Shown piece by piece: positions 1 to 64,000 of a stretch of 64,000 bases of DNA; the stretch's first letter is position 1; every line of letters starts with the position of its first letter. The stretch spans positions 1-64,000 of the forward strand of contig JAICSS010000011.1 of the NCBI GenBank assembly GCA_025936755.1, read 5' to 3'. The DNA comes from Solirubrobacterales bacterium (GTDB lineage: Bacteria > Actinomycetota > Thermoleophilia > Solirubrobacterales > 70-9). A program made the position numbers and the translations under genes. The notes under the pieces were generated by a model. It was not told the DNA's origin and ran no database searches. It saw only the letters and a list, made by a program, of their open reading frames with translations.

Positions 1-490
1 CCGGTTTGCGGTTGACCCCGAGCATGCGCGGGATCGAGTAGCCGTAGACGTCGCAGTCGAGCGCCCCGGCCGGGTGGCCTTCGGCGGTCAGCGCCGCGGC
101 CAGGTTGGCGGTCATCGTCGACTTGCCGACCCCGCCCTTGCCGGAGGAGACGCAGATCACGTTCTTGACCTTCGCCAGCGCCCCCTGCGGCAGCTTGCCG
201 CGGCCGAGCGTCTGCTGCAGCTGCCCTTTCTCCTCGTCGGAGAGGACGTCGAAGCCGACCGCGACCTCGGTCACCCCTTCCAACTGGGAGACGTTCTGGG
301 CGACGGCCTGTTCGAAGTGGGAGCGGATCGGGCAGCCGGCGGTGGTCAGGGAGACGACGACCTCGACCCGGCCGCTCTCCTTGACCTCGATCGAGCGGAC
401 CATGCCCAGCTCGACGATCGAGCGCCGCAGCTCGGGGTCGATGACGGCGCGCAGCTTCTCGGTTATCTGGTCTTCAGTGGGGAGTGGCAT
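1..490 (-). CDS. mrp: Mrp/ApbC-type P-loop ATPase, iron-sulfur cluster carrier (3' part cut off by window edge)
   Basis: The first 163 residues are visible, starting at ATG 490. Residues 1-95 form a MIP18/DUF59-like domain ([17 protein letters not shown], then [16 protein letters not shown] with the conserved Cys). After a short linker comes the deviant Walker [10 protein letters not shown] (about residues 117-125) of the Mrp/NBP35 MinD-like ATPases. This two-domain order is the usual actinobacterial Mrp layout, and the family carries and delivers Fe-S clusters in the cytoplasm. The frame remains open to base 2, so Walker B and the C-terminal Cys pair lie outside the window. It is transcribed divergently from the secreted-protein gene at 594, about 100 bp away. 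Confidence 0.93.
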
Positions 491-593
491 CGGCTCCGAT
501 TCTCGCAAAGCCGTTGGTTCGGGGCGGGGAGGGGGGAGAGTTTTCGCCGCCCAGCCCTTGGTCCTCCATATGCAATCGAGCGAAGGAGGACCG

Positions 594-2816
594 ATGTCCG
601 CGACGAGACTTGGCGTGGGAAAAACCGTTGCGCTGGGGCTGCTGCTGGCCTTCAGCCTGCTGCTCCTGGCGGCCGCGAAGGCGGAGGCGGGCAAGTACGC
701 GGTCGCCCAGTGCGGCTGGTACGCCGGCGCCGACGCGAGCTGGGCCGACACGACGGGCGGCGCCAAGTTCCGCGCCGACGCCTACTGCGCCCCGGCCGGC
801 GGCGACCCCTTCGGCGGCGTCCACGTCAAGAGCCTCACCCGCGACGGCCAGGGGACCGTCTCCGGCACCCGCTTCGCCCGCTGGCGCTGGACGGCCCCCG
901 CCGGCACGGGGATCACCGCCGTCCGCGGAACCTGGTGGCACGCCCTCCACGACGGGATCGAGCAGCGGCTCGGGAGCCTCGGCAGCGGCGGCTTCGAACC
1001 GTTCCTCGGCGCCGGCGCCACCGACACGGCCCTGCACGACTTCGGCAAGGGATTCCCGTCGCCGGTCCCGGCCTTCGAGGATCGCCTCCTCTGCGCCCGG
1101 GCCGAAAGCAAATGGTGCTCGCTCGAAGAGGGATCGTGGTCGGCGCTCCGCGGCCTGACGATCACGCTCGAGGACGACCACGCGCCCGACGTCGGCATCG
1201 GCGGCGACCTGCTCGGCGGCGGCTGGCGCCGCGGCAACCAGGACGTGGCGATCTGGTCGGCCGACCTCGGCGGCGGCGTCCGCTTCGCCGAGAGCTTCCT
1301 CGACGGCGCCCGGATCGGCTCCACCGAGCACGACTGCGCGAAGGCGCTGATCGGCGGCGAGTGGCGCGGGACGACGATGCAGCCGTGCCCGGGCGACGCC
1401 TGGGCACACCAGGGCGTCAACACCGCCGTCTTCGGCGACGGCCCCCACCAGGCGCTCGCCTGCGCAACCGACTTCGCCGAAAACCGTCGCTGCACCTCCT
1501 CCTACACGGTGCGGATCGACAACAACCCACCGGTGCATCCGAAGGCGGTCAGCCTCGACGGCGGCGAAGGATGGCGTCGCCTCAACGACTTCGACCTTGA
1601 CTGGGAGAACCCCGACCAGGGGGCGGCGAGCCCGATCGCCGGCGCCTCCTGGCGCCTCCTGGGCACGGCGGGTTACGACAGCGGCGTCAGGTTCGCCGCC
1701 GGGCGCGACCGCCGCAGCCTCGCCAACCTCTCCGTGCCGGCCGCGGGCAGCTACTCGCTGCAGCTCTGGCTGCGGGACGAAGCCGGCAACGAGGCGCCGG
1801 GCTCGGCGGTGACGGTGCCGCTGCGGCTGGACGACGTCAGCCCCGAGCTGGCCTTCGCGACCGCGCAGCCCGAGGGGCAGGTGGTGGCGGAAGTCGCCGA
1901 CGCCGATTCCGGCCCCGCCAGCGGCCAGATCCTCTACCGGCGCGTCGACGCCGATCGCTGGACCGAGCTGCCGACGAAGCTGGAGCCGGGCGAAGCCGCC
2001 GGCAAGGCCGACCTCGTCGCGCCGATGCCCGACCTCGACACGGGAACCTTCGTCTTCCGCGCCGACGCCGGCGACGCTGCTGGCAACGGCGCCTCGACCT
2101 CGCTGCGGGCCGACGGCACCCAGATGGCGATCCGGCGGGTGCCGCCGCCGCGGGCCCCGAAGGCGAAGTCGCGGCTCTTCGCGCGGCTGCGCGGCGGCCA
2201 CGGCCGCGGCGACTCGCTCACCGTCCCCTTCGGCGCTCCGGCGCTCGTCAGCGGCCGGCTCATGCGGGCCGCCGACGGGGCCGGCATCGCCGGCCGCGAG
2301 ATCAGCGTCGTCTCCCACCCCTCGCGCGGCGCCCTCGTCTCGATCGCCGTCGCGGCCGCGAGGACGGGCGAGCAGGGCGGCTTCGAGCTGCGCCTCCCGC
2401 CGGGCCCCTCGCGCCGGGTCACCGTCAGCTTCGCCGGCGACGGCGGCCTCGAGGCGGCGAGCCGGCCGGGCCTGGAGCTGCGGGTGCGCAGCGGCGTCTC
2501 CCTCCACGCCGGGCCGCCGGACCTGCGGACCGGCCAGGCGCTCCGGCTCGCCGGCAGGGTGAAGACCTGGGGCGCCCCGATCCCCCGTCGCGGCAAGCTG
2601 GTCGCGATCCAGTACCTGGAGCAGGCGACCCACCGCTGGCGGCCGGTGCTCGTCACCCGCAGCGACCACCACGGCCGCTTTCGCGCCCACTACCGCTTCC
2701 GCTACGTCAGCGGGCGGGCGGCGATCCGGCTCCGCGCCTCCGTCTTGGCGGAGGAGCGCTGGCCCTACGCGCCGGGATCGTCCTCGCCGCTGACGATCCA
2801 TGTGAAGGGGAGCTAG
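594..2816 (+). CDS. Large secreted protein of unknown function with C-terminal Ig-like/carboxypeptidase-regulatory-like domains
   Basis: 740 aa. I chose ATG 594 because AAGGAGGA lies 3 bases upstream and the next residues form a signal peptide (short basic N-terminus, [13 protein letters not shown] core, AKAEA cleavage region). The open frame extends further upstream but without a start that makes sense. The mature protein begins [11 protein letters not shown], a Cys-containing opening I associate with secreted proteins of Thermoleophilia. Paired Cys in the first 400 residues suggest disulfides. Residues about 420-560 look like beta-sandwich repeats ([20 protein letters not shown]). The last 200 residues ([37 protein letters not shown] in outline) resemble surface Ig-like modules. 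No catalytic motif is seen. The cyclophilin gene follows 10 bases later. Confidence 0.8.
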
Positions 2817-2826
2817 GGTTCGGGCC

Positions 2827-3288
2827 ATGTCGCAAGCGACCCTTCACACCAGCGCCGGGGCGATCGTGCTCGAGCTTCACGACGAGGACGCGCCGAAAAC
2901 CGTCGAGAACTTCCGCAAGCTCTCCGCCGAGGGGTTCTACGACCAGCTCGTCTTCCACCGGGTGATCCCGGACTTCATGATCCAGGGCGGCTGCCCGGAA
3001 GGTACCGGCACGGGCGGCCCGGGCTACACCTTCGAGGACGAGATCAACGACCACAAAGTCGTGCGCGGGGCGCTGGCGATGGCCAACGCTGGACCGAACA
3101 CCAACGGCTCCCAGTTCTTCATCGTCACCACCGGCGCGGCGCCGTGGCTCGACGGCAAGCACACCGTCTTCGGCGAGGTGATCGACGGCATGGACGTCGT
3201 CGACGCGATCGAGTCGGTCCCGACGGACGGCGGCGACAAGCCGCGCGAGCCGCAGACGATCGAACGCGTCGAGCTCGACGAGGGCTGA
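2827..3288 (+). CDS. Peptidyl-prolyl cis-trans isomerase, cyclophilin type
   Basis: 153 aa, the usual size of a single-domain bacterial cyclophilin. Visible signatures are [19 protein letters not shown] (active-site Arg, Phe and Gln of the family), [19 protein letters not shown], and [12 protein letters not shown]. There is no signal peptide, so it is presumably cytoplasmic and catalyses prolyl isomerisation during folding. It lies 10 bases after the secreted-protein gene and may share its transcript. The convergent channel gene ends 3 bases after this stop. Confidence 0.96.
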
Positions 3289-3291
3289 GGC

Positions 3292-4023
3292 TCAGGCGGA
3301 TTCGCCCGCGGCGCCGCGGCGTTCGCGGCGCCGCTGCAGCGCCGCCCCCGGCTGCCAGAGGCTGACCAGGCCGGCGACCAGGGTGACGAGGAAGATCTGG
3401 CCGATCATCATCTCCAGGCCGGCGACCATGCGCCCCGGCTGGCCGCCGGGGACGAGGTTTCCGTACCCCGTGGTGGTCAGGGTCGTGTAGCTGAAGAAGA
3501 GGTAGTCGCTTCCCTCGGGATGGGGGACGCCTTCGAAGAAGGGACCGCCCTGAAGCCTGGCGATCGTCCCGTAGGCGAAGGTGAAGAGGATTCCGAGCAC
3601 GGCGTAGACGCTGATCGCGCCGAGGATCGTGCGGGAGTCGACCGCCGCGCTCGCGACCACCCGCGCGAGTACGGCCGCCATCGCCACCGCCAGAAGCGAG
3701 ATCTGGACCACCGATGCGACGTTCAGCAGCGTCAGCTCATCCGTCGCCGCGGCGGCCGCGACGAGGACGACGGTCAGCGCGGAGAGCAGGACGGCGGCGC
3801 GGACGAATTTCGGCTTCACCCGGGAGCTGACCAGGGCGACGACCGAAGTGGTGCTCGTCGCCAGGGCCAAGACGACGGCCGGCCAGCCGCGGTTGCCCAG
3901 CAGCGAAGTCAGGACGTAGGTGACCAGGACCAGGATCAGGACCAGCCCGAACGCGTCGCTGGTCCTCTCCGCCCGCTGCCGCCAGGCCTCCTGGCGCGGG
4001 GCGCCCCTCTCGTCCTTCTCCAT
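3292..4023 (-). CDS. Voltage-gated-like potassium channel (Ion_trans_2 pore)
   Basis: 243 aa from ATG 4023. There are four hydrophobic segments in the N-terminal half, then a two-helix pore unit with the K+ selectivity filter in TTLTTTGYGNLVP, followed by a last transmembrane helix (MIGQIFLVTLVAGLVSLW) and a short basic tail. No cytoplasmic RCK/TrkA domain is present. TGYGN is the canonical K+ filter, so potassium selectivity is well supported; the gating mode is unknown. The frame is open upstream (another Met near 4053), but a start beyond that would run into the tRNA-Ser gene, and no clear Shine-Dalgarno picks one start. Confidence 0.88.
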   Translation of the reverse strand: MEKDERGAPRQEAWRQRAERTSDAFGLVLILVLVTYVLTSLLGNRGWPAVVLALATSTTSVVALVSSRVKPKFVRAAVLLSALTVVLVAAAAATDELTLLNVASVVQISLLAVAMAAVLARVVASAAVDSRTILGAISVYAVLGILFTFAYGTIARLQGGPFFEGVPHPEGSDYLFFSYTTLTTTGYGNLVPGGQPGRMVAGLEMMIGQIFLVTLVAGLVSLWQPGAALQRRRERRGAAGESA

Positions 4024-4076
4024 GGCTTGGTCGTTCGTCCACCGGGCGCGCATTCCTGCCGCGGCGGACTCGGGAG

Positions 4077-4165
4077 CGGAGGGGGTGGGATTCGAACCCA
4101 CGAGACGCCGGAAGACGCCTAACGGCTTTCAAGGCCGCCGCATTCAACCGCTCTGCCACCCCTCC
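4077..4165 (-). tRNA. tRNA-Ser (anticodon TGA)
   Basis: Read on the minus strand this is an 89-nt class II tRNA with acceptor GGAGGGG paired to CCCCTCC, D-arm GCAGAGCGG, anticodon loop CTTGAAA (anticodon TGA), a long variable arm as in serine tRNAs, and T-arm GGGTTCGAATCCC. The discriminator is G and CCA is not encoded. It lies between the channel gene and the divergent MFS gene. Confidence 0.96.
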
Positions 4166-4191
4166 AGAGCGCTCAGGCTTGCTTGCATTGA

Positions 4192-5361
4192 TTGTATGCA
4201 GGGGTGCGCAGGTTGCTCATCCTCGCCTCGGCGATGATCTTCTTCGACGTCGCCTTCTTCGCGGCGATCGCACCCCTGCTTCCGGAGTACGTTGACGAGC
4301 TCGGCCTCAGCAAAGCCGAAGCGGGAATCCTCTCCGCCGCCTACGCGGCGGGGACGCTGATCGGGTCGCTTCCGGCCGGCTTCGTCGCCAGCCGGGTCGG
4401 GCCGCGGCGCACCGTGATCGCCGGCCTCCTCCTCCTCGGCGTCGCCAGCCTCGTCTTCGGCTTCGGCGAAGAGATCTTCCTGCTCGACGGCGCCCGCTTC
4501 GTGCAGGGGATCGCCGGCGCGCTGATCTGGTCGGGGGCGCTGACCTGGCTGATCAGCGCCGCGCCGGAGGACAAGCGCGGCTCGATCATCGGCACCGCCC
4601 TCGGGACCGCCGTCGCCGGAGCCCTGCTCGGCCCCGCCCTCGGCGCGATCGCCGGCTCGATCGGGACCGAGCCGGTCTTCAGCTCGGTCCTGGCGATCAC
4701 GATCTTCCTCTCTCTCGCCGCTGCCCGACTGCCGGAGACGCGGGCGCCCGAGCGTCAGAACCTGCGCGAAGTGATGGCGACGCTGGTCAGCCGGCCGGTC
4801 CTCGACGCCGCCGCCTTCGTCGCCGTCCCTTCGGTGATGTTCGGCGCGATCGAGGTGCTGGTGCCGCTGCGGATCGACGACCTCGGCGGCGGCCACGGCC
4901 TGATCGCCGGCGGCTTCATCGCCGGGGCCGCGCTGGAGGCGATGCTGGCGCCGGTGGCCGGGCGGATGTCCGACCGGATCGGGCGGCGGCTGCCCTACGT
5001 GATCGGACTCTCGATCTGCGCCGTCGCGATGGCCGGCGTCGCCCTCGCGGCCACCCTCGGCGCGGTGCTGGCGGCGCTGATCGTCACCTCGCTCGGCGCC
5101 GGCCTCTGCTTCGCGCCGGCGCTGACGCTGATCTCCGACGTCGCCGAGTCGAGCAGCCTCCACCAGGGCTTCGCCGCCGGTCTCTCCAACATGGCCTGGG
5201 CCTCGGGGCAGGTGATCGGCGGCGTCGGCGGCGGAGTCGTCGCCAGCCTCACCGGCAACGTGCTGCCCAGCCTGACGATCGCCTTGCTGCTGTTGCTCAC
5301 GGTGGTCTACGCCTACCGGGCGATGCAGGTGGGCGGCGAGCTGCACGCCGCGGCGAGCTAG
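4192..5361 (+). CDS. MFS transporter, DHA1-like (12 TM)
   Basis: 389 aa with about 12 hydrophobic segments. The loop between TM2 and TM3 carries the MFS signature as ASRVGPRRTVIAG, and the second half repeats it as GRMSDRIGRRLPYV. TM4 contains GALIWSGALTWLISAAP. The family exports drugs or small metabolites using the proton gradient; the substrate cannot be read from sequence. The TTG at 4192 gives the longest form; GTG 4204 is an equally possible start, and neither has a good ribosome-binding site. The lactone-oxidase gene starts 9 bases downstream, so the two are probably co-transcribed. Confidence 0.88.
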   Translation: MYAGVRRLLILASAMIFFDVAFFAAIAPLLPEYVDELGLSKAEAGILSAAYAAGTLIGSLPAGFVASRVGPRRTVIAGLLLLGVASLVFGFGEEIFLLDGARFVQGIAGALIWSGALTWLISAAPEDKRGSIIGTALGTAVAGALLGPALGAIAGSIGTEPVFSSVLAITIFLSLAAARLPETRAPERQNLREVMATLVSRPVLDAAAFVAVPSVMFGAIEVLVPLRIDDLGGGHGLIAGGFIAGAALEAMLAPVAGRMSDRIGRRLPYVIGLSICAVAMAGVALAATLGAVLAALIVTSLGAGLCFAPALTLISDVAESSSLHQGFAAGLSNMAWASGQVIGGVGGGVVASLTGNVLPSLTIALLLLLTVVYAYRAMQVGGELHAAAS

Positions 5362-5370
5362 GGTCGGTTC

Positions 5371-6690
5371 ATGGCACGACGGGGCCCCCGGAACGCCGGC
5401 GAGTGGGCCAACTGGGCGGGCGACCAGCGCTGCCGGCCGGCGCGCGTCCTGCGCCCGGGCAGCCGCGAGGAGCTGGCGGAGGGGATCGCCGCCGCCGCGG
5501 CCGCCGGGCAGACGGTGAGGGTCGCCGGCTCCGGGCACTCCTTCACCGAGGCGGCGCTGACCGAGGGAACGATGATCCGGCCCGAGCGCTTGAGCGGGTT
5601 GCTCGACGCCGACCCCGCCTCGGGGCTGGTCGAGGTCGCCGGCGGCACCGTGCTCGCCGACCTCAACCGGGAGCTGGCGGCGCTGGGGCTGGCGATGGAG
5701 AACCTCGGCGACATCGACCGGCAGACGATCGCCGGGGCGATCTCCACCGGCACCCACGGGACCGGCGCCCGCCTGCGCAACATCTCCGCCCAGGTCGAGG
5801 GGATCGAGCTCGTCCTCGCCGACGGGAGCGTCCGCCGCCTGAGCGCCGCCACCGACCCCGAGCTGATGGGGGCGGCGCGGATCGGCCTCGGGGCGCTGGG
5901 GGCGATCGCCGCCGTCACCCTGCGCTGCGTCCCCGCCTTCACCCTGCTGCGGGTCGACGCCCCGCACCCCCGTGAGGAGGTGCTCGACACCTTCGCCGAG
6001 CGGGCCGAGGCGCACGAGCACTTCGAGCTCTTCACCTTCCCCTACGACGACGGGGCGCTGGTGCTGGAGCGCAACCGCACCGACGAGGCGGCGCGCCCGC
6101 GGGGCCGCGCCGCCGCCTACCTCAACGACGTCGTCCTCGAGAACTGGACGCTGGCGGCGCTGGCGCAGACCGGGAAGGCGCTGCCGCGGGCGATCCCGGC
6201 GCTCTCGCGGCTGGCCGGCCGCCTCGCCTCCGGCGGCCGCGTGAGTGACCGCAGCGACCGCCTCTTCGTCAACGAGCGGCGGGTCCGCTTCACCGAGATG
6301 GAGTACGCGCTGCCGCGCGAGGCCGGGCCGGAGGCGGCACGGCGGGTGGTCGAGTGGGTGCGGTCGAACCGCTATCCCGTCTTCTTCCCGATCGAGATGC
6401 GGGTCGCCGCCGGCGACGACGCCTTCCTCAGCCCCGCCCACGACCGCGACACCGCCTACGTCGCCGTCCACCAGTACCGCGGCATGGAGTGGCGCCCCTA
6501 CTTCGAGGCGGTCGAGGCGATCATGGACGACTACGACGGCCGCCCCCACTGGGGCAAGCGCCACTTCCAGACCGCAGAGACCCTGGCGCCGCGCTACCCG
6601 GAGTGGGAGAAGTTCCAGCGCGCCCGCGACACCCTCGACCCCGATCGGGTCTTCGCGAACGAGTACACGGAACGCGTTTTAGGAACCTAG
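5371..6690 (+). CDS. FAD-linked sugar-1,4-lactone oxidase (D-arabinono/L-gulono-lactone oxidase family)
   Basis: 439 aa. The N-terminal FAD_binding_4 (PCMH) domain contains VAGSGHSFTE, whose His is the covalent flavin attachment site in this family, and ISTGTHGTG. The C-terminal ALO domain ends with PHWGKRHF and DPDRVFANEY, the usual terminal signature. Family members oxidise aldonolactones or alditols; the actual substrate is undetermined. It follows the MFS gene by 9 bases and faces the PLP-enzyme gene at 6733 tail to tail. Confidence 0.9.
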   Translation: MARRGPRNAGEWANWAGDQRCRPARVLRPGSREELAEGIAAAAAAGQTVRVAGSGHSFTEAALTEGTMIRPERLSGLLDADPASGLVEVAGGTVLADLNRELAALGLAMENLGDIDRQTIAGAISTGTHGTGARLRNISAQVEGIELVLADGSVRRLSAATDPELMGAARIGLGALGAIAAVTLRCVPAFTLLRVDAPHPREEVLDTFAERAEAHEHFELFTFPYDDGALVLERNRTDEAARPRGRAAAYLNDVVLENWTLAALAQTGKALPRAIPALSRLAGRLASGGRVSDRSDRLFVNERRVRFTEMEYALPREAGPEAARRVVEWVRSNRYPVFFPIEMRVAAGDDAFLSPAHDRDTAYVAVHQYRGMEWRPYFEAVEAIMDDYDGRPHWGKRHFQTAETLAPRYPEWEKFQRARDTLDPDRVFANEYTERVLGT

Positions 6691-6732
6691 GCGAGCGACC
6701 GAGGACACCGCCAGGCGCGGGTTTGCAGCCGC

Positions 6733-7941
6733 CTAGAGGAAGGTTTTCCCCTCGCCGCGGTAGGTCGGGACCTCGTCGACGATGGCGTCGCCCTCGACCA
6801 GGTAGAGGGTGTCGAAGCGCTCGCAGAGCTCGCCGGCCTTGGCGTGGCGGAGGTAGACGCGGTCGCCGACGCCGAGGCCGGCGGCGGCCGGTCCCAGCAG
6901 CGGCGTCTGCACCTCGCCGGCGCCCTCGTCGGCGTCGAGCTCCAGGCCCGCCGGCAGCCACGGGGCGGGCAATCGCGCCGCGTCGCCGGCGCCGGAGGCG
7001 AGGTAGCCGCCGCCGAGCGCGGTCGCCGTCGCGCCCGTCGGCTTGCGGACGACCGGCAGCGCGAACCCGGCCGCGGGGGTGAGGCTGAAGCGGCTGTAGT
7101 GGTCGAAGAGGGCGGGGGCGTAGAAGCCCGAGCCGGCGCTCACCTCGGTCACCGCCTCCTCGGCCGCGGTCAGCTCGAGGCTGCCGGTGCCGCCCCCGTT
7201 GACGATCTCCAGCTCGACGAACTCGGCCAGCGCGGCGACGATCGCCGCCCGCCGCTCCGCCAGCTCGGTCGCCGAGCGCTTCTGCATGAAGCGGATCGCG
7301 GCGCCGCGGCGCCATTGCCCCGGCGGCCGGTCGCCCACCCCGGCGATCTGCCCCTCGTAGGCCATCAGCCCGTCGAGTTCGATCTGCGGCCGCCTCTCGA
7401 TCTCCCGCGCCAGCGCCACCGCGTCCTCGGCCGTGTGCACGGGGGAGCGCTTCGGTCCCACCCTGACCCGGCCGCCGAGCCACCACCAGCTCGCGTCGAC
7501 GTCGATGCAGACCCGGATCGGCGGCGCCCCCGTCCCCAGCACCGACTCGATCAGCTCCAGGTGGCGGATGCAGTCGACCGTCACCACCGGCGCCCCCTCG
7601 GGGTTCGCCGCCGAGCGCAGCGCCAGCTCCTCCAGCGCCCCCAGGTCGGCGGTCGGGTAGGCGAGCAGCAGGTCCTCGAACCCCTGCTCGGCGAGCCACA
7701 GCGTCTCCGGCAGCGTGTAGGTCATCAGCCCCCGGAAGCCCTCGTCCCGCCCGAGGATCCGCTCCAGCAGCGCCCGGCAGCGGATCGACTTCGAAGCGAC
7801 CCGGATCGGCTTTCCCCCGGCCCGTCCCAGCATCTCCTCCGCGTTCGCCCACATCGCGCCGGTGTCGACGAAGGCGAACGGCGCTTCCACCTCGGCGAAG
7901 ATCCGCTCGTAGCGCTGGTGCGACTGGGGAGGGGCGGACAC
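6733..7941 (-). CDS. PLP-dependent alanine-racemase-fold enzyme (D-threonine aldolase-like amino acid deaminase/aldolase)
   Basis: 402 aa. The fold-type III PLP barrel is indicated by the Lys of RVASKSIRC near residue 50 (Schiff-base position), barrel-strand motifs LDGLMAYEGQIAG and IVNGGGTGSLELTA, and a C-terminal beta domain with GVGDRVYLRHAKAGELCERFD. In D-threonine aldolases and D-serine dehydratases the C-terminal His and acidic/Cys residues bind a divalent metal; HAK and ELCERFD are candidates here. A broad annotation is safest. It converges on the lactone-oxidase gene with a 42-bp gap. Confidence 0.82.
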   Translation of the reverse strand: MSAPPQSHQRYERIFAEVEAPFAFVDTGAMWANAEEMLGRAGGKPIRVASKSIRCRALLERILGRDEGFRGLMTYTLPETLWLAEQGFEDLLLAYPTADLGALEELALRSAANPEGAPVVTVDCIRHLELIESVLGTGAPPIRVCIDVDASWWWLGGRVRVGPKRSPVHTAEDAVALAREIERRPQIELDGLMAYEGQIAGVGDRPPGQWRRGAAIRFMQKRSATELAERRAAIVAALAEFVELEIVNGGGTGSLELTAAEEAVTEVSAGSGFYAPALFDHYSRFSLTPAAGFALPVVRKPTGATATALGGGYLASGAGDAARLPAPWLPAGLELDADEGAGEVQTPLLGPAAAGLGVGDRVYLRHAKAGELCERFDTLYLVEGDAIVDEVPTYRGEGKTFL

Positions 7942-7985
7942 GGCGCCAGCCTATCCGCGGGATCGAACGGAGCCGGGCGGAACGC

Positions 7986-8729
7986 CTACAGGCGGGTGGT
8001 CCAGAAGCCCATCTTGCCGCCGGCTCCTTCGACGAGATCCTGGGCGACGGTCTTCGCTTCGTCGAGGCTGACCTCGCCGATCGAGGTGCCGAGACCGACC
8101 CCGACGAAGTTGACGGTGCTCCCCTCGAGCCCCCCCAGCCGGGGGACGTAGGTTTCGAGGTAGCGTTCGCGATCCTGCTTGGAGACCCCGTCGCGGACGT
8201 GGAGCAGCCCGTCGGCCCATTCGCCGTCGGTGAACAGGTAGATGGCGCAGTGGCCGCCCGCCTGTTCGCACTGCCGCGCGGTGACCGCGAGCATTTCCCC
8301 GAGCGGGGTGCCGTCGTGGGATTCCACCTCCAGCAGGTCCGCGATCCCTTCCTTGGCGAGGGTTCCTTCCATCACCTCGTCGGCCTGGTGATTCAGCTGT
8401 TCCCGGTTGAGGGCGTCGCTGGAGTAGGTCCCCCTGAACCACTTGCTGACGGGCCAGTCGACCTCGCCGGTGGCGTTGGCCCCGCAGGCGGCGGCGTAGA
8501 AGTGGGCTTCCTTGTGGGCGGCGCGGCTGACGAGCGTATCCGCGTCGGTCTTGTACTTGTCGCGGACGTCGTCGGTGGAGACGGTGGAATCGATGCACAT
8601 CAGCACCGGCCCCGCGTGGCTCTTCGAATCGTCTTCTCCGAGACCGATCAAGAAGAAGAGCCCGACCAGGGCGAGGACGACCGCGATCAGCGTGTACAGC
8701 TGCGGCTTGCCCATCGCGCTCCTATTCAT
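7986..8729 (-). CDS. Membrane-anchored protein with VWA-like domain and complete MIDAS
   Basis: 247 aa. Residues 10-30 are one hydrophobic anchor; the rest is probably extracytoplasmic. It is not an obvious named family, but the order of motifs fits a von Willebrand A domain: CIDSTVS (D47, T49, S51, the D-x-T/S-x-S site), DGTPLGEML (T141) and YLFTDGEW (D168), which together would form a metal-ion-dependent adhesion site. Cys pairs (C82/C154/C161) could form disulfides. The start ATG overlaps the stop of the 552-aa gene by 8 bases (ATGAATAG), so the two are translationally coupled. ATG at 8714 is an alternative start. Function unknown. Confidence 0.75.
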   Translation of the reverse strand: MNRSAMGKPQLYTLIAVVLALVGLFFLIGLGEDDSKSHAGPVLMCIDSTVSTDDVRDKYKTDADTLVSRAAHKEAHFYAAACGANATGEVDWPVSKWFRGTYSSDALNREQLNHQADEVMEGTLAKEGIADLLEVESHDGTPLGEMLAVTARQCEQAGGHCAIYLFTDGEWADGLLHVRDGVSKQDRERYLETYVPRLGGLEGSTVNFVGVGLGTSIGEVSLDEAKTVAQDLVEGAGGKMGFWTTRL

Positions 8730-10380
8730 CCCTGCCCGCCTCCTCTTCGAAGATCCGCTGCATCTGCTCGAGTTTGTCCAGGAGCTCCCTTCGGGTCAGC
8801 CCGTCGAAGGGGTTCGCCCTGCCGTTGCCGTTCCCGTTCGCGGCTCCGTTGGGCCCGCCGCCCGGCCGCAGGGGGACGAGCCGGTCGATGTCGGTTGCGG
8901 TTTCGCCGCTTTCGCGGGCGGCGGCGATGAATTCGGCGACGTAGCGGCGGTGCCGCTCCTGCGCCGCGGCCTCCTCCTCGCGCCCGTTCCTGCCCGCCAG
9001 GAGCATCGCCCCGGCGAGGGCGACGATGACGCCGACGAAGACGGCGCTCGGCACGCTCTTGACGAAGAAGTAGGCGCCGGCGCCCGAGGCGAGGGTCGCG
9101 AGGACGGCGAGGACGATCCACAGGGTCGGCGGGACCGGCTTCGGGCCGCCGCTCCCGTACTGCCAGAAGTGGATGCCGCTTTCGACCCCGGCCCGCTCCC
9201 GCATGTATTCGGGGTCGACGAGGTTTTCCAGATACTCGCCCTGCTTGATGTCGTGCGCGGCCAGCCCTTCGGCGATCCGCTCCCGGGCGGCGATCCGCTC
9301 TTCCGCCGCCGCCCGCAGCGCCGGTGCTTCCGCCGCCGCCCGCCGCCTCCCCTTCGCTTTCTCGCGGAAGCGCTTCGCCTCCGCGCGGCTGCCGTCCCGC
9401 TCCCCGATCGCCGCCTGGTGCGAAAGCTGCAGCTCGCGTCCGGACCGGCGGCCGACGTAGGCGAAGCTGACCACCGCCGAGGCGAAGAGGAAGAGGATCT
9501 GGGCGAGCGTGAAGAAGGTTGGGTTGCCGAGGTTCGTCCCGTCCTGTTCGGCGGTGACCTTGAGGCCGAATTCGCGGAACTCGCCGAGCTGGCCGAAGAA
9601 GAGGACGGAGACGATCAGCATCAGGGCCACGAAGACGATCGTGGGCCAGGTCGGGCGTCGGAGGCTGCCGTCGCGGCGGATCGAGCCGGCGGCGGCGAGC
9701 CAGCCGAGGACGTCGCCGACCACGACCGCTCCCCCGCCCAGCAGCAGGGCGGTGAACCATTGCTCTTTCGGGGTGCTCGGGATCCGTTCCAGCGCCACCC
9801 GGATGACGAAGATGTCGACGCCGAAGACGACGCCGTTGGCGGAGAGGGTGAGAAGGAAGTCCCAGCTGGAGCCCCGCAGCGCCGGCCGGAATTCGCCGAG
9901 TTTCTCGTCGGCGAGCTCGGCCTCGCGCTCGTGCTTCGCGGCCTCGCGTTCCGCTTCCTCCGCGCTCGCCTCGAGCTGTTCGGCTTCGGCCTCCGCGTTT
10001 TTGACGTTCTGCTCGGTGGCGGCGACCAGGGCCCGGTCGTCGAGGCTCTGCCGTTCGGCGGCGGGACCGTGCCGGAGGCTGCGCCACTCGGCGAACCCCC
10101 TCACCGCCGCTTTCAGCTGGGCGACGCCGGGCGGTCTCACGGCGCGGTTGCCGAGCGCCCTCGCTTTGTCGACGACCCAGCGGTCGAAGAAGCGGTCGTC
10201 GTCCTTCTCGGGCAGCGCCTGCTCACGCGCGCGCGGCGGCAGCCGCTCGCCGTCGGCGCGCGGCATCTCCTCCGGACGCAGCCCCCACGGTCGGGGCTCC
10301 TCTTCTCCGGAGGGCGAGGGGCCGAGCGCTTCCGCGTCGTCCTCAGACATCCAGTCGTTCTCGAAAGCGTCCTCTGCCAT
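8722..10380 (-). CDS. Multi-spanning membrane protein with two coiled-coil segments, unknown function
   Basis: 552 aa, not a family I recognise. Residues 1-60 are acidic and disordered; about 120-165 is an Ala/Glu-rich coiled coil. Four hydrophobic segments follow (about 178-198, 208-232, 246-264, 288-308), then a second charged helical stretch (318-372), two more TM helices (420-440, 446-463), an Arg/Glu cytosolic region, an Asn-Gly linker and a C-terminal helix (LTRRELLDKLEQMQRIFEEE). It is the first gene of a two-gene operon with the VWA-like protein. An A+T-rich promoter region and a perfect inverted repeat lie upstream. Confidence 0.8.
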   Translation of the reverse strand: MAEDAFENDWMSEDDAEALGPSPSGEEEPRPWGLRPEEMPRADGERLPPRAREQALPEKDDDRFFDRWVVDKARALGNRAVRPPGVAQLKAAVRGFAEWRSLRHGPAAERQSLDDRALVAATEQNVKNAEAEAEQLEASAEEAEREAAKHEREAELADEKLGEFRPALRGSSWDFLLTLSANGVVFGVDIFVIRVALERIPSTPKEQWFTALLLGGGAVVVGDVLGWLAAAGSIRRDGSLRRPTWPTIVFVALMLIVSVLFFGQLGEFREFGLKVTAEQDGTNLGNPTFFTLAQILFLFASAVVSFAYVGRRSGRELQLSHQAAIGERDGSRAEAKRFREKAKGRRRAAAEAPALRAAAEERIAARERIAEGLAAHDIKQGEYLENLVDPEYMRERAGVESGIHFWQYGSGGPKPVPPTLWIVLAVLATLASGAGAYFFVKSVPSAVFVGVIVALAGAMLLAGRNGREEEAAAQERHRRYVAEFIAAARESGETATDIDRLVPLRPGGGPNGAANGNGNGRANPFDGLTRRELLDKLEQMQRIFEEEAGRDE

Positions 10381-10436
10381 TGCTAATCCGGTACGAAAAG
10401 GTTCTGCATCCTATATGTAAATAAAAAGCCGTGTTC

Positions 10437-10460
10437 ATCAATCAGACAGAGGTGATTGAT
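10437..10460. promoter_or_regulatory. Perfect 8-bp inverted repeat upstream of the membrane/VWA operon
   Basis: ATCAATCA and TGATTGAT are separated by 8 bases in an unusually A+T-rich stretch 57 bp upstream of the ATG at 10380. On the minus strand the proximal arm overlaps a possible -35 (TTGATG), with CATATA about 18 bases further on. This arrangement suits a repressor operator. Confidence 0.45.
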
Positions 10461-10525
10461 TAGGAAATTCGCGGGCGGCGAGGAGGCAGAGAGGGCACAG
10501 GGCGCGAGGGGCCTGGCCGAGGAAG

Positions 10526-10614
10526 CGGAGAGGGAGGGATTCGAACCCTCGAGAGAGCTTGCGCCCCCTACTCGCTTAGCAGGCGAGTGCCTTCAGCCAC
10601 TCGGCCACCTCTCC
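10526..10614 (-). tRNA. tRNA-Ser (anticodon GCT)
   Basis: An 89-nt class II tRNA on the minus strand: acceptor GGAGAGG pairs with CCTCTCC, anticodon loop CTGCTAA gives anticodon GCT, the variable arm is long, and the T-arm is GGGTTCGAATCCC. Discriminator G; no encoded CCA. It lies between the membrane-protein operon and pyk. Confidence 0.96.
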
Positions 10615-10691
10615 ACGTGCGCCCGCGGCGCTGCGAACGATTGTAGGTACTGAAAGCCCGGGGGGACGGCTCCGTCTACTCTGCGCGGAAG

Positions 10692-12143
10692 ATGGACGCG
10701 AGCGGCTCGAACTCGGGCGCCCACCTGGGGCGCCGCACCAAGATCATCGCCACGGTCGGCCCGGCGAGCTGGGCGCCGGAGGTGCTGGAGCGGCTGGTCG
10801 CGGCTGGGACCGACGTCTTCCGGCTCAACTTCTCCCACGCCGGGCAGGAGCGGCAGGCGGAGACGGTCGCGGCGATTCGCGCCGCGGCCGAGCGGGTCGA
10901 ACGCGAGGTGGCGGTCCTCGGCGACCTGCCGGGGCCGAAGCTGCGGATCGGCTCGCTGCGCGACGACGTCGCCGAGCTGGAGACCGGGATGCATGTGACG
11001 CTGACGCCCGAGCAGGTGGAGGGGGACCGGGACACGATCCCGGTCCAGTGGGCCGGCGTCTCGGACCTGCGCGAGGACCAGCTCGTCTACCTCGCCGACG
11101 GAGCGATCCGGCTGCGGGTCGGCGACGCCGAGGAGGCCGGCGTCGGCGCCGAGGTCGAGGTGGGGGGGACCCTGTCCTCCCACAAGGGGATGAACATCCC
11201 CGGCGGCGTCGACCTGCCGGCGACCACCGGCGTCGACCTCGGCTGGGTCGAGTTCGCGGTCGAGAACGGCATCGACCTGCTGGCGGTCTCCTTCGTCTCC
11301 AACGCCGCCGACCTGGAGCCGGTCTCGGCGCGGCTGAAAGAGCTCGGCTCGCGGATCCCGGTGATCGCCAAGATCGAGCGCCAGCAGGCGGCGGCGAACA
11401 TCGAGGAGATCGTCCGCGCCGCCAGCGGCGGGATCATGGTCGCGCGCGGCGACCTCGGGATCGAAGTGCCGCTGGAGCAGCTGCCGATCGAGCAGAAGCG
11501 GCTGATCCGCGCCGCCGGCAGGGTCTCGAAACCGGCGATCACGGCGACGCAGATGCTGGCCTCGATGGTCACGGCGCGGCGCCCGACCCGGGCCGAGGTG
11601 ACCGACGTCGCCAACGCGATCTACGACGGCGCCGACGCGGTGATGCTCTCCGAGGAGACGGCGGTCGGCCAGAACCCGGTCGAGGCGGTGGAAGTGATGG
11701 ACCGGATCGCGCGCGCGACCGAGCCCGACCTCCCCTACGGCGAGTGGCTGTTCCGCCGCACCGACCAGGCGACGCAGGACGTCGCCGACTCGGTCGCCCA
11801 GAGCGCCGTCGGCGCCGTCTACCGGCTCGGGCTGAAGGCGCTGGTGGTGCCGACCAACACCGGCCGCACGGCCCGCCTCGTCTCCGCCCATCGGCCCGAC
11901 GTGCCCGTGCTCGCTGTCTCCCCATATATAGAGACGGTGCGGCGCGTCAGCCTGCTGTTCGGCATCACCGCCGTGCAGAGCGATTTCGGGACCGAGCTGC
12001 GCAGCCTGCTCGGCCACTGTGCCGGGGAGGCGGCCAAGCACGGGATCGCGGCCCCGGGGGACCTGGTCGCGATCACCGCCGGGCTCGACGGCCAGGAACT
12101 GGGCACGAACCTGTTCGAGGTCCATAGGGTGCCGGAGCCATGA
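10692..12143 (+). CDS. pyk: Pyruvate kinase
   Basis: 483 aa, full length for bacterial type enzymes. It has RRTKIIATVGPAS at the N-terminus, FRLNFSHAG (nucleotide/phosphate binding), the catalytic Lys in VIAKIERQQA, MVARGDLGIEVP for Mg2+ and substrate, and SEETAVGQNPVEAV. The C-terminal domain (PTNTGRTARLVSAHRP) is the effector-binding region of the family. It converts phosphoenolpyruvate and ADP to pyruvate and ATP. The stop overlaps the crotonase start (ATGA), so translation of the next gene is coupled to this one. Confidence 0.97.
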   Translation: MDASGSNSGAHLGRRTKIIATVGPASWAPEVLERLVAAGTDVFRLNFSHAGQERQAETVAAIRAAAERVEREVAVLGDLPGPKLRIGSLRDDVAELETGMHVTLTPEQVEGDRDTIPVQWAGVSDLREDQLVYLADGAIRLRVGDAEEAGVGAEVEVGGTLSSHKGMNIPGGVDLPATTGVDLGWVEFAVENGIDLLAVSFVSNAADLEPVSARLKELGSRIPVIAKIERQQAAANIEEIVRAASGGIMVARGDLGIEVPLEQLPIEQKRLIRAAGRVSKPAITATQMLASMVTARRPTRAEVTDVANAIYDGADAVMLSEETAVGQNPVEAVEVMDRIARATEPDLPYGEWLFRRTDQATQDVADSVAQSAVGAVYRLGLKALVVPTNTGRTARLVSAHRPDVPVLAVSPYIETVRRVSLLFGITAVQSDFGTELRSLLGHCAGEAAKHGIAAPGDLVAITAGLDGQELGTNLFEVHRVPEP

Positions 12144-12919
12144 GCGCGGCGGCGAGACTGGAGCGGGAGGGGGACCTGGCGACGATCGTCCTCGACAGCC
12201 CGCCGCTGAACCTCTTCGACCAGCGGATGATCGACGACCTGCGGGCGGCGATCGACGAGGTCGCCGCCGAGCCGCCGCGGGCGCTGCTGATCCGCGCCGA
12301 GGGCCGCGCCGTCTCCGGCGGCGTCGACGTCCACGTCTTCGCCGGGCTGACGCCCGAGCAGGGAAGCGCGCTCTGGACCGGCCTGCTGGAGATGATCGAC
12401 AAGGTCGAAACGCTGCCGGCGCCGGTCGTCTTCGCCGCCCACGCGCTGACCCTGACCGCGGCCTTCGAGCTGGCGCTCGCCTGCGACCTGATCGTCGCCT
12501 CGCCGAAGGCGAAGTTCGGCCTGGTCGAGAAAGTGGTCGGGCTGACGCCGTCGATGGGCGGCACCCAGCGGCTGGCCGAGCGCGCCGGCAGCGGCCGGGC
12601 GCGCCATTTCGTCATGTCGGGCGGGATCTTCGGCGCCGAGGAGATGGAGCGCTGGGGCGTCGTCAACCTGATCTACGAGGAGCACGATTTCGAGGCCGCC
12701 TCGCGCGAGCTGGCGCAGGAGCTGGCCGACGGCCCGACCAGGGCGCACGCGATGACCAAGCACATCCTCCGCCGCTTCCGCGAAGGCGGGATCCCGGCCG
12801 CAGACGAGGCGGTGCGGACCGAAGCCGCCGAGCTTTTCGCCAGCGAGGACCTGCAGAACGCCGTCGGCGCCTTCCTCGAGAAGGGCGGCCCGGGGCACGC
12901 TAGGTTCCAGGGCCGATGA
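12140..12919 (+). CDS. Enoyl-CoA hydratase/isomerase (crotonase) family protein, atypical oxyanion hole
   Basis: 259 aa. The crotonase fold is clear from RAVSGGVDVHVFAGL, FELALACDLIVASPKAKFGL, and VVGLTPSMGGTQRLAERAG. Both Glu positions used by classical hydratases appear present (E of AFELALACD and E of LVEKVVG). However, the usual Gly-Gly-Gly before the first Glu is replaced by Thr-Ala-Ala, so the second oxyanion-hole Gly is Ala. It may therefore act on a different acyl-CoA or by a different reaction. It overlaps pyk upstream and the thioesterase downstream, each by ATGA. Confidence 0.88.
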   Translation: MSAAARLEREGDLATIVLDSPPLNLFDQRMIDDLRAAIDEVAAEPPRALLIRAEGRAVSGGVDVHVFAGLTPEQGSALWTGLLEMIDKVETLPAPVVFAAHALTLTAAFELALACDLIVASPKAKFGLVEKVVGLTPSMGGTQRLAERAGSGRARHFVMSGGIFGAEEMERWGVVNLIYEEHDFEAASRELAQELADGPTRAHAMTKHILRRFREGGIPAADEAVRTEAAELFASEDLQNAVGAFLEKGGPGHARFQGR

Positions 12920-13365
12920 CCGACTTCGACCTGATCGCCAAGGGGATGACCCAGGCGGTGCCGTTCGCCGGCCACCTCGATCTCGAGATCACCGAGGTCG
13001 GCGACGGCACGGCGACCGTCGTCCTCCCCGAGCGGCCGGAGCTGAAGAACCACGTCGGCTCCCAGCACGCCGGCGCCCTCTTCACCGCGGCCGAGACCGC
13101 ATCCGGCGCGGCCTTCGTCGGCGCCTTCGCGGTCCGCATGGGCGACGTCACGCCGCTCGCGAAGTCGGCGGAGATCAGCTTCGAGAAGATCGCCCATGGG
13201 CGGATCACGGCAAAAGCGACGCTCGGGATCGACGTCGCCGGAGCGCTGGCGACTTTGGACGACGAGGGCAAGGTCGAGTTCCCCTGCGAGGTGGAGCTGA
13301 CCGGCGAGGACGGCCAGCGGGTCGCCGCCGCGACCGTCCAGTGGCACCTGCGGCTCAAAGCCTGA
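12916..13365 (+). CDS. Hotdog-fold thioesterase (PaaI/DUF4442-like)
   Basis: 149 aa, a single hotdog domain. The helix motif KNHVGSQHAGALFTAAETASG matches the PaaI/DUF4442 pattern (Asn, His-Ala-Gly, then an acidic residue in the hotdog helix). Such proteins hydrolyse acyl-CoA thioesters. It is the last gene of the pyk-crotonase-thioesterase operon and starts inside the crotonase stop codon. The convergent MFS gene ends 8 bases downstream. The substrate is unknown; the neighbouring crotonase suggests an acyl-CoA. Confidence 0.85.
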   Translation: MTDFDLIAKGMTQAVPFAGHLDLEITEVGDGTATVVLPERPELKNHVGSQHAGALFTAAETASGAAFVGAFAVRMGDVTPLAKSAEISFEKIAHGRITAKATLGIDVAGALATLDDEGKVEFPCEVELTGEDGQRVAAATVQWHLRLKA

Positions 13366-13373
13366 GGGAAGCT

Positions 13374-14951
13374 TCAGGCGGTGAGGCGTTCGCTCGGCAG
13401 CCGTCGCGTCGACCAGAACGAGGCGAGGACGAGCAGGGCGGCGACGAGGAAGGCGAGCTTCAGGGCCTCCAGCTGCGCGTCTTCGTAGTGGTCGACCAGC
13501 GCCTCGGTGGTCCGCGGTCCGAGGCGTTCGGCCGCGGCCGCCGCCCGGACCTGGTCGGAGGCGACGAAGCTGGCGCCGGCGCTGAGTTGCACCGCGACCT
13601 GCTGCTCGACCCGGTCGGAGACCTGGGGGTCGCCGGCGACGTTGGCGGTGAAGGCCGCGATCAGGCCGGTGATGACGATCGCGCCGAGCAGCGCCGTTCC
13701 AAGCGAGGAGCCGAGCTGCTGGGCGGTGTACTGGAGGCCGCCGGCTTCGCTTCGCTGCTCGTCCCCGATCGCCGACTGGACGACGTTGCCGAGCTGGGAG
13801 ACGACCAGGCCCATCCCGACCCCGAGGACCCCCATCGCGACGAGGAAGGGGGCGTTGTCGAGGTCGGGCTCGATCGTCCCCATCAGCATCAGGGTGGAGG
13901 CGAAGACGAGGATCAGGCCGGCGCGGACCAGCGGCTTCGGGGCGAAGCGCGAGGCCAGGGTTGAGCCGACGATCGCGCTGACGAAGAGGCCAGCCGAGGT
14001 GGGCAGCATGCGGATCCCGGTTTCCAGCGCGTCGAGGCCGAGAACGATCTGCAGGAAGAGCGGGATCGTGAAGAAGATCCCCATCAGGACGAGGTTCTGG
14101 GCGAGGAACATCGCGACCCCGCCGCGCAGCGAGGGGATCTTCAGCAGGTCGAGGCGCAGCAGCGGTTCCTCGCCGCGCTCCTCGCGGCGGCGCTCCCAGC
14201 TGACGAAGGCGGCGAGGATGACGCCGCCGGCCGCGATTACGAACGGCGTCAACGAGAACCCGAAGGGGGCGATCGGCGAGCTGCGCGGCGCCAGCCAGCC
14301 CCAGTTGCCCGCCTGCAGGACGCCGAAGACGAGCACCGCGAGGCCGGCCGCCGAGAGGACGCCACCGACCCAGTCGAGGGCGGGGCGGCCCGGCTTGCGC
14401 TCGGGCTCGGCCATCAGCCGCGTGCCGAGCAGGATGCCGATCGCGATCACGACCTCGCCGACGAAGACGAGCCGCCAGGTGAAGTCGGTGGTGACCCAGC
14501 CGCCGAGGATCGGGCCGACGGCGATCCCGGCTCCGGCAACCCCGCCGAGGACGCCGTAGGCGACGGCGCGGTCGCGGTCGCGGTAGGTGCCGGCGACCAG
14601 GGCGACCAGCGCCGGCAGAACCAGGGCGGCGCCGATCCCCTCGAGAATCGACCAGCCGAGCATCAGGGTCGGCACGTTCCAGGAAGCGGCGGTGAGCCCG
14701 GAGCCGATCCCGTAGATGACGAGGCCGATGGCGAAGACGCGCCGGCGGCCGAAGATGTCGCCGAGCTTGCCGCCGGTCAGCATCAGCCCGGCCATCACCA
14801 GGGCGTAGAGGGCGATCACCGCCTGGATCGTCGTCACCGTGGTGTCGAAGTCTTCGACCAGCTGGGAGATGGCGACGTTCATCACCGCCTGGTCGAGGAC
14901 CATGAGGAACTGCGCCGCCGAAAGAACCGCGAGTACCGCCCACTTGGTCAC
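13374..14951 (-). CDS. MFS transporter, DHA2 drug:H+ antiporter-like (14 TM)
   Basis: 525 aa from GTG 14951. The open frame continues upstream, but a longer form would run into the divergent MFS gene. Motifs include FLMVLDQAVMNVAISQL in TM1, GKLGDIFGRRRVFAIG in loop 2-3 and GGVAGAGIAVGPILGGW in TM5, as in the DHA2 family. About 14 hydrophobic segments are present, with a large central gap in hydrophobicity. Typical roles are multidrug or metabolite efflux; the substrate is not predictable. The region upstream (43 bp) is shared with a second DHA2 transporter on the other strand. Confidence 0.9.
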   Translation of the reverse strand: MTKWAVLAVLSAAQFLMVLDQAVMNVAISQLVEDFDTTVTTIQAVIALYALVMAGLMLTGGKLGDIFGRRRVFAIGLVIYGIGSGLTAASWNVPTLMLGWSILEGIGAALVLPALVALVAGTYRDRDRAVAYGVLGGVAGAGIAVGPILGGWVTTDFTWRLVFVGEVVIAIGILLGTRLMAEPERKPGRPALDWVGGVLSAAGLAVLVFGVLQAGNWGWLAPRSSPIAPFGFSLTPFVIAAGGVILAAFVSWERRREERGEEPLLRLDLLKIPSLRGGVAMFLAQNLVLMGIFFTIPLFLQIVLGLDALETGIRMLPTSAGLFVSAIVGSTLASRFAPKPLVRAGLILVFASTLMLMGTIEPDLDNAPFLVAMGVLGVGMGLVVSQLGNVVQSAIGDEQRSEAGGLQYTAQQLGSSLGTALLGAIVITGLIAAFTANVAGDPQVSDRVEQQVAVQLSAGASFVASDQVRAAAAAERLGPRTTEALVDHYEDAQLEALKLAFLVAALLVLASFWSTRRLPSERLTA

Positions 14952-14994
14952 GATGGTCAGCCTATGCGCTGGGTCTGAGGTTAGGGTTGGATCG

Positions 14995-16590
14995 ATGTCC
15001 TCGACCGTTACCGCTCCGGTGCGCGGGCCGAGCCCGTCGGCGCCGCCCCGGGCGGGGCTCGTCCTCGCGGCGCTGATCGCGGTCGCCGCGGTCGCCAACC
15101 TCAACCTGGCGGTGGCGAACGTCGCCCTGCCGGACATCGGCAAGGCCTTCGACGCCAGCCAGACCGGGCTCGACCTGGTCGCCGTCGGATACTCGCTCGG
15201 GCTCGCCGCCTCGGTCCTCTACCTCGGCGCGCTCGGCGACGCGCACGGGCGCAAGGAGATGCTGCTGGCCGGCACGGCCCTGGCGATCCCCGCCTCGCTG
15301 ATCGCCGGCTTCGCGCCCTCGATCGGGGTCCTCTTCGGCGCCCGCCTCGTCGGCGGGCTCGCGGCCGGGATGGCGTTCCCGACGACGCTGGCGCTGATCA
15401 CCGCGCTCTGGAGCGGCCCCGAGCGAACCAGGGCGATCGCGCTGTGGTCGGCGCTGGGAGGGGGGATCTCGGCCCTCGGGCCGCTGGTCTCCGGCGCCCT
15501 GCTGACCCGGTTCGACTGGGAGTCGGTCTTCTTCGTCACCCTGCCGCTGGCCTTCGTCGCCCTCTACCTCGCCTGGCGGTTCGTCCCGGCCCACGTCAAC
15601 GAGACCTCCGACCGGGTCGACAACCTCGGCGGCGTCCTCTCGGTGCTGATGGTCGCCGCCCTGGTCCTGGCGATCAACTTCGCCCCGGTGCCGGGGGCGG
15701 GCCCCGCGGCGGCCGGGCTGGGGATCGTCTCCCTTGCCGCGGTCGTCGCCTTCGTCCTCCGCCAGCGCCGCGTCGCCTCGCCGCTCTACGACCTCGACGT
15801 CGCCGGCCGGCGGGTCTTCTGGGTTGCCGCCTGCGCCGGGATCATCGTCTTCGGCTCGCTGATGGCGGCGATGTTCATCGGCCAGCAGTACCTGCAGAAC
15901 GTGCTCGAGTACTCCACGCTGGACGCCGGCCTGGCGATCCTGCCCGGGGCGGTGGGGATGGTCGTCGTCGCGCCCCGCTCGGCCCACCTCGTGGAGACGA
16001 AGGGCGCCCGCTTCACCCTGCTGCTCGGCTATGCCTTCTGCCTCGGCGGGTTCGTGGTGATGCTGCTGCTCTGGGACGAGAACGCCCAGTACTGGCACGT
16101 CGGGCTCGGCTACCTGCTGGTCGGCATCGGCGTCGGCTTCGCCGGCACCCCCGCCTCGCGCTCGCTGACCGCCTCGGTGCCGGTGCACCGGGCGGGGATG
16201 GCCTCGGCGACCGCCGACCTGCAGCGGGACCTCGGCGGCGCGATCATGCAGTCGATCCTCGGGGCCCTGCTGACCGCCGGCTACGCAGCGGCGGCGGCCA
16301 CGGCGGTCGCCTCGGCGCCGCACTCGGTCTCGACCAGCGTCGAAAACGAGCTGACCAAGTCCTTCTCCAGCGCCGCCGCCGTAGCCGAACAGCACCCCAA
16401 ATACGCCGATTCGATCGTCGAAGGCGCCCGCGGCGCCTTCCTCCACGGCGACTCCTGGGCCTACGTGGCGGGTATCGTCGCCATCTGCCTCGGAGCCCTC
16501 CTCGTCGCCACCCGCTTCCCCGACAAGGAGGGCGAGACGAAGCTCCTGGCCGCCTACGCCGCGGAAGACGGCACCGCCCAGCCCGGCTAG
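14995..16590 (+). CDS. MFS transporter, DHA2-like (14 TM)
   Basis: 531 aa from ATG 14995. TM1 is LNLAVANVALPDIGKAFD, loop 2-3 is GDAHGRKEMLLAG, and TM5 carries GGGISALGPLVSGALL, which match the same family as the divergent neighbour although the two proteins are only distantly similar. The extracytoplasmic segment near residues 440-490 (SVENELTKSF) is typical of the loop between the last two TM helices. It is probably an efflux pump of unknown substrate. Confidence 0.9.
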   Translation: MSSTVTAPVRGPSPSAPPRAGLVLAALIAVAAVANLNLAVANVALPDIGKAFDASQTGLDLVAVGYSLGLAASVLYLGALGDAHGRKEMLLAGTALAIPASLIAGFAPSIGVLFGARLVGGLAAGMAFPTTLALITALWSGPERTRAIALWSALGGGISALGPLVSGALLTRFDWESVFFVTLPLAFVALYLAWRFVPAHVNETSDRVDNLGGVLSVLMVAALVLAINFAPVPGAGPAAAGLGIVSLAAVVAFVLRQRRVASPLYDLDVAGRRVFWVAACAGIIVFGSLMAAMFIGQQYLQNVLEYSTLDAGLAILPGAVGMVVVAPRSAHLVETKGARFTLLLGYAFCLGGFVVMLLLWDENAQYWHVGLGYLLVGIGVGFAGTPASRSLTASVPVHRAGMASATADLQRDLGGAIMQSILGALLTAGYAAAAATAVASAPHSVSTSVENELTKSFSSAAAVAEQHPKYADSIVEGARGAFLHGDSWAYVAGIVAICLGALLVATRFPDKEGETKLLAAYAAEDGTAQPG

Positions 16591-16654
16591 CTAAAGCCCC
16601 CGAACCAGCCCCCATCCTCTAAGCTCGACAGTCCGCCGGCACCGCCGGCCGCTC

Positions 16655-16728
<74 letters not shown>

Positions 16729-16739
16729 TTCGCGCGATG

Positions 16740-16754
16740 CCGCTTGGGCAGCGG
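16740..16754 (+). terminator. Hairpin after tRNA-Arg
   Basis: CCGCT and AGCGG flank a 5-base loop 11 bases after the tRNA end. There is no T-run. A nearly identical hairpin occurs at the same distance after the repeated tRNA fragment near 30.8 kb. Confidence 0.45.
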
Positions 16755-16908
16755 GGTTGCGGCCTCCGGATATCCCGTCGGTTACGAGAGCGAGCTTCGG
16801 CCTGTGCGCGTTGCTGGCAGGGATGGAATGGCTCCCCGGCCGCCCGGTGCGGTAAAGCCGGCCTGTCGTCGATCCCTATTTGGCCCAGCGCCCCTTCGGC
16901 CCTTCGCA

Positions 16909-17544
16909 TCACCGCTTTTCGACCCGGTCCATCGCCTCGAAAGCAGCCTCCTCGCCGAAGTAGTGGAGGACAAAGAGGTAGACGAAGCCGGCCAGCACGT
17001 CGGGCGCCCGCTCGGCTTCCCCTTGGATGAGCATCTGGCGCAGGTAACCCTCGACGCCTCCGACCATCAACGGCCCCACCCTAAAAGGTATGGACGTTCG
17101 CGCATCGGGTTCGCCACGGGCGCTGTCGATCGCGGAGGCGAGGAGACTCAATTTCTCGTCGTGGGCGTCAGTTGCGCTCTTCACCGTCATCACCTCCACG
17201 ATCAACGCCGCAGCGACGAGGGGCTCGGTGGCGACAAAGTCAAGAAGCTCGCTCAAAGCTCGGGTGAGGCCTTGGCACCAGGTCTCTCCGCTGCGGCCCG
17301 CCGCGAGCATTCGTTCCGTCAGGTCTCCCGCCGCTCTTTCATAAGCGGAGACGAAGCATTCCTCCTTGCCGCTGAAGTGCCGGTAGAAGCGGGCACTGGG
17401 TTCTCCGCTTCGCTCGAGCACGTCGCCGATGGTGGTCTGGTGGTACCCGAGCTCCCCGACGGTTCGGAGCAAGACGTCACCGAGCCGATGCGCGGACTCC
17501 GAAGCTCGCTGGTATCGGCCGTTCCGGTCGTTTTCCCCCGTCAT
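16909..17544 (-). CDS. TetR/AcrR-family transcriptional regulator
   Basis: 211 aa from ATG 17544; a TTG at 17601 gives a longer form, but an operator-like repeat lies between the two, favouring the shorter. The N-terminal HTH reads GYHQTTIGDVLERSGEPSARFYRHFSGKEECFVSAYE, in outline the standard TetR helix-turn-helix with the recognition-helix FYRHF. The C-terminal domain is helical with no ligand motif I recognise. It is divergent from another TetR gene at 17651, and the two probably share regulatory sites. Confidence 0.9.
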   Translation of the reverse strand: MTGENDRNGRYQRASESAHRLGDVLLRTVGELGYHQTTIGDVLERSGEPSARFYRHFSGKEECFVSAYERAAGDLTERMLAAGRSGETWCQGLTRALSELLDFVATEPLVAAALIVEVMTVKSATDAHDEKLSLLASAIDSARGEPDARTSIPFRVGPLMVGGVEGYLRQMLIQGEAERAPDVLAGFVYLFVLHYFGEEAAFEAMDRVEKR

Positions 17545-17547
17545 CCG

Positions 17548-17581
17548 CGCGGGTACCCTAGCCCATATTTCGGTACTCGCG
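17548..17581. promoter_or_regulatory. Imperfect inverted repeat between divergent TetR genes (candidate operator)
   Basis: CGCGGGTACC (17548-17557) and GGTACTCGCG (17572-17581) are inverted copies with one mismatch in ten and a 14-base spacer. The right arm shares GGTACnCG with the 5' segments of both tandem-TetR genes at 32174 and 34986. Confidence 0.45.
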
Positions 17582-17650
17582 TCACCCGTCCGCTCCGGCA
17601 ACGCTTATGGATTTTGAACCGCGGCCCAGGGGAGGCGTTATTCTCGCCAC

Positions 17651-18337
17651 ATGCGCGCGCTTCCAGGCAAGGCATCGCGAGTGCCCCCGGGCCCCCAACC
17701 CGTGAGCCGCGATGATGCCCCGGCCGACCAGCGTCGCCGTATCATGCGCGCGACGGCGGAGCTTGTCGCCAAGCGCGGCTTCCAGGACACGACGAGCGAG
17801 CTGATCGTGCGCCGTGCCCGGGTCGGATACGCCACCTTCTACAAGCACTTCGCCGACAAAGAGGAGTGCTTGCTGGCGCTCTTCGAGGAGGTCTCCGGTC
17901 GGGTCGAGGCGAGGCTGCGCGAGGTCTATGAGCAAGAGCCGGGGCCCTGGTCGCAGAAAGCTGCGGCCGTCCTCCGGACCCTCTTCGCGCTGATCTCCTC
18001 CGACCCCGCCGTCGCCAAAGCCTGCCTGGTCGAGACGTTGAGCGCCGGCCCGGCTGCGCTCGCCGCCTACGAGGCGGCCCTCAAGCGCTTCGACCCCATG
18101 CTGCGGCTAGGCCGCGGGCTCAACCCGCGTGGGGACCGGCTCCCGGCCACGCTCGAGGCCACGATCGCCGGCGGTGTCCTGTGGGTCGCCTACCAGCGCC
18201 TGATCGTCGGCGAGGCCGACAAGCTCGAGCAGCTCCTGCCGGAGACGGTCGAGTTCGTCCTCATGCCCTATGTCGGCGAGGAGGAGGCGGTGCGCGTCGC
18301 CGCGGCGACTGCCTCCTCGGCCCCCGAGCCGGCCTGA
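17651..18337 (+). CDS. TetR/AcrR-family transcriptional regulator
   Basis: 228 aa. The HTH spans about residues 28-72 (RRRIMRATAELVAKRGFQDT, then VGYATFYKHFADKEECLLAL). The C-terminal domain ends LPETVEFVLMPYVGEEEAVRVA, a tail it shares with the next gene and, loosely, with the two HTH-less proteins further right. It is divergent from the TetR gene at 16909 and followed 41 bp later by a third TetR gene on the same strand. Confidence 0.92.
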   Translation: MRALPGKASRVPPGPQPVSRDDAPADQRRRIMRATAELVAKRGFQDTTSELIVRRARVGYATFYKHFADKEECLLALFEEVSGRVEARLREVYEQEPGPWSQKAAAVLRTLFALISSDPAVAKACLVETLSAGPAALAAYEAALKRFDPMLRLGRGLNPRGDRLPATLEATIAGGVLWVAYQRLIVGEADKLEQLLPETVEFVLMPYVGEEEAVRVAAATASSAPEPA

Positions 18338-18378
18338 GCGAGGCATCCGCCGAAGAGAAGGGCGGATATCCTGCCCCG

Positions 18379-19038
18379 GTGCCAGAAGAGGAGGAGCTCG
18401 GCCCCCTTCCCGCGGGTCGCCACGGCTTCACGCGGGAGCAGGTCGCGGCCCATCAGCGCGAGCGGCTGATCGCCGGTCTGGCCGAGGCGGTTGCCGAGCA
18501 CGGCTACAACGCCGTCACGATCGGCCACATCACCAAGGCCGCGAAGGTGTCTCGCAGGGCCTTCTATGCCCAGTTCCAGAGCAAGGAAGAGTGCTTCCTC
18601 GCCGCCTTCGAGGTCGTCGTCGCCCATATGCGCGAGCTGATCACCGAGGCGGTCGACCCGATTCCCGACTGGCCCCACCGGGTCGTGGCGGGCCTGCGGG
18701 CCCTGCTCGGATTCCTTGCCTCCGACCCGACCCTGGGGCGCCTCTGCCTGGTCGACTCGCTGACCGCGGGCCCGGCGATCGCCGCTCGCTTCGGTGAGGC
18801 GATCGCCGGCTTCAGGCCGCTGCTGGAGCCGGGCCGCGCCGAGCGCCGCAGCCCCCGTCCGCTGCCGGACTCGACCGAGGATTCGCTGATCGGCGCCCTC
18901 GCCACTTTGATCAGCCGCTCGATCGCCTCCGGCGATGCCGAGCGGCTGACGACGCTGCTCCCCGACTTCGTCGAGTTCGTGCTGATGCCGTATCTGGGGC
19001 CCGAGGGGGCCCATCGGCTGGCCCGCGAAGTCCGCTAG
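18379..19038 (+). CDS. TetR/AcrR-family transcriptional regulator
   Basis: 219 aa from GTG 18379; the frame stays open upstream inside the previous gene, but that part does not look like protein. The HTH reads AEHGYNAVTIGHITKAAKVS followed by RRAFYAQFQSKEECFLAAFE. The C-terminal ligand domain ends LPDFVEFVLMPYLGPEGAHR. It is in tandem with the TetR gene at 17651. A palindrome and promoter lie just downstream (19087-19137) and control the secreted-protein operon, which makes this regulator a reasonable candidate to bind there. Confidence 0.9.
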   Translation: MPEEEELGPLPAGRHGFTREQVAAHQRERLIAGLAEAVAEHGYNAVTIGHITKAAKVSRRAFYAQFQSKEECFLAAFEVVVAHMRELITEAVDPIPDWPHRVVAGLRALLGFLASDPTLGRLCLVDSLTAGPAIAARFGEAIAGFRPLLEPGRAERRSPRPLPDSTEDSLIGALATLISRSIASGDAERLTTLLPDFVEFVLMPYLGPEGAHRLAREVR

Positions 19039-19086
19039 ACGCTTCTCGACTTTCAGGAACTTCCCTTTCTAGTTGAGAACGTCTGC

Positions 19087-19115
19087 TTGACAGACCTGTT
19101 TCGCCGTGCTTCCAT
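19087..19115 (+). promoter_or_regulatory. Candidate promoter of the collagen-like/secreted-protein operon
   Basis: TTGACA at 19087-19092, a 17-bp spacer, then TTCCAT at 19110-19115. The same combination of perfect -35 and TTC-type -10 precedes the secreted-protein operons at 32330 and 35219. The expected +1 is near 19122. Confidence 0.5.
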
Positions 19116-19120
19116 TCACT

Positions 19121-19137
19121 TGTCGGAACATCCGACA
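19121..19137. promoter_or_regulatory. Perfect palindrome TGTCGGA-aca-TCCGACA at the predicted +1 (operator)
   Basis: Seven-base arms with a 3-base centre, 17 bp in total, sitting on the predicted transcription start. Size and symmetry fit a TetR-type operator; the three TetR genes immediately upstream are the obvious candidates to bind it. Confidence 0.55.
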
Positions 19138-19461
19138 CTCTTTGGGAACTACATTCACCCACGTTTCAAGCAGTCACAGGGAAACAGGAAGCGAGTTCCG
19201 CCAGGGGTCGCACGGGAGTGCGACAGGCAGCGGGCCTCGAGGGACAGAGGAGAAAGTCATCGCAGCGTTCACGCCACCCGTCTTCGGCCCCCGAAGTGCC
19301 GGCCGAGAAACCTGCGTTCGTCTTCCCTCCCTGGCAGACGGCGCAGCGGGAGCCGGCACCCTGACGGCTCCCTCGAGCAAAGCGCCCGCTCCCCTCTGCG
19401 CCGGCGGAGTTCCCCGCTCCCTCGGCCGGGACCGATCGCCTTCGCTCGGCAGCACCCGTCT

Positions 19462-19498
19462 CCCCGCCGTCCGGAACCCCAATTCCCGGACGGCGGGG
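19462..19498 (+). terminator. 13-bp perfect hairpin in the long leader
   Basis: CCCCGCCGTCCGG and CCGGACGGCGGGG with an 11-base loop. A T-rich patch (CCTTTTCTTC) follows about 15 bases later. It could terminate or attenuate transcription ahead of the gene at 19633. Confidence 0.5.
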
Positions 19499-19632
19499 CC
19501 GGCGGCCACCGACCTTTTCTTCACCCTCCGGCCCTCGCCCGTGGCGAGCGTCGGGACTAGCCGGGGAGTCCCGGCCTCATCAAGCCACCCAACTCGGCCG
19601 GCCCGGGACGCCGGCCACAAGGAGGAGATTTA

Positions 19633-20358
19633 GTGAAATCCAAGCTACGCCACCCCGTCCGCGCCATTCGTGAACCTTTCGGCACCGCCGGTCTGATCGT
19701 CGCGATGATCGCCCTCGTCACCGCCCTTGGCGGCACCGCGCTTGCCGCCAAGGGAGCCCTTACCGGCAAGCAGAAGAAGGAAGTCGAGAAGATCGCCAAG
19801 AAGTTCGCCGGGAAGCCCGGGGCGGCGGGTGCAACTGGTCTCACCGGCGCAACCGGTCCTGCTGGCCCCAGGGGCGCCACCGGCGCCGAAGGCGATCAGG
19901 GCATCCAAGGCGAACAGGGTGAACCCGGCGAACCCGGTGAACCCGGTCAGACCGGGTTCACCGAAACTCTTCCGCAAAACGAAACGGAGACCGGTTCTTG
20001 GAGCTTTGGTATGACGAACTCACTTCCGTTCATTTCGATCAGCTTCAACATCCCGCTTCTGAACGAACTCGATGCCTCGCACGTCCATTACGTCAAGAAC
20101 GCAGAAACGACTACGCCATGCCCCGGAAACGCCAAAGTACCGAGTGCCGAACCGGGCAACTTCTGCATCTACGAAAGAACGATCCAGGGCGGTGGGAATT
20201 TTGAAGGGGCCTTCATCTGGGCACCCGGCAAGTTCCCTGCGGTTGTCGGAGGTGGCGACCTAGAAGGCGCCGGCACCAATGGAGCCGAGATGCTCCTCAG
20301 CCTCAGCGCGCCTTCCTCTGCCTTCGGCTGGGGCTCTTGGGCGGTGACCGCTCCCTAG
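19633..20358 (+). CDS. Secreted/membrane-anchored collagen-like protein
   Basis: 241 aa from GTG 19633, with AAGGAGGAG 6 bases upstream. Residues about 20-39 are hydrophobic (LIVAMIALVTALGGTALA), a signal or anchor, followed by ALTGKQKKEVEKIAKKF. Gly-X-Y triplets run from about residue 62 to 107, including GEPGEPGEPGQTG. The last 130 residues form a unique domain with two or three Cys. Collagen-like triplets make trimeric stalks in bacterial surface proteins. It is first in the secreted-protein region. A 27-bp palindrome lies in the DNA where the triplets end. Confidence 0.85.
   Translation: MKSKLRHPVRAIREPFGTAGLIVAMIALVTALGGTALAAKGALTGKQKKEVEKIAKKFAGKPGAAGATGLTGATGPAGPRGATGAEGDQGIQGEQGEPGEPGEPGQTGFTETLPQNETETGSWSFGMTNSLPFISISFNIPLLNELDASHVHYVKNAETTTPCPGNAKVPSAEPGNFCIYERTIQGGGNFEGAFIWAPGKFPAVVGGGDLEGAGTNGAEMLLSLSAPSSAFGWGSWAVTAP
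19936..19962. repeat. 27-bp perfect palindrome inside the collagen-like gene
   Basis: GGTGAACCCGGTC and GACCGGGTTCACC around a single A. It lies at the junction between the last Gly-Pro triplets and the unique C-terminal domain, encoded by repetitive GAACCCGG units. It could form an mRNA hairpin or mark a past recombination joint. Confidence 0.6.
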
Positions 20359-20492
20359 CGAAAAGTCGAACAGTCGAGTCAGGGTGACCCGGACGGCTTA
20401 CTCGTCGGCCGGGTCCTCCGGCTCGGACCGAACATCAACGCAGATCATCTCTGACCGACGCCCAAATGAGCAACACACTCGAGGAAGGCACT

Positions 20493-23400
20493 ATGGTGGA
20501 CCACAGCGACCATCGAGCTAGGAAGCCGTTTAGCACGACTGGCATCTTTGCCAACGCCCGCTCTATTCTCCGATTCCCGGGATTCGGCGCGCACTCGGCT
20601 CGTCTCGGCACCTTCCTGACCGGAGTAGCTCTTGCTCTGGCGGCTTTGGTCCCGAGCCCCGCAAATGCTGCTTTCACTCGTCCATTCCTGCGCCAGCTCA
20701 CCGGCACCGCACCGGGCAGCCCATTCAACTTCCGGCCAGTAGACGGGGGAGGCATCGCCGTTGACTCCGAAGACAATCTATGGGTCGCCAATCCCGAAGT
20801 CGCAGCCCCCCCCTTCTTCCTCGATCGTTTCGACTCGTCCGGCAACTTTCTCAGCGCGCTGCCGATCGAAGGGGCCGAACCCGCCAAGACCCCCCCTCTA
20901 AGCCTCGCGATTGACAATGTGACCGGCGCCTTCTACACGGCAGGCGACTTCAACATCAACTATGTCAGCAAAGAGAATTTTGGCGGCGGCTACCTCGAAG
21001 CTTTCGACAAATCAGGTGCATTTAACAAGCAGTGGCACATGTTCGGCGGCCGTGGCTCTACCGCTGTGGATAACTCAGCTGAACCCTCGGCTGGAACCGT
21101 CTATGTGTCACACAGTGCGCGTGACAACCCCCCCGAATTCCACGGTGACGGCCTTCCGTCAGGCGTCGAGAAGTTCAACGCCTTGGGTGAACCGATCAAC
21201 TTCAGCGGTTCCGCTCCTTATATCTCCGGCAACGAGATCACCGGCGATCCCCACGCGACCTTCGAATCTGGTGTCGCGTCGCCCGGAAGCGTGACGGTAG
21301 ATAGCCACGGGAACATCTATGTGACGAACGCCGGTGCCCGCGAAGGAGTCCCAGGTGAAGAACCTACGGCCTCGGCTGTGGACGAGTACAAACCCAGCGG
21401 TGTCTTCGTCCGCGCCTTCACCTTCAAACAAACGCCCGGGCTTGGAGGAAGCCACGAAAGCGGCGGGGCGGGCGGCAATATCGGAGAAGGAGCAGGACTT
21501 GCAGTGGACCCGGTCAGCGGCCATGTATTGGTTGCCGTGAACCGCTTCGAAGCCGTCCGTAAAGCGGCAATCGACGAATTCAGCTCGACGGGTGAATACC
21601 TGAATCAGATCACCGAGATCTCGCCCGGGCACCCTCTTCATCACATTACGCAGATGGCCGTGGACGCCCAAGGGGACCTCTACTTCGTCGAAGACGACGA
21701 ACATGTCGTCGACGCTTTCGGTCCCGGTCACTTCCTTCCAAGCCTCAAGATCGGTGAAGCCACCCAGCGCCAGCCGGCCAGTGCTTTGCTCAATGGCTCG
21801 GTCGATCCGGAAGGGTTCTCCCTCACCGATTGCCATTTTGAGTACGTCTCAGAAGCCGCTTACCAGGTGACCGGCTTTTCCGACCTCAGCTCTGGCGGTG
21901 AATCGGCATGCTCCCCTTCCGCCGAGTCGATGCCGGTGGACTCGGAATTCCACCCGATCAGCAGCGAGCTCGCGGGCTTGGTGTCTGGCACCACCTACCG
22001 CTATCGCCTTCTCGCCACCACCTCTGGCGCGCTTGGCGGCTTGACGGTCACCAATGCACTCGCCTTCACGGCTCCTCATGCACCGACGGTGCAGGCGACC
22101 TTCATTGACAACCTCTCCTCCACGTTCGCCGATCTTCACGCCACGGTCGACCCACTCGGCGCCGACACCACCTACCAATTCCAGTACGTTGACGCCGCCC
22201 ACTACGAACCGGCGGCCGAAGATCCATATGCGGCTGGCTGGGTAGCGCCCCCAAGCGCCGTCGACATCGGCTCCGGTGGCCCGACCGGGGGCGCCTCCGA
22301 AGCCGTGCTCCAGCAAATCGGCGGCCTCCAGCCCGGCACCGCCTATCACCTCCGCATCCTCGCCAGCAACGAATACGGCATCACCGCCGGCCCAGACGAG
22401 ACCTTCACTACGCTGCCCCAGGTCTCCCCAGGTCTGCCCGATCAGCGTGCGTACGAGCTCCTCACCCCGCCGAACAAGGGAGGGGCCGGGGACATGTTCG
22501 CGGAACCCGTCGTGAATCTGGAATTTCCCAACGTCCATAACGTGGGCTATCCCTCGGAAACGGGCGACGGCTTCTTGTTTGAAACCCGTGCCGCTTTCGG
22601 CACTTTTCCCGCTTCGGCAGAAAACGCCTATGTCTTCACCCGGGATCCCCAGCAGCACCGCTGGACCGATACTTCACTGGCCTCGCCTTCACTCGGCGTC
22701 CAGAGCCTCTCTGCTCCAGTTTTCGATCCCGCCGACCTCTCCTTGGTCGGCATCGCCGATGGGTCTGGCTCGACGGCGAGCACCACTGGCGCCCAGGAGC
22801 TCAGCCTCCTCGGCCCCCCTGGCGGCCCCTACGCGACTCTTCACTCTGACGCTCCCGCCAAAGCCGGCGAAAGCGATCGGGAAGAAACCGCCATCGTCGG
22901 CGGCTCACGCGACCTCAGCGACGTCGTCGTCCAGAGCAAGGACCACACCCTCACTTCCGCAGCCGAAGGCCTGGATGAAGGCAGCACTGCGCTTTACGAA
23001 TGGTTCGCCGGCAAATTCAAGCTGATCAACCTCAACAGCAAAGGTGCGCTGCTCAATCGTTGCGGCGCCGTACTCGGTCTTGGCACCCACGAAGGCCTCG
23101 GGAATCTCAAGGGTGGCACGCATAGTGCGGTTTCGGCCGACGGCTCTCAGGTGTTCTTCACCTCACCCGATCCCAATATGTCGCCGACCCTGGGCGGCCC
23201 AGGTGGCCCCGGTTGCTGGAACGGCGCCACCGGCAGCTCTCCGCAGGTCTACCTGCGCTCCGGCAAAGTGACGATCGAGGTCTCGGCTCCCGAATCGGGC
23301 GTAACCGATTCCAGCGGCACCCACATCTCCCGCTTCGTCGGCGCCTCCGAAGACGGCTCCCGCGCCTTCTTTGTCACCGAAACCGAGTTGACGGCAAGCG

Positions 23401-24527
23401 ACGAAGGCATTCACGACCCAGAGCTCTACGAATGGAGATCGCAGGGCACCCTCGGGGCAGCCGGCGCCTGCGCCACGAGTGAGGGCTGTCTCGCCCGCAT
23501 CTCCACTGACGAATCGGGCAATGACGAATCAGGCGTCTATGCGGTGCCCGCCGTGTCCAATGACGGCTCCGCTATCTACTTCGCGGCTTTCGGCCGCCTC
23601 ACGTTTGCTGCCCCTCCGTCTCTCGGTGGAAATGAGATCAATCTGTATCGCTACGCCACTAGCACCGGTGCCCTCGTTTACGTTGCCACGGTTGACACTA
23701 GAGATTTTCAGAACGGTGTTGGTGGGGCAAATCACAACCTTGCACCCTCCGTCGGCCCAGATCCCGTCATGAGCTACTACATGACTCCCAATGGTCGCTT
23801 CCTATTGTTCGGCAGCATTCGTAGTCTGACTGGTTACGACAACTCCGGCCCGTGCTATGTCCCAAACGACCCAGGTGGCGAATTCGGTCATCGCTGCAGC
23901 GAGCTCTATCGCTATGACTCCACCACGACCAGTCTCGCCTGCCTCTCGTGTAATCCCAGCGGGGCGCCACCCGTCTCCCACGCCCTGTTCGCTCGCTCCG
24001 CCCTTTCGTCCGCCCCGGCAGGGCCTGTCAGAGCGATGTCCAACGATGGCTCCTCCGCATTCTTCGACTCTGCTGACGCTCTCGTTCCTCAAGACACCAA
24101 TGGCACCCTTGACGTCTACGAGTGGCACGACGGCCGTATCTCCCTGATCAGTACCGGTCACGGCTCCGCGCCATCCTTCTTCCTCGGCGCCAGTGCCGAT
24201 GGCTCCAATGTTTTCCTAGGCACGCACTCTCGTCTCGTTCCCGAGGACACCGATACCGCGGGCGACCTCTACGACGCCCGAATCGGCGGCGGCTTCCCGG
24301 TGGGCTCCGGATTGGGACCCTGCGAAGGCGACGCCTGCTCGAATCCCTCCACCGCGCCCCCCGAACCGACCCTCAGCTCTTCTGTCCCCAGTGGCTCCGG
24401 CAACAAACTCCCAGGGCCCCCCGTCAAGCCCAAGAAATGCAGGAAGGGCTTTGTCCGCAAACGCGGCAAGTGCGTGCGCAAGCATCACAAGCGAGCCGCC
24501 CACAACAACCGGGGGGGTCGCCGATGA
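20493..24527 (+). CDS. Very large secreted protein with NHL/TolB-type beta-propellers and fibronectin-like repeats
   Basis: 1344 aa from ATG 20493, preceded by GAGGAAGG; an upstream ATG at 20466 lacks this. A signal peptide ends near ALVPSPANA. Residues about 60-430 show NHL-like blades (GIAVDSEDNLWVANP, VDSHGNIYVTNAG, MAVDAQGDLYFVED). Then come two fibronectin/Ig-like modules (GTTYRYRLLATT, GTAYHLRILASNEYG), and from about residue 640 a second propeller with TolB-like blades (VSADGSQVFFTS, SEDGSRAFFVTE, SNDGSAIYFAA). The C-terminus is Lys/Arg/Cys-rich (KKCRKGFVRKRGKC). It is homologous in plan to the gene at 35219. It overlaps the next gene by ATGA. Confidence 0.85.
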   Translation: MVDHSDHRARKPFSTTGIFANARSILRFPGFGAHSARLGTFLTGVALALAALVPSPANAAFTRPFLRQLTGTAPGSPFNFRPVDGGGIAVDSEDNLWVANPEVAAPPFFLDRFDSSGNFLSALPIEGAEPAKTPPLSLAIDNVTGAFYTAGDFNINYVSKENFGGGYLEAFDKSGAFNKQWHMFGGRGSTAVDNSAEPSAGTVYVSHSARDNPPEFHGDGLPSGVEKFNALGEPINFSGSAPYISGNEITGDPHATFESGVASPGSVTVDSHGNIYVTNAGAREGVPGEEPTASAVDEYKPSGVFVRAFTFKQTPGLGGSHESGGAGGNIGEGAGLAVDPVSGHVLVAVNRFEAVRKAAIDEFSSTGEYLNQITEISPGHPLHHITQMAVDAQGDLYFVEDDEHVVDAFGPGHFLPSLKIGEATQRQPASALLNGSVDPEGFSLTDCHFEYVSEAAYQVTGFSDLSSGGESACSPSAESMPVDSEFHPISSELAGLVSGTTYRYRLLATTSGALGGLTVTNALAFTAPHAPTVQATFIDNLSSTFADLHATVDPLGADTTYQFQYVDAAHYEPAAEDPYAAGWVAPPSAVDIGSGGPTGGASEAVLQQIGGLQPGTAYHLRILASNEYGITAGPDETFTTLPQVSPGLPDQRAYELLTPPNKGGAGDMFAEPVVNLEFPNVHNVGYPSETGDGFLFETRAAFGTFPASAENAYVFTRDPQQHRWTDTSLASPSLGVQSLSAPVFDPADLSLVGIADGSGSTASTTGAQELSLLGPPGGPYATLHSDAPAKAGESDREETAIVGGSRDLSDVVVQSKDHTLTSAAEGLDEGSTALYEWFAGKFKLINLNSKGALLNRCGAVLGLGTHEGLGNLKGGTHSAVSADGSQVFFTSPDPNMSPTLGGPGGPGCWNGATGSSPQVYLRSGKVTIEVSAPESGVTDSSGTHISRFVGASEDGSRAFFVTETELTASDEGIHDPELYEWRSQGTLGAAGACATSEGCLARISTDESGNDESGVYAVPAVSNDGSAIYFAAFGRLTFAAPPSLGGNEINLYRYATSTGALVYVATVDTRDFQNGVGGANHNLAPSVGPDPVMSYYMTPNGRFLLFGSIRSLTGYDNSGPCYVPNDPGGEFGHRCSELYRYDSTTTSLACLSCNPSGAPPVSHALFARSALSSAPAGPVRAMSNDGSSAFFDSADALVPQDTNGTLDVYEWHDGRISLISTGHGSAPSFFLGASADGSNVFLGTHSRLVPEDTDTAGDLYDARIGGGFPVGSGLGPCEGDACSNPSTAPPEPTLSSSVPSGSGNKLPGPPVKPKKCRKGFVRKRGKCVRKHHKRAAHNNRGGRR

Positions 24528-27500
24528 AGCGCCTGAAGCTTGCTGCCGTCCTTATCGCAGGCACCGCGCTGTCTGCATTTGCCGCCGCGCCCGCGCTAGC
24601 GCTGACCTCGAGCCCGCAGTGGACGGTGACTTCGGTCTCCCGTCCGACCAACTTCGCACCCGGCGACAAAAGTGGATCCGACTCTTACAGTGTTCTCGTC
24701 ACCAACACCGGCGACGCCACCGCCGAAGGTTCCCCGATCGTCATCGTCGATGAACTCCCGGCCGGCCTCTCGCTGGACTCGCTCGGGGCTTCCGGCGAAA
24801 ACAGCTCCCACACCTTCACTCCCCCGGACGCCAAAACCGCCGCCTTCGATTGCACCTTTGCCGCCTGTACTTACAGCGGTAAGGTCGTGCCCGGCCAGAC
24901 TCTCGAACTCGCCTTCCCGGTCGACGTCGCCGAAAGCCCGCCGCCCAGCTGCGAAGTCCCGGCCGGCGCAGTCAGCTGCGTCACCAACGTCGTCAGGGTT
25001 TCCGGCGGCGGCGCCCCCGCCGTCGCCTCGGTGTCCACTCCGACCACGATCTCCTCGACCCCGGCCGGCTTCGGCATCCCGCCGGGCGGTGCCGACACTT
25101 CTCTCTCCTCGACCCAGGCCGGCGCCCACCCCGACCTCACCACCTCGATCGCCTTCGACACCGTCAACGCAAAAGGGGCGCTGGCCGCCGCCCCCAAGGA
25201 CACGATCGACGACCTGCCGCCCGGCTACGCCGGCGACCTCATCGACACGGCGAGCTGCTCCGCGGCTCTCTTCGCCCTAGAAGAGTGCCCGATCGGCTCT
25301 CAGATCGGTGTCGCCACCATCATCATCCAGGGGGTCCTGAACGGCACCTTCACCGAGCCGGTTTACAACATCGACCCCAACACCGGCGAAGTCGGCAAGC
25401 TCGGCTTCTCGGTGATCCGCAGCTTCCTGATCGAGGGCGGGATCTCGGTGCGACCGGGCGACTACGGTCTCCGCGCCACCTTCACCAACACCAACGAGCT
25501 GTCGACCGAGATCGACAACGTCTCCCTCACGATCTGGGGCGTGCCCGCAGACCCGATCCACAACCCGCTGCGAGCCTCGGAAGTCTTCGGCTCGACGATC
25601 AAATGGGGTGGCACCTCGAACGCCCCCCGTGCCCCCTTCTTCACCAATCCGACGTCGTGCAGCTCCGAACCCCTCCAGGCGGCCTTCACGGTCAACTCCT
25701 GGGAAGAACCGCAGCGCCGTGTCACCGCGCAGATGCCCTTCGGCCCGACGGTCGGCTGTGACCGCCTGACGATCGAACCCGAAGTGGAAGTCGTGCCGAC
25801 CTCGACCTCGGCTTATTCGCCCACGGGGCTGAACGTCCACATGAAGATCCCCCAGACCTACGACAACCCGGATGGTCTCGCCACCTCGCATCTGCGCGAC
25901 GTCAAGGTGACGCTGCCTGAAGGGATGAGCCTCAATCCCTCCGCCGGTTCGGGGCTGGGCTCCTGCACCGAGGCCCAGTTCGCCTATGAAGGCTCCACCG
26001 CCGAACCGGCCCCGGGGCTCGGTTGCCCCAACGAGTCCAAGATCGGCACGGTTCACGTCAGGAGCCCCTCCCTTTCCGAAGAAGCGACCGGTTCTCTCTT
26101 CGTTGCCAAGCCCTTCGAAAACAGGTTCGGCTTGCTGCTAGCGCTCTACCTCATCGCCCGCATCCCCAATCGCGGCGTCGTCGTCGCCGCGGCGGGAGAA
26201 GTGCACTCCGACCCGGTCAGCGGCCGGCTGACCACGACCTTCGCCGAAAACCCCAAGCTGCCCTTCTCGGACTTCACCCTCAGCTTCCGCCAGGGCGCGA
26301 CCTCGCCGCTCGTGACCCCGCCGGTCTGCGGCTCTTTCACCACGGAAGCAGACCTTACCCCCTGGTCGGTCCCCGACCAACATCACTTCCCGCCGATCTC
26401 GCCGTTCCTGATCAGCAGCGGGGTCCGCGGCGGCCCGTGCCCTGGCGCCGCTCTGGCGCCCTTCCAGCCGCTCCTGCACGCCGGTTCCTACTCGAATCAG
26501 GCAGGTGCCTACAGCCCGTTCTACATCCGCCTCTCCCGCGAAGACGGCGAACAGGAGATCACCCACTTCTCGATCAAGCTGCCGCCCGGGCTCCTCGGCA
26601 AGCTGGCCGGGGTCCCGCTCTGCTCCGATGCAGCAATCGCGGGCGCGAAAGGCAGGACCGGCCCCCACGGCGGCCAGGAAGAGGAAGAACACCCGAGTTG
26701 TCCGGCGGCCTCCGAGGTCGGCCGCACCGAAGTCGAAGCCGGCGTCGGCACCGTGCTCGCCTCGGCTCCCGGCAAGGTCTACCTCGCCGGGGCTTATCAC
26801 GGCTCGCCGATCTCGGTCGCGGCGATCACCGCGGCGCGGGTCGGACCCTTCGACCTCGGCACCGTGGTGGTGCGTGAGGCCCTGAAGATCGATCCGGAAA
26901 CGGGAGAAGTCTCGGTCGACGCCACCGGCTCGGACCCTCTGCCCCACATCATCCAGGGCATTCCGACCCACCTCCGCAACATCCGCATCTATATGGACAA
27001 GCCCGAATTCGTCCTCAACCCGACCAGCTGCGACCGAACCTCAACTGCCTCGACCGTGCTCGGCTCGGGCAAGGACTTCGTCTCCGAAGCCGACGACAAC
27101 CCGATCACGGTATCGAGCTTCTTCCAGGCCGCCAACTGCGCTGCCCTGGGTTTCAAGCCGAAGCTCCGCTTCTCCTTGAAGGGTGGGACCAGGCGCAGCC
27201 AGGTGCCGGCCTTCAAGGCGGTGCTCACGGCGCGCAAGGGCGATGCCAACATCGCCCACGCCGAAGTGATCCTGCCGACCTCCGAGCAGCTCGAACAGTC
27301 CAACGTCGGGCTTCCCTGCACGCGGGTGCAGTTCGCAGAAGGCGGCGGCAACGGCGAAGGGTGCCCGCAGAGCTCGATCCTCGGCCGCGCCCGGGCCGTG
27401 ACCCCGATCCTCTCCGAACCGCTGGAAGGCCCGGTGATCTTCCGCTCCAACGGCGGCGAACGCAAGGTCCCCGACATCGTCGCCGCCCTGCACGGCCAGG

Positions 27501-27805
27501 AGATCAACATCGACCTGGTCGGCTGGATCGACTCGGTGCTGAAGCACAACAAGCGCGGCGAGGTGACCTCGGCGCGGATCCGCAACCGGTTCATGGTCGT
27601 CCCCGACGCCCCGGTGAAAAAGTTCACGCTGGAACTCTTCGGCGGCAAGCGCGGCCTCTTGGTCAACACGACGAACCTTTGCCGGGGAAGACACGAAGCC
27701 GAAGTCAAGCTCACCGCCCACAACGGCAAGGCGGACAGCTTCAAGGCGCCGCTGAAGGCGCGGTGCGGCAAGAAGGGCAAGGGCAGGAAGAAAAGGCAGC
27801 ACTAG
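24524..27805 (+). CDS. Large secreted modular protein, DUF11-like N-terminus, paralogue of the 38353 gene
   Basis: 1093 aa, start ATG overlapping the previous stop. The signal peptide ends at AAAPALA. Residues about 30-165 resemble a DUF11/conserved-repeat domain (YSVLVTNTGDATAEGSPIVI). The rest is repeated modules with a recurring pattern: LPxG, a Cys, CPxxSxVG, YLAGxYxGxPIS, GPFDLGTVxVR, IDPxTGxV, DPLPxI, and FxLNPTSC. The last 80 residues (NRFMVVPDAPVKKFTLELFG, GLLVNTTNLC) align well with the 38353 product. No enzyme motif; probably a cell-surface or matrix protein. The short gene at 27809 encodes a single-module relative. Confidence 0.82.
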   Translation: MKRLKLAAVLIAGTALSAFAAAPALALTSSPQWTVTSVSRPTNFAPGDKSGSDSYSVLVTNTGDATAEGSPIVIVDELPAGLSLDSLGASGENSSHTFTPPDAKTAAFDCTFAACTYSGKVVPGQTLELAFPVDVAESPPPSCEVPAGAVSCVTNVVRVSGGGAPAVASVSTPTTISSTPAGFGIPPGGADTSLSSTQAGAHPDLTTSIAFDTVNAKGALAAAPKDTIDDLPPGYAGDLIDTASCSAALFALEECPIGSQIGVATIIIQGVLNGTFTEPVYNIDPNTGEVGKLGFSVIRSFLIEGGISVRPGDYGLRATFTNTNELSTEIDNVSLTIWGVPADPIHNPLRASEVFGSTIKWGGTSNAPRAPFFTNPTSCSSEPLQAAFTVNSWEEPQRRVTAQMPFGPTVGCDRLTIEPEVEVVPTSTSAYSPTGLNVHMKIPQTYDNPDGLATSHLRDVKVTLPEGMSLNPSAGSGLGSCTEAQFAYEGSTAEPAPGLGCPNESKIGTVHVRSPSLSEEATGSLFVAKPFENRFGLLLALYLIARIPNRGVVVAAAGEVHSDPVSGRLTTTFAENPKLPFSDFTLSFRQGATSPLVTPPVCGSFTTEADLTPWSVPDQHHFPPISPFLISSGVRGGPCPGAALAPFQPLLHAGSYSNQAGAYSPFYIRLSREDGEQEITHFSIKLPPGLLGKLAGVPLCSDAAIAGAKGRTGPHGGQEEEEHPSCPAASEVGRTEVEAGVGTVLASAPGKVYLAGAYHGSPISVAAITAARVGPFDLGTVVVREALKIDPETGEVSVDATGSDPLPHIIQGIPTHLRNIRIYMDKPEFVLNPTSCDRTSTASTVLGSGKDFVSEADDNPITVSSFFQAANCAALGFKPKLRFSLKGGTRRSQVPAFKAVLTARKGDANIAHAEVILPTSEQLEQSNVGLPCTRVQFAEGGGNGEGCPQSSILGRARAVTPILSEPLEGPVIFRSNGGERKVPDIVAALHGQEINIDLVGWIDSVLKHNKRGEVTSARIRNRFMVVPDAPVKKFTLELFGGKRGLLVNTTNLCRGRHEAEVKLTAHNGKADSFKAPLKARCGKKGKGRKKRQH

Positions 27806-27808
27806 CCA

Positions 27809-28591
27809 GTGCGAAGGCCTCGCGGAATCGTCCTTTTAGTGACGGTGGGGCTGGCGGCCCTCGCCGTTTCGAGCGCTTATGCCACCACCGTCCAGGAAGG
27901 TGGGCTGCGCGTCACGATCCTCGCCCAGATCTCCCCCTATAAGCTCCCTCGCACTGGTACCGCCCCGATCGCGGTCTTCCTCGCCGGCCATGTGGCCTCC
28001 ACCGCCGGCGGCATCCCACCTCAGCTGAAGCGGATGGACATCAAGGTCAACCGCCACGGCCTGTTGCAGTCCCAGGGCCTGCCGGTCTGCCCGATTCCCC
28101 GGATCAAAACCGCGACGACCGAGCAGGCGCTGGCGCGCTGCGCGCCAGCCCTGATCGGCTCCGGCCGCTTCTGGGCCCACATCGTCTTCCCCGACCAGCC
28201 TCCCTATCCGACCCACGGGCGCCTCCTGATCTTCAACGGCCGGGAGGGCGACAAGCGCCTCTTGCTCGCCCAGATCGCCACCTCGAGCCCGTTTCCCACC
28301 TCCTTCGTGATCGCTTTCGCCCTGCGCAAGATCCACCAGGGGAACTACGGCACCGAGCTCTCGGCGACCTTGCCCCAGGCGCTCGGAGAATGGGGCTACG
28401 TCGATCGCATCAAGCTCAACCTGAAGCGCAGATACCGCTACCGCGGCAGGGAGATGAGCTACTTCAACGCCGGCTGCCCCGCGCCGAAGGGCACCGACCG
28501 TGCCCCCTTCCCACTGGCCCTCGCCACCTTCTACTTCGAAGAACACACGCTCTCGGAAGAAGTGGTGAAGGCATGCGGGGTGCGGGGGTGA
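27809..28591 (+). CDS. Secreted single-module relative of the large surface proteins
   Basis: 260 aa from GTG 27809, 3 bases after the previous stop. Signal peptide (GIVLLVTVGLAALAVSSAYA), then a module with GLPVCP, ATTEQALARC, ALIGSGRFWAHIVFP, and a C-terminal YRGREMSYFNAGCPAP. The same motifs recur in the product at 41148, in the same position of the parallel operon. Four Cys are positioned to pair. Function unknown; co-transcription with the two preceding genes is likely. Confidence 0.8.
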   Translation: MRRPRGIVLLVTVGLAALAVSSAYATTVQEGGLRVTILAQISPYKLPRTGTAPIAVFLAGHVASTAGGIPPQLKRMDIKVNRHGLLQSQGLPVCPIPRIKTATTEQALARCAPALIGSGRFWAHIVFPDQPPYPTHGRLLIFNGREGDKRLLLAQIATSSPFPTSFVIAFALRKIHQGNYGTELSATLPQALGEWGYVDRIKLNLKRRYRYRGREMSYFNAGCPAPKGTDRAPFPLALATFYFEEHTLSEEVVKACGVRG

Positions 28592-28676
28592 GGAGCGTCG
28601 CGACAGTCTGCGCCGACCTCGCCCTCGGCCCCCTACCCGCTCGGCTCCCAGCCGCCCGGCCCCTGAGGTGTCCCCG

Positions 28677-29753
28677 ATGAAGATCCGAACGGTCCTCCTG
28701 CTGCCCACCGCTGCGCTGGCCGTCTCCCTGGTCCTCTGCTCCTCGGCCCAGGCCCTCTACGACCCGCTCGCTTCCGGCTCCACCACGATCGCCCTCGCGA
28801 GGCCGTTCGCCTCGCTCCTCGCCTCCCACGGCGTCAAGATCGAGGCGAAGGGCGGGGCCACCCGCAAGGGATCGCGGATCGTGCTGCCCGCCTCGGGCGG
28901 TGAATTCGACCCCGGCCTCGGCGCCGGCACGGTGGAGAGCGAAGGCACGCTCGTCCTCGCCGCGGGCAAGCGGAAGGTGATCCTCCGCAAGCTCCTCTTC
29001 AAAGCCAAGCGCTCCCCCCTCTACGCCAAGGTCGGCGGCGGCCAGCTGAAGATCGCGACGGCCTCTCGGCTACGGGCGAAGCGGGACGGCTTCGGTGAGC
29101 GCTTTGCCGCCGCCGGACTGCGGCTCACCGCCAAGCTCGCCAGCCGCCTGAACAAGAAGCTCCGCCTCGGCAAGGCGCTCTCATCCGGTCAGCCGCTCGG
29201 AAGCCTCGCCGCCCGGGCCATACCCGCCACCGTCCACCTTGCCCAACAGGGCCGCCTCTCCCTGGCGGTCGACCCCGCCTTCGCCGCGAAGCTGAACGGT
29301 CTCTTCGTCTCGCTGAACCCGATCGCCCCGGCCGAACTGTCTTCGGGGCCGACTCTGAGCTTCCCGGTCGGTCCCGAATCGACCCTGGCCCCGGACGGAA
29401 CGGGAGGGACGGTGAAGCTGGAAGGCGCTGCCGAACTGCTGCAGCTCGGCAGCGCCCAGGTCTTCTGGCGCGAAGCCTGGCTGGAGCCGGGCATCGCCTC
29501 GCTCCTGGTCGAAGTCGACCTCCAGCCCTCGCCGCCCCATTCCGGCCGCCGCCCGCAGGGCCCGCTGCTGGCCCTGCCGCCCGCCGCCGCCGGCTCGGAC
29601 CCGGCGGCACGGACGATCTCGATCTCCGGGCAGGGCGCGACCCTGACCGAAGCCGCCGCAACGGAGCTGAACGAAGCCTTCGCCGAAGGCAGGCCGAGCT
29701 TCAACGCCGGCGAGGTGGTGGGGACGATCTCGCTTGCCGCCACGGCCGAATAG
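28677..29753 (+). CDS. Secreted HtaA-like domain protein
   Basis: 358 aa from ATG 28677 with GAGG 8 bases upstream; a GTG at 28668 is the alternative. After a signal peptide (LLPTAALAVSLVLCSSAQA) there are two related halves, each with a Gly-rich turn and an FDPGLGAGTVESEGTLVL-type stretch followed by alternating hydrophobic/basic strands. This resembles HtaA domains, which in corynebacteria bind haemin at the cell surface, but no haem transporter lies nearby and the Tyr/His ligands cannot be assigned by eye. It closes the secreted-protein operon that begins at 19633. Confidence 0.62.
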   Translation: MKIRTVLLLPTAALAVSLVLCSSAQALYDPLASGSTTIALARPFASLLASHGVKIEAKGGATRKGSRIVLPASGGEFDPGLGAGTVESEGTLVLAAGKRKVILRKLLFKAKRSPLYAKVGGGQLKIATASRLRAKRDGFGERFAAAGLRLTAKLASRLNKKLRLGKALSSGQPLGSLAARAIPATVHLAQQGRLSLAVDPAFAAKLNGLFVSLNPIAPAELSSGPTLSFPVGPESTLAPDGTGGTVKLEGAAELLQLGSAQVFWREAWLEPGIASLLVEVDLQPSPPHSGRRPQGPLLALPPAAAGSDPAARTISISGQGATLTEAAATELNEAFAEGRPSFNAGEVVGTISLAATAE

Positions 29754-30081
29754 CCCGATGCCTTCGCCCTACACAGAAGAACGAGGGAACCAATGACTAA
29801 CCACGAGGCCCGGGCGATCCGCTTCTACCGTCGCCCGGCGGCGGTTCTCCCACCTCTTCTCATTCTGCTTCTCGCGGATATTTTTGCGCCCGCCGGGGCG
29901 ACCGCCGCCGACCGCAGCGGTTCACCTAGGACAGCCTCGCGGCGATGCAACCCTGCGATTGTGGCCCCTTGGGGACTGTCCTGACCTGGCAGGAGCCCAG
30001 AAAAACCTCCGCAGTCGCCGCCACGGCCGTAGAATCGAGCCGGGGACGGGGCTCACGGGGGGCTGGGAAGGAGGTCCAGGG
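29754..30081 (+). other. 328-bp intergenic region with a possible remnant signal-peptide ORF
   Basis: A 63-codon frame (29793-29984) starts ATG behind GAGGGAACCA and encodes a plausible signal peptide (VLPPLLILLLADIFAPAGATA) but then only about 25 unremarkable residues. It may be a truncated secreted-protein gene or chance. Further on, AGGACAG and CTGTCCT form a loose inverted repeat around 29930-29985. The TetR Shine-Dalgarno ends the region. Confidence 0.35.
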
Positions 30082-30726
30082 ATGGTGAGGCCCCGTTGTG
30101 AGCCGGCCGACGTCAGTGCTGGCGACGAGCGCTTTCGCCGCGCGATGGTCGACCTCTGCTTCGAGGTCGGCTACCCGCAGCTGACGCTGCCGATGCTGCT
30201 CGAGCGAGCGGAGCTCGGGGAGGAGGAGTTCAACCGGCGCTTCGACGATCTCGACGACTGCTTCTGCCAGACGCTCGAAGCCCACCGCGACGACTTCTTC
30301 GCCTACCTCGGCCGCGCCATGGCCCTTGCCGAGCCCGAGAGCTGGGCCGACCGCCTGCGCGCGGTCGCCTACGGCCTCCTGCGCTACCTCCGAGCCGACC
30401 CCGCCCGCACCCATTTCCTCACGGTCGAGCTGGGCCGCGCCGGCGAGCGAGCGACGCTGATCTGGACCGAGACAATCGTCAAGCCGCTCTTCGACCTGAT
30501 CGACGAAGGGCGCAGCGTCCGCTCCGACGCAGGCTCGCTCACCCGCTCCACGGCCGATGCGGTCGGCGGCGGCATCCTCCTGCAGATCCTCGCGGCGGTG
30601 GAAAAAGGGGATCTAGAGGAAGGCGAGCGGGTGGTGCCGCAGATGATGTACAGCGCCGTGTTGCGCTACCTGGGGCCGGCCGCCGCGGAGGCGGAGCTGC
30701 GCGTCCCGCCGCCGCCGGCCGCATAG
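30082..30726 (+). CDS. TetR-family regulator with a divergent HTH
   Basis: 214 aa from ATG 30082, preceded by AAGGAGG at a 7-base spacing. The N-terminal 60 residues keep the TetR HTH layout (DLCFEVGYPQLTLPMLLERA, then EEEFNRRFDDLDDCFCQTL) but the recognition helix is acidic, with Asp in place of the usual Lys/His, so DNA binding may be weak or altered. The C-terminal domain resembles the other TetR proteins here (ESWADRLRAVAYGLLRYLRADP). It lies at the end of the 19.6-29.7 kb secreted-protein block, the position held by the HTH-less genes in the other two modules. Confidence 0.8.
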   Translation: MVRPRCEPADVSAGDERFRRAMVDLCFEVGYPQLTLPMLLERAELGEEEFNRRFDDLDDCFCQTLEAHRDDFFAYLGRAMALAEPESWADRLRAVAYGLLRYLRADPARTHFLTVELGRAGERATLIWTETIVKPLFDLIDEGRSVRSDAGSLTRSTADAVGGGILLQILAAVEKGDLEEGERVVPQMMYSAVLRYLGPAAAEAELRVPPPPAA

Positions 30727-30765
30727 GGCTCATCCGCCGGAGCAGGTCTGGATCGCCCTACTCAG

Positions 30766-30801
30766 CCGAAGGTCACAGGTTCAAATCCTGTCGGGCGCGT
30801 T
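30766..30801 (+). repeat. Exact copy of the tRNA-Arg(ACG) 3' half (attR-like or tRNA pseudogene)
   Basis: 36 bases identical to 16695-16730, covering the anticodon-stem 3' side, variable region, T-arm, acceptor 3' strand and two following bases. After a 9-base diverged stretch the downstream hairpin is also conserved (15 of 16 bases). Just upstream, CTGGAT and CTAC are weakly reminiscent of the tRNA, so a decayed tRNA copy is possible. It cannot fold as a full tRNA. Confidence 0.8.
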
Positions 30802-30809
30802 GACGTGCT

Positions 30810-30826
30810 CCCGCTTGGGAAGCGGG
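30810..30826. terminator. 7-bp hairpin between the tRNA fragment and the tandem-TetR gene
   Basis: CCCGCTT-ggg-AAGCGGG. It is 8 bases beyond the stop of the minus-strand gene at 30834, so it may terminate that gene, and it parallels the hairpin after the intact tRNA-Arg. Confidence 0.5.
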
Positions 30827-30833
30827 TCGCCCT

Positions 30834-32111
30834 TCAGCCGACCGCCACCTCGAAGGCCTCCTCGGCGGGGAGGAACGGGGCGAGGGTCACGTAGACGAAG
30901 GTGGGCATCAGCTCGAGGAGGCGCTCGGGGCCGTTGGCTTTGACGAAGTCGTAGAGGAGGGTGTAGAGGGCGCCCCCGATTGCCTCGGCGGCGATCGGGG
31001 GGACGTCGGCGGCGATTTCGTAACCGGGCTGCAGCAGGCCCTCCATGCCCTCGGTCACCAGCTCGCGCTGCTCGAGGGCGCGTTTGCCGCCCCCGTACAT
31101 CTCGACTGCTCCGAGGCGCCCGTACTCCGGCTCTTCGGCGGCGAAGTGGAGCATCGCTTCCTGGGTGTCGTGGACCGCGCGCTCCCAGCTGCTTCCGCGT
31201 CGGAACGCCGGCAGCGCCGCTGCCAGCATCTGCGAGGAGCCGCTGTCGAGGGCCGCGACCATCGCGTCCTCCTTGCTCTCGAAATGCTCGTAGAAGGTGC
31301 GTTGGGAGGTTTTGGCGCGCTCGACGATGTCGGCGATCTTCGTCGCCTGGTAGCCCTTCTCGGAGACCGCGGCGGCGAGCCCGCGGAGCAGCCGCTCGGC
31401 CGGGGTGGAGGGGCGTTGACGATCCTCGAAGGAGAGAGATTTGACGGTCCGGGTCCGCCGCGCGCGCAGACGGCCTGGCGGCGGTGGGATCGAGAGCATC
31501 CACCTCCAGAGTTCCGGCGCGAGCCGGCTCAACTCGGCCTCTTCCCCGCGCAGCAGGCGCTTGTAGATCACCTTCTGCACGCCGCCGATGATCGCCCGCA
31601 CGATCTCGGCGGGTAGGCCTTCACGCGCGGGGACGCGCTCGAAGGCTGCCGAGACGAGCCGCTCGACGGCGTCGAAGGAGGAATCGAGGAGCGCGACCGC
31701 CGGCGGGCCCGCGGCGTAGATCTCGACCAGGCATGCCTTCGCGGTGGCCGGCTGGGCGCCGATCCGCCGCAGCGAGAGTTCGAAAGCCGCCCGCGCCCGC
31801 GTCTCCTCGTCCCCGAGGCCTTCCTCCCGGGCGAACTCGAGCGCCGGTCCGAGGATCGCCTCGACGGTGGCGAGGAAGCAGTCCTGCTTGTCCTTGAAGT
31901 GCTCGTAATAGCTGCTCTTCGAAACTCCCGAGAGGGCGCTGACGTCGGCGACGGTCGTCGCCTCGTAGCCCTTCTCCGCAACCGTCGCCACCATCGCCCC
32001 GAAGAGGCGTTCGCGCTGGCTGGCCGCGGTCCGCGCGTCCTTCGAGCCCCCGCCCGGCCGCATCTTCCGGGTGCGCAGCTCACTCGCATCCCCCCAGGGC
32101 GTCATGACCAT
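30834..32111 (-). CDS. Tandem TetR regulator: two complete HTH/ligand-domain units in one chain
   Basis: 425 aa, twice the family's usual length. Unit 1: HTH residues about 32-80 (RERLFGAMVATVAEKGYEAT, SKSSYYEHFKDKQDCFLATV), helical domain to about 210 with CLVEIYAAGPPAVALLDSSF. Unit 2: HTH about 239-285 (AERLLRGLAAAVSEKGYQAT, SQRTFYEHFESKEDAMVAAL), helical domain to the end (LAPFLPAEEAFEVA). Both HTHs look intact. TetR proteins normally dimerise; a fused dimer could read asymmetric DNA or respond to two ligands. It is divergent from the secreted-protein gene at 32330. Start ATG 32111 or 32105. Confidence 0.93.
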   Translation of the reverse strand: MVMTPWGDASELRTRKMRPGGGSKDARTAASQRERLFGAMVATVAEKGYEATTVADVSALSGVSKSSYYEHFKDKQDCFLATVEAILGPALEFAREEGLGDEETRARAAFELSLRRIGAQPATAKACLVEIYAAGPPAVALLDSSFDAVERLVSAAFERVPAREGLPAEIVRAIIGGVQKVIYKRLLRGEEAELSRLAPELWRWMLSIPPPPGRLRARRTRTVKSLSFEDRQRPSTPAERLLRGLAAAVSEKGYQATKIADIVERAKTSQRTFYEHFESKEDAMVAALDSGSSQMLAAALPAFRRGSSWERAVHDTQEAMLHFAAEEPEYGRLGAVEMYGGGKRALEQRELVTEGMEGLLQPGYEIAADVPPIAAEAIGGALYTLLYDFVKANGPERLLELMPTFVYVTLAPFLPAEEAFEVAVG

Positions 32112-32159
32112 GGGCCGACCTTATCCTGGTCCGCGCATGTCTCTTAATCTCCACCTTGG

Positions 32160-32205
32160 TTCGCGAAGCCCCTGGTACACGAGCGATTGTTTCAGCTAGA
32201 GATAG
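32160..32205. promoter_or_regulatory. Conserved 5' segment of tandem-TetR gene 1 (candidate operator)
   Basis: Includes palindrome TTCGCGAA (32160-32167) and a 35-base stretch from 32172 that matches 34984 onward at roughly two thirds of positions, starting CTGGTACnCGA and ending ATAGT. GGTTCGCGA and GGTACACGA form an imperfect direct repeat. It lies between the divergent promoters. Confidence 0.4.
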
Positions 32206-32293
32206 TTCCAGCCTAGAGGGTCATCATTCCGCTTGGATAAGCGAAATCCTGAGCCGGGGCTCCTTAGAGGCCCGGCGGCTCCCACCGAAAATA

Positions 32294-32322
32294 TTGACAA
32301 TCTGGTCCTTGTATGTTCCTAT
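32294..32322 (+). promoter_or_regulatory. Candidate promoter of secreted-protein gene 32330 (leaderless)
   Basis: TTGACA at 32294-32299 and TTCCTAT at 32316-32322. The expected start of transcription coincides with the GTG at 32330, so the mRNA would be leaderless, consistent with the absence of a Shine-Dalgarno sequence. About 25 of 35 positions match the promoter at 35100. Confidence 0.55.
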
Positions 32323-32329
32323 TTAGCCC

Positions 32330-33277
32330 GTGTTCGGCGGGTGGAGACACGGTCTTCGATGGACAGGGGCAGCCGTTCTCGCGGGCGCCCTGCTCGGCCC
32401 TTTCCCCTCGCTTCCCGGGGGGATCCCGGCCGCCCCCGCAGCGCTGCGCCCGGCCACCCCGCCGGCGACCTCGGCCGCCTTCACCGTCCGCGGCAGCCAC
32501 GGCTTCTCGATCGACGTCGAAAGCAGCGGCGGCCGCGTCCGGATCATCGCCTCCGATGCGGGGCCGCCGCTGCCCACCTTCTCGCGGACGGGCAGACCGC
32601 GCCTGGCTTCCAGCGGCAACGGCGCCTCCAGCGTCTATGAGCTGCGGACGCCGCCTGCGCCGCCGCGTCTGATCGAGGCCCCGCTCGGGGAGCTCGGTCG
32701 CATCTCCGTCCGCTTCCGTCCTTCGGGGCGCAAGCGCGTCACCCGCCTGGATCGCCATGCCGGTCCGTTCCCGTGCGACGGCGGGACACAGATCGTGCGC
32801 GCCCTCGGAACCTTCGTCGGCACGGTCGAATTCCGGGGCGAGGGCGGCTATACCTCGGTGGAGACCCGGCGGGCGCGGGGATCTGTGGGGACGCCGCTGC
32901 CCGCGGGCTGCTCCGAGCGCCCCCACCCGTCCGGGCGAGCCGTGCTCCATGCCCGCGACCGCGAGGCCGGAACACGGTTCCGGGCGAAGATGACCGACAC
33001 GGGGGTCGCGTTCCTCGCAACCCGGCGGGAGCGCCTCGACGGTGGCGTCGTCGTCACCCGCCGCGCCTACGCCGGCTGCCCTCCCGATTCCTTCTCCTCC
33101 GATGCGGACCTCTCGGCGGCGCGCGTCTGGCCGTTCGCCCCGTTCTCAGGGGTGGGTCGCTACCGTGCCGGTGGCGGACGCCCACGCTGGAGCGGCAACC
33201 TGCGGGCCACCTTCCCCGGCGGGACGATCCCCCTGACCGGGCCGGGCTTCCGCGCCGACCTGGGTGCCGGCGGATGA
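32330..33277 (+). CDS. Secreted protein of unknown function (module 1)
   Basis: 315 aa from GTG 32330. The N-terminus has basic residues and a hydrophobic core (WTGAAVLAGALLGPFPSLPG), a likely signal peptide. The mature part opens with AAFTVRGSHGFSIDVESSGG and has a beta-rich composition with Gly/Arg turns. Cys residues in FPCDGG, PAGCSER and YAGCPPD could form disulfides. I do not recognise the family. The stop overlaps the start of the HTH-less TetR-like gene (ATGA), so the two products are made together. Confidence 0.78.
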   Translation: MFGGWRHGLRWTGAAVLAGALLGPFPSLPGGIPAAPAALRPATPPATSAAFTVRGSHGFSIDVESSGGRVRIIASDAGPPLPTFSRTGRPRLASSGNGASSVYELRTPPAPPRLIEAPLGELGRISVRFRPSGRKRVTRLDRHAGPFPCDGGTQIVRALGTFVGTVEFRGEGGYTSVETRRARGSVGTPLPAGCSERPHPSGRAVLHARDREAGTRFRAKMTDTGVAFLATRRERLDGGVVVTRRAYAGCPPDSFSSDADLSAARVWPFAPFSGVGRYRAGGGRPRWSGNLRATFPGGTIPLTGPGFRADLGAGG

Positions 33278-33726
33278 GCGACCGCCGCGGCGCCCCTGGC
33301 TTCGCCGAGGCGCGCGCTCGCCTCGAGCTCGCGGTCGGCACAGCCTGCGAGAGCCACGAGGAATGGTCCGCTCGCATCACCGCCGGCGTCTACGCGGCGA
33401 TCGAGCTCGCCGCCGCCGATCCCGACGGGGCACTGGTCCTGACAAAGCAGGCGAGCGCCCGCTGGAGGCGCCGCGAGCCCGATTTCGCCTCGATGGTCAT
33501 CTGCTTCGCGCGGAGGCTCGCTCACGGCGCTCCCCCCGCCAACCCGCGCCTGCCGGACCCCCAGGTCGTCGTCGTCTGCCTCGCCCGGCAGGTCAACCAG
33601 CGGATCGAAGCGGGTCACGCAGCGCAGATGATGGAGATCGCTCCCGACCTCGCTTTCCTGGCTCTCCTCCCCTTCGTCGGGTTCTCGGGCGCCCAACGGT
33701 GGTCTCAGCCGAGCGCCGTCGCGTAG
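33274..33726 (+). CDS. TetR C-terminal-domain-like protein lacking the HTH (module 1)
   Basis: 150 aa. No DNA-binding HTH is present: the N-terminal 25 residues are too short. The rest aligns by eye with the product at 41973 (AAIELAAADPDGALVLT with AALEFAESDPLAACVLT; FARRLAHGAPP with FARLLGKGAPP; ending PDLAFLALLPFVGFSGAQRW) and shows the same plan as TetR C-terminal domains in this window (W..rv..gl.a.L.f.a.DP, ending in a LMPYLG-like tail). It may sense a ligand or pair with a TetR partner; this is inference. It is coupled to the secreted-protein gene by ATGA and overlaps the convergent tandem-TetR gene by 22 bp. Confidence 0.8.
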   Translation: MSDRRGAPGFAEARARLELAVGTACESHEEWSARITAGVYAAIELAAADPDGALVLTKQASARWRRREPDFASMVICFARRLAHGAPPANPRLPDPQVVVVCLARQVNQRIEAGHAAQMMEIAPDLAFLALLPFVGFSGAQRWSQPSAVA

Positions 33727-35015
33727 GCCTCCTCGGCTCCGAGGTACGGCGCCAGGGTGACGTAGGTGGCCGTCGGGACAAGCTCGAGCAGGCGCTCGGG
33801 ACCGCGTTCCTTGACGAAGTCGTAGAGCAGCGCGAGAACGGCGCCGCCGATTCCCTCGGCCACCAGGGGGGATACATGCGGCGCCAGCGCGTAACCGGGG
33901 GCCAGCAGCTCCTCCGTGGTTTCCGCCACCCGCGCGCGTTGCTCCAGCGCCCGCCTTCCGGCTGCGTAGACCTCGACCGCTCCCAGGCGCGCGTACTCGG
34001 GCTCTTCGGCGGCGAAGCGGAACATCGCCTCCAGGGTCGACCGCACCGCCCGCGGCCAGTCGGCGGCGGCGCGAAAGGCCGGCAGGACCGCGGCCAGCAG
34101 TTGGGCCGAGCCACTGTCGATCGCCGCCACCAGCGCCGACCCCTTGTCGGCGAAGCTCTCGTAGAACGTTCGCTGGGAGGTCCGAGCACGCTCGACGATC
34201 TCGGCGACCGTGACGTCGGCATAGCCCCGCTCGGAGACCTCGGCCGCCATCGCCCGCAGCACCCGCTCCGTCGGTTGCACGGCCCTCTGGCGATTCTCGA
34301 ACGGCCGTGCCCGCAGAGTCAGCCGGTCGGACGACAGCGGGCCGGGGGGCGGGGGGATGCAGAGCATCCACTCCCAGATGCCGGGGGTCAGCTCCAGGAG
34401 CACCGCCTCTTCCTGTCGCAGCAGGCGCGCGCGGATGATCTGCTGGGCGCCGCCGACCACCGCCCGCACGATCTCCGGCGGCAGGTCACGGCGATCGGGT
34501 TCGCGGTCGAGCACCCCTGCCAGGGCCGCGGTCAAGGCATCGAGGAGTCGGTCCAGCATCGCCGTCGCCCGCGGGCCCGCGGCGTACGTCTCGACGAGGC
34601 ACATCTCGGCGGCGGCCGGCTGGGCGACGACCGACTCGACCAGGGCGCCGAAGGCCCCGCGGCCGTCGGCCTCGCTCATGCCTCCCGATTCGACCGCCAG
34701 CTGCTCGAGCGGCGGGCCGATCATCGCGTCGAGCGCGGCGAGGAAGCAGCCCTGCTTGTCCTCGAAGTGCTCGTAGAAGGAGCTTCGGGCGACGCCGGAA
34801 CGATCGACCAGGTGGGCGACCGTCGTCCCCTCGTATCCCCGCTCGGCGACGGTGGCCACGAGCGCCGCGAAGAGCCGTTCCCGCTGGTTGCGTTCCGTCT
34901 CCGGTCGCGATTGCGAAGGCCCCGGCTTCAGTTTCCGCGCCCGCAGCGACTCAGCCTCTCCCCAAGGGGTAGTCGTTGTACGTCTGGTACGCGAATGATC
35001 GCTCAATTTAGACAT
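33705..35015 (-). CDS. Tandem TetR regulator 2: two HTH/ligand-domain units in one chain
   Basis: 436 aa from ATG 35015; an ATG at 35039 adds 8 residues, and neither has a clear ribosome-binding site. Unit 1 HTH: RERLFAALVATVAERGYEGT, then ARSSFYEHFEDKQGCFLAAL. Unit 2 HTH: TERVLRAMAAEVSERGYADV, then SQRTFYESFADKGSALVAAI. Each is followed by a helical domain; the inter-unit linker (IPPPPGPLSSDRLTLRARPF) matches that of the 30834 product. The two are clear paralogues over their whole length. It is divergent from the secreted-protein gene at 35219. Confidence 0.93.
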   Translation of the reverse strand: MSKLSDHSRTRRTTTTPWGEAESLRARKLKPGPSQSRPETERNQRERLFAALVATVAERGYEGTTVAHLVDRSGVARSSFYEHFEDKQGCFLAALDAMIGPPLEQLAVESGGMSEADGRGAFGALVESVVAQPAAAEMCLVETYAAGPRATAMLDRLLDALTAALAGVLDREPDRRDLPPEIVRAVVGGAQQIIRARLLRQEEAVLLELTPGIWEWMLCIPPPPGPLSSDRLTLRARPFENRQRAVQPTERVLRAMAAEVSERGYADVTVAEIVERARTSQRTFYESFADKGSALVAAIDSGSAQLLAAVLPAFRAAADWPRAVRSTLEAMFRFAAEEPEYARLGAVEVYAAGRRALEQRARVAETTEELLAPGYALAPHVSPLVAEGIGGAVLALLYDFVKERGPERLLELVPTATYVTLAPYLGAEEAYATALG

Positions 35016-35018
35016 AGT
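34983..35018. promoter_or_regulatory. Conserved 5' segment of tandem-TetR gene 2
   Basis: Counterpart of 32172-32206: begins CTGGTACGCGAATGATCG and ends ACATAGT. Here it covers the first codons of the gene, while in module 1 the matching stretch is about 60 bp upstream of the start. Its conservation across coding and non-coding contexts suggests a DNA-level function such as autoregulation. Confidence 0.4.
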
Positions 35019-35099
35019 GTCGAGCGCCTTTTTTCCCATTGAATAGCCATCTTAGAGGTCAATAAGAGAAAGGAACCGGGTCTTTTCAAGATTCGGCCC

Positions 35100-35128
35100 T
35101 TGACAAAATGGTAATTGTGCGTTTCTCT
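35100..35128 (+). promoter_or_regulatory. Candidate promoter of secreted-protein operon 35219
   Basis: TTGACA at 35100-35105, 17-bp spacer, TTCTCT at 35123-35128. Beyond the hexamers the spacer also matches the promoter at 32294 (TGGT, TTGT and GTT at the same positions). Confidence 0.55.
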
Positions 35129-35165
35129 TTCCCCAGGAGAGAACGGCCGCACACCTCGGCTAGGG

Positions 35166-35182
35166 GATCCGCTCTGCGGATC
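35166..35182. promoter_or_regulatory. Palindrome GATCCGC-tct-GCGGATC in the leader of the 35219 operon
   Basis: Perfect 7-3-7 inverted repeat about 36 bp upstream of the GTG and downstream of the predicted +1. It has the same arm and spacer lengths as the palindrome at 19121 but a different sequence. It could be an operator or an mRNA hairpin. Confidence 0.45.
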
Positions 35183-35218
35183 AGGCGAGGCGATGGCCAC
35201 GGGACAAGGAGAGATTTT

Positions 35219-38200
35219 GTGAGACACCGCGCGAAGGCGATAGCCGCTATCTCGGCATTGCTGCTTCTGACCAGCTTGTTGTCGGTGACCCTGGCTGCAG
35301 CGACGGCGCCTTCGGTGTCGATCGACGCGCCCTCCTCGGTCGCCTACACCTCCGCCCACCTCTCCGGGAAAGTGAACCCCGAAGACCGGGAAACGACCTA
35401 CCACTTCGAATACCAGGAAGCTGCCATCTGGTGGATGGGCTACATCAGCGGTCCCACTCAGGGCCCGCTGCTGGTCAACTCGGGCGAGGCGACGGTCGAA
35501 GAAGACCTCACCGGCCTGAAACCGGGGACCGAATACGTGGTCCGCCTGGTCGCCGAAAATCCGGACGGCCAGACGGTCTCCGCCGAACCCGACCCGACCT
35601 TCACCACCTTGGCGGTCGATGCCCCCACGGTCTCGATCGACGCTCCCTCCTCCGTCACCTCCTCGAGCGCCCACTTCTCCGGCGCGATCAACCCCAACGC
35701 CCCCGGCGGCAACCCGGCCGCCTACGACGTCGAATGGTCCTTCCAGTGCACGCCCGCGTGCCCGGGCCTCAACGGCACGATCCCCGCCGATGCCAACTCG
35801 CACACGGTGGAAGCCGACGCCACCGGGCTCAAACCCGGCACCGACTACTCCGTCGCCCTGGTGGCCACCAATGCCGGCGGCTCGGCTACCGCCGGCCCCG
35901 AAAGCTTCAGCACGCCGGCGGTGGCGCCGACGGTGTCGAACCTGCGTGCTACGGCGTTCCCGAGCGAAGCGACGCTCGAAGCCGCGATCGATTCCGGGGG
36001 CGCGGCGACCAGCTACCACTTCGAATACGGCTCGACGTCCAGCTACGGCAACTCGACCTCGACGCAGGTCACCCCGGCCGTCGCCGGCGAGGGACCGGCC
36101 ATCGCGCACGTCGCCGGTCTCGTTCCCGGGCAGACCTACCACTACCGCCTCGTCGCGAGCAACACCGCCGGCGCCGACCAATCGCCGGACCAGACCTTCG
36201 TCACGCCCGCCGCGGCCCCGGACTCTCCCCAGTTCGGTCCCGGGCTGATACCCGGCGCGGGATTCCTGCCCGACGGTCGCGGCTGGGAGAAGGTAACCCC
36301 CGACGACAAGGGTGGCGTTGACGTCGCCGGAGACTCCTACTACGCGCGCACCAAGGTCGCGGCCGACGGCAATTCGATCCTCTACACCTCGCTCGGCGTC
36401 TTCGCGGGCGGGCCCAGTGGCGGGTACCCCAGCTTTTACCAAGCCGGGCGCACCGCCGACGGCTGGGCTTCGCAGCCGCTTCTGCCCAAATCCGTCGCCA
36501 GCATCATCGGCGGACCTGGAGGGGGCGGACGAACGGCGGCGGTCCTCTACGCAAACGACGACCTGACCCGTTCGGTTGTCGAGACGAACACGCCCCTCGG
36601 GCCGGGCACGAGCCAGTACGTGCCCAACTTCTACACCCGCCTCCAGTCCAACGACTTCCAGTTGCTGACGCCGGGGGGGCCCTCATACCAGGACGCCCTC
36701 TTTTTTGGAGCTCCCGAGTTCAAGACGGCTACGCCCGACGGGGAACACATCGTGTTCAACTCCACGCATCAGTTCACCCCAGATGCTCCCGCCGGGTTCT
36801 CGAACAAGCTGTACGAGTCCATCGGGGGGGTGGTCCGGCTTGTTGGGATCCTGCCGGATGGAAGCCCGATGGAAAATGCTTACGCGGGAGCCAACATGGA
36901 TAGCACCAGTCACGCCCTTTCGGACGATGGCCGGCGCTTGTATTTCTCTGACAGCTTCGCGGGAAGCGGCACGCTCTATCTTCGGGAAGACGAACAGACC
37001 GTGAAGGTCGCGGATAACGCCCGCTTCTATACGGCAACGGCGGATGGGCGCTACATGATCTACCTCCAGAACGGGGAAAACTCGAGTGTCTTCAGGTACG
37101 ACGCAGAGACCAATACCAGCGAAGAGGTCTCAATCGACAGCGAACCCGGCGACGGAGAAAGTCCAGGGGTAAGGACTGTCCTGGCCACGTCCAAGGACCT
37201 GTCGTCCGTGTACTTCGCGGCCTCTGGCGATCTCGTGGCGGGACAGGAACCGATCAAGCTGACCCCGAGCAGCACTGATGTGGGCATCTACCTCTGGAGG
37301 GAAGGGGAGGTCCGCTTGGTGGCGGTTCTGAGAAACGATCGCGACGCGCCTCTCTCTGGCCCCGCCGACGATGTTTATTCCGTCACTCCGTTCGTCGATG
37401 GGTGGATAAACAACCCTTACGTGTCTTGGTCACCCAATGGAGACGTGTTGGCATTCGCAACCACCGCCAATGTGACCGGGTACGACGCCGAAGGCTACCG
37501 AGAGGTCTACAGGTATGACGCCGATTCGAACGACCTCGCTTGTATCTCATGTCTCAGTGGACGGGCTGACGGGGATTCGACGCTGATCGCTCCCCAGCCG
37601 CCGGGGGGCGGGACCTATCCGCGACCGCTGGGTCCGGGGAACTTCGTCTCTGACGACGGGCGACAGATCGCGTTCAGCAGCGCAGAGGCTTTGTCCCCGC
37701 AGGACTCGAACGGGAAGCTCGACGTATACAGGTGGAAGGAGGGTGAAGGCGTACGGCTCCTTTCTTCCGGAACCTCGCAGTACGACTCGCGTCTGCAGTC
37801 AGCGAGCCCCGACGGCCGGAACGTATTCTTCGCCACCCGAGCTCGTCTTTCCGCGAGAGACCAGGACAATCTGGTTGATCTCTACGACGCACGCGTGGGC
37901 GGAGGGTGGCCGGATCCCCCGGCCGCGACTGCCCCATGCGGCGGCGAACAATGTCAAGGCGCCCTGCAGCAGGCGCCAGATGCGCGGCGCCTTGGGAGCT
38001 CGACCGTCCAGACGCGAGCCGTGCCCTCGAAGCACCGAGTGCTGGCGGTTCGCAAGCGCGGCGTTCGCCTGACTCCGTCCGGGGCGGAGCTGCTGGTCCC
38101 GGTGACCGTCAACGCCGCGGGGACCGTACGGGTCGCTGTAAGCGAAAAGACGGCCAACGGCTGGAGAGCCACGGCTCAAAACAAGGTGAAGATCGCTGCT

Positions 38201-38350
38201 CCCGGGAGACATCTACTCAAGGTCCCCCTCGCAGATAGGACGAGGCGGTCCATACGCGAAGGAGCGCAGGTCAGGCTCAAGGCGAGCGTGTGGCTCGCGG
38301 GCACCAACCAACGCACTGTGGTGTCACTCAGCGCAAAGAGGGGGCGGTAA
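35219..38350 (+). CDS. Large secreted protein with fibronectin-like repeats and TolB-type beta-propeller (module 2)
   Basis: 1043 aa from GTG 35219 with AAGGAGAG 5 bases upstream; the frame is open to 35108, but that start would lie inside the promoter. Signal peptide with ISALLLLTSLLSVTLAAATA. Three fibronectin/Ig-like modules follow (each begins APSVSIDAPSSV or similar and contains GLKPGTEYVVRLVAEN-type strands). From about residue 330 there are TolB-like blades (SDDGRRLYFSDSF, TADGRYMIYLQNG, SPDGRNVFFATRA). A final basic beta domain (VRVAVSEKTANGWRATAQNK) closes it. It resembles the 20493 product in domain order, minus the NHL part. Confidence 0.87.
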   Translation: MRHRAKAIAAISALLLLTSLLSVTLAAATAPSVSIDAPSSVAYTSAHLSGKVNPEDRETTYHFEYQEAAIWWMGYISGPTQGPLLVNSGEATVEEDLTGLKPGTEYVVRLVAENPDGQTVSAEPDPTFTTLAVDAPTVSIDAPSSVTSSSAHFSGAINPNAPGGNPAAYDVEWSFQCTPACPGLNGTIPADANSHTVEADATGLKPGTDYSVALVATNAGGSATAGPESFSTPAVAPTVSNLRATAFPSEATLEAAIDSGGAATSYHFEYGSTSSYGNSTSTQVTPAVAGEGPAIAHVAGLVPGQTYHYRLVASNTAGADQSPDQTFVTPAAAPDSPQFGPGLIPGAGFLPDGRGWEKVTPDDKGGVDVAGDSYYARTKVAADGNSILYTSLGVFAGGPSGGYPSFYQAGRTADGWASQPLLPKSVASIIGGPGGGGRTAAVLYANDDLTRSVVETNTPLGPGTSQYVPNFYTRLQSNDFQLLTPGGPSYQDALFFGAPEFKTATPDGEHIVFNSTHQFTPDAPAGFSNKLYESIGGVVRLVGILPDGSPMENAYAGANMDSTSHALSDDGRRLYFSDSFAGSGTLYLREDEQTVKVADNARFYTATADGRYMIYLQNGENSSVFRYDAETNTSEEVSIDSEPGDGESPGVRTVLATSKDLSSVYFAASGDLVAGQEPIKLTPSSTDVGIYLWREGEVRLVAVLRNDRDAPLSGPADDVYSVTPFVDGWINNPYVSWSPNGDVLAFATTANVTGYDAEGYREVYRYDADSNDLACISCLSGRADGDSTLIAPQPPGGGTYPRPLGPGNFVSDDGRQIAFSSAEALSPQDSNGKLDVYRWKEGEGVRLLSSGTSQYDSRLQSASPDGRNVFFATRARLSARDQDNLVDLYDARVGGGWPDPPAATAPCGGEQCQGALQQAPDARRLGSSTVQTRAVPSKHRVLAVRKRGVRLTPSGAELLVPVTVNAAGTVRVAVSEKTANGWRATAQNKVKIAAPGRHLLKVPLADRTRRSIREGAQVRLKASVWLAGTNQRTVVSLSAKRGR

Positions 38351-38352
38351 GC

Positions 38353-41151
38353 ATGTGGAATATCGGTAACAGAAAAGCTGGCATCAACAGCCTCGCTGTC
38401 GCTCTGCTTGCTGCGCTCTGTGGGATGGCCATACTCGGTTCAACCGCCAGCTCGGCGACTGCGACCATGGACGTCGCCGCCTTCGACGGACGGGTGACTG
38501 CAGGGCCCGAAGGTGAACCCTTCACCCAAGCGGGTGGTCACCCCTTTGAATTCCAGACCGACCTCGATTTTGCGAAACAGGTGGACGAGATTGGCCTGGA
38601 AGTCCCGGACGAGGACGTCAAGACTGTAAGAGTCGATCTGCCCCCGGGCTTGGTCGGCAATGTAAACGCGGTGCCACCCTGCGATATTCCAACCTTCCTT
38701 TCCGGTGGTACCGAGGCTGGCTGCTTCAACGACTCGCAAGTCGGCGTCGTGATTCTGCGGACCGCAGCTATTCCAGTGCCGACGCATTTGCCGTTGTACA
38801 ACCTGGTGCCTCCGAGCGCGGATGTGCCGGCGGCATTCGGCTTCAGGTTTCTCGGCGTGCCTGTGCTGCTGGCGGCCTCTGTCCGGTCTAGCGGCGATTA
38901 CGGAGCAACCGTGACCGCGGCAGGTACGAGCCAGGGCTTGCAGGTGCTCGGCAGCAGCGTGAAATTCTGGGGTGTCCCCGCTGATCCCCGGCACGATAAA
39001 GAACGGTGCAGGTTCTTTGGGAACTTCGATCCCGTTCCAGCCTGCAACGGAGAACCGGGTACGGATAGCGGGCCGAACTCCGTGGGCCTGCCCGAGGTTC
39101 CCCTCCTGACCATGCCGACCAGTTGTTCCCCGCCCGGCGTCGGCCTGCCGGTCACCGCCCTGGTGGACTCCTGGCAGACGCCGGGTGTGTTCGACGAAGC
39201 GAGCTTCGCGACCCATCTGCCTCCGCAGTATCCGGCGCCGCCGAGCGAGTGGGGGCCGCCACAGGGGACGACCGGGTGCGATGCGGTTCCGTTCGATCCC
39301 TCGATCGACGTCCGTCCCGGCTCCTCCACGGCCGGAGACCCCACCGGCCTCCACTTCGAGGTCAGCTTTCCCCAGGGTGGCCTCCTGACCAGGGAAGGGC
39401 GGGGCACCTCGCACCTGCGTGACATCTCGGTGACGATGCCGGAGGGGCTGACGATCTCGCCCGCCGGCGCCGCCGGGCTGGGGTCGTGCACCGACGCCGA
39501 GTTCGGCGAAGGCAGCGAACGCGCGGCTAACTGCCCGGAGGCCTCCAGGGTCGGCACCGTCGAAGCCGTGACCCCGGTCCTGAGCCGCCCGCTCCACGGC
39601 GAGATGTTCGTCGCCGCGCAGCAGGGCCAGGATCCCGAATCGGGTTCGATGTACCGGCTCTTCCTCACCCTCAGCGGATCCGGCGTGGAAGTGAAGCTCA
39701 CCGGCCACGTCCGCGCCGATGCGAAGACGGGCCGACTGACCGTCAGCTTCACGGACAACCCGCAGCTGCCCGTCTCCAGCGTCGCGGTCGACCTCAAGTC
39801 GGGCCCCAGGGCCCTTTTGGTCAACCCGCGGGAGTGCGGGCAGAAGACCGTCTCCGCGACCCTGCTCGGATGGTCGGGGCGGCGCGTCGAGCGTTCGTCG
39901 ACCTTCTCGGTAGAGGGCGGCTGCGACGGCGCCTCAAGGTTCACGCCGTCCCTGGAAGCCGGCACCGAGAACCCCGTGGCGGGGCAGTCCTCCCCCTTCG
40001 TCCTGCGCCTGACCGGCGTCGACGGCCAGCCGAACGTCTCGTCGATCGAGGCCACCCTGCCGCAGGGCCTGCTGGCCAAGCTGGCCGGAGTTCCTTACTG
40101 CCCCGAGTCGCAGGCGGCAAGCGGGGACTGCCCGGCGTCGAGCCAGGTCGGGACGGCGACGGTGGGGGCCGGCAGCGGCTCCAACCCGATCTACGTCCCC
40201 CAGCCCGGCAAGGCACCGACCGCCATCTACCTGGCGGGTCCTTACAAGGGCGCCCCGATAAGCATCGTGGTCAGGGTTCCCGCCCAGGCGGGCCCCTTCG
40301 ACCTCGGCACCGTGGCGGTGAGGAACGCCCTTCGGATCGATCCGTCAACCGCCCAGGTGACCGCGAAGTCCGATCCGCTGCCGCAGATCATCGCCGGCGT
40401 GCCGATCTCCTACCGGGACATCCGGGTCGCGATGGACAGACCCGACTTCATCCTCAATCCGACCTCCTGCAAGCAGATGGCGGTGACGTCGTCGATCGCC
40501 TCGGTTGCCGGTTCGGCCGCGAGTCCGTCGTCTCGCTTCCAGGCGGCCGACTGCGCCGACCTCGGCTTCAAGCCGAAGCTCGCCCTGCGCTTCTCCGGGG
40601 CTCCGGCACGCCGCGGCGGCTACCCGACGCTGACGGCGACGCTGCGGATGCCGAAGGGCGGCGCGAACGTCGACAAGGCGGTGGTGACGATGCCCGAGAC
40701 CGAGTTCCTCGAAAACGCCCACATCCGCACCGTCTGCACGCGCGTGCAGTACGCCGCCGACGATTGCCCGAAGGGCTCGGTGTACGGCTACGCCAAGGCC
40801 TGGACCCCGCTGCTCGACAAACCGCTCGAGGGCCCGGTCTACCTGCGCAGCTCCAATCACACGCTCCCGGACCTGGTCGCCTCGCTCGACGGACAGATCC
40901 ACATCGACCTGGCGGGCCGGATCGACTCTCCCGGCGGCAGGATCAGGAGCACGTTCTGGGCAGTTCCCGACGCCCCTGTCAGCAAGTTCGTCTTGACGAT
41001 GCAGGGCGGCAGGAAAGGCTTGCTCGTCAACAACACGAACCTCTGCCGGACGAAGCCGAGAGCCTCGGCGTCATTCCTGGCGCAGAACGGCAAGAGCAGG
41101 GCCCTCAACCCGCTGGTCAGGGTCGCCGGCTGCGGGAAGGGACGACAGTAG
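38353..41151 (+). CDS. Large secreted modular protein (module 2), paralogue of the 24524 gene
   Basis: 932 aa from ATG 38353, 2 bases after the previous stop, with GAGGGGG upstream; the frame is open further upstream inside the previous gene. Signal peptide: AVALLAALCGMAILGSTASS. It carries the repeated module also seen at 24524: LPPGLVGN, ITMPEGL-like, CPEASRVGTVEAV, YLAGPYKGAPISIVV, AGPFDLGTVAVRNALRIDP, MDRPDFILNPTSC, and C-terminal FWAVPDAPVSKFVL plus GLLVNNTNLC. No catalytic motif. The first third is visibly less G+C-rich at third positions than the last two thirds. Confidence 0.85.
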   Translation: MWNIGNRKAGINSLAVALLAALCGMAILGSTASSATATMDVAAFDGRVTAGPEGEPFTQAGGHPFEFQTDLDFAKQVDEIGLEVPDEDVKTVRVDLPPGLVGNVNAVPPCDIPTFLSGGTEAGCFNDSQVGVVILRTAAIPVPTHLPLYNLVPPSADVPAAFGFRFLGVPVLLAASVRSSGDYGATVTAAGTSQGLQVLGSSVKFWGVPADPRHDKERCRFFGNFDPVPACNGEPGTDSGPNSVGLPEVPLLTMPTSCSPPGVGLPVTALVDSWQTPGVFDEASFATHLPPQYPAPPSEWGPPQGTTGCDAVPFDPSIDVRPGSSTAGDPTGLHFEVSFPQGGLLTREGRGTSHLRDISVTMPEGLTISPAGAAGLGSCTDAEFGEGSERAANCPEASRVGTVEAVTPVLSRPLHGEMFVAAQQGQDPESGSMYRLFLTLSGSGVEVKLTGHVRADAKTGRLTVSFTDNPQLPVSSVAVDLKSGPRALLVNPRECGQKTVSATLLGWSGRRVERSSTFSVEGGCDGASRFTPSLEAGTENPVAGQSSPFVLRLTGVDGQPNVSSIEATLPQGLLAKLAGVPYCPESQAASGDCPASSQVGTATVGAGSGSNPIYVPQPGKAPTAIYLAGPYKGAPISIVVRVPAQAGPFDLGTVAVRNALRIDPSTAQVTAKSDPLPQIIAGVPISYRDIRVAMDRPDFILNPTSCKQMAVTSSIASVAGSAASPSSRFQAADCADLGFKPKLALRFSGAPARRGGYPTLTATLRMPKGGANVDKAVVTMPETEFLENAHIRTVCTRVQYAADDCPKGSVYGYAKAWTPLLDKPLEGPVYLRSSNHTLPDLVASLDGQIHIDLAGRIDSPGGRIRSTFWAVPDAPVSKFVLTMQGGRKGLLVNNTNLCRTKPRASASFLAQNGKSRALNPLVRVAGCGKGRQ

Positions 41152-41966
41152 GCCGAGCAGGTTCGACACCCCGGGCGGTCCCCGCACCGCGAGCGCTCAC
41201 CGCGCTCGCGGTGCTCGCCGTTTCGGCGGCGCTGGGACCGGCACGCCCAGAGCGGGCGAGCGGGGAGCGGCACCAGCGGGGCAACCTGATCGCCTCCCTC
41301 GACGGTTCGCTCTCGCCCCGCGCGCTGCCGCGCGAGAGGAAGGCTCCCGTCGCCCTGCGGCTCGCGGGCGCCCTGCAGACGGGAGACGGGAGTGCCCTGC
41401 CGCGGGTGACGAGGCTCGAATTCGCCCTGCCGAGCCAGGGGACGCTCGACACCCGCGGGCTGCCCGTCTGCTCGCCGCGCCGGCTTCGCTATGCGACCAC
41501 CGAGCAGGCGATGGAGGCCTGCGGCAGCGCGCTCGTCGGTCGCGGCCGGCTCGACGCCCAGATCGTCCTCCCCGGACAGTCGCCGTTCGCTCTCCACGCC
41601 CGCCTGCTCGCCTTCAACGCTGGGATCGACGGCCGTCCTGCCGTGGTCGTGCACGGGTACGCGTCGGACCCGGCGACGATCGCCGTGCTCAGGTTCCACA
41701 TCGGGCGGAGCGAAGGGGGCCTGGGAACCAGGCTGATCGGCCGCCTGCCGCAGGCGCTCGGGCCATGGCCGCGCGTCGCCCGCTTCGAGATGCGGTTGTC
41801 CCGCCGCTTCACCTACCAAGGTAAGCCGCGCAGCTACCTGCGGGCCTCCTGCCCGCTTCCCCCGGCGCTCACCGCCGGCTTCTTCCCCCTGGCCCGCGTC
41901 GGCTTCCTGCTGGCGGGTGGAGGCCGGATCGCCGCCACGATCATCCGCGGCTGCAGAGCTCGGTGA
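41148..41966 (+). CDS. Secreted single-module protein, paralogue of 27809, with non-canonical GTA start
   Basis: 272 aa if translation begins at GTA 41148, which overlaps the upstream stop as GTAG, in the same place where other genes here use ATGA or GTGA. No ATG, GTG or TTG occurs in frame near the expected 5' end, while codons just after GTA encode a good signal peptide (ALTALAVLAVSAALGPA). The mature part shares GLPVCSPRRLRYATTEQAME, ALVGRGRLDAQIVLPG and YQGKPRSYLRASCP with the 27809 product. Either GTA is used, a start was lost, or the base is a sequencing error. Confidence 0.7.
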   Translation, partial: VGRAGSTPRAVPAPRALTALAVLAVSAALGPARPERASGERHQRGNLIASLDGSLSPRALPRERKAPVALRLAGALQTGDGSALPRVTRLEFALPSQGTLDTRGLPVCSPRRLRYATTEQAMEACGSALVGRGRLDAQIVLPGQSPFALHARLLAFNAGIDGRPAVVVHGYASDPATIAVLRFHIGRSEGGLGTRLIGRLPQALGPWPRVARFEMRLSRRFTYQGKPRSYLRASCPLPPALTAGFFPLARVGFLLAGGGRIAATIIRGCRAR

Positions 41967-41972
41967 CCGTAA

Positions 41973-42425
41973 ATGGGCGAACAGAAGCTCGTGCGGGAAG
42001 CCCTGCTGGATCCGGATGCGTTTGCCCGTTGCCGGCGGGACCTCGAAGCGGCACTCGCTCCGTCCTGCCGGGCCGGGCGGCCGTGGCCCGCCGGCGTCGC
42101 CGCGGCGATCCGGGCGGCGCTCGAGTTCGCCGAGTCCGACCCGCTGGCGGCGTGCGTGCTCACCTGCTCCTCGGCGCGGCGTCGGCTGGACGACCGCGCC
42201 TTCGTCGCGATGGTGGAGCACTTCGCGCGGTTGCTGGGAAAGGGCGCTCCGCCTACCCGTCATCCTGAGCGCACCGCCCACGCGGTGGTTCGTCGGATCG
42301 CCCGACAGGTCCTGCTCCAGCTCGAGCTCCGGCCCGGCGTCCCTCCGACCGCTATCGCTCCCGAGCTGATCGTCTTCGCGCTGATCCCATACATCGGCTT
42401 CGAGGAAGCACAGCGATGGGCGTGA
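41973..42425 (+). CDS. TetR C-terminal-domain-like protein lacking the HTH (module 2)
   Basis: 150 aa from ATG 41973, 6 bases after the previous stop; the last gene of the secreted-protein operon. There is no HTH; residues 36-150 (AGVAAAIRAALEFAESDP to ALIPYIGFEEAQRWA) match the module-1 protein at 33274 and, more loosely, the C-terminal domains of the TetR proteins at 17651 and 18379 (VEFVLMPYLGPEGAHR). The same position in two separate operons argues that this is a real component, not a decayed regulator. Possible roles: ligand sensor or dimerisation partner of the tandem TetR. Confidence 0.8.
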   Translation: MGEQKLVREALLDPDAFARCRRDLEAALAPSCRAGRPWPAGVAAAIRAALEFAESDPLAACVLTCSSARRRLDDRAFVAMVEHFARLLGKGAPPTRHPERTAHAVVRRIARQVLLQLELRPGVPPTAIAPELIVFALIPYIGFEEAQRWA

Positions 42426-42440
42426 ATCGCCGCTGCGGCC

Positions 42441-43703
42441 TCAGGCTCGTCGACCGAGCCGGACCGGCAGGCTTTTCAGCTGGTTGAGGAAGCCGGACTC
42501 GAGGTAGACGGGCGGGCCGGCCATCTCCATCCGCGGGTAGCGGGCGAGGGTCTCCTCGAGCAGGATCTTCAGCTCCAGGCGGGCCAGGGCGGCGCCGAGG
42601 CAGAAGTGGCGGCCGCCGGCGCCGAAGGCCTGGTGGTCGGGGTTGCGGAGGACGTCGAAGCGGTCGGGGTCCTCGTAGCGCGTCTCGTCGCGGTTGGAGG
42701 ACGCGTACCACATGACCACCTTCTCGCCCTGCTTGATCCGCTGGCCGCCGAGCTCGGTGTCCTCGGTCGCGGTGCGGCGGAAGTGGGCGAAGGCGGGGAA
42801 CATCCGCAGGGCCTCCTCGACCGCGCCGGGGATCCGCGCCGGGTCCTCGAGCAGGAGCGCTCGCTGCTCGGGGTTTTCCATCAGCGCCCGCATGGCGCTG
42901 CTGTAGGTCGCCTTGGTGCTGTCGTTGCCGGCGGCGACGAGGAGGAAGAAGCCCATCACGATCTCGTGCTCCTCCAGCCGCTCGCCTTCGACCTCGGCGT
43001 GGACGAGGACGCTGGTGAGGTCGTCGGTCGGGTTCTCGCGGCGCTCGGCGATCATCGTCCCGCAGCGGGCGAAGACCTGCTGGAGCGCCGCCTGGATCGT
43101 TGCTTCGACGCTGCAGACGTCGGGGCTGTAGTCGGGGTCGTTGGCCGCCAGCGCCATGTTCATCAGCTCGGCCCAGGCGGCGTCGTCCTCCTCGGGGATC
43201 CCCATGAAGCTGCCGATCACCCGCGAGACCGCGGGCTGGGCGACGTCGGTGACGAGGTCGCAGTCCTCGCGCCCCTCGAGCCGGTCGAGCGCGCCGACGA
43301 CGATCTCGCGGATCGCCCCCTCGTGCGCGGCGATCCGCTTCGGCGTGAAGCCCGCCTGGAAGAGCGCCTTCAGCCGGTCGTGCTTGGGCGGGTCCATGCC
43401 GATGAACATCGCCCGCGCCAGCTCGATCGGGAAGACCTCGTCGATCACCACCACCCCGCCGGCCTCGGAGGAGAAGGTCTCGAAGTCGCGGCTGACCTTA
43501 TGGACGTCGTCGGCCCTGGTCACCGACCAGAAGCCCTTCGCCTGCGGCAGCTCGGTCACCTCCGAGGTCCAGTGGACGGGGCACTGTCCCCGCATCCGCT
43601 TGAACAGCTCCAGCGGGGGCCCGTTCTCCCAGTGCTCGCGCTCGAGCACCAGGGCGTCCTCGACGTTCCCTCCTCCGGCGGCGATCTCGGCCTGGTCTGC
43701 CAC
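42441..43703 (-). CDS. Cytochrome P450
   Basis: 420 aa from GTG 43703. Haem-binding loop FGAGGRHFCLGAALARLELK with the proximal Cys, the ExxR pair in EEALRMFPAFAHFRR, and the I-helix AAGNDSTKATYSS. It is soluble with no anchor, like other bacterial P450s that use ferredoxin partners; no ferredoxin or reductase gene lies nearby. General features recall the mycobacterial CYP124/125/142 group that oxidises sterol or branched chains, but this is weak evidence. A palindrome lies 15 bp upstream of the start. Confidence 0.95.
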   Translation of the reverse strand: MADQAEIAAGGGNVEDALVLEREHWENGPPLELFKRMRGQCPVHWTSEVTELPQAKGFWSVTRADDVHKVSRDFETFSSEAGGVVVIDEVFPIELARAMFIGMDPPKHDRLKALFQAGFTPKRIAAHEGAIREIVVGALDRLEGREDCDLVTDVAQPAVSRVIGSFMGIPEEDDAAWAELMNMALAANDPDYSPDVCSVEATIQAALQQVFARCGTMIAERRENPTDDLTSVLVHAEVEGERLEEHEIVMGFFLLVAAGNDSTKATYSSAMRALMENPEQRALLLEDPARIPGAVEEALRMFPAFAHFRRTATEDTELGGQRIKQGEKVVMWYASSNRDETRYEDPDRFDVLRNPDHQAFGAGGRHFCLGAALARLELKILLEETLARYPRMEMAGPPVYLESGFLNQLKSLPVRLGRRA

Positions 43704-43717
43704 GGCCCGCGCATACT

Positions 43718-43735
43718 ACTGGCTGGCTGGCCAGT
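43718..43735. promoter_or_regulatory. Inverted repeat ACTGGC-6-GCCAGT upstream of the P450 gene
   Basis: Perfect 6-base arms with a 6-base spacer, 15 bp before the P450 GTG. The position suits a repressor operator. The regulator is not adjacent. Confidence 0.4.
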
Positions 43736-43763
43736 TTCGGGAATCGCCCGATCGACCACCCCG

Positions 43764-43810
43764 GGGAGGTCTCCGGGGCCGGTCCAGTCACCCGGCCCCG
43801 GAGATCTCCC
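43764..43810. terminator. 19-bp hairpin in the P450-LuxR intergenic region
   Basis: Left arm 43764-43782 pairs with 43792-43810 with only one G-T pair; the loop is 9 bases. Arms contain TCTCCGGGGCCGG and CCGGCCCCGGAGA. There is no T-run on either side. It is far stronger than typical operators. Confidence 0.7.
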
Positions 43811-44024
43811 GCTGGCGCCCTGGGGCAGTGTCAGACAGGGCGCCGTTCCCCACCTTCGGGGCGACAGCGAGCACCGGGCCTGCTGGAGAGCCAGACCCTG
43901 CGGATGGGGTGTCGCCGGTAAGCAGCGGCGAGGGAAGGACCTCACCCTTTGGGATCGCTATCAGTCTCACGCGGAGCAGCTTCTCGCCGCCAGGGAGGGA
44001 TCGCCAGGGGGTGCGACCCCAACC

Positions 44025-44054
44025 TTGACCCTAAGATTCCTCAGTACCTAAATA
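44025..44054 (+). promoter_or_regulatory. Candidate promoter of the LuxR-family gene
   Basis: TTGACC at 44025-44030 and TAAATA at 44049-44054 (18-bp spacer). The ATG follows 21 bases later with GGAAAGGA upstream. Confidence 0.5.
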
Positions 44055-44075
44055 GATCTTGCGGAAAGGACGGGG

Positions 44076-46901
44076 ATGACAGGGTTGCTGGAGCGAGAGC
44101 GTGAGGTGGAGGGGCTTCGCGCTGCGATAGCGGAGGTCGAGGAAGGCAGCGGCCGTGCGATCGCGGTCGAGGCCAGCGCCGGTTTGGGGAAGACCCGGCT
44201 CCTGCAGGAGGCGCGAAGGCTGTGCGAAGCGGGAGGGCTGAAGGTCCTCTCCGCTCGGGCGACGGAGCTGGAGCGGGACTTTCCCTTCGCGCTCGTTCGG
44301 CAGCTGTTCGAGCCCGAGCTGGCGGACCTCTCGCCGAAGGAGCACGGGGAGGCCCTCGAGGGCGCGACCGCGGCGCGTGGCGCCCTCGGGCTCGCGCCCG
44401 GCGAGGGGGAGACCGACGATCCCTTCGCCGTCCTTCACGGTCTCTACTGGGTGACCGCGGCGCTCGCGGAGCGCCAGCCGCTCATGCTCGCGATCGACGA
44501 CGCCCACTGGGCCGACTCCGGCTCGCTCGACTACCTCGGCTTCCTGCTGCCCCGGCTGGAGGAGCTGCCCCTGCTTCTGGTGGTGACCGTTCGGCCGGAC
44601 GAGCCGGACCCCTCGCCGAACCTGAGCCGGGTGCTCCTCGACCCACTCGTCCAGCACCTGAGGCCCGCGCCCCTCAGCTCAGAAGCGACGACGACGTTGC
44701 TTGCCGAGGAACTGGAGCGGCAGCCCGACTCCACCTTTGCCGCAACCTGCCACGAGGTCAGCGGCGGCAACCCCTTCCTCCTCTGCGAGCTGGCGCGAAA
44801 CCTGCTGGTGCAAGGGGTCGAGCCGACTTCCGAGCAGGCGGAGCTGGTTCGGGAGCAGGTGCCGGAGCGAGTCGAACACGCGGTCTTGGCGCGGCTGGCG
44901 AGGCTCTCTCCCGGGGCCGGGGACGCTGCCAGGGCGCTTGCCGTCCTCGGGGACGGCAGCGACCTCGGCCTGCTCGCGGCGATGGACGGCAGCGATCCCG
45001 AGTCGACGATCGAGGCCATGGACGAACTTCGGGCGAGCGCGATCCTGGACGACGGCGTCAAGCCGCGGTTCATCCATCCGCTCGTCCGCAACGCCGTCTA
45101 CGCGGACATGTCGGTTGGCGAACGTTCGCGGTCCCACGCCGAGGCGGCCGAGCTCCTGCGCCGGCGGGGGGCAAGCCCGGAGCGGATCGGCACCCAGCTC
45201 CTGGCCACCGAGCCGCGCGGATCGCAGGCGACGGTCGAAACCCTCGTCGAAGCGGGGAATCAGGCGCTGGGCTCCGGCGCCCCCCGGTCGGCGATCGCCT
45301 ACCTGAGCCGGGCCCTGCAGGAGCCTCCGTCGATCGAGTTGCGAGCCGCGGTGCTGGACCCCCTGCTCACGGCGAGCACCCGGGCTCCGGATCAAACGGC
45401 CTTCGCCGCTGCCGAAGGGGAGGTCTTGAAGGAATGGGCGCGGGACCCGTCGGTCCGAAGTCGCTGGGGAATCCAGCTGACGATCCTGATGGCCTTCAGC
45501 GGGCGCTTCGACGAGGCGGGGTCGATGCTCCGGGAGGCGATCGAGGCTGCGATGTCGGAGGGGGACGTCGAACGGGCCTACCAGCTGCAGGCGCAGTTGA
45601 GCACGCTGGCGGCGATATTTCCCTCGATCCCGGAGGTGACGGGCGCCGACCAGCGGCTCGAGATCGACCCCGACAGTCCGACGGCCAGGCTGGTCGCGGC
45701 GATGGAAGCGCGGGCGGCGGCCGTGGACGGGACCGCAGCCGAGATCGCCGACGCCGCCAAGCGGGCGCTGGGCAACAACGGCAGCATCTTCGCCGAGGAG
45801 CCCGAGGTGTCCGCCGCCGTGCTGGCGGTGATGACGCTGGTGGGCACGGATGAGATCGAGAGCGCCCGGTTCGGAGCCGAACGGGCGCTCGCCATAGCCA
45901 AGGAAAGCGGAGGAACGCCGGAGCTGACCCGCGCCCGCTACCTGAGTGGATTCGTCGCCTGGGGAGAGGGGAACCTGATCAAGGCCGAGGCAGACATGCG
46001 TCAGGCGGTCGACCTGGCCCGCCTCGCGGGGCTGGTGCCTTTGACGATCGTCTACACGGGCCCTCTCGTCGAGGTCCTGATCGAACGGGACGAGTTGGAT
46101 GAGGCCGAGGCCCAGCTGCGCGCCGTGGGGATGTTGGACGGGGAGGTCCCCGCCTTCTCCCCGGGTGGAGTGATCTTGCTGATGCGCGCTCATCTCCGTT
46201 TCGAAAAGGGCGAACTCGAGCGTGCCCTGGAGGATGTCTCGGTCGTTTCGAGCGAGCCGGTCAGATCGAAGATGGGGCTCGGACCGGGTGCCTCAGCATC
46301 TCCCTGGACCGTGCGCGGCCTGCTGGCGCTTGGACGAGACGAAGAGGCTCGCGCATTGGTGGACGAACTGATTCCGTGGGCTCGCCACCTGGGTGCGCCC
46401 AGCGCGGTCCTCCACGTCGCAAGGGCTGCCGCCTTCTCGCGCGGAGGGGAAGAAGGTATCGAGCTGCTGGAAGAAGCACTTGCCGAGGCGACGGACTCGC
46501 CGCGACGCCTGGAGGTCGCCTACGGGCTGGTCGATTTGGGGGAGCTGCTGCGACGGGAGGGCCGACGCGCCGACGCCCGGGTCCCTCTGCGAGAGGGCTT
46601 CGACCTCGCCCGCCGCTGCGGCGCGGCGCGAATCGCCAAGCGCGCCAACGCCGAGCTGGAAGCCACCGGCGAGACGGTGCGCCGTTACACCCCGATCGGG
46701 GTGGAGTCGCTGACGCCGAGCGAGCGCCGGGTGGCGGACCTGGCGGCGTCGGGAATGACCAACCGCCAGATCGCCCAGTCGCTCTTCGTCACCGTGAAGA
46801 CCGTCGAGGCCCACCTCAGCGCCGCCTACGACAAGCTCGACATCGGCTCCCGGCGCCAGCTTCCCGACGCTCTCCGCGCGGGGGAGCCCCGGGAGCCCTA
46901 G
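44076..46901 (+). CDS. Large ATP-binding LuxR-family regulator (LAL/MalT-like)
   Basis: 941 aa. AAA-type NTPase at the N-terminus: Walker A in EASAGLGKTRLL (residues about 32-42) and Walker B in LMLAIDDAHWAD. A long alpha-helical TPR-like middle follows. The C-terminal LuxR HTH is LTPSERRVADLAASGMTNRQ then VTVKTVEAHLSAAYDKLDIG. LAL regulators are ATP-dependent activators that oligomerise on binding an inducer. It stands alone as a transcription unit; targets are unknown, and the divergent P450 gene is one candidate. It overlaps the convergent 91-aa gene by 4 bp. Confidence 0.94.
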   Translation: MTGLLEREREVEGLRAAIAEVEEGSGRAIAVEASAGLGKTRLLQEARRLCEAGGLKVLSARATELERDFPFALVRQLFEPELADLSPKEHGEALEGATAARGALGLAPGEGETDDPFAVLHGLYWVTAALAERQPLMLAIDDAHWADSGSLDYLGFLLPRLEELPLLLVVTVRPDEPDPSPNLSRVLLDPLVQHLRPAPLSSEATTTLLAEELERQPDSTFAATCHEVSGGNPFLLCELARNLLVQGVEPTSEQAELVREQVPERVEHAVLARLARLSPGAGDAARALAVLGDGSDLGLLAAMDGSDPESTIEAMDELRASAILDDGVKPRFIHPLVRNAVYADMSVGERSRSHAEAAELLRRRGASPERIGTQLLATEPRGSQATVETLVEAGNQALGSGAPRSAIAYLSRALQEPPSIELRAAVLDPLLTASTRAPDQTAFAAAEGEVLKEWARDPSVRSRWGIQLTILMAFSGRFDEAGSMLREAIEAAMSEGDVERAYQLQAQLSTLAAIFPSIPEVTGADQRLEIDPDSPTARLVAAMEARAAAVDGTAAEIADAAKRALGNNGSIFAEEPEVSAAVLAVMTLVGTDEIESARFGAERALAIAKESGGTPELTRARYLSGFVAWGEGNLIKAEADMRQAVDLARLAGLVPLTIVYTGPLVEVLIERDELDEAEAQLRAVGMLDGEVPAFSPGGVILLMRAHLRFEKGELERALEDVSVVSSEPVRSKMGLGPGASASPWTVRGLLALGRDEEARALVDELIPWARHLGAPSAVLHVARAAAFSRGGEEGIELLEEALAEATDSPRRLEVAYGLVDLGELLRREGRRADARVPLREGFDLARRCGAARIAKRANAELEATGETVRRYTPIGVESLTPSERRVADLAASGMTNRQIAQSLFVTVKTVEAHLSAAYDKLDIGSRRQLPDALRAGEPREP

Positions 46902-47173
46902 AGCTTCTGCTCGAGATCGTCGGCTTTGCTCCCGTGGCGATCGGCAAGCTGGCGCTCGCGCTCGGCGCGTTCGGCGGCTTCGCGGGCGGTCTCCTCGTGC
47001 TCCTGCGCTTTGCTCGCGTGCAGATCGGCTTCCTGGCGGTGGCCGCCGGCCTGTTCGCCGAGGCGCTGGCGTTCCACTTCGCGGCGCGCCTTGGCTTTGC
47101 GCGCGGCGATCGCGGCAAGCACCAGGAGGATGAGAACGACGACGACGATGGCGATGATCAATCCGGTTGACAT
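46898..47173 (-). CDS. Small membrane protein: one TM helix plus charged coiled coil
   Basis: 91 aa. Residues 3-23 are a transmembrane helix (GLIIAIVVVVLILLVLAAIAA), and the remainder is a highly charged Arg/Glu/Ala/His helix (RREVERQRLGEQAGGHRQEA and onward) predicted to be a coiled coil. It may be an envelope stress or scaffold protein; no family is certain. It ends 4 bp inside the LuxR gene on the opposite strand. Confidence 0.7.
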   Translation of the reverse strand: MSTGLIIAIVVVVLILLVLAAIAARKAKARREVERQRLGEQAGGHRQEADLHASKAQEHEETAREAAERAERERQLADRHGSKADDLEQKL

Positions 47174-47233
47174 AGCTCCCTAATTACCCGTCTCGGGATC
47201 GGTAAACCAGCTCGATCCGGGTATCCGGGCGCT

Positions 47234-47875
47234 GTGTTCGAATCGCTCACCCACGAGGTCTCCCAGAGCGCGCTCACCTATCCGGTCGTCTTCACGGCCG
47301 CGGGCCTGGACGTCCTCTTCCCGCTGATCCCCTCGGAGACGATCGTCATCACCGCCGCGATCCTCGCCGCCCAGGGCGAACTGGCGATCTGGCTGCTGGT
47401 TCCCGCCGTCGCGCTCGGCGCCCTCGTCGGCGACAACCTCTGCTACCTGCTCGGCCGCCAGATCGGCGATCCGATCGCCGACCGGCTCTTCAGCGACGAG
47501 AAGGGACAGGCGCGGCTGACCTGGGCCGAGGAAGCGCTCCGCCGCCGCGGGACGATCCTGATCGGCGTCGGCCGCTTCATCCCCGGCGGCCGCACCGCCA
47601 CCACCTTCGCCGCCGGCACCCTGGAGATGCCCTACCGCCAGTTCCTCGTCGCCGACGCGGTCGCCGCCTCGCTCTGGGCGCTCTACGTCTCGATGCTCGG
47701 CTACCTCGGGGGCGAGACCTTCAAGGACAGCCTCTGGCTGCCGCTCGCGACCTCGTTCGCCTGCGCGACGGCGATCGGCTTCGGCTTCGAGATCTGGCGC
47801 CGCCTCCAGAGCCGGCGCGGCAAGGACATCCTCGGCGACGAGCTGCCGGAAGAGCTCGCGGCCCTGGAGTCCTAG
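47234..47875 (+). CDS. DedA/SNARE-associated family membrane protein
   Basis: 213 aa from GTG 47234. DedA motifs: PLIPSETIVITAAILAAQG near residue 30, ALVGDNLCYLLGRQIGD, the conserved basic/Gly segment GVGRFIPGGRTATTFAAGTLEM, and a C-terminal TM helix. The family is linked to phospholipid (undecaprenyl-phosphate or PE) flipping. The stop overlaps the convergent glycosyltransferase stop by 4 bp. Confidence 0.93.
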   Translation: MFESLTHEVSQSALTYPVVFTAAGLDVLFPLIPSETIVITAAILAAQGELAIWLLVPAVALGALVGDNLCYLLGRQIGDPIADRLFSDEKGQARLTWAEEALRRRGTILIGVGRFIPGGRTATTFAAGTLEMPYRQFLVADAVAASLWALYVSMLGYLGGETFKDSLWLPLATSFACATAIGFGFEIWRRLQSRRGKDILGDELPEELAALES

Positions 47876-49170
47876 CGCGCAGCGGCCTCGCGCACGGTCG
47901 CCTCGATCAGGTCGGCCGCGCGCTCGGTCCCGCGCGCCCGCCGCAGCCGCTCCGAGGCGGCGGCGAGGCGGGAGCGTAGCCCGGCGTCGGCGAGCAGGCG
48001 GTCGATCGCGCCGGTCAGCTCCTCGCCGCTGTGGCGGTAGGTGTCGAGGCGGGCGCCGAAGCCGGTCTCCGCGATCCGCTGGGCGTTGTCGTGCTGGTCC
48101 CAGAAGATCGGCAGCACCACCATCGGCTTGCCGAAGTGCAGGCACTCGGTGACGGTGTTGTTGCCGCCGTGCGTGATCGCCAGGTCGACCTTGGGCAGGA
48201 CTTCGGTCTGCGGCAGGAACTCCTCGCCGACCATGTTCCCGGCGAGCTCGAACTCGCTGTGCTGGGGGCCCTTGGAGACGACGATCCGGTAGGGCGCCTC
48301 GGCCAGCTCGGCGACCAGCTTCCGCATCAGCTCGACGTCGGCCGAGCCGAGCGAGCCGAGGCTGAGGTAGAGGAGCGGCCCCTCGCGCTCGGCCAGGGCC
48401 GGCGGCAGCTCCCAGGCGGGGTCGGTGCTCCGCACGCTGCTCTGCAGGTTGTGCCAGCGCGGGCCGAGCGGCCGGGCGCGCCGGTAGTCGACCTCGTCGG
48501 GATAGAGGTAGAGGTTCAGCCACTTGCTCTCGTGGACGAAGTCGTCGGGCGGCAGCGGCGGCGCTCCCCGCTCGCTGCAGAACTCGCTGAAGGAGGCGTG
48601 CAGGTCGCGGTGGGCGTCGCGGTATTCGGCCCAGAACGCGTCCCAGCTGCTGCGGTCGTCGCTGGGCAGGCCGGAGAAGACCGGCGGCACCTCGGGGTCC
48701 TTGATCTCGGCCGGGTTGCAGGAGGCGATTCGCGCCCAGGGCCGGCCGCTGGCGAGCAGGGCCGGGAAGCTGACGACGTTGTCCTCGACGATCAGGTCGG
48801 GCTGCAGCTCCTCGACGATCTCACGCAGGCGCTCGTCGACGTAGCGGGCGCCGTCGACCAGCGCCTCGAAGGTCGGGGCGATGAACTCGGAGAGCTGCTC
48901 GGCGGTCGACTTGCGGAAGACCGGGGCGGTGTCGCGGATGAAGTCCTTCCAGAACTGGCCCGGCGCTTCCTCGGTCTCCGGCGGCGGCGTCAGCCGCATC
49001 AGCCGCTCCTCGAAGCCCTGCGCCTCGAGCGTGCCGGCGAAGGACTCCTCGACGACGAAGACGACGCGGTGGCCGCGCCGCTGCAGCACCGCGCCGATCC
49101 CGACGCAGTTGTTGGTCGGCCCGAACGCCCCCTCCGGGAAGAAGACGACCGTCGACCCATTGCCCCCCAT
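47872..49170 (-). CDS. MGT/UGT-type glycosyltransferase (GT1 family)
   Basis: 432 aa, GT-B fold. The N-terminal acceptor domain opens VVFFPEGAFGPTNNCVGIG. The C-terminal donor domain has LYLSLGSLGSADVELM and the family signature THGGNNTVTECLHFGKPMVV followed by FWDQHDNAQRI. GT1 enzymes transfer sugars from NDP-sugars to small lipophilic acceptors such as macrolides, flavonoids or sterols. No biosynthetic cluster is adjacent, so the acceptor is unknown. It may detoxify xenobiotics. Confidence 0.92.
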   Translation of the reverse strand: MGGNGSTVVFFPEGAFGPTNNCVGIGAVLQRRGHRVVFVVEESFAGTLEAQGFEERLMRLTPPPETEEAPGQFWKDFIRDTAPVFRKSTAEQLSEFIAPTFEALVDGARYVDERLREIVEELQPDLIVEDNVVSFPALLASGRPWARIASCNPAEIKDPEVPPVFSGLPSDDRSSWDAFWAEYRDAHRDLHASFSEFCSERGAPPLPPDDFVHESKWLNLYLYPDEVDYRRARPLGPRWHNLQSSVRSTDPAWELPPALAEREGPLLYLSLGSLGSADVELMRKLVAELAEAPYRIVVSKGPQHSEFELAGNMVGEEFLPQTEVLPKVDLAITHGGNNTVTECLHFGKPMVVLPIFWDQHDNAQRIAETGFGARLDTYRHSGEELTGAIDRLLADAGLRSRLAAASERLRRARGTERAADLIEATVREAAAR

Positions 49171-49276
49171 CGGCCCATCTTGGAGGACGGGTCACCCGGG
49201 CGCAATGTCCGCGATGTAGAGGACGACATCCGAGTTTGCTTCACTTCTGAGACCAGAGAAAGGAGGTGGTCCTAAC

Positions 49277-49321
49277 TTGAATCACATGCTTGATGGGACT
49301 CTGGAGGTGCAGGGCCGCTAG
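49277..49321 (+). CDS. Candidate 14-residue peptide behind an extended Shine-Dalgarno
   Basis: TTG 49277 opens MNHMLDGTLEVQGR and stop; an internal ATG at 49286 gives 11 residues. GAAAGGAGGTGGTCC (49257-49271) is complementary over almost its full length to the usual 16S rRNA 3' end, far more than ordinary ribosome-binding sites in this window, with 9 bases to the TTG. A second GGAGGTG lies inside the ORF. A strong terminator follows 110 bases later. It may be a leader peptide or a structured RNA rather than a functional peptide. Confidence 0.4.
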   Translation: MNHMLDGTLEVQGR

Positions 49322-49434
49322 GCGCCGCACTGGTTTGGGCGCCCGGCGGAATCCACCCCGGGCACCGGCGGTTCGTAGGGAGCCGGGTCTTGTCCCGCTC
49401 GGTAGCAGTTCCCGCGTCCGTTCCTTCGCACCAG

Positions 49435-49462
49435 GCGAGAGCCGCCCCCGGGCGGCTCTCGC
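49435..49462 (+). terminator. Strong hairpin terminating the small unit near 49.3 kb
   Basis: GCGAGAGCCGCCC and GGGCGGCTCTCGC with a 2-base gap (12 bp plus a 4-base loop), followed by GCTTTCGG. Confidence 0.65.
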
Positions 49463-49482
49463 GCTTTCGGCCAGCCAGCGCC

Positions 49483-49529
49483 TTCGCCTGTTCCTTTTCG
49501 TTGTTATCCGCCGAAGAGGAACAGGCGAA
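49483..49529 (-). terminator. Terminator hairpin of the lipoprotein gene
   Basis: TTCGCCTGTTCCT and AGGAACAGGCGAA, 13 bp perfect, with a 21-base loop that itself contains TTCG/CGAA. It abuts the TGA of the gene ending at 49530. Confidence 0.65.
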
Positions 49530-50096
49530 TCAGCCGCTGGCGTCGAGACCGTCTTTCGCTTCGCTGAGGAAGTGGGAGGCGATGCGCCAGCGGCGCTGCA
49601 GGACCGGTTCGATCCTTTCCGATCCGCAGCCGGCTTCGGAGACGCATTCGCCCCAGTCGTTGGCCGCCTCGATGTAGCGGTTGAAGGCCTTCTCGCCGGG
49701 GGCGGCGACGGCGGTCAGGCAGTCGATCTGCAGCCGGTCGACCGGGATCTTTCCGTAGGTGGAACGGACCCCCCGCACTTCGTCGACGTACTGGTCGTAG
49801 GTGAGGCCGACGGCGAGCCGGCGTCGCAGCCCGTCCATCGAGCCGACGAAGCCGCCGAGCTGGCTCTGGCAGAGGTCCCCGGCGGGGACGGGCCCCCTGC
49901 CTTCCTCGCTCTTCGCTGACTTCCCAGCATCGTTTCCCGCCTTTTGGTTGCGGGAGGAACCCAAATCCTGGAAACGACCATCTTCTTGGCTGGTGAAGGT
50001 GGCGCCCGTGGAGTCGGAATGGCCGCCACCGCAGCCGGCGAGCGCAAGCGCCGCCAGCAGCACGCAGCCGATCAGCTGGAGGTGGGCGGCGGGCAC
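49530..50096 (-). CDS. Secreted lipoprotein of unknown function
   Basis: 188 aa from GTG 50096. Type II signal peptide with lipobox LALAGC (Cys22), so it is probably acylated and anchored to the outer face of the membrane. A Ser/Gly/Lys-rich linker reaches residue 70, then a compact helical domain with four Cys (LCQSQLGG, IDCLTAVAA, WGECVSEAGCGSE). I do not recognise the domain. It is divergent from the SGNH hydrolase gene with a 41-bp gap. Confidence 0.8.
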   Translation of the reverse strand: MPAAHLQLIGCVLLAALALAGCGGGHSDSTGATFTSQEDGRFQDLGSSRNQKAGNDAGKSAKSEEGRGPVPAGDLCQSQLGGFVGSMDGLRRRLAVGLTYDQYVDEVRGVRSTYGKIPVDRLQIDCLTAVAAPGEKAFNRYIEAANDWGECVSEAGCGSERIEPVLQRRWRIASHFLSEAKDGLDASG

Positions 50097-50137
50097 GGGC
50101 GCAGTTTAGGAGGAGTACGTCGTGTAAAAAGCTCTCC

Positions 50138-50881
50138 GTGCGGTGGATCGGCGGCTTCGGGATGGCAGCGCTTGTGACGCTATTCCTCTGCACGTGCGCC
50201 CCCGCCGCGCAGGCGCGGCCCCACGTCCTGGTCGTGGGTGACAGCCTCGAGGAATTGACCTCCCCCTATCTGGCTGACTACCTGCCCGGCGTCGAACTGA
50301 CCGTCGACGCGGTCGGCGGCTACAACAGCTACCAGATCTTCGACCTCTTCCAGGAAAGCTACGAACCCTCCGACGACGTGGTCGTCTTCGACGCCGGCAC
50401 CAACGACAACCCGTCCTATCCGGAGATCCTCGCCGGCAACCTCGCCAAGGTGGCGGAAACCATCGGCGACCGCTGCATGGTGGTGCCGACGATCCACGGC
50501 CTCCATCCCGGCGGCGTCGACGACAGCGGCAAGAACCGGGTCGTCGCCGAATTCGCCGCCTCGCGGCCGGGGACCCAGGTGCCCGACTGGCAGGGGGCGG
50601 TGTTCGCCCATCCGGAGCTGATGCAGGCCGACGACCTGCACCCGATCGAAGAGGGCGCCGACTACCGGGCCCAGCTGATCGCCCAGGGGGTGGAGGGCTG
50701 CCTCGCCTACGGCGACGCGGTCGCCAGCGCGCCGGCGGAACCGCGCGCCGACGTCGAACCGATCGCCGCCGTCGGCCGCCTGCAGGCGCGGGAGAAGGCG
50801 GTGATGGACCGGATCCGGGCCGACGTCCTGCGCCAGGCCGCCGCCTCGCTCCTCGCCGGCGCCCTGCTCGCGGGCCGGTGA
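50138..50881 (+). CDS. Secreted SGNH/GDSL-type hydrolase
   Basis: 247 aa from GTG 50138 (GTG 50143 is out of frame). A signal peptide (AALVTLFLCTCAPAAQA) precedes block I VVGDSLEEL with the nucleophile Ser, block III FDAGTNDN with the oxyanion Asn, and block V DDLHP with the catalytic Asp and His. This is a complete SGNH set. Substrate (polysaccharide or lipid ester) unknown. A hydrophobic C-terminal segment (AAASLLAGALLAGR) might anchor it. AGGAGGAG lies 21 bases upstream, too far for ideal initiation. Confidence 0.85.
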   Translation: MRWIGGFGMAALVTLFLCTCAPAAQARPHVLVVGDSLEELTSPYLADYLPGVELTVDAVGGYNSYQIFDLFQESYEPSDDVVVFDAGTNDNPSYPEILAGNLAKVAETIGDRCMVVPTIHGLHPGGVDDSGKNRVVAEFAASRPGTQVPDWQGAVFAHPELMQADDLHPIEEGADYRAQLIAQGVEGCLAYGDAVASAPAEPRADVEPIAAVGRLQAREKAVMDRIRADVLRQAAASLLAGALLAGR

Positions 50882-50926
50882 GGGCGGCCTGTCAGAAGTG
50901 ACAATCTGTAGGCATGGAGCGGCCCC

Positions 50927-52216
50927 GTGAGTGAGGTGGTGATGCCCCGCCTCTCCGACTCGATGGAGGAGGGGACGATCCTGACCTGGCTGAAGCAGGT
51001 GGGCGACGAGATCGCAATCGGCGACGAGCTGGTCGAAATCGAGACCGACAAGGCCAACATGGCCTACGAAGCAGACGTGGCGGGGACGCTGCAGGAGATC
51101 CTGGCGCAGGAGGGGGAGACGCTGCCGATCGGCAGTCCCATCGCGCGGATCGGGGAGTCAAACGGTGCAGGTTCGAACGGCGAGGTGGAAGACAGCGAGG
51201 GACAGGGCGGTCGGCCCGCGGGTCCTGTCACGGCAGGGGACCCCCCATCCCTTCCGGTAGCTAAAGCTTCCTCAGGGATGGTCCCCCCTGCCGTGCCACC
51301 CACGGGAGAAGCGTCAGAGGCTGACGCCGAGGCTCCGGCCGCAGAAGAGAACGGCGGGGAGAGGGTGAAAGCCTCGCCCCTGGCTCGACGGCTGGCAGAG
51401 GACAAGGGGCTGGACTTGAAGGCGCTTCATGGGTCCGGGCCGGGGGGGCGGATCATCAAGCACGACGTCGAGGAAGCCGAAGCTCCGAGCCCTGCTGCTC
51501 CATCCAGCGGCGGTGGGACCGCGAAAGGGGAGACCCAGATCCAGGAGCCGAACAAGCTGCAGCAGACGATCGCGCGGCGGATGGCGGAGTCGAAGGCGAC
51601 GGCGCCCCACTTCTACCTGACGATCGAGATCGACATGGGGAGGGCGGTGCAGGCGCGGGCGGCGATCAAAGCGGCGTCGAAGGAGGGCGACGTCGTCCCC
51701 TCTTTCAACGACATGATCGTCAAGGCCTGCGCGATCGCCCTGCGGGAGTTCCCGAAAGCCAACGGCGCCTACCGAGACGGCCGCTACGAGCTCTACTCGC
51801 GGGTCAACGTCGGGGTCGCGGTCGCCGCCGAGGAAGCGCTGGTGGTGCCGACGGTCTTCGACGCCGATCGCAAGGGCCTGCGCCGGATCGCCGCCGACAC
51901 CCGCGCCGTCGCCGCCAAAGTCCGCGACGGCTCGGTCACCCCGCCGGAGCTCTCGGGCGGCACCTTCACCGTCAGCAACCTGGGGATGTACGGGATCGAC
52001 GAGTTCGACGCGGTGATCAACATGGGCCAGGCGGCGATCCTCGCCGTCGGCGCGATTCGCGAGGTCCCGGCCGTCCGCGACGGCGAGATCGTCCCGGCGC
52101 GGCTGATGAAAGCGACCCTCTCCTGCGACCACCGCATCCTCTACGGCGCCGAGGGCGCCGAGTTCCTCGCCCGGGTCAGGCAGCTGCTCGAGGAGCCCGT
52201 CTCCCTCGCGCTCTAG
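50927..52216 (+). CDS. 2-oxoacid dehydrogenase E2 component (dihydrolipoamide acyltransferase)
   Basis: 429 aa from GTG 50927. One lipoyl domain with the modified Lys in EIETDKANMAYEA, a Pro/Ala/Gly-rich linker, an E1/E3-binding domain (KASPLARRLAEDKGLDL, GSGPGGRIIKHDVEEA), and the catalytic domain ending SCDHRILYGAEGAEFLARV. The family's HxxxDG active-site motif is HRILYG here: the His is kept but the Asp is Tyr. It transfers acyl groups from lipoamide to CoA. No E1 or E3 gene lies next to it in the window. Confidence 0.92.
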   Translation: MSEVVMPRLSDSMEEGTILTWLKQVGDEIAIGDELVEIETDKANMAYEADVAGTLQEILAQEGETLPIGSPIARIGESNGAGSNGEVEDSEGQGGRPAGPVTAGDPPSLPVAKASSGMVPPAVPPTGEASEADAEAPAAEENGGERVKASPLARRLAEDKGLDLKALHGSGPGGRIIKHDVEEAEAPSPAAPSSGGGTAKGETQIQEPNKLQQTIARRMAESKATAPHFYLTIEIDMGRAVQARAAIKAASKEGDVVPSFNDMIVKACAIALREFPKANGAYRDGRYELYSRVNVGVAVAAEEALVVPTVFDADRKGLRRIAADTRAVAAKVRDGSVTPPELSGGTFTVSNLGMYGIDEFDAVINMGQAAILAVGAIREVPAVRDGEIVPARLMKATLSCDHRILYGAEGAEFLARVRQLLEEPVSLAL

Positions 52217-52668
52217 CCCTCGTCGGGGTAGTCGGCCTGGCCGCCGCCGAGCTCCGGCGGCAGCGCCTTCGGCCCTTCGGGGTACATGTGCCGCAGCTGC
52301 TCCTCGCTCATCTCCAGGGTGCTGGTGATGTTTTCCCGCGGCGCCCCGACGACGAGCCAGAGCTGGTCGGCGTCGGTGTCGTTGAAGAGCTGGCGGTCGG
52401 TGTCGGGATCGACCAGGAGCGTGTCCAGCGGCGCCAGCGTCAGCACGTCGGCGCCGATCCGCACCCGCCCCTCGCCCTCGAGCAGCACGTAGAGCTCCTC
52501 CTGCGTGAAGTGCCGGTGCCTGGTCGAAGCTCTCCCCGGCTCCAGCCGCCACATCCGCGCCCCCAGCTGCGAAGCCTCGAGCTGCCCGCCGAGGTCGGTG
52601 TTCGGCGTCTTCATCTGATTCGACCGCCGCCAGAAGGCGTCCGCCGGCCTGAGGACGCGGTAGCCCAC
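52213..52668 (-). CDS. Cupin-domain protein
   Basis: 151 aa, single cupin. Motif 1: RHRHFTQEELYVLLEGEGRVRIG (His-X-His and Glu as possible metal ligands); motif 2: DPDTDRQLFNDTDADQLWLVVG with the usual His apparently replaced, so metal binding may be incomplete. The substrate is unknown. The start directly abuts the phosphoesterase stop, so the two form an operon. The end overlaps the E2 stop by 4 bp on the other strand. Confidence 0.87.
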   Translation of the reverse strand: MGYRVLRPADAFWRRSNQMKTPNTDLGGQLEASQLGARMWRLEPGRASTRHRHFTQEELYVLLEGEGRVRIGADVLTLAPLDTLLVDPDTDRQLFNDTDADQLWLVVGAPRENITSTLEMSEEQLRHMYPEGPKALPPELGGGQADYPDEG

Positions 52669-53265
52669 CTAGACCTCGAGCCAGGTGCCCTTGGGGCCGA
52701 GGTTGCGGACCGGGGTCTCGCCGATCGTGCTCTCGCAGCCCCAGGACTCGTGGATGTGGCCGCATACCGCGAGGCGGGGGCGCTTCTCTTCGATCGCCCG
52801 CAGCAGGGCGGGGCTGCCGAAGCTGCCGCCCCCACCGGCGGAGTCGCAGTGGTCCTTGGGCGGGGAGTGGAGGACGAGGACGGCGCCCTCGGGGCAGGCG
52901 GCGAGCATCGCGGTCGCGGCCTCGTCGTCGAGGTCGAAGCTCCAGTCCCAGGGGGTGACGGGGATCCCGGCGCCGAGGCCGTAGAACTCGGTCCCCTCGA
53001 TCGTCGTCCCCTCGCCGTGGAGGACGGTGGCCGCGTCCCAGCCGTCGACCGCCTCGCGCAGCGCGTCGGCGGTCTCGTTGTTGCCGGGCACGAGGACGGT
53101 CGGGGTCTCGATCGCCGCCAGGGCGCAGATCGTCTCGGGCAGCCCCTCGTGCACCGAGGCGAAGTCGCCCGCCCCGATCACGACGTCGGCCTCGGCCGAC
53201 ATCTCGACCAGCCGCGCCCCCTGCTCGAGGTCGCGGTGGAGGTCTGAGAAGGCGAGGATCTTCAC
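52669..53265 (-). CDS. Calcineurin-like metallophosphoesterase
   Basis: 198 aa from GTG 53265, which places ILAFSDLHRDL at the very N-terminus; the longer frame upstream is not protein-like. Metal-ligand motifs in order: SDLHRD, GAGDFAS, PGNNETAD, LHSPPKDH, and CGHIHES, the D-x-H / GD / GNxE / H / GHxH series of the family. It is a small cytoplasmic single-domain enzyme with unknown phosphoester substrate. It is upstream of the cupin gene with no gap. Confidence 0.92.
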   Translation of the reverse strand: MKILAFSDLHRDLEQGARLVEMSAEADVVIGAGDFASVHEGLPETICALAAIETPTVLVPGNNETADALREAVDGWDAATVLHGEGTTIEGTEFYGLGAGIPVTPWDWSFDLDDEAATAMLAACPEGAVLVLHSPPKDHCDSAGGGGSFGSPALLRAIEEKRPRLAVCGHIHESWGCESTIGETPVRNLGPKGTWLEV

Positions 53266-53338
53266 GGGCCTCAACTTAACTGCTCGGGACCATGCGAGAG
53301 GCGATTCCTCGCCGCCTTCGGGTATTCTCGCCGCCCTG

Positions 53339-53512
53339 ATGCCCGACGTCTTCTGGCTTGGATTCGGAATCGCCGCCGCCTTCGTCTTGATCGGCGCGAT
53401 CGCCGGCGCCCGCTCGCGCACGGCCAGCCTCCGCACCGGCGCCGCGATGGGCGCCTACCTCGGCGTCATGGCCGCATTTCCCCTGCTCGCCATCGGCCTG
53501 GCCACCAGCTAG
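53339..53512 (+). CDS. Small two-helix membrane protein
   Basis: 57 aa from ATG 53339. Two hydrophobic segments (FWLGFGIAAAFVLIGAIAGA and GAYLGVMAAFPLLAIGLA) are joined by a basic loop (RSRTASLRTG). It is divergent from the phosphoesterase gene. No family recognised; codon use and composition look coding. Confidence 0.55.
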   Translation: MPDVFWLGFGIAAAFVLIGAIAGARSRTASLRTGAAMGAYLGVMAAFPLLAIGLATS

Positions 53513-53619
53513 CCTGACCGGCGCATATCGGCGTCCTCGGTCGCTCGCGTGCAGAGCACGCCACGCTCCCTGCGTCCTTGATCTGCTTGGTCAGTCAAGC
53601 CGGTGGGTACCGAAGTTCC

Positions 53620-54459
53620 ATGACGAACGCGACTGATGTCCCCATGGTTACTTTGCGCGACGGCGTCGAGATGCCCCAGCTCGGGTTCGGCGTCTTCCAG
53701 ATCCCGCCGGAGGAGACGCAGGAGAAGGTCGAGGAGGCGCTGGCGGTCGGCTACCGCCACGTCGACACCGCCGCCGCCTACCGCAACGAGGCCGGCGTCG
53801 GGGCGGCGATCGCGGCGACCGGGGTGCGGCGCGAGGACGTCTTCGTCACCACCAAGCTCTGGAACTCCGAGCAGGGGTACGACTCGACCCTGCGGGCGTT
53901 CGAGAAGAGCCTGGAGCGCCTCGGGACCGGCAACGTCGACCTCTACCTGATCCACTGGCCGCTGCCCTCGCGCGACCTCTTCCTCGATACCTGGCGCGCC
54001 TTCGAACGGATCCAGGAGGAAGGCGGCGCCCGCTCGATCGGCGTCTCCAACTTCCGGGTCGAGGATCTGGAGCGGCTCGAGCGCGAGGCCGAGACGCGGC
54101 CGACCGTGAACCAGATCGAGCTGCACCCGCGCCTGCAGCAGGAGGAGCTGCGGTCCTGGCACGCCGACCACGACGTCGCCACCGAGGCCTGGAGCCCGCT
54201 CGCCCAGGGCGGCCTGCTCGAAGAGGGGACGATCGAAACCGTCGCCGCCCATCACGACCGCACCCCGGCCCAGGCGATCCTTCGCTGGCACCTGCAGATC
54301 GGCAACGTCGTGATCCCGAAATCCTCGAACCCCGAGCGGATCCGGCAGAACTTCGAAGTCTTCGACTTCGAGTTGAGCGAGGACGACATGGCGGCGCTGG
54401 AGCGGCTCGACGAAGGTGAGCGGACGGGGCCCAATCCAGGGTCGTTCGACGTGGCCTAG
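53620..54459 (+). CDS. Aldo/keto reductase (2,5-diketogluconate reductase-like, AKR5)
   Basis: 279 aa from ATG 53620. Catalytic tetrad residues are visible: Asp and Tyr in DTAAAYRNE, Lys in FVTTKLWN, His in YLIHWPLP. The NADPH-binding C-terminal part has VVIPKSSNPERIRQNFEVFD. It reduces carbonyls with NADPH in the cytoplasm. The next gene is 57 bp downstream; no strong pathway link. Confidence 0.95.
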   Translation: MTNATDVPMVTLRDGVEMPQLGFGVFQIPPEETQEKVEEALAVGYRHVDTAAAYRNEAGVGAAIAATGVRREDVFVTTKLWNSEQGYDSTLRAFEKSLERLGTGNVDLYLIHWPLPSRDLFLDTWRAFERIQEEGGARSIGVSNFRVEDLERLEREAETRPTVNQIELHPRLQQEELRSWHADHDVATEAWSPLAQGGLLEEGTIETVAAHHDRTPAQAILRWHLQIGNVVIPKSSNPERIRQNFEVFDFELSEDDMAALERLDEGERTGPNPGSFDVA

Positions 54460-54516
54460 CCGGTCGGGCCGGCGCCGCCCGCCGGAGGAGCCGTCCTGGC
54501 TGAAAGGATTGGCCGC

Positions 54517-55515
54517 GTGGCCAGCGGTGGAAAGGCGGAGGCGCCGCGGACTGAAAGGTTGATGCCGGGGATCTGGCGCCTGCGGTTGCCGTTGCCCTGG
54601 CCCGGGGTGCCGCATGGCAACGCGTGGGCGGTCGCGCACGACGGCGGCATCGTCATGTTCGACACCGGGATGGGCGGCAAGGGGCGCTTGCGGCAGCTCG
54701 ACCTGGCGCTGGCGCAGGCGGGGTTCGGGGTCGAGGACGTGCGGCTGGTCGTCTGCACCCACTCGCATACGGATCACTATGGATTGGCGGGGTCGATATG
54801 CGAGCGGGCCGGGTGCGAGCTCTGGATGCACCCGCGCTGGGAGCACGTGCGGCTGCTCGCCGACGACCCGCAGGCGGCGCTGGAGGCGCGGATCGAGACC
54901 GCGCGCCAGAGCGGCGTCCCGCCGGCGGCGCTGGAGCGCTACCGCGAGGCCCGCAGCGACGACGAATCCGGCATCGACGTCCTCAAGGAGCCCGACCGCG
55001 AGCTCGTCCCCGGGGTGGAGGTCGAGACCGACCTCGGCTCCTGGCAGGTGCACGAGACGCCCGGCCACGCCCCGTCCCACGTCGTCCTCCACCAGCCCGA
55101 GCGCAAGCTCCTGATCTCCGGCGACCACCTGCTGGGGCGGACGGTCCTCTTCTTCGACTACGGCCACAGCCCCGACCCGGTCGGCGAATTCCGCTCTAGC
55201 CTCGACCGCGTCGAGGGCCTCGAGGTCGACCTCGTCCTCCCCGGTCACGGCCGCACCTTCCGCGACCCCGAGGCGAAGATCGCCGAGTCCCGCCGCCAGG
55301 TCGGCGAGCTGCTCGGCAAGGTGCGGGCGGCGCTCGGCGACGGCGAGCGCACCGCCTTCGAGATCGTCGCCGAGATCATCGGCCCCGACAACGTCAACTC
55401 CCCGGCCAGCGCCTGGGTCCTGCAGATCGTCCGCTCCTGCCTCGACCACCTGGCGCTCGCCGGCGAGGTCGAGGCGCGCGACGGCACCGACCCCCAGCGC
55501 TGGCGGCTCACGTAG
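54517..55515 (+). CDS. Metallo-beta-lactamase-fold hydrolase with C-terminal winged helix
   Basis: 332 aa from GTG 54517. The zinc motif HSHTDHYG, then HETPGHAPSHVVL and LPGHGRTFRDP supply the His/Asp ligands of the glyoxalase-II-like MBL fold. The C-terminal 70 residues (EIVAEIIGPD, LDHLALAGEVEAR) look like the winged-helix tail seen in LACTB2-like hydrolases. The substrate could be a thioester or a nucleic acid. Genes at 55526 and 55959 follow closely, so an operon is likely. Confidence 0.9.
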   Translation: MASGGKAEAPRTERLMPGIWRLRLPLPWPGVPHGNAWAVAHDGGIVMFDTGMGGKGRLRQLDLALAQAGFGVEDVRLVVCTHSHTDHYGLAGSICERAGCELWMHPRWEHVRLLADDPQAALEARIETARQSGVPPAALERYREARSDDESGIDVLKEPDRELVPGVEVETDLGSWQVHETPGHAPSHVVLHQPERKLLISGDHLLGRTVLFFDYGHSPDPVGEFRSSLDRVEGLEVDLVLPGHGRTFRDPEAKIAESRRQVGELLGKVRAALGDGERTAFEIVAEIIGPDNVNSPASAWVLQIVRSCLDHLALAGEVEARDGTDPQRWRLT

Positions 55516-55525
55516 CCTGTCGGCG

Positions 55526-55966
55526 ATGGCGAGCTTCACTTACGTCCGTCAGGTGGCCGCCCCGCCCGAGGTCGTCTTCGACGTCCTCACCGACCACCGC
55601 CGCTACCCGGAGATCACCCGCCTGCGCAAGGCCGAGCTGGAGCGGGAGGGAGAGCCGGCGCCGAACGGGCTCGGCGCGATCCGCGTCCTCACCGTCGCCG
55701 GGCCGCCGATGCGCGAGGAGGTGATCGCCTACGACCGCCCCCGCCGGTTCGCCTACAAGATCCTCTCCGGGCTGCCCGTCCGCGACCACGTCGGCACCGT
55801 CGAACTGCAGCCCAAGGACGGCGGCGCCGAGATCGTCTACGCGGTGAAGACGACGCCGACGATCCCGCTCGCCGGGCCGGTCTTCATGGCGGTCCTGAAG
55901 AAAGCGATCCGGGACCTGATCGGCGGCGTCGCGAAAGAGTCAGAGCGCCGCGCCGCGAATGGCTGA
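55526..55966 (+). CDS. SRPBCC/polyketide-cyclase-like protein
   Basis: 146 aa. It has the START/Bet v1-like pattern: RQVAAPPEVVFDVLTDHRRYPEI at the N-terminus, central strands (VIAYDRPRRFAYKILSG) and a long C-terminal helix (FMAVLKKAIRDLIGGVAK). Such proteins bind hydrophobic ligands; no catalytic residue can be assigned. It starts 10 bases after the MBL gene and overlaps the PQQ-propeller gene by 8 bp (ATGGCTGA). Confidence 0.85.
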   Translation: MASFTYVRQVAAPPEVVFDVLTDHRRYPEITRLRKAELEREGEPAPNGLGAIRVLTVAGPPMREEVIAYDRPRRFAYKILSGLPVRDHVGTVELQPKDGGAEIVYAVKTTPTIPLAGPVFMAVLKKAIRDLIGGVAKESERRAANG

Positions 55967-57356
55967 GGGAGGGCCCGCGCGCGGAGCGCTTTCCCGGTTC
56001 CGTGAGGCCCTGCGGCTTCTGCTTCACCCGAAGCGGCTCTGGCGCGAGCACCGTCCCTGGGCGATCGGGCTGATCGCCGCCGCCCTGGTCGCCGTCGGCG
56101 GCGCGATCCTCGCCTACGAGCTGCTGAAGCGCCCGGGCGACGTCCACAACGAGCAGGCGATCGAACACTTCAAGCCGCAGAGGCCGCCGCCGCCGAAGCA
56201 GCCGAAGACCGTCAACTGGCCCCTATACGGCTTCAACCCCGCCCGCACCCGCTACCTGCCGGTGAAGGGGATCAAGCCCCCCTTCGACAAGCTCTGGCGC
56301 TTCACCGAGCGGCCGCTGCTCGAGTTCCCGCCGATCTACGTCGGCGGCAAGCTCTACTTCGTCAACAACAGCGGCTTCGCCTACGCGCTCGACGCGGACA
56401 CCGGCAAAGTCCTCTGGAAACGGCGGATCGGCCGCCTCAACGCCTCCTCACCGGCCTATTACAAGCACCGGCTCTACATCGTCAACCTCGTCCCCGGCCA
56501 CATCGTCAAGCTCGACGCGAAAACCGGCAGGGTGATCTGGAAACGCAACCTGCCGGGGCGGGCCGAGTCCTCGCCCGTCGTCATCGACCGGACCGTCTAC
56601 TTCGGCTGCGAGAACGGCGAACTGTTCGCGATGAGCACCGGCAAGGGCCAGGTGCGCTGGTCGACCCCGCTCGGCGGCGCGATCAAGTCGGCTCCCGCCT
56701 ACTACGGCGGCCGCCTCTACGTCGGCGACTACGGCGGCTACATGAACGCGGTCGACGCCAAGACCGGCAAGCTCGTCTGGCAGAGCGGCTCGCTCGGACC
56801 CGGCTTCGGCGGCTCCGGCGAGTTCTACTCGACCCCGGCGGTCGCCTACGGCCGCGTCTACGCCGGCAACAACGACGACCGCGTCTACAGCTACGACATC
56901 TCCGACGGGCAGCTGGCCTGGTCCTACTCGACCGGCGGCTACGCCTATTCCGGCCCCGCCGTCGCCAACACCAGGCACAGCCCGCCGACCGTCTTCATCG
57001 GCTCCTTCGACGGCAACGTCTACGCGCTCGACGCCAAGGACGGCAGCGTCCGCTGGAGCCGCTCGGCCGGCGGCCAGGTGGTCGGTTCGCTATCCGCCGT
57101 CGGCGACATCGTCTACGTCGCCGAGTTCACCAACAAAACGACGAGCGGGTTCATGATGCGGAGCGGCAAGCGCGTCTTCCGCTACCCGAAGGGGACCTAC
57201 ACGCCGGTGATCTCCGACGGGCGCCGCGTCTACCTCACCGGCTACTCCTCGATCACCGCGCTCCAACCCCACCGGGGGGTGGCGGCGGTAGGTGAGGCGC
57301 ACCCCGCGCGTAAGCGGGGAAAAGCCCGGAGTGCAGGCGGGCGCGCAGGACACTGA
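55959..57356 (+). CDS. Membrane-anchored PQQ-like beta-propeller protein
   Basis: 465 aa. A basic N-terminus and TM helix (IGLIAAALVAVGGAILAYEL, about residues 45-64) anchor the protein with the bulk outside. From about residue 95 there are repeated PQQ/Pyrrolo-quinoline-quinone-like blades (YALDADTGKVLWKRRIG, KLDAKTGRVIWKRNLPG, NAVDAKTGKLVWQSG, YALDAKDGSVRWSRSA), the BamB-like seven- or eight-blade plan. No sign of dehydrogenase activity. The last 25 residues (PHRGVAAVGEAHPARKRG) look like an extension past the natural end and overlap the convergent gene by 104 bp. Confidence 0.88.
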   Translation: MAEGGPARGALSRFREALRLLLHPKRLWREHRPWAIGLIAAALVAVGGAILAYELLKRPGDVHNEQAIEHFKPQRPPPPKQPKTVNWPLYGFNPARTRYLPVKGIKPPFDKLWRFTERPLLEFPPIYVGGKLYFVNNSGFAYALDADTGKVLWKRRIGRLNASSPAYYKHRLYIVNLVPGHIVKLDAKTGRVIWKRNLPGRAESSPVVIDRTVYFGCENGELFAMSTGKGQVRWSTPLGGAIKSAPAYYGGRLYVGDYGGYMNAVDAKTGKLVWQSGSLGPGFGGSGEFYSTPAVAYGRVYAGNNDDRVYSYDISDGQLAWSYSTGGYAYSGPAVANTRHSPPTVFIGSFDGNVYALDAKDGSVRWSRSAGGQVVGSLSAVGDIVYVAEFTNKTTSGFMMRSGKRVFRYPKGTYTPVISDGRRVYLTGYSSITALQPHRGVAAVGEAHPARKRGKARSAGGRAGH

Positions 57357-58326
57357 GGCTGGCGCCGTAGTTCTGGATCCGGTAGCTGTTGGTCTCGCCG
57401 AAGTCCTGGTAGTAGACGAGCATCCTGGTCCGGCGGTGGCTCCTGGTCCAGGCGAAGAGCTTGTCGACGAAGGAGGGATCGTCGCCGCTTTCCACCGCCC
57501 ACTCGGCGATCGCGAAAGGCTTGCCGGAGAAGCGGCGGTAGAGCCCGGTCAGCGCCTTCCATTCCGGGTAGCCGGAGTAGAAGTCGGTGCCGACCCAGTC
57601 GACCCAGCGGGAGCCGGGGAAGAAGTGGCGCGGCCGGTTCCGGGGGATGGCGGGAGAGCCGGCGGGGAGCGGGCTCCAGACGATCGCGACCGGCGCCTTC
57701 GGCATCGCCCGCAGGTTCACGGTCAGCGGCGGCAGCCCGGCTTCGGCGAGGCGGCGGTCGATCGTGCGCGCCTTGCCGCCGCCGTGGACGATCACGTAGA
57801 TGCGGCGGAAGGCGCGTTTGTAGGCGCGGGGGCTGTGCTCGGGCCCGCGCGAGGCGCCGGCGCAGTCGTAGGCGGCGTAGACGTTGAGGCAGCGGTTCGG
57901 CTCCCCGAGCGGCCGCACGTAGGCGCGCATCTTCTTTTCGTAGAAGAGCTTGTTGAGGCGGACCAGGTAGCGGTCGCCGGCGCCGGCGGCGATCTGCGCC
58001 GGCGTGATCAGCTCGGCGCCGGTGTTGTTGTCGGCGGTCGAGAGGTGGATCATCGGCCGCGCCCGGGCGATCTGCCAGCGCCGGATCACCTCGTCGAAGT
58101 CGGTGCCCCAGGTGCGGAAGGACTGGATCACCGCCGGGTGCTTGTGGAGGACGTCGGCGAACTGGCCGAAGTCGGCCGGGTCGCCGGTGTCCGAGACGCC
58201 CCAGTAGACCTTCTTGCCGGGCGGCTTCAGGGGGCTGGAGGCGGCGGCGGGCGCGGCGCAGGCGAGGATCGCCAGCAGCGCCAGGGCGCAGCCGGCGGCA
58301 AGCCGGGTTTTCGGGAAGTCGATCAT
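57253..58326 (-). CDS. Secreted glycoside hydrolase, GH26-like
   Basis: 357 aa from ATG 58326 (the frame continues upstream without a signal peptide). Signal: LAAGCALALLAILACAAPAAA. The domain resembles GH26 beta-mannanases: KKVYWGVSDTG opening, IVIWSPLPAG-like strand, RPLGEPNRC (candidate acid/base Glu), DWVGTDFYSGYPEW, and FAIAEWAVESGDD with the probable nucleophile Glu. It would cleave a mannan or related glycan outside the cell. The 3' end overlaps the PQQ-propeller gene by 104 bp tail to tail. Family assignment is by motif only. Confidence 0.75.
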   Translation of the reverse strand: MIDFPKTRLAAGCALALLAILACAAPAAASSPLKPPGKKVYWGVSDTGDPADFGQFADVLHKHPAVIQSFRTWGTDFDEVIRRWQIARARPMIHLSTADNNTGAELITPAQIAAGAGDRYLVRLNKLFYEKKMRAYVRPLGEPNRCLNVYAAYDCAGASRGPEHSPRAYKRAFRRIYVIVHGGGKARTIDRRLAEAGLPPLTVNLRAMPKAPVAIVWSPLPAGSPAIPRNRPRHFFPGSRWVDWVGTDFYSGYPEWKALTGLYRRFSGKPFAIAEWAVESGDDPSFVDKLFAWTRSHRRTRMLVYYQDFGETNSYRIQNYGASLSVLRARLHSGLFPAYARGAPHLPPPPPGGVGAR

Positions 58327-58387
58327 CCGTGCTGAGGTGCGGGCCGACCGGCGAGCCCGACATGCGTGACCCCTATGCTCGCAAGCG

Positions 58388-60250
58388 GTGAGTGTGGGAT
58401 CGAAGCCGCGCTGGGTCGCTGCAACCGCGGTTGCGCTCGCGATCCTCGTCTGGGCGGCGCCGGCCGCCGGCTCGGCGACGGCGCCCTTCGGCCACGCCTG
58501 CACGGCCGAGAACGGCGTCCGCTTCTGCCCGACGCCGGACCCCGCCTCCCGCGTCCCCTCCTTCGACGGGGTGCCGCTCGACGTCGACGTCACCCTGCCG
58601 GAAGCCGGGAAGGCGCCGTACCCGGCGATCGTGATGCTGCACGGCTTCGGCGGCAGCAAGACCGACTTCGAGACGACGACGCCGGCCGGCCCGGCCCCCG
58701 AAGAAGCGGGCAACGGCTCGACGATCTACCACTACAACAACGACTTCTTCGCCCGCCACGGATACGCGGTCGTCAACTACACGGCGCGCGGCTTCGGCGG
58801 CTCCTGCGGCGGCGGCACGGGCGGCGACCACTCCGGCGCCTGCGCGGGCGGATACATCCGCCTCGGCGACAGCCGCTACGAGGCCCGGGACACCCAGTAC
58901 CTGCTGGGCCTGCTCGCCGACGAGGGCGTCGTGCGGCCGCGGGCGATCGGCGTCACCGGGATCTCCTACGGCGGCGGCCAGAGCATGGAGCTCGCCTTCC
59001 TCCGCGACAAGGTGAGGCGGCCCGACGGCAAGCTCGTCCCCTGGCGCAGCCCGAAGGGGCTGAAGATGCGGATCGCCGCCGCCTACCCGCGCTGGCCCTG
59101 GTCGGACCTGGTCTCGGCGCTGATCCCCAACGGCCGCTACCTCGACACGGCCGTCGCCGGGCCGGAACAGAGCCTGCGCCCCTACGGGGTGCCGATCGGG
59201 AGCTTCCTCAACGGCCTCTACCTGACCGGGGTCCTCGACGGCTACTACTGCGGCGGCGCGCCGGAGTCGTTCCCCTGCGCCGACCCGGAAGCCGACATCA
59301 CCCAGGACAAGGCCTACATCGACGCCGGCCAGCCGCTGTCGCCGGCCGCCGTTCAGGCGCTGAAGGGGATCTACGCCAACCACGGCGGCTACCCGCTGCG
59401 CTTCCTCCCCGGCGCTTCGCAGCCGGCGCCGCTGCTGATCCAGAGCGGCTTCACCGACGAACTCTTCCCGATCGAACAGGCGCTGCGGGTCTACGCGTAC
59501 CTGCGCAAGCGCTACCGCAGGGCGCCGGTGGCGCTGCAGCTCGGCGACCTCGGCCACAGCCGCGGCTCCAACAAGCCGGGGATGAACCACTTCTTCAACG
59601 ACCAGGCGGCGCGCTTCTTCGCCGCCCACCTGCTGGGGGCGAAGAAGGGGGCGCCGGCGCCCGGCCAGGTCACCGCCACCCTCACCACCTGCCCCGGCGA
59701 CAAACCCGACGTCGGCCCCTTCAAGGCGATCGGCTGGAAGAAGCTCCACCCCGGCGCCTTCCGCTTCGGCCGCAAGCCGGTCCAGGAATTCACCTCGGCC
59801 GGGGGCAACCCCACGGTCGCCCGCGAATTCGACCCCGTCTTCGGCACCACCGAAGCCTGCAAGACGATCGCCGAAAACACCGAGCCGAACGTCGCCATGT
59901 ACGGGCGGCGGGTCGCCGCCGGCTTCACGATGCTCGGCCGCCCCACGATCGAAGCGGAAATCTCCAGCACCGGCCAGCACGGCCAGATCGTCGGCCGCCT
60001 CTGGGACGTCTCCCCGGAAGGAACCCAGCTGCTGGTCGACCGCGGCGTCTACGCCCTGACCGACGGGCAGAGCGGCCGCCTCGTCTTCCAGCTCCACGGC
60101 AACGGCTACCACTTCGCCAAGGGCCACCGGGTCTGGCTGCAGCTGCTCGGCCGCGATGCCCCCTACTACCAGGTCGGCAACACCCCCTTCAGCGTCAAGG
60201 TCAAGAACCTGCGGGTGACGCTGCCGACCCTGAAGCGCAACCCGCGCTAA
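58388..60250 (+). CDS. Secreted CocE/NonD-type alpha/beta hydrolase (X-Pro dipeptidyl-peptidase-like)
   Basis: 620 aa from GTG 58388. Signal peptide: AATAVALAILVWAAPAAGSA. The alpha/beta-hydrolase part has HGFGGSKTDF (oxyanion region), the nucleophile elbow GISYGGG with Ser193, candidate Asp357 in GFTDELFP and His390 in LGHSRG. The C-terminal 200 residues form a jelly-roll like the X-Pro peptidase C-domain (GRLWDVSPEGTQLLVDRGVY). Substrate (peptide, ester or lipid) is unknown. It is divergent from the GH26-like gene, 61 bp away. Confidence 0.88.
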   Translation: MSVGSKPRWVAATAVALAILVWAAPAAGSATAPFGHACTAENGVRFCPTPDPASRVPSFDGVPLDVDVTLPEAGKAPYPAIVMLHGFGGSKTDFETTTPAGPAPEEAGNGSTIYHYNNDFFARHGYAVVNYTARGFGGSCGGGTGGDHSGACAGGYIRLGDSRYEARDTQYLLGLLADEGVVRPRAIGVTGISYGGGQSMELAFLRDKVRRPDGKLVPWRSPKGLKMRIAAAYPRWPWSDLVSALIPNGRYLDTAVAGPEQSLRPYGVPIGSFLNGLYLTGVLDGYYCGGAPESFPCADPEADITQDKAYIDAGQPLSPAAVQALKGIYANHGGYPLRFLPGASQPAPLLIQSGFTDELFPIEQALRVYAYLRKRYRRAPVALQLGDLGHSRGSNKPGMNHFFNDQAARFFAAHLLGAKKGAPAPGQVTATLTTCPGDKPDVGPFKAIGWKKLHPGAFRFGRKPVQEFTSAGGNPTVAREFDPVFGTTEACKTIAENTEPNVAMYGRRVAAGFTMLGRPTIEAEISSTGQHGQIVGRLWDVSPEGTQLLVDRGVYALTDGQSGRLVFQLHGNGYHFAKGHRVWLQLLGRDAPYYQVGNTPFSVKVKNLRVTLPTLKRNPR

Positions 60251-60266
60251 AAGCGCCTGGTTGAAG

Positions 60267-61823
60267 CTAGGCGGCTTCGGTCACCGGAGCGGCGTGCTCG
60301 GCGACGAGCGCCAGGACTTCCGCTGCGTACTTCTCGATGAAGGCGGGGCCGACGCCGCTGATCGCGATCAGGGCGCCCTCGTCCCGCGGCCGGGTCGCGG
60401 CGATCGCGGCGAGGGTCTTGTTGGCGGCGACGGTGTAGGCGGGCTTGTCGGCGGCGGCGCCCAGGCGCCAGGCTTTCAGCGCCTCGAACAGCGGCGCGTC
60501 GGCGGCGGAGAGGTCGGGCGCGGGCGCCGCTGCGGCCTTGGCGCGGCCGCTCTTGCGGACCGCGATCGCGTCGGGGTCCGGCAGCCACTCGAGCAGGTCG
60601 CAGACGTCGCAGCAGCGCTCCAGCGGCGCCCCCGCGGTGCGGTCCGAGAAGTGGTCGAGGAGGGCGCGGCGGCGGCACTCGGTTCCGTAGATGAAGGCCT
60701 TGATCGCGTGGTAGGCGCGCCAGCCGCGCTCGCGGGCCACCGCCAGGTCGGGGTCGCCGGCGCGCTGCTCGTTGAAGCGGACGAGGCGGCCGAGGTCGGC
60801 TTTCAGCGCCAGCATCACCGCCCGCGAGGGCAGGCCGTCGCGCCCGGCGCGGCCGGCCTCCTGGTAGTAGGCCTCGACGCTGGTCGGGATCGTCACGTGC
60901 CAGACCGAGCGCACGTCGGGCTTGTCGACTCCCATGCCGAAGGCGTTGGTGGCGCAGATGACGCCGCTGTCGGTCGCCATGAAGCGCTCCTGGATCGCCG
61001 TCCGGTGCTCGGGTTCGAGGCCGGCGTGGTAGGCGACCGCGGCGACGCCGGCCTCGCGCAGCTCCTCGGCCACCTCTTCGGTCTGGCGGCGGGTGCCGCA
61101 GTAGACGATCGCCGGCAGGTTGGCGGGGTCGCCGAGCCCCGCCTCCAGCAGCGCCTGCCGCCGCGCCGTGCAGCCCTTGCCCTCGAGCGCGACGACGTCG
61201 AAGGAGAGGTTCGGCCGGTCGAAGCCGGAGCGGACCTGGAGGGGGTCCTCCATCCCGAAGCGGGAGGCGATCTCGGCCGCCACCGGCCGCGTCGCCGTCG
61301 CCGTGCAGGCCATCACCGTCGGCCGCCCCAGCCGCTCGACCACCTGGGGCAGGCGCAGGTAGTCGGGCCGGAAGTCGTGCCCCCACTCCGAGACGCAGTG
61401 GGCCTCGTCGACCGCGACCAGGTCGACCGTGCGGTGGGAGAGCGCTTCGAGGAAGACGTCGGAGGCGAAGCGCTCCGGCGCGCAGTAGACGATCCGCGCG
61501 TCCCCCCGCACCATCTCCAGCGCCTCGGAGACCTCCCAGCCCTCCATCCCCGAGGTGATCATCGCCACCCGCTGGCCCTGCGCGGTCAGCTTTCCCCACT
61601 GGTCCCGCATCAGCGCGATCAGCGGGCTGACCACGATCGTCAGACCCTCCGACGCCAGCCCCGGCAGCTGGTAGCAGAGGCTCTTGCCGCCCCCGGTCGG
61701 CATCACGATCAGCGAGTCCCGGCCCTCCAGAGCGGCGACCACGGCCTCGCGCTGCCCCGGTCGCCAGCTCTCGTAGCCGAGCCCCCGCAGCAGCTCGTCC
61801 GCTCGGTTCTCCGCCTCGCCCAT
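60267..61823 (-). CDS. recQ: RecQ-family ATP-dependent DNA helicase
   Basis: 518 aa from ATG 61823, with GGAGG 10 bases upstream; an in-frame start at 61859 would overlap zwf. Motif I MPTGGGKSLCYQLP, motif Ia VVSPLIALMRDQ, motif II VDEAHCVSEWGHDFRP, motif III ACTATAT, motif V GMGVDKPDVR, motif VI QEAGRAGRDG. An RQC-like Cys cluster (ECRRRALL, CCDVCD) and a short HRDC domain (LFEALKAWRLGAAADKPAYT) follow. It unwinds DNA during recombination and repair. It begins 5 bases after the zwf stop, so both may be on one transcript. Confidence 0.96.
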   Translation of the reverse strand: MGEAENRADELLRGLGYESWRPGQREAVVAALEGRDSLIVMPTGGGKSLCYQLPGLASEGLTIVVSPLIALMRDQWGKLTAQGQRVAMITSGMEGWEVSEALEMVRGDARIVYCAPERFASDVFLEALSHRTVDLVAVDEAHCVSEWGHDFRPDYLRLPQVVERLGRPTVMACTATATRPVAAEIASRFGMEDPLQVRSGFDRPNLSFDVVALEGKGCTARRQALLEAGLGDPANLPAIVYCGTRRQTEEVAEELREAGVAAVAYHAGLEPEHRTAIQERFMATDSGVICATNAFGMGVDKPDVRSVWHVTIPTSVEAYYQEAGRAGRDGLPSRAVMLALKADLGRLVRFNEQRAGDPDLAVARERGWRAYHAIKAFIYGTECRRRALLDHFSDRTAGAPLERCCDVCDLLEWLPDPDAIAVRKSGRAKAAAAPAPDLSAADAPLFEALKAWRLGAAADKPAYTVAANKTLAAIAATRPRDEGALIAISGVGPAFIEKYAAEVLALVAEHAAPVTEAA

Positions 61824-61828
61824 CGGGA

Positions 61829-63238
61829 TCAGTCCTCCGGCAGCCACGGCTTCGCCCACTGGCCCGTTCCGCGAGTCAGCTTCTCGGCCTCTTCCGGCCC
61901 CCAGGTCCCCTGCTCATAGGGATGGACCTCGCCCGGCTCGTCGAGCAGCGGCTGCACCACCCGCCAGGTCTCTTCGATCGAGCTCTGACGGGTGAAGAGC
62001 TGGTGCTCGCCGGCGATCGCGTCGCCGAGCAGGCGCTCGTAGGGCTCGGGGTCCTCGCCGGGGACTTTCTCGAACAGGACCTCCATGTCGGCGGCCTGGA
62101 AGGCCTCTTTCCCCGCCTGCTTCGCGTAGAGGCGGATCCGCGCCCCCGGCGTCGGCTCGATCCGGATGGTGAGCTGATTCGGTTCCGGGGTTTTCCCGTG
62201 GCCGACCCCGAGCCGCGGCGGCCGCTTGAAGAAGACCGTCACCTCGGTCGACTTCACCGCCATGCACTTGCCGGCGCGGACGAAGAACGGGACCCCGGCC
62301 CAGCGCCAGTTGTCGACCTCGAGCTCCATCGCGGCGTAGGTCTCGGTGGTCGAGCCCGCCGCCACGTCCTCGACGTCGAGGTAGCCCTCGTACTGGCCGC
62401 GCACGTAGCGCTTCGGGTCGGCCGCGCACATCGCCTTGAAGAACTCGAGCTTCTTGTCGCGGACGCTGTCGGGGTGGTTCCCGGTCGGCGGCTCCATGCC
62501 GACGATCCCCAGCACCTGCAGGGCGTGGTTCTGGACCACGTCGCGCATCGCCCCGACCGCGTCGTAGAAGCGGCCGCGGTCGGCGACGCCGAAGTCCTCG
62601 GCGATAGTCATCTGCACGCGGGAGACGTGCTCGCGGTTCCAGACCGGCTCCAGCAGCGCGTTGGCGAAGCGCAGGTAGGTGATGTCCATCACCGGCTCCT
62701 TGCCGAGGTAGTGGTCGATGCGGAGGATCTGCTCCTCGCGCAGGACCTTGCGCAGCTCGTCGTTGAGCTCGCGGGCGGAGTCGAGGTCGTGTCCGAAGGG
62801 CTTCTCGATCACGACGTGGGCGTTCTCGGTCAGGCCCGCCTCGCCCAAACCCTCGACGACGGTCGCGAACAGCGCCGGCGGGATCTCCAGGTAGAAGACC
62901 GGCTGCCTCGCCTTCCCGATCGCCTTCTTCACTCGCTTGAAGGTCTCGCGGTCTTCGTAGTCGCCCTGGACGTAGGTGAGCCGCTTGGCGAGGCGGCCGA
63001 AGACGTCCTCGTCGGGGTCGCCGACGGTGTCGCCGATCGCCTCCCGCGCGTGCTTGCGCAGCTGCTCGTCGTCCCACTCGTCGATCGCGACGCCGACGAT
63101 CGGGAGGTCGAGCTTGCCGCGCTCCTCCAGAAGGTAGAGCGCCCGGAAGGTCATTTTCCTCGCCAGGTCGCCGCTGATCCCGAAGATCGCCAGCACGTCG
63201 GCCGCGTCGTTCGAGCGGGTGGCTCCAGCGTTGCCCAT
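61829..63238 (-). CDS. zwf: Glucose-6-phosphate 1-dehydrogenase
   Basis: 469 aa from ATG 63238; GTG 63277 and ATG 63271 are upstream alternatives without a better ribosome-binding site. The NADP fold is IFGISGDLARKM, the substrate-binding and catalytic segment is LRIDHYLGKEPV, and the C-terminal part has VDNWRWAGVPFFVRAGKCM. First step of the oxidative pentose-phosphate pathway, making NADPH. Divergent from gnd with a 53-bp gap, so the two are probably controlled together. Confidence 0.97.
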   Translation of the reverse strand: MGNAGATRSNDAADVLAIFGISGDLARKMTFRALYLLEERGKLDLPIVGVAIDEWDDEQLRKHAREAIGDTVGDPDEDVFGRLAKRLTYVQGDYEDRETFKRVKKAIGKARQPVFYLEIPPALFATVVEGLGEAGLTENAHVVIEKPFGHDLDSARELNDELRKVLREEQILRIDHYLGKEPVMDITYLRFANALLEPVWNREHVSRVQMTIAEDFGVADRGRFYDAVGAMRDVVQNHALQVLGIVGMEPPTGNHPDSVRDKKLEFFKAMCAADPKRYVRGQYEGYLDVEDVAAGSTTETYAAMELEVDNWRWAGVPFFVRAGKCMAVKSTEVTVFFKRPPRLGVGHGKTPEPNQLTIRIEPTPGARIRLYAKQAGKEAFQAADMEVLFEKVPGEDPEPYERLLGDAIAGEHQLFTRQSSIEETWRVVQPLLDEPGEVHPYEQGTWGPEEAEKLTRGTGQWAKPWLPED

Positions 63239-63291
63239 CGGTGGCAGGCTATCGTCCGCCTGTCCCTGCATCGCCACCCAGCGGAGGTCAC

Positions 63292-64000
63292 ATGGAACTC
63301 GGAATCGTCGGTCTCGGGAGGATGGGAGCCAACATGGCCCGGCGTTTGATGCGCGACGGGCACCGGATCGTCGCCTACGACGTCAACCCCGACGCGGTTT
63401 CGCAGCTGGCGGGCGAGGGGGCGGAGGGCGCCTCCTCGCTGGAGGAGATGGCATCGAAGCTGAGTGCGCCGCGCTCGGTCTGGATCATGGTCCCGGCCGG
63501 CGAGATCACCGAGAAGACGGTCGCCGAGGCGGCGGCGGCACTGGAGCCCGGCGACGCGATCGTCGACGGCGGCAACTCCTACTACCGCGACGACATCCGC
63601 CGCGCCGCCAAGGTGGGGGAGCGGGGGATCGACTACGTCGACTGCGGGACCAGCGGCGGCGTCTTCGGCCTGGAGCGCGGCTACTGCCTGATGATCGGCG
63701 GCCCCGACCGCGCCGTCGAGCGGCTCGACCCGATCTTCGCCAGCCTGGCGCCGGGGGTCGGGGCGGCCGAGCGCACGCCGGGACGCGAGGGCGATCCCTC
63801 GCCTTCGGAGAACGGCTACCTCCACTGCGGCCCGAACGGCGCCGGCCACTTCGTGAAGATGGTCCACAACGGGATCGAGTACGGGATCATGGCCGCCTAC
63901 GCCGAGGGCCTGAACATCCTCGAGAACGCCAACGCCGGCAAGGTCGAGCGCGAGGCCGACGCCGAGACGGCGCCGCTCGACCATCCCGAGTACTACCAGT
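63292..64000 (+). CDS. gnd: 6-phosphogluconate dehydrogenase, decarboxylating (3' end outside window)
   Basis: 236 residues visible from ATG 63292, with GCGGAGG 6 bases upstream. Rossmann motif GIVGLGRMGANMARRL, then WIMVPAGEITEKTV, VDGGNSYYRDD, VDCGTSGGVFGLERG, and FVKMVHNGIEYG with the catalytic Lys and His/Asn residues. It oxidatively decarboxylates 6-phosphogluconate. The opening GRMGANM fits the shorter NAD/NADP form common in actinobacteria. The frame is open at the right edge. Confidence 0.96.
   Translation, partial: MELGIVGLGRMGANMARRLMRDGHRIVAYDVNPDAVSQLAGEGAEGASSLEEMASKLSAPRSVWIMVPAGEITEKTVAEAAAALEPGDAIVDGGNSYYRDDIRRAAKVGERGIDYVDCGTSGGVFGLERGYCLMIGGPDRAVERLDPIFASLAPGVGAAERTPGREGDPSPSENGYLHCGPNGAGHFVKMVHNGIEYGIMAAYAEGLNILENANAGKVEREADAETAPLDHPEYYQ

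What the first reader, a model, noticed from the sequence alone, without database searches (positions are those of the whole stretch)
30834..42425. Repeated module: tandem TetR, divergent secreted-protein operon, HTH-less TetR-like last gene
Two adjacent loci share one architecture. Module 1: tandem TetR 30834-32111 (minus), secreted protein 32330-33277, HTH-less protein 33274-33726. Module 2: tandem TetR 33705-35015 (minus), secreted proteins 35219-41966, HTH-less protein 41973-42425. All three regulator-type components are paralogous between modules, while the secreted genes differ. This suggests a reusable regulatory cassette in which a double repressor controls surface proteins and an orphan sensor domain, made with the cargo, feeds back on the repressor. 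I know of no described system with these parts together.
Basis: partly seen in the sequence, partly recalled or inferred. Interest (0 to 1): 0.8.

Follow-up and report, generated by a model that had tools for sequence, protein, structure and literature searches.

The report
Double-TetR repressor cassette with HTH-less partner
In a soil actinobacterium, large secreted-protein operons are paired with a natural 'two repressors in one chain' switch and end in a gene for a related sensor domain that has lost its DNA-binding part but is still kept by selection, which points to a built-in feedback component on a known kind of switch.

Summary
Two loci (30834-33726 and 33705-42425) each have a fused double-TetR gene, a divergent operon of exported proteins, and a last gene of 150 aa. 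That protein is a TetR C-terminal domain without the DNA-binding part. The same layout recurs at contig C25 of this genome and at G002:C29. At C33 the last gene is a full-length TetR.

The double TetR is not new. Its nearest solved relative by sequence and by fold is M. tuberculosis Mce3R, a described 'double TFR'. What appears new is the HTH-less TetR domain as the operon's last gene. Four results argue that it is a real part: it is under purifying selection (dN/dS 0.13-0.26), it co-diversifies with the double TetR (Mantel r 0.83), the HTH was lost at least twice in the same slot, and a relative that lost the cargo kept both regulators. A 30-bp promoter/operator-like block precedes both window operons; the strict form occurs genome-wide only at 32294-32323 and at C25.

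The feedback mechanism is inferred. The claim that secreted genes differ holds only for module 1, and fused TetRs also exist without cargo. This is a new variant of a known kind.

The parts
30834..32111 (-). Module 1 fused double TetR (425 aa, HTHs at about residues 31-86 and 238-290)
   Evidence: Two TetR_N domains; HTH positions; relatives at C25, C33, G002, G001, G031
32173..32178 (+). TGGTAC element at a conserved place in the divergent region (starting at position 62-67 in four regions); possible second operator site
   Evidence: not significant on its own by weight matrix
32294..32323 (+). Promoter/operator-like block TTGACA-n3-TGGTCC-n5-TGTTC-n-TATT in front of the module 1 secreted gene
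   Evidence: only this and C25:74127-74156 genome-wide within 3 mismatches; reversed-pattern control 0; 0 expected in window
32330..33277 (+). Module 1 secreted protein (315 aa, signal-peptide-like N-terminus), not homologous to the cargo of the other modules
   Evidence: distant relative at C1:82437-83096
33274..33726 (+). Module 1 HTH-less TetR C-domain protein (150 aa), 4-base overlap with the gene before it
33705..35015 (-). Module 2 fused double TetR (436 aa)
   Evidence: AlphaFold2 pLDDT 85.2, pTM 0.82; best PDB match Mce3R
35100..35129 (+). Promoter/operator-like block of module 2 (TTGACAAAATGGTAATTGTGCGTTTCTCTT)
35219..38350 (+). Secreted protein with Fn3 domains and WD40-like propeller (PD40) repeats
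   Evidence: Pfam fn3 and PD40; cargo family NHL/Fn3
38353..41151 (+). Large secreted protein, family 'BIG' (no Pfam hit), widespread in the order
41148..41966 (+). Secreted protein, family 'D250' (no Pfam family reached)
41973..42425 (+). Module 2 HTH-less TetR C-domain protein (150 aa)
   Evidence: AlphaFold2 pLDDT 85.5, pTM 0.83; top PDB matches are TetR regulators
16909..19038 (.). Unfused TetR trio (16909-17544 -, 17651-18337 +, 18379-19038 +) of the neighbouring module
19633..29753 (+). Secreted operon of the neighbouring module (collagen-like, NHL/Fn3, BIG, D250, HtaA-like)
30082..30726 (+). TetR-like gene after the neighbouring secreted operon, HTH degenerate (no Pfam TetR_N hit)

Best explanation
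Each module is a self-contained regulatory cassette. The double TetR folds as a single-chain pseudo-dimer like Mce3R and represses the divergent secreted operon by binding an asymmetric site inside the promoter, between its -35 and -10. An unknown, probably hydrophobic, ligand releases it. The last gene of the operon makes a cytosolic TetR ligand-binding/dimerisation domain without HTH. It is produced only when the operon is on and acts back on the switch, most likely by competing for the same ligand or by contacting the double TetR. It thus sets the depth and duration of induction. Shown here: the domain content, the recurrence, the shared promoter block, purifying selection, co-diversification, and repeated HTH loss. 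Inferred: DNA binding, the ligand, the contact, and the sign of the feedback.
For: (1) Domain content. (2) The double TetR is Mce3R-like: top PDB hit by sequence, with two stretches, and top Foldseek hit over 412 alignment columns of the whole chain, E 6e-10; pTM 0.82 for the whole chain. (3) Conserved block in the promoter spacer at modules 1, 2, C25, G002:C29 and G001:C91; strict form only twice in 2.4 Mb. (4) HTH-less proteins dN/dS 0.13-0.26, against 0.17-0.28 for the double TetR and 0.34-0.44 for cargo D250. (5) Co-phylogeny r 0.83. (6) Tree: the 22 first halves and the 22 second halves are each monophyletic. Seven of eight HTH-less proteins form one clade; the eighth nests with full-length TetRs of the same slot (99/95), so HTH was lost at least twice. 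(7) G002:C14 lost the cargo but keeps both regulators side by side, with the promoter inverted repeat AAGATAG-N10-CTATCTT shared with C33. (8) No signal peptide and tight coupling in the operon.
Against: No complex, DNA or ligand binding was tested. Mce3R closes its four-helix bundle within one chain, which leaves no ordinary dimer face free for a partner. G019 has an HTH-less protein without a double TetR, and in G031 the two lie on different contigs with no cargo beside the double TetR. Many secreted operons of the same kind in the order have no TetR at all.
Confidence: 0.5

Rival explanations
1. Ligand buffer only. The HTH-less protein dimerises with itself, binds the inducer, and lowers the free ligand without ever touching the double TetR (negative feedback by sequestration).
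For: It keeps a TetR-type fold and its last helices are among its best conserved parts (50-63% identity). The double TetR should have no free dimer face (Mce3R, PMC11667970).
Against: Co-diversification with the double TetR is more than a shared ligand strictly needs. Its alpha-8 is less conserved than in full TetRs (33% against 45%).
Confidence: 0.25
2. Antirepressor by mixed assembly, as in the LuxR-type pairs TrlR/TraR and CerN/CerM. The HTH-less protein pairs with one half of the double TetR and takes it off DNA, giving positive feedback.
For: Precedent for HTH-less paralogues as antagonists in another family (PMC11655674); co-phylogeny; loss of HTH at least twice in the same slot.
Against: It would have to open an intrachain four-helix bundle.
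Confidence: 0.2
3. Cytosolic helper of the cargo rather than a regulator, for example a binding protein for a lipid or other substrate that the secreted proteins or the MMPL transporter handle.
For: Seven of the eight lie in or beside secreted operons or a double TetR with cargo; an MMPL transporter is inside the C25 and G002:C29 operons.
Against: In G002:C14 the cargo is gone and the (full-length) third TetR is kept next to the double TetR.
Confidence: 0.12
4. Decaying remnant: a former full-length operon-terminal TetR that became dispensable after the double TetR took over.
For: Full-length TetRs sit in the same slot at C33, G002:C14 and, from another TetR branch, G031:C111; degenerate HTH at 30082-30726.
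Against: dN/dS 0.13-0.26 over three species without HTH; intact frames in all eight cases; HTH lost at least twice with the rest kept.
Confidence: 0.07

Closest known systems
Mce3R (Rv1963c) of Mycobacterium tuberculosis, a 'double TFR' (PDB 9b7y; PMC11667970)
   Same: Two TetR units in one chain of similar length; best PDB match by sequence and by whole-chain fold; acts on an operon for envelope proteins; asymmetric sites, and here too no inverted repeat of 7 bp or more lies within the promoter block of modules 1 and 2.
   Different: Low identity (16% in the structural alignment). No HTH-less TetR partner is reported for Mce3R in the passages read. Different cargo. DNA binding not shown here.
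TrlR/TraR and CerN/CerM (LuxR family; described in PMC11655674)
   Same: A paralogue without HTH modulates a full regulator.
   Different: Different family and fold; partners there are ordinary regulators, not double-chain ones; acyl-homoserine lactone ligands.
Engineered single-chain TetR (PMC1797012; seen in search results only)
   Same: Two TetR units joined in one chain.
   Different: Man-made, from Tn10 TetR; no third component.
FadR/FasR-type acyl-CoA-sensing TetR regulators
   Same: Best single-domain structural neighbours of the double TetR; weak NCBIfam similarity to FasR.
   Different: One TetR unit per chain, homodimers, palindromic operators (general knowledge of the family).

Membership tests
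TetR family, double-TFR (Mce3R-like) subgroup | Two TetR_N HTH domains in one chain | tested here: met
   Two TetR_N stretches in each protein; positions
TetR family, double-TFR (Mce3R-like) subgroup | Each HTH followed by a TetR C-domain, the chain folding as one asymmetric pseudo-dimer | tested here: met
   AlphaFold2 whole-chain pTM 0.82; Foldseek aligns the whole chain to Mce3R, E 6e-10, TM 0.57/0.63, rmsd 7.1. A prediction, not an experiment.
TetR family, double-TFR (Mce3R-like) subgroup | Binds nonpalindromic operator(s) upstream of the adjacent operon | not testable with these tools
   A conserved, non-palindromic promoter block is present; binding not tested
TetR family regulator (for the 150-aa protein) | N-terminal TetR_N HTH | tested here: not met
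   No TetR_N hit, no room upstream; so it is a TetR C-domain protein, not a TetR regulator
TetR C-terminal domain (for the 150-aa protein) | Sequence and fold homology to TetR ligand-binding/dimerisation domains | tested here: met
   38% identity, E 1.6e-12 to the C-half of a TetR at C26; alignment; top 50 PDB entries are TetR regulators, best Z 12.0, rmsd 4.3, 140 aligned (a Z this size is not decisive alone for helical bundles). No PDB chain reached E 0.1 by sequence profile.
HTH-less antagonist pairs (TrlR/CerN type) | HTH-less paralogue inhibits DNA binding of its full-length partner | not testable with these tools
   Complex prediction and binding assays not available

The most novel reading that the evidence does not exclude
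An operon-encoded, HTH-less TetR domain acts directly on a natural single-chain double TetR: a three-domain switch in which two DNA-reading TetR units and one DNA-blind unit evolved as a set and were copied several times to control different surface-protein operons.
Probability: 0.35. Interest if true: 0.7.

Novelty: new variant of a known kind. Interest (0 to 1): 0.55.

Why it matters
Double TetRs are rare and, in the PDB copy searched, only Mce3R turned up as a two-unit match. This lineage has many in one genus, with a shared origin, candidate operators, and a conserved DNA-blind partner. That makes two open questions testable: how a single-chain TetR reads asymmetric DNA, and whether one-component TetR switches have dedicated feedback proteins, as LuxR-type systems do. 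It also gives a first handle on when these bacteria make their large surface proteins, whose function is unknown.

Tried and rejected
- Pseudogene or remnant reading of the 150-aa protein: disfavoured by dN/dS and by intact frames.
- Upstream HTH missed through a frame error: rejected, because upstream genes overlap or abut and the upstream frame has no HTH.
- Secreted operon as the reason for TetR presence in general: rejected. Most cargo loci in the order lack a TetR neighbour.
- The fused TetR as an unknown protein kind: rejected once Mce3R appeared.
- A second full copy of the operator in modules 1, 2 and C25: a weight matrix found none clearly above the shuffled 95% level; only TGGTAC recurs at a fixed place.
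- The first genome-contig query with a 16-sequence alignment gave no usable pattern. The single-protein query gave only distant double TetRs.
- Paper searches for HTH-less TetR proteins found none; the held library is partial.
- The 182-aa protein at G006:C149 (L061, L111) is a weak possible ninth member without convincing context.
- Structure prediction was restricted to window proteins and loci of the search for related loci, so shallow alignments were used.

Full report
Setting. The window is contig 16 of a 2.4-Mb genome. Its relatives found in a named collection are mostly Solirubrobacterales.

The observation. Both modules are in the sequence at the given coordinates. Each double TetR has two TetR_N domains. 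The two 150-aa proteins are 40% identical and align with the C-terminal halves of full TetRs. AlphaFold2 gives an all-helical model (pLDDT 85.5, pTM 0.83), and its top PDB entries are TetR regulators. The first-stage description needs two corrections. Module 2 cargo is paralogous to cargo at C25 and C33. A third module with unfused TetRs and a degenerate TetR-like last gene (30082-30726; no Pfam TetR_N hit) lies immediately upstream.

Recurrence. Gene calling and local HMMs over loci from this and related genomes show the following layouts. G000:C25 and G002:C29 have double TetR, divergent secreted operon and HTH-less last gene; both operons also carry an MMPL transporter (Pfam hit for C25; the G002 protein is its homologue by eye). 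G000:C33 has the same layout with a full-length TetR as last gene. G001 has what look like the two ends of such a locus on two contigs. G001:C12 has an HTH-less protein next to a double TetR. G031 has both parts on different contigs. G019 has only the HTH-less protein. By profile, the eight HTH-less proteins stand well above all full TetRs in 201 genomes of the order (184-212 bits against at most 117); they are also the rows from which the profile was built, so the gap is partly by construction.

I count about 22 double-TetR loci. Roughly 16 have secreted cargo beside them; the rest (for example G007:C89, G008, G009, G011, G031) do not. A sample that started from the cargo shows that this NHL/Fn3 + BIG pair is widespread and mostly without TetR neighbours outside this genus. 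In three distant loci (L078, L081, L096) a full TetR, with a MarR-like domain in the one scanned (L078), is the gene just after the cargo.

Evolution. A tree of 111 TetR C-domains puts the 22 first halves and the 22 second halves of double TetRs in one clade each (100/99 and 97/96), so one fusion is enough. Seven of eight HTH-less proteins form a clade (99/92). The eighth groups with the full-length last-gene TetRs of C33 and G002:C14 (99/95), so the HTH was lost at least twice in this slot. Distances between double TetRs and their third-slot partners correlate (r 0.83, 2 of 50,000 permutations). With species orthologues removed, r is 0.60 (21 of 720). Cargo D250 also tracks the double TetR (r 0.94, 3 of 120, five loci only). 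Among three species, the HTH-less protein has dN/dS 0.13-0.26, the double TetR 0.17-0.28, and cargo D250 0.34-0.44. In G002:C14 the cargo is absent, but the double TetR and the third TetR are still neighbours.

Promoter and operator. The divergent regions of modules 1, 2, C25, G002:C29 and G001:C91 share TTGACA-n3-TGGTCC-n5-TGTTC-n-TATT or a close form on the cargo side. This reads as a -35, a conserved 17-bp spacer and a -10 (inference). The strict pattern occurs twice in the genome within three mismatches, at module 1 and C25; the reversed-pattern control gives none. A looser form finds modules 1 and 2 only in the window, with none expected. A TGGTAC starts at positions 62-67 of four of these regions. 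No inverted repeat of 7 bp or more lies inside the block of modules 1 and 2, whereas the C33 type has AAGATAG-N10-CTATCTT in the same place, kept in G002:C14 and nearly kept in G001:C12.

Comparison. The double TetR is Mce3R-like by sequence and by whole-chain fold. PMC11667970 describes Mce3R as a double TFR with an asymmetric intrachain four-helix bundle, two 25-bp nonpalindromic sites, and about 204 relatives predicted in actinomycetes. No paper found in the held library describes a TetR C-domain protein without HTH in such a role. HTH-less antagonists are known in the LuxR family.

Judgement. The cassette and the reality of the HTH-less part are well supported. Its role as a feedback component is the best reading, because it is made from the operon, is kept without HTH, and evolves with the repressor. 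Direct proof is missing. Complex prediction, DNA binding and ligands could not be tested here.

Noticed in passing
L021, L043, L047-L052 (several genomes): Unfused TetR trios, one divergent and two in tandem, stand upstream of a gene of about 380-390 aa that at G000:C35 looks like dCTP deaminase (dcd); same broad TetR branches as in the secreted modules.
   Followed up: partly
L018, L030, L031, L039 (double TetRs of 594-654 aa): Some double TetRs carry an extra C-terminal stretch of about 150-190 aa that looks by eye like a winged-helix domain, giving three putative DNA-binding parts in one chain.
   Followed up: no
L033-L037 (G006, G007, G008, G009, G011): A double TetR beside a conserved gene of about 106 aa; in G006 a secreted NHL+BIG pair lies between them, as if inserted.
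   Followed up: partly
window 24524-27805, 38353-41151 and many loci: A secreted family of about 950 aa ('BIG'), with many invariant Cys, Pro and Gly, is multi-copy across Solirubrobacterales and matched no Pfam or NCBIfam family.
   Followed up: partly
L112 9888-15625 (G031:C173): Seven neighbouring TetR genes, one of them a fused double TetR of 454 aa by gene call, next to a secreted operon.
   Followed up: no
window 30082-30726, L020 12319, L044 1591, L031 6723 and 17168: A TetR subgroup with weak or degenerate HTH (Pfam TetR_N below or near cut-off), in two-plus-one arrangements like those with the HTH-less proteins.
   Followed up: partly
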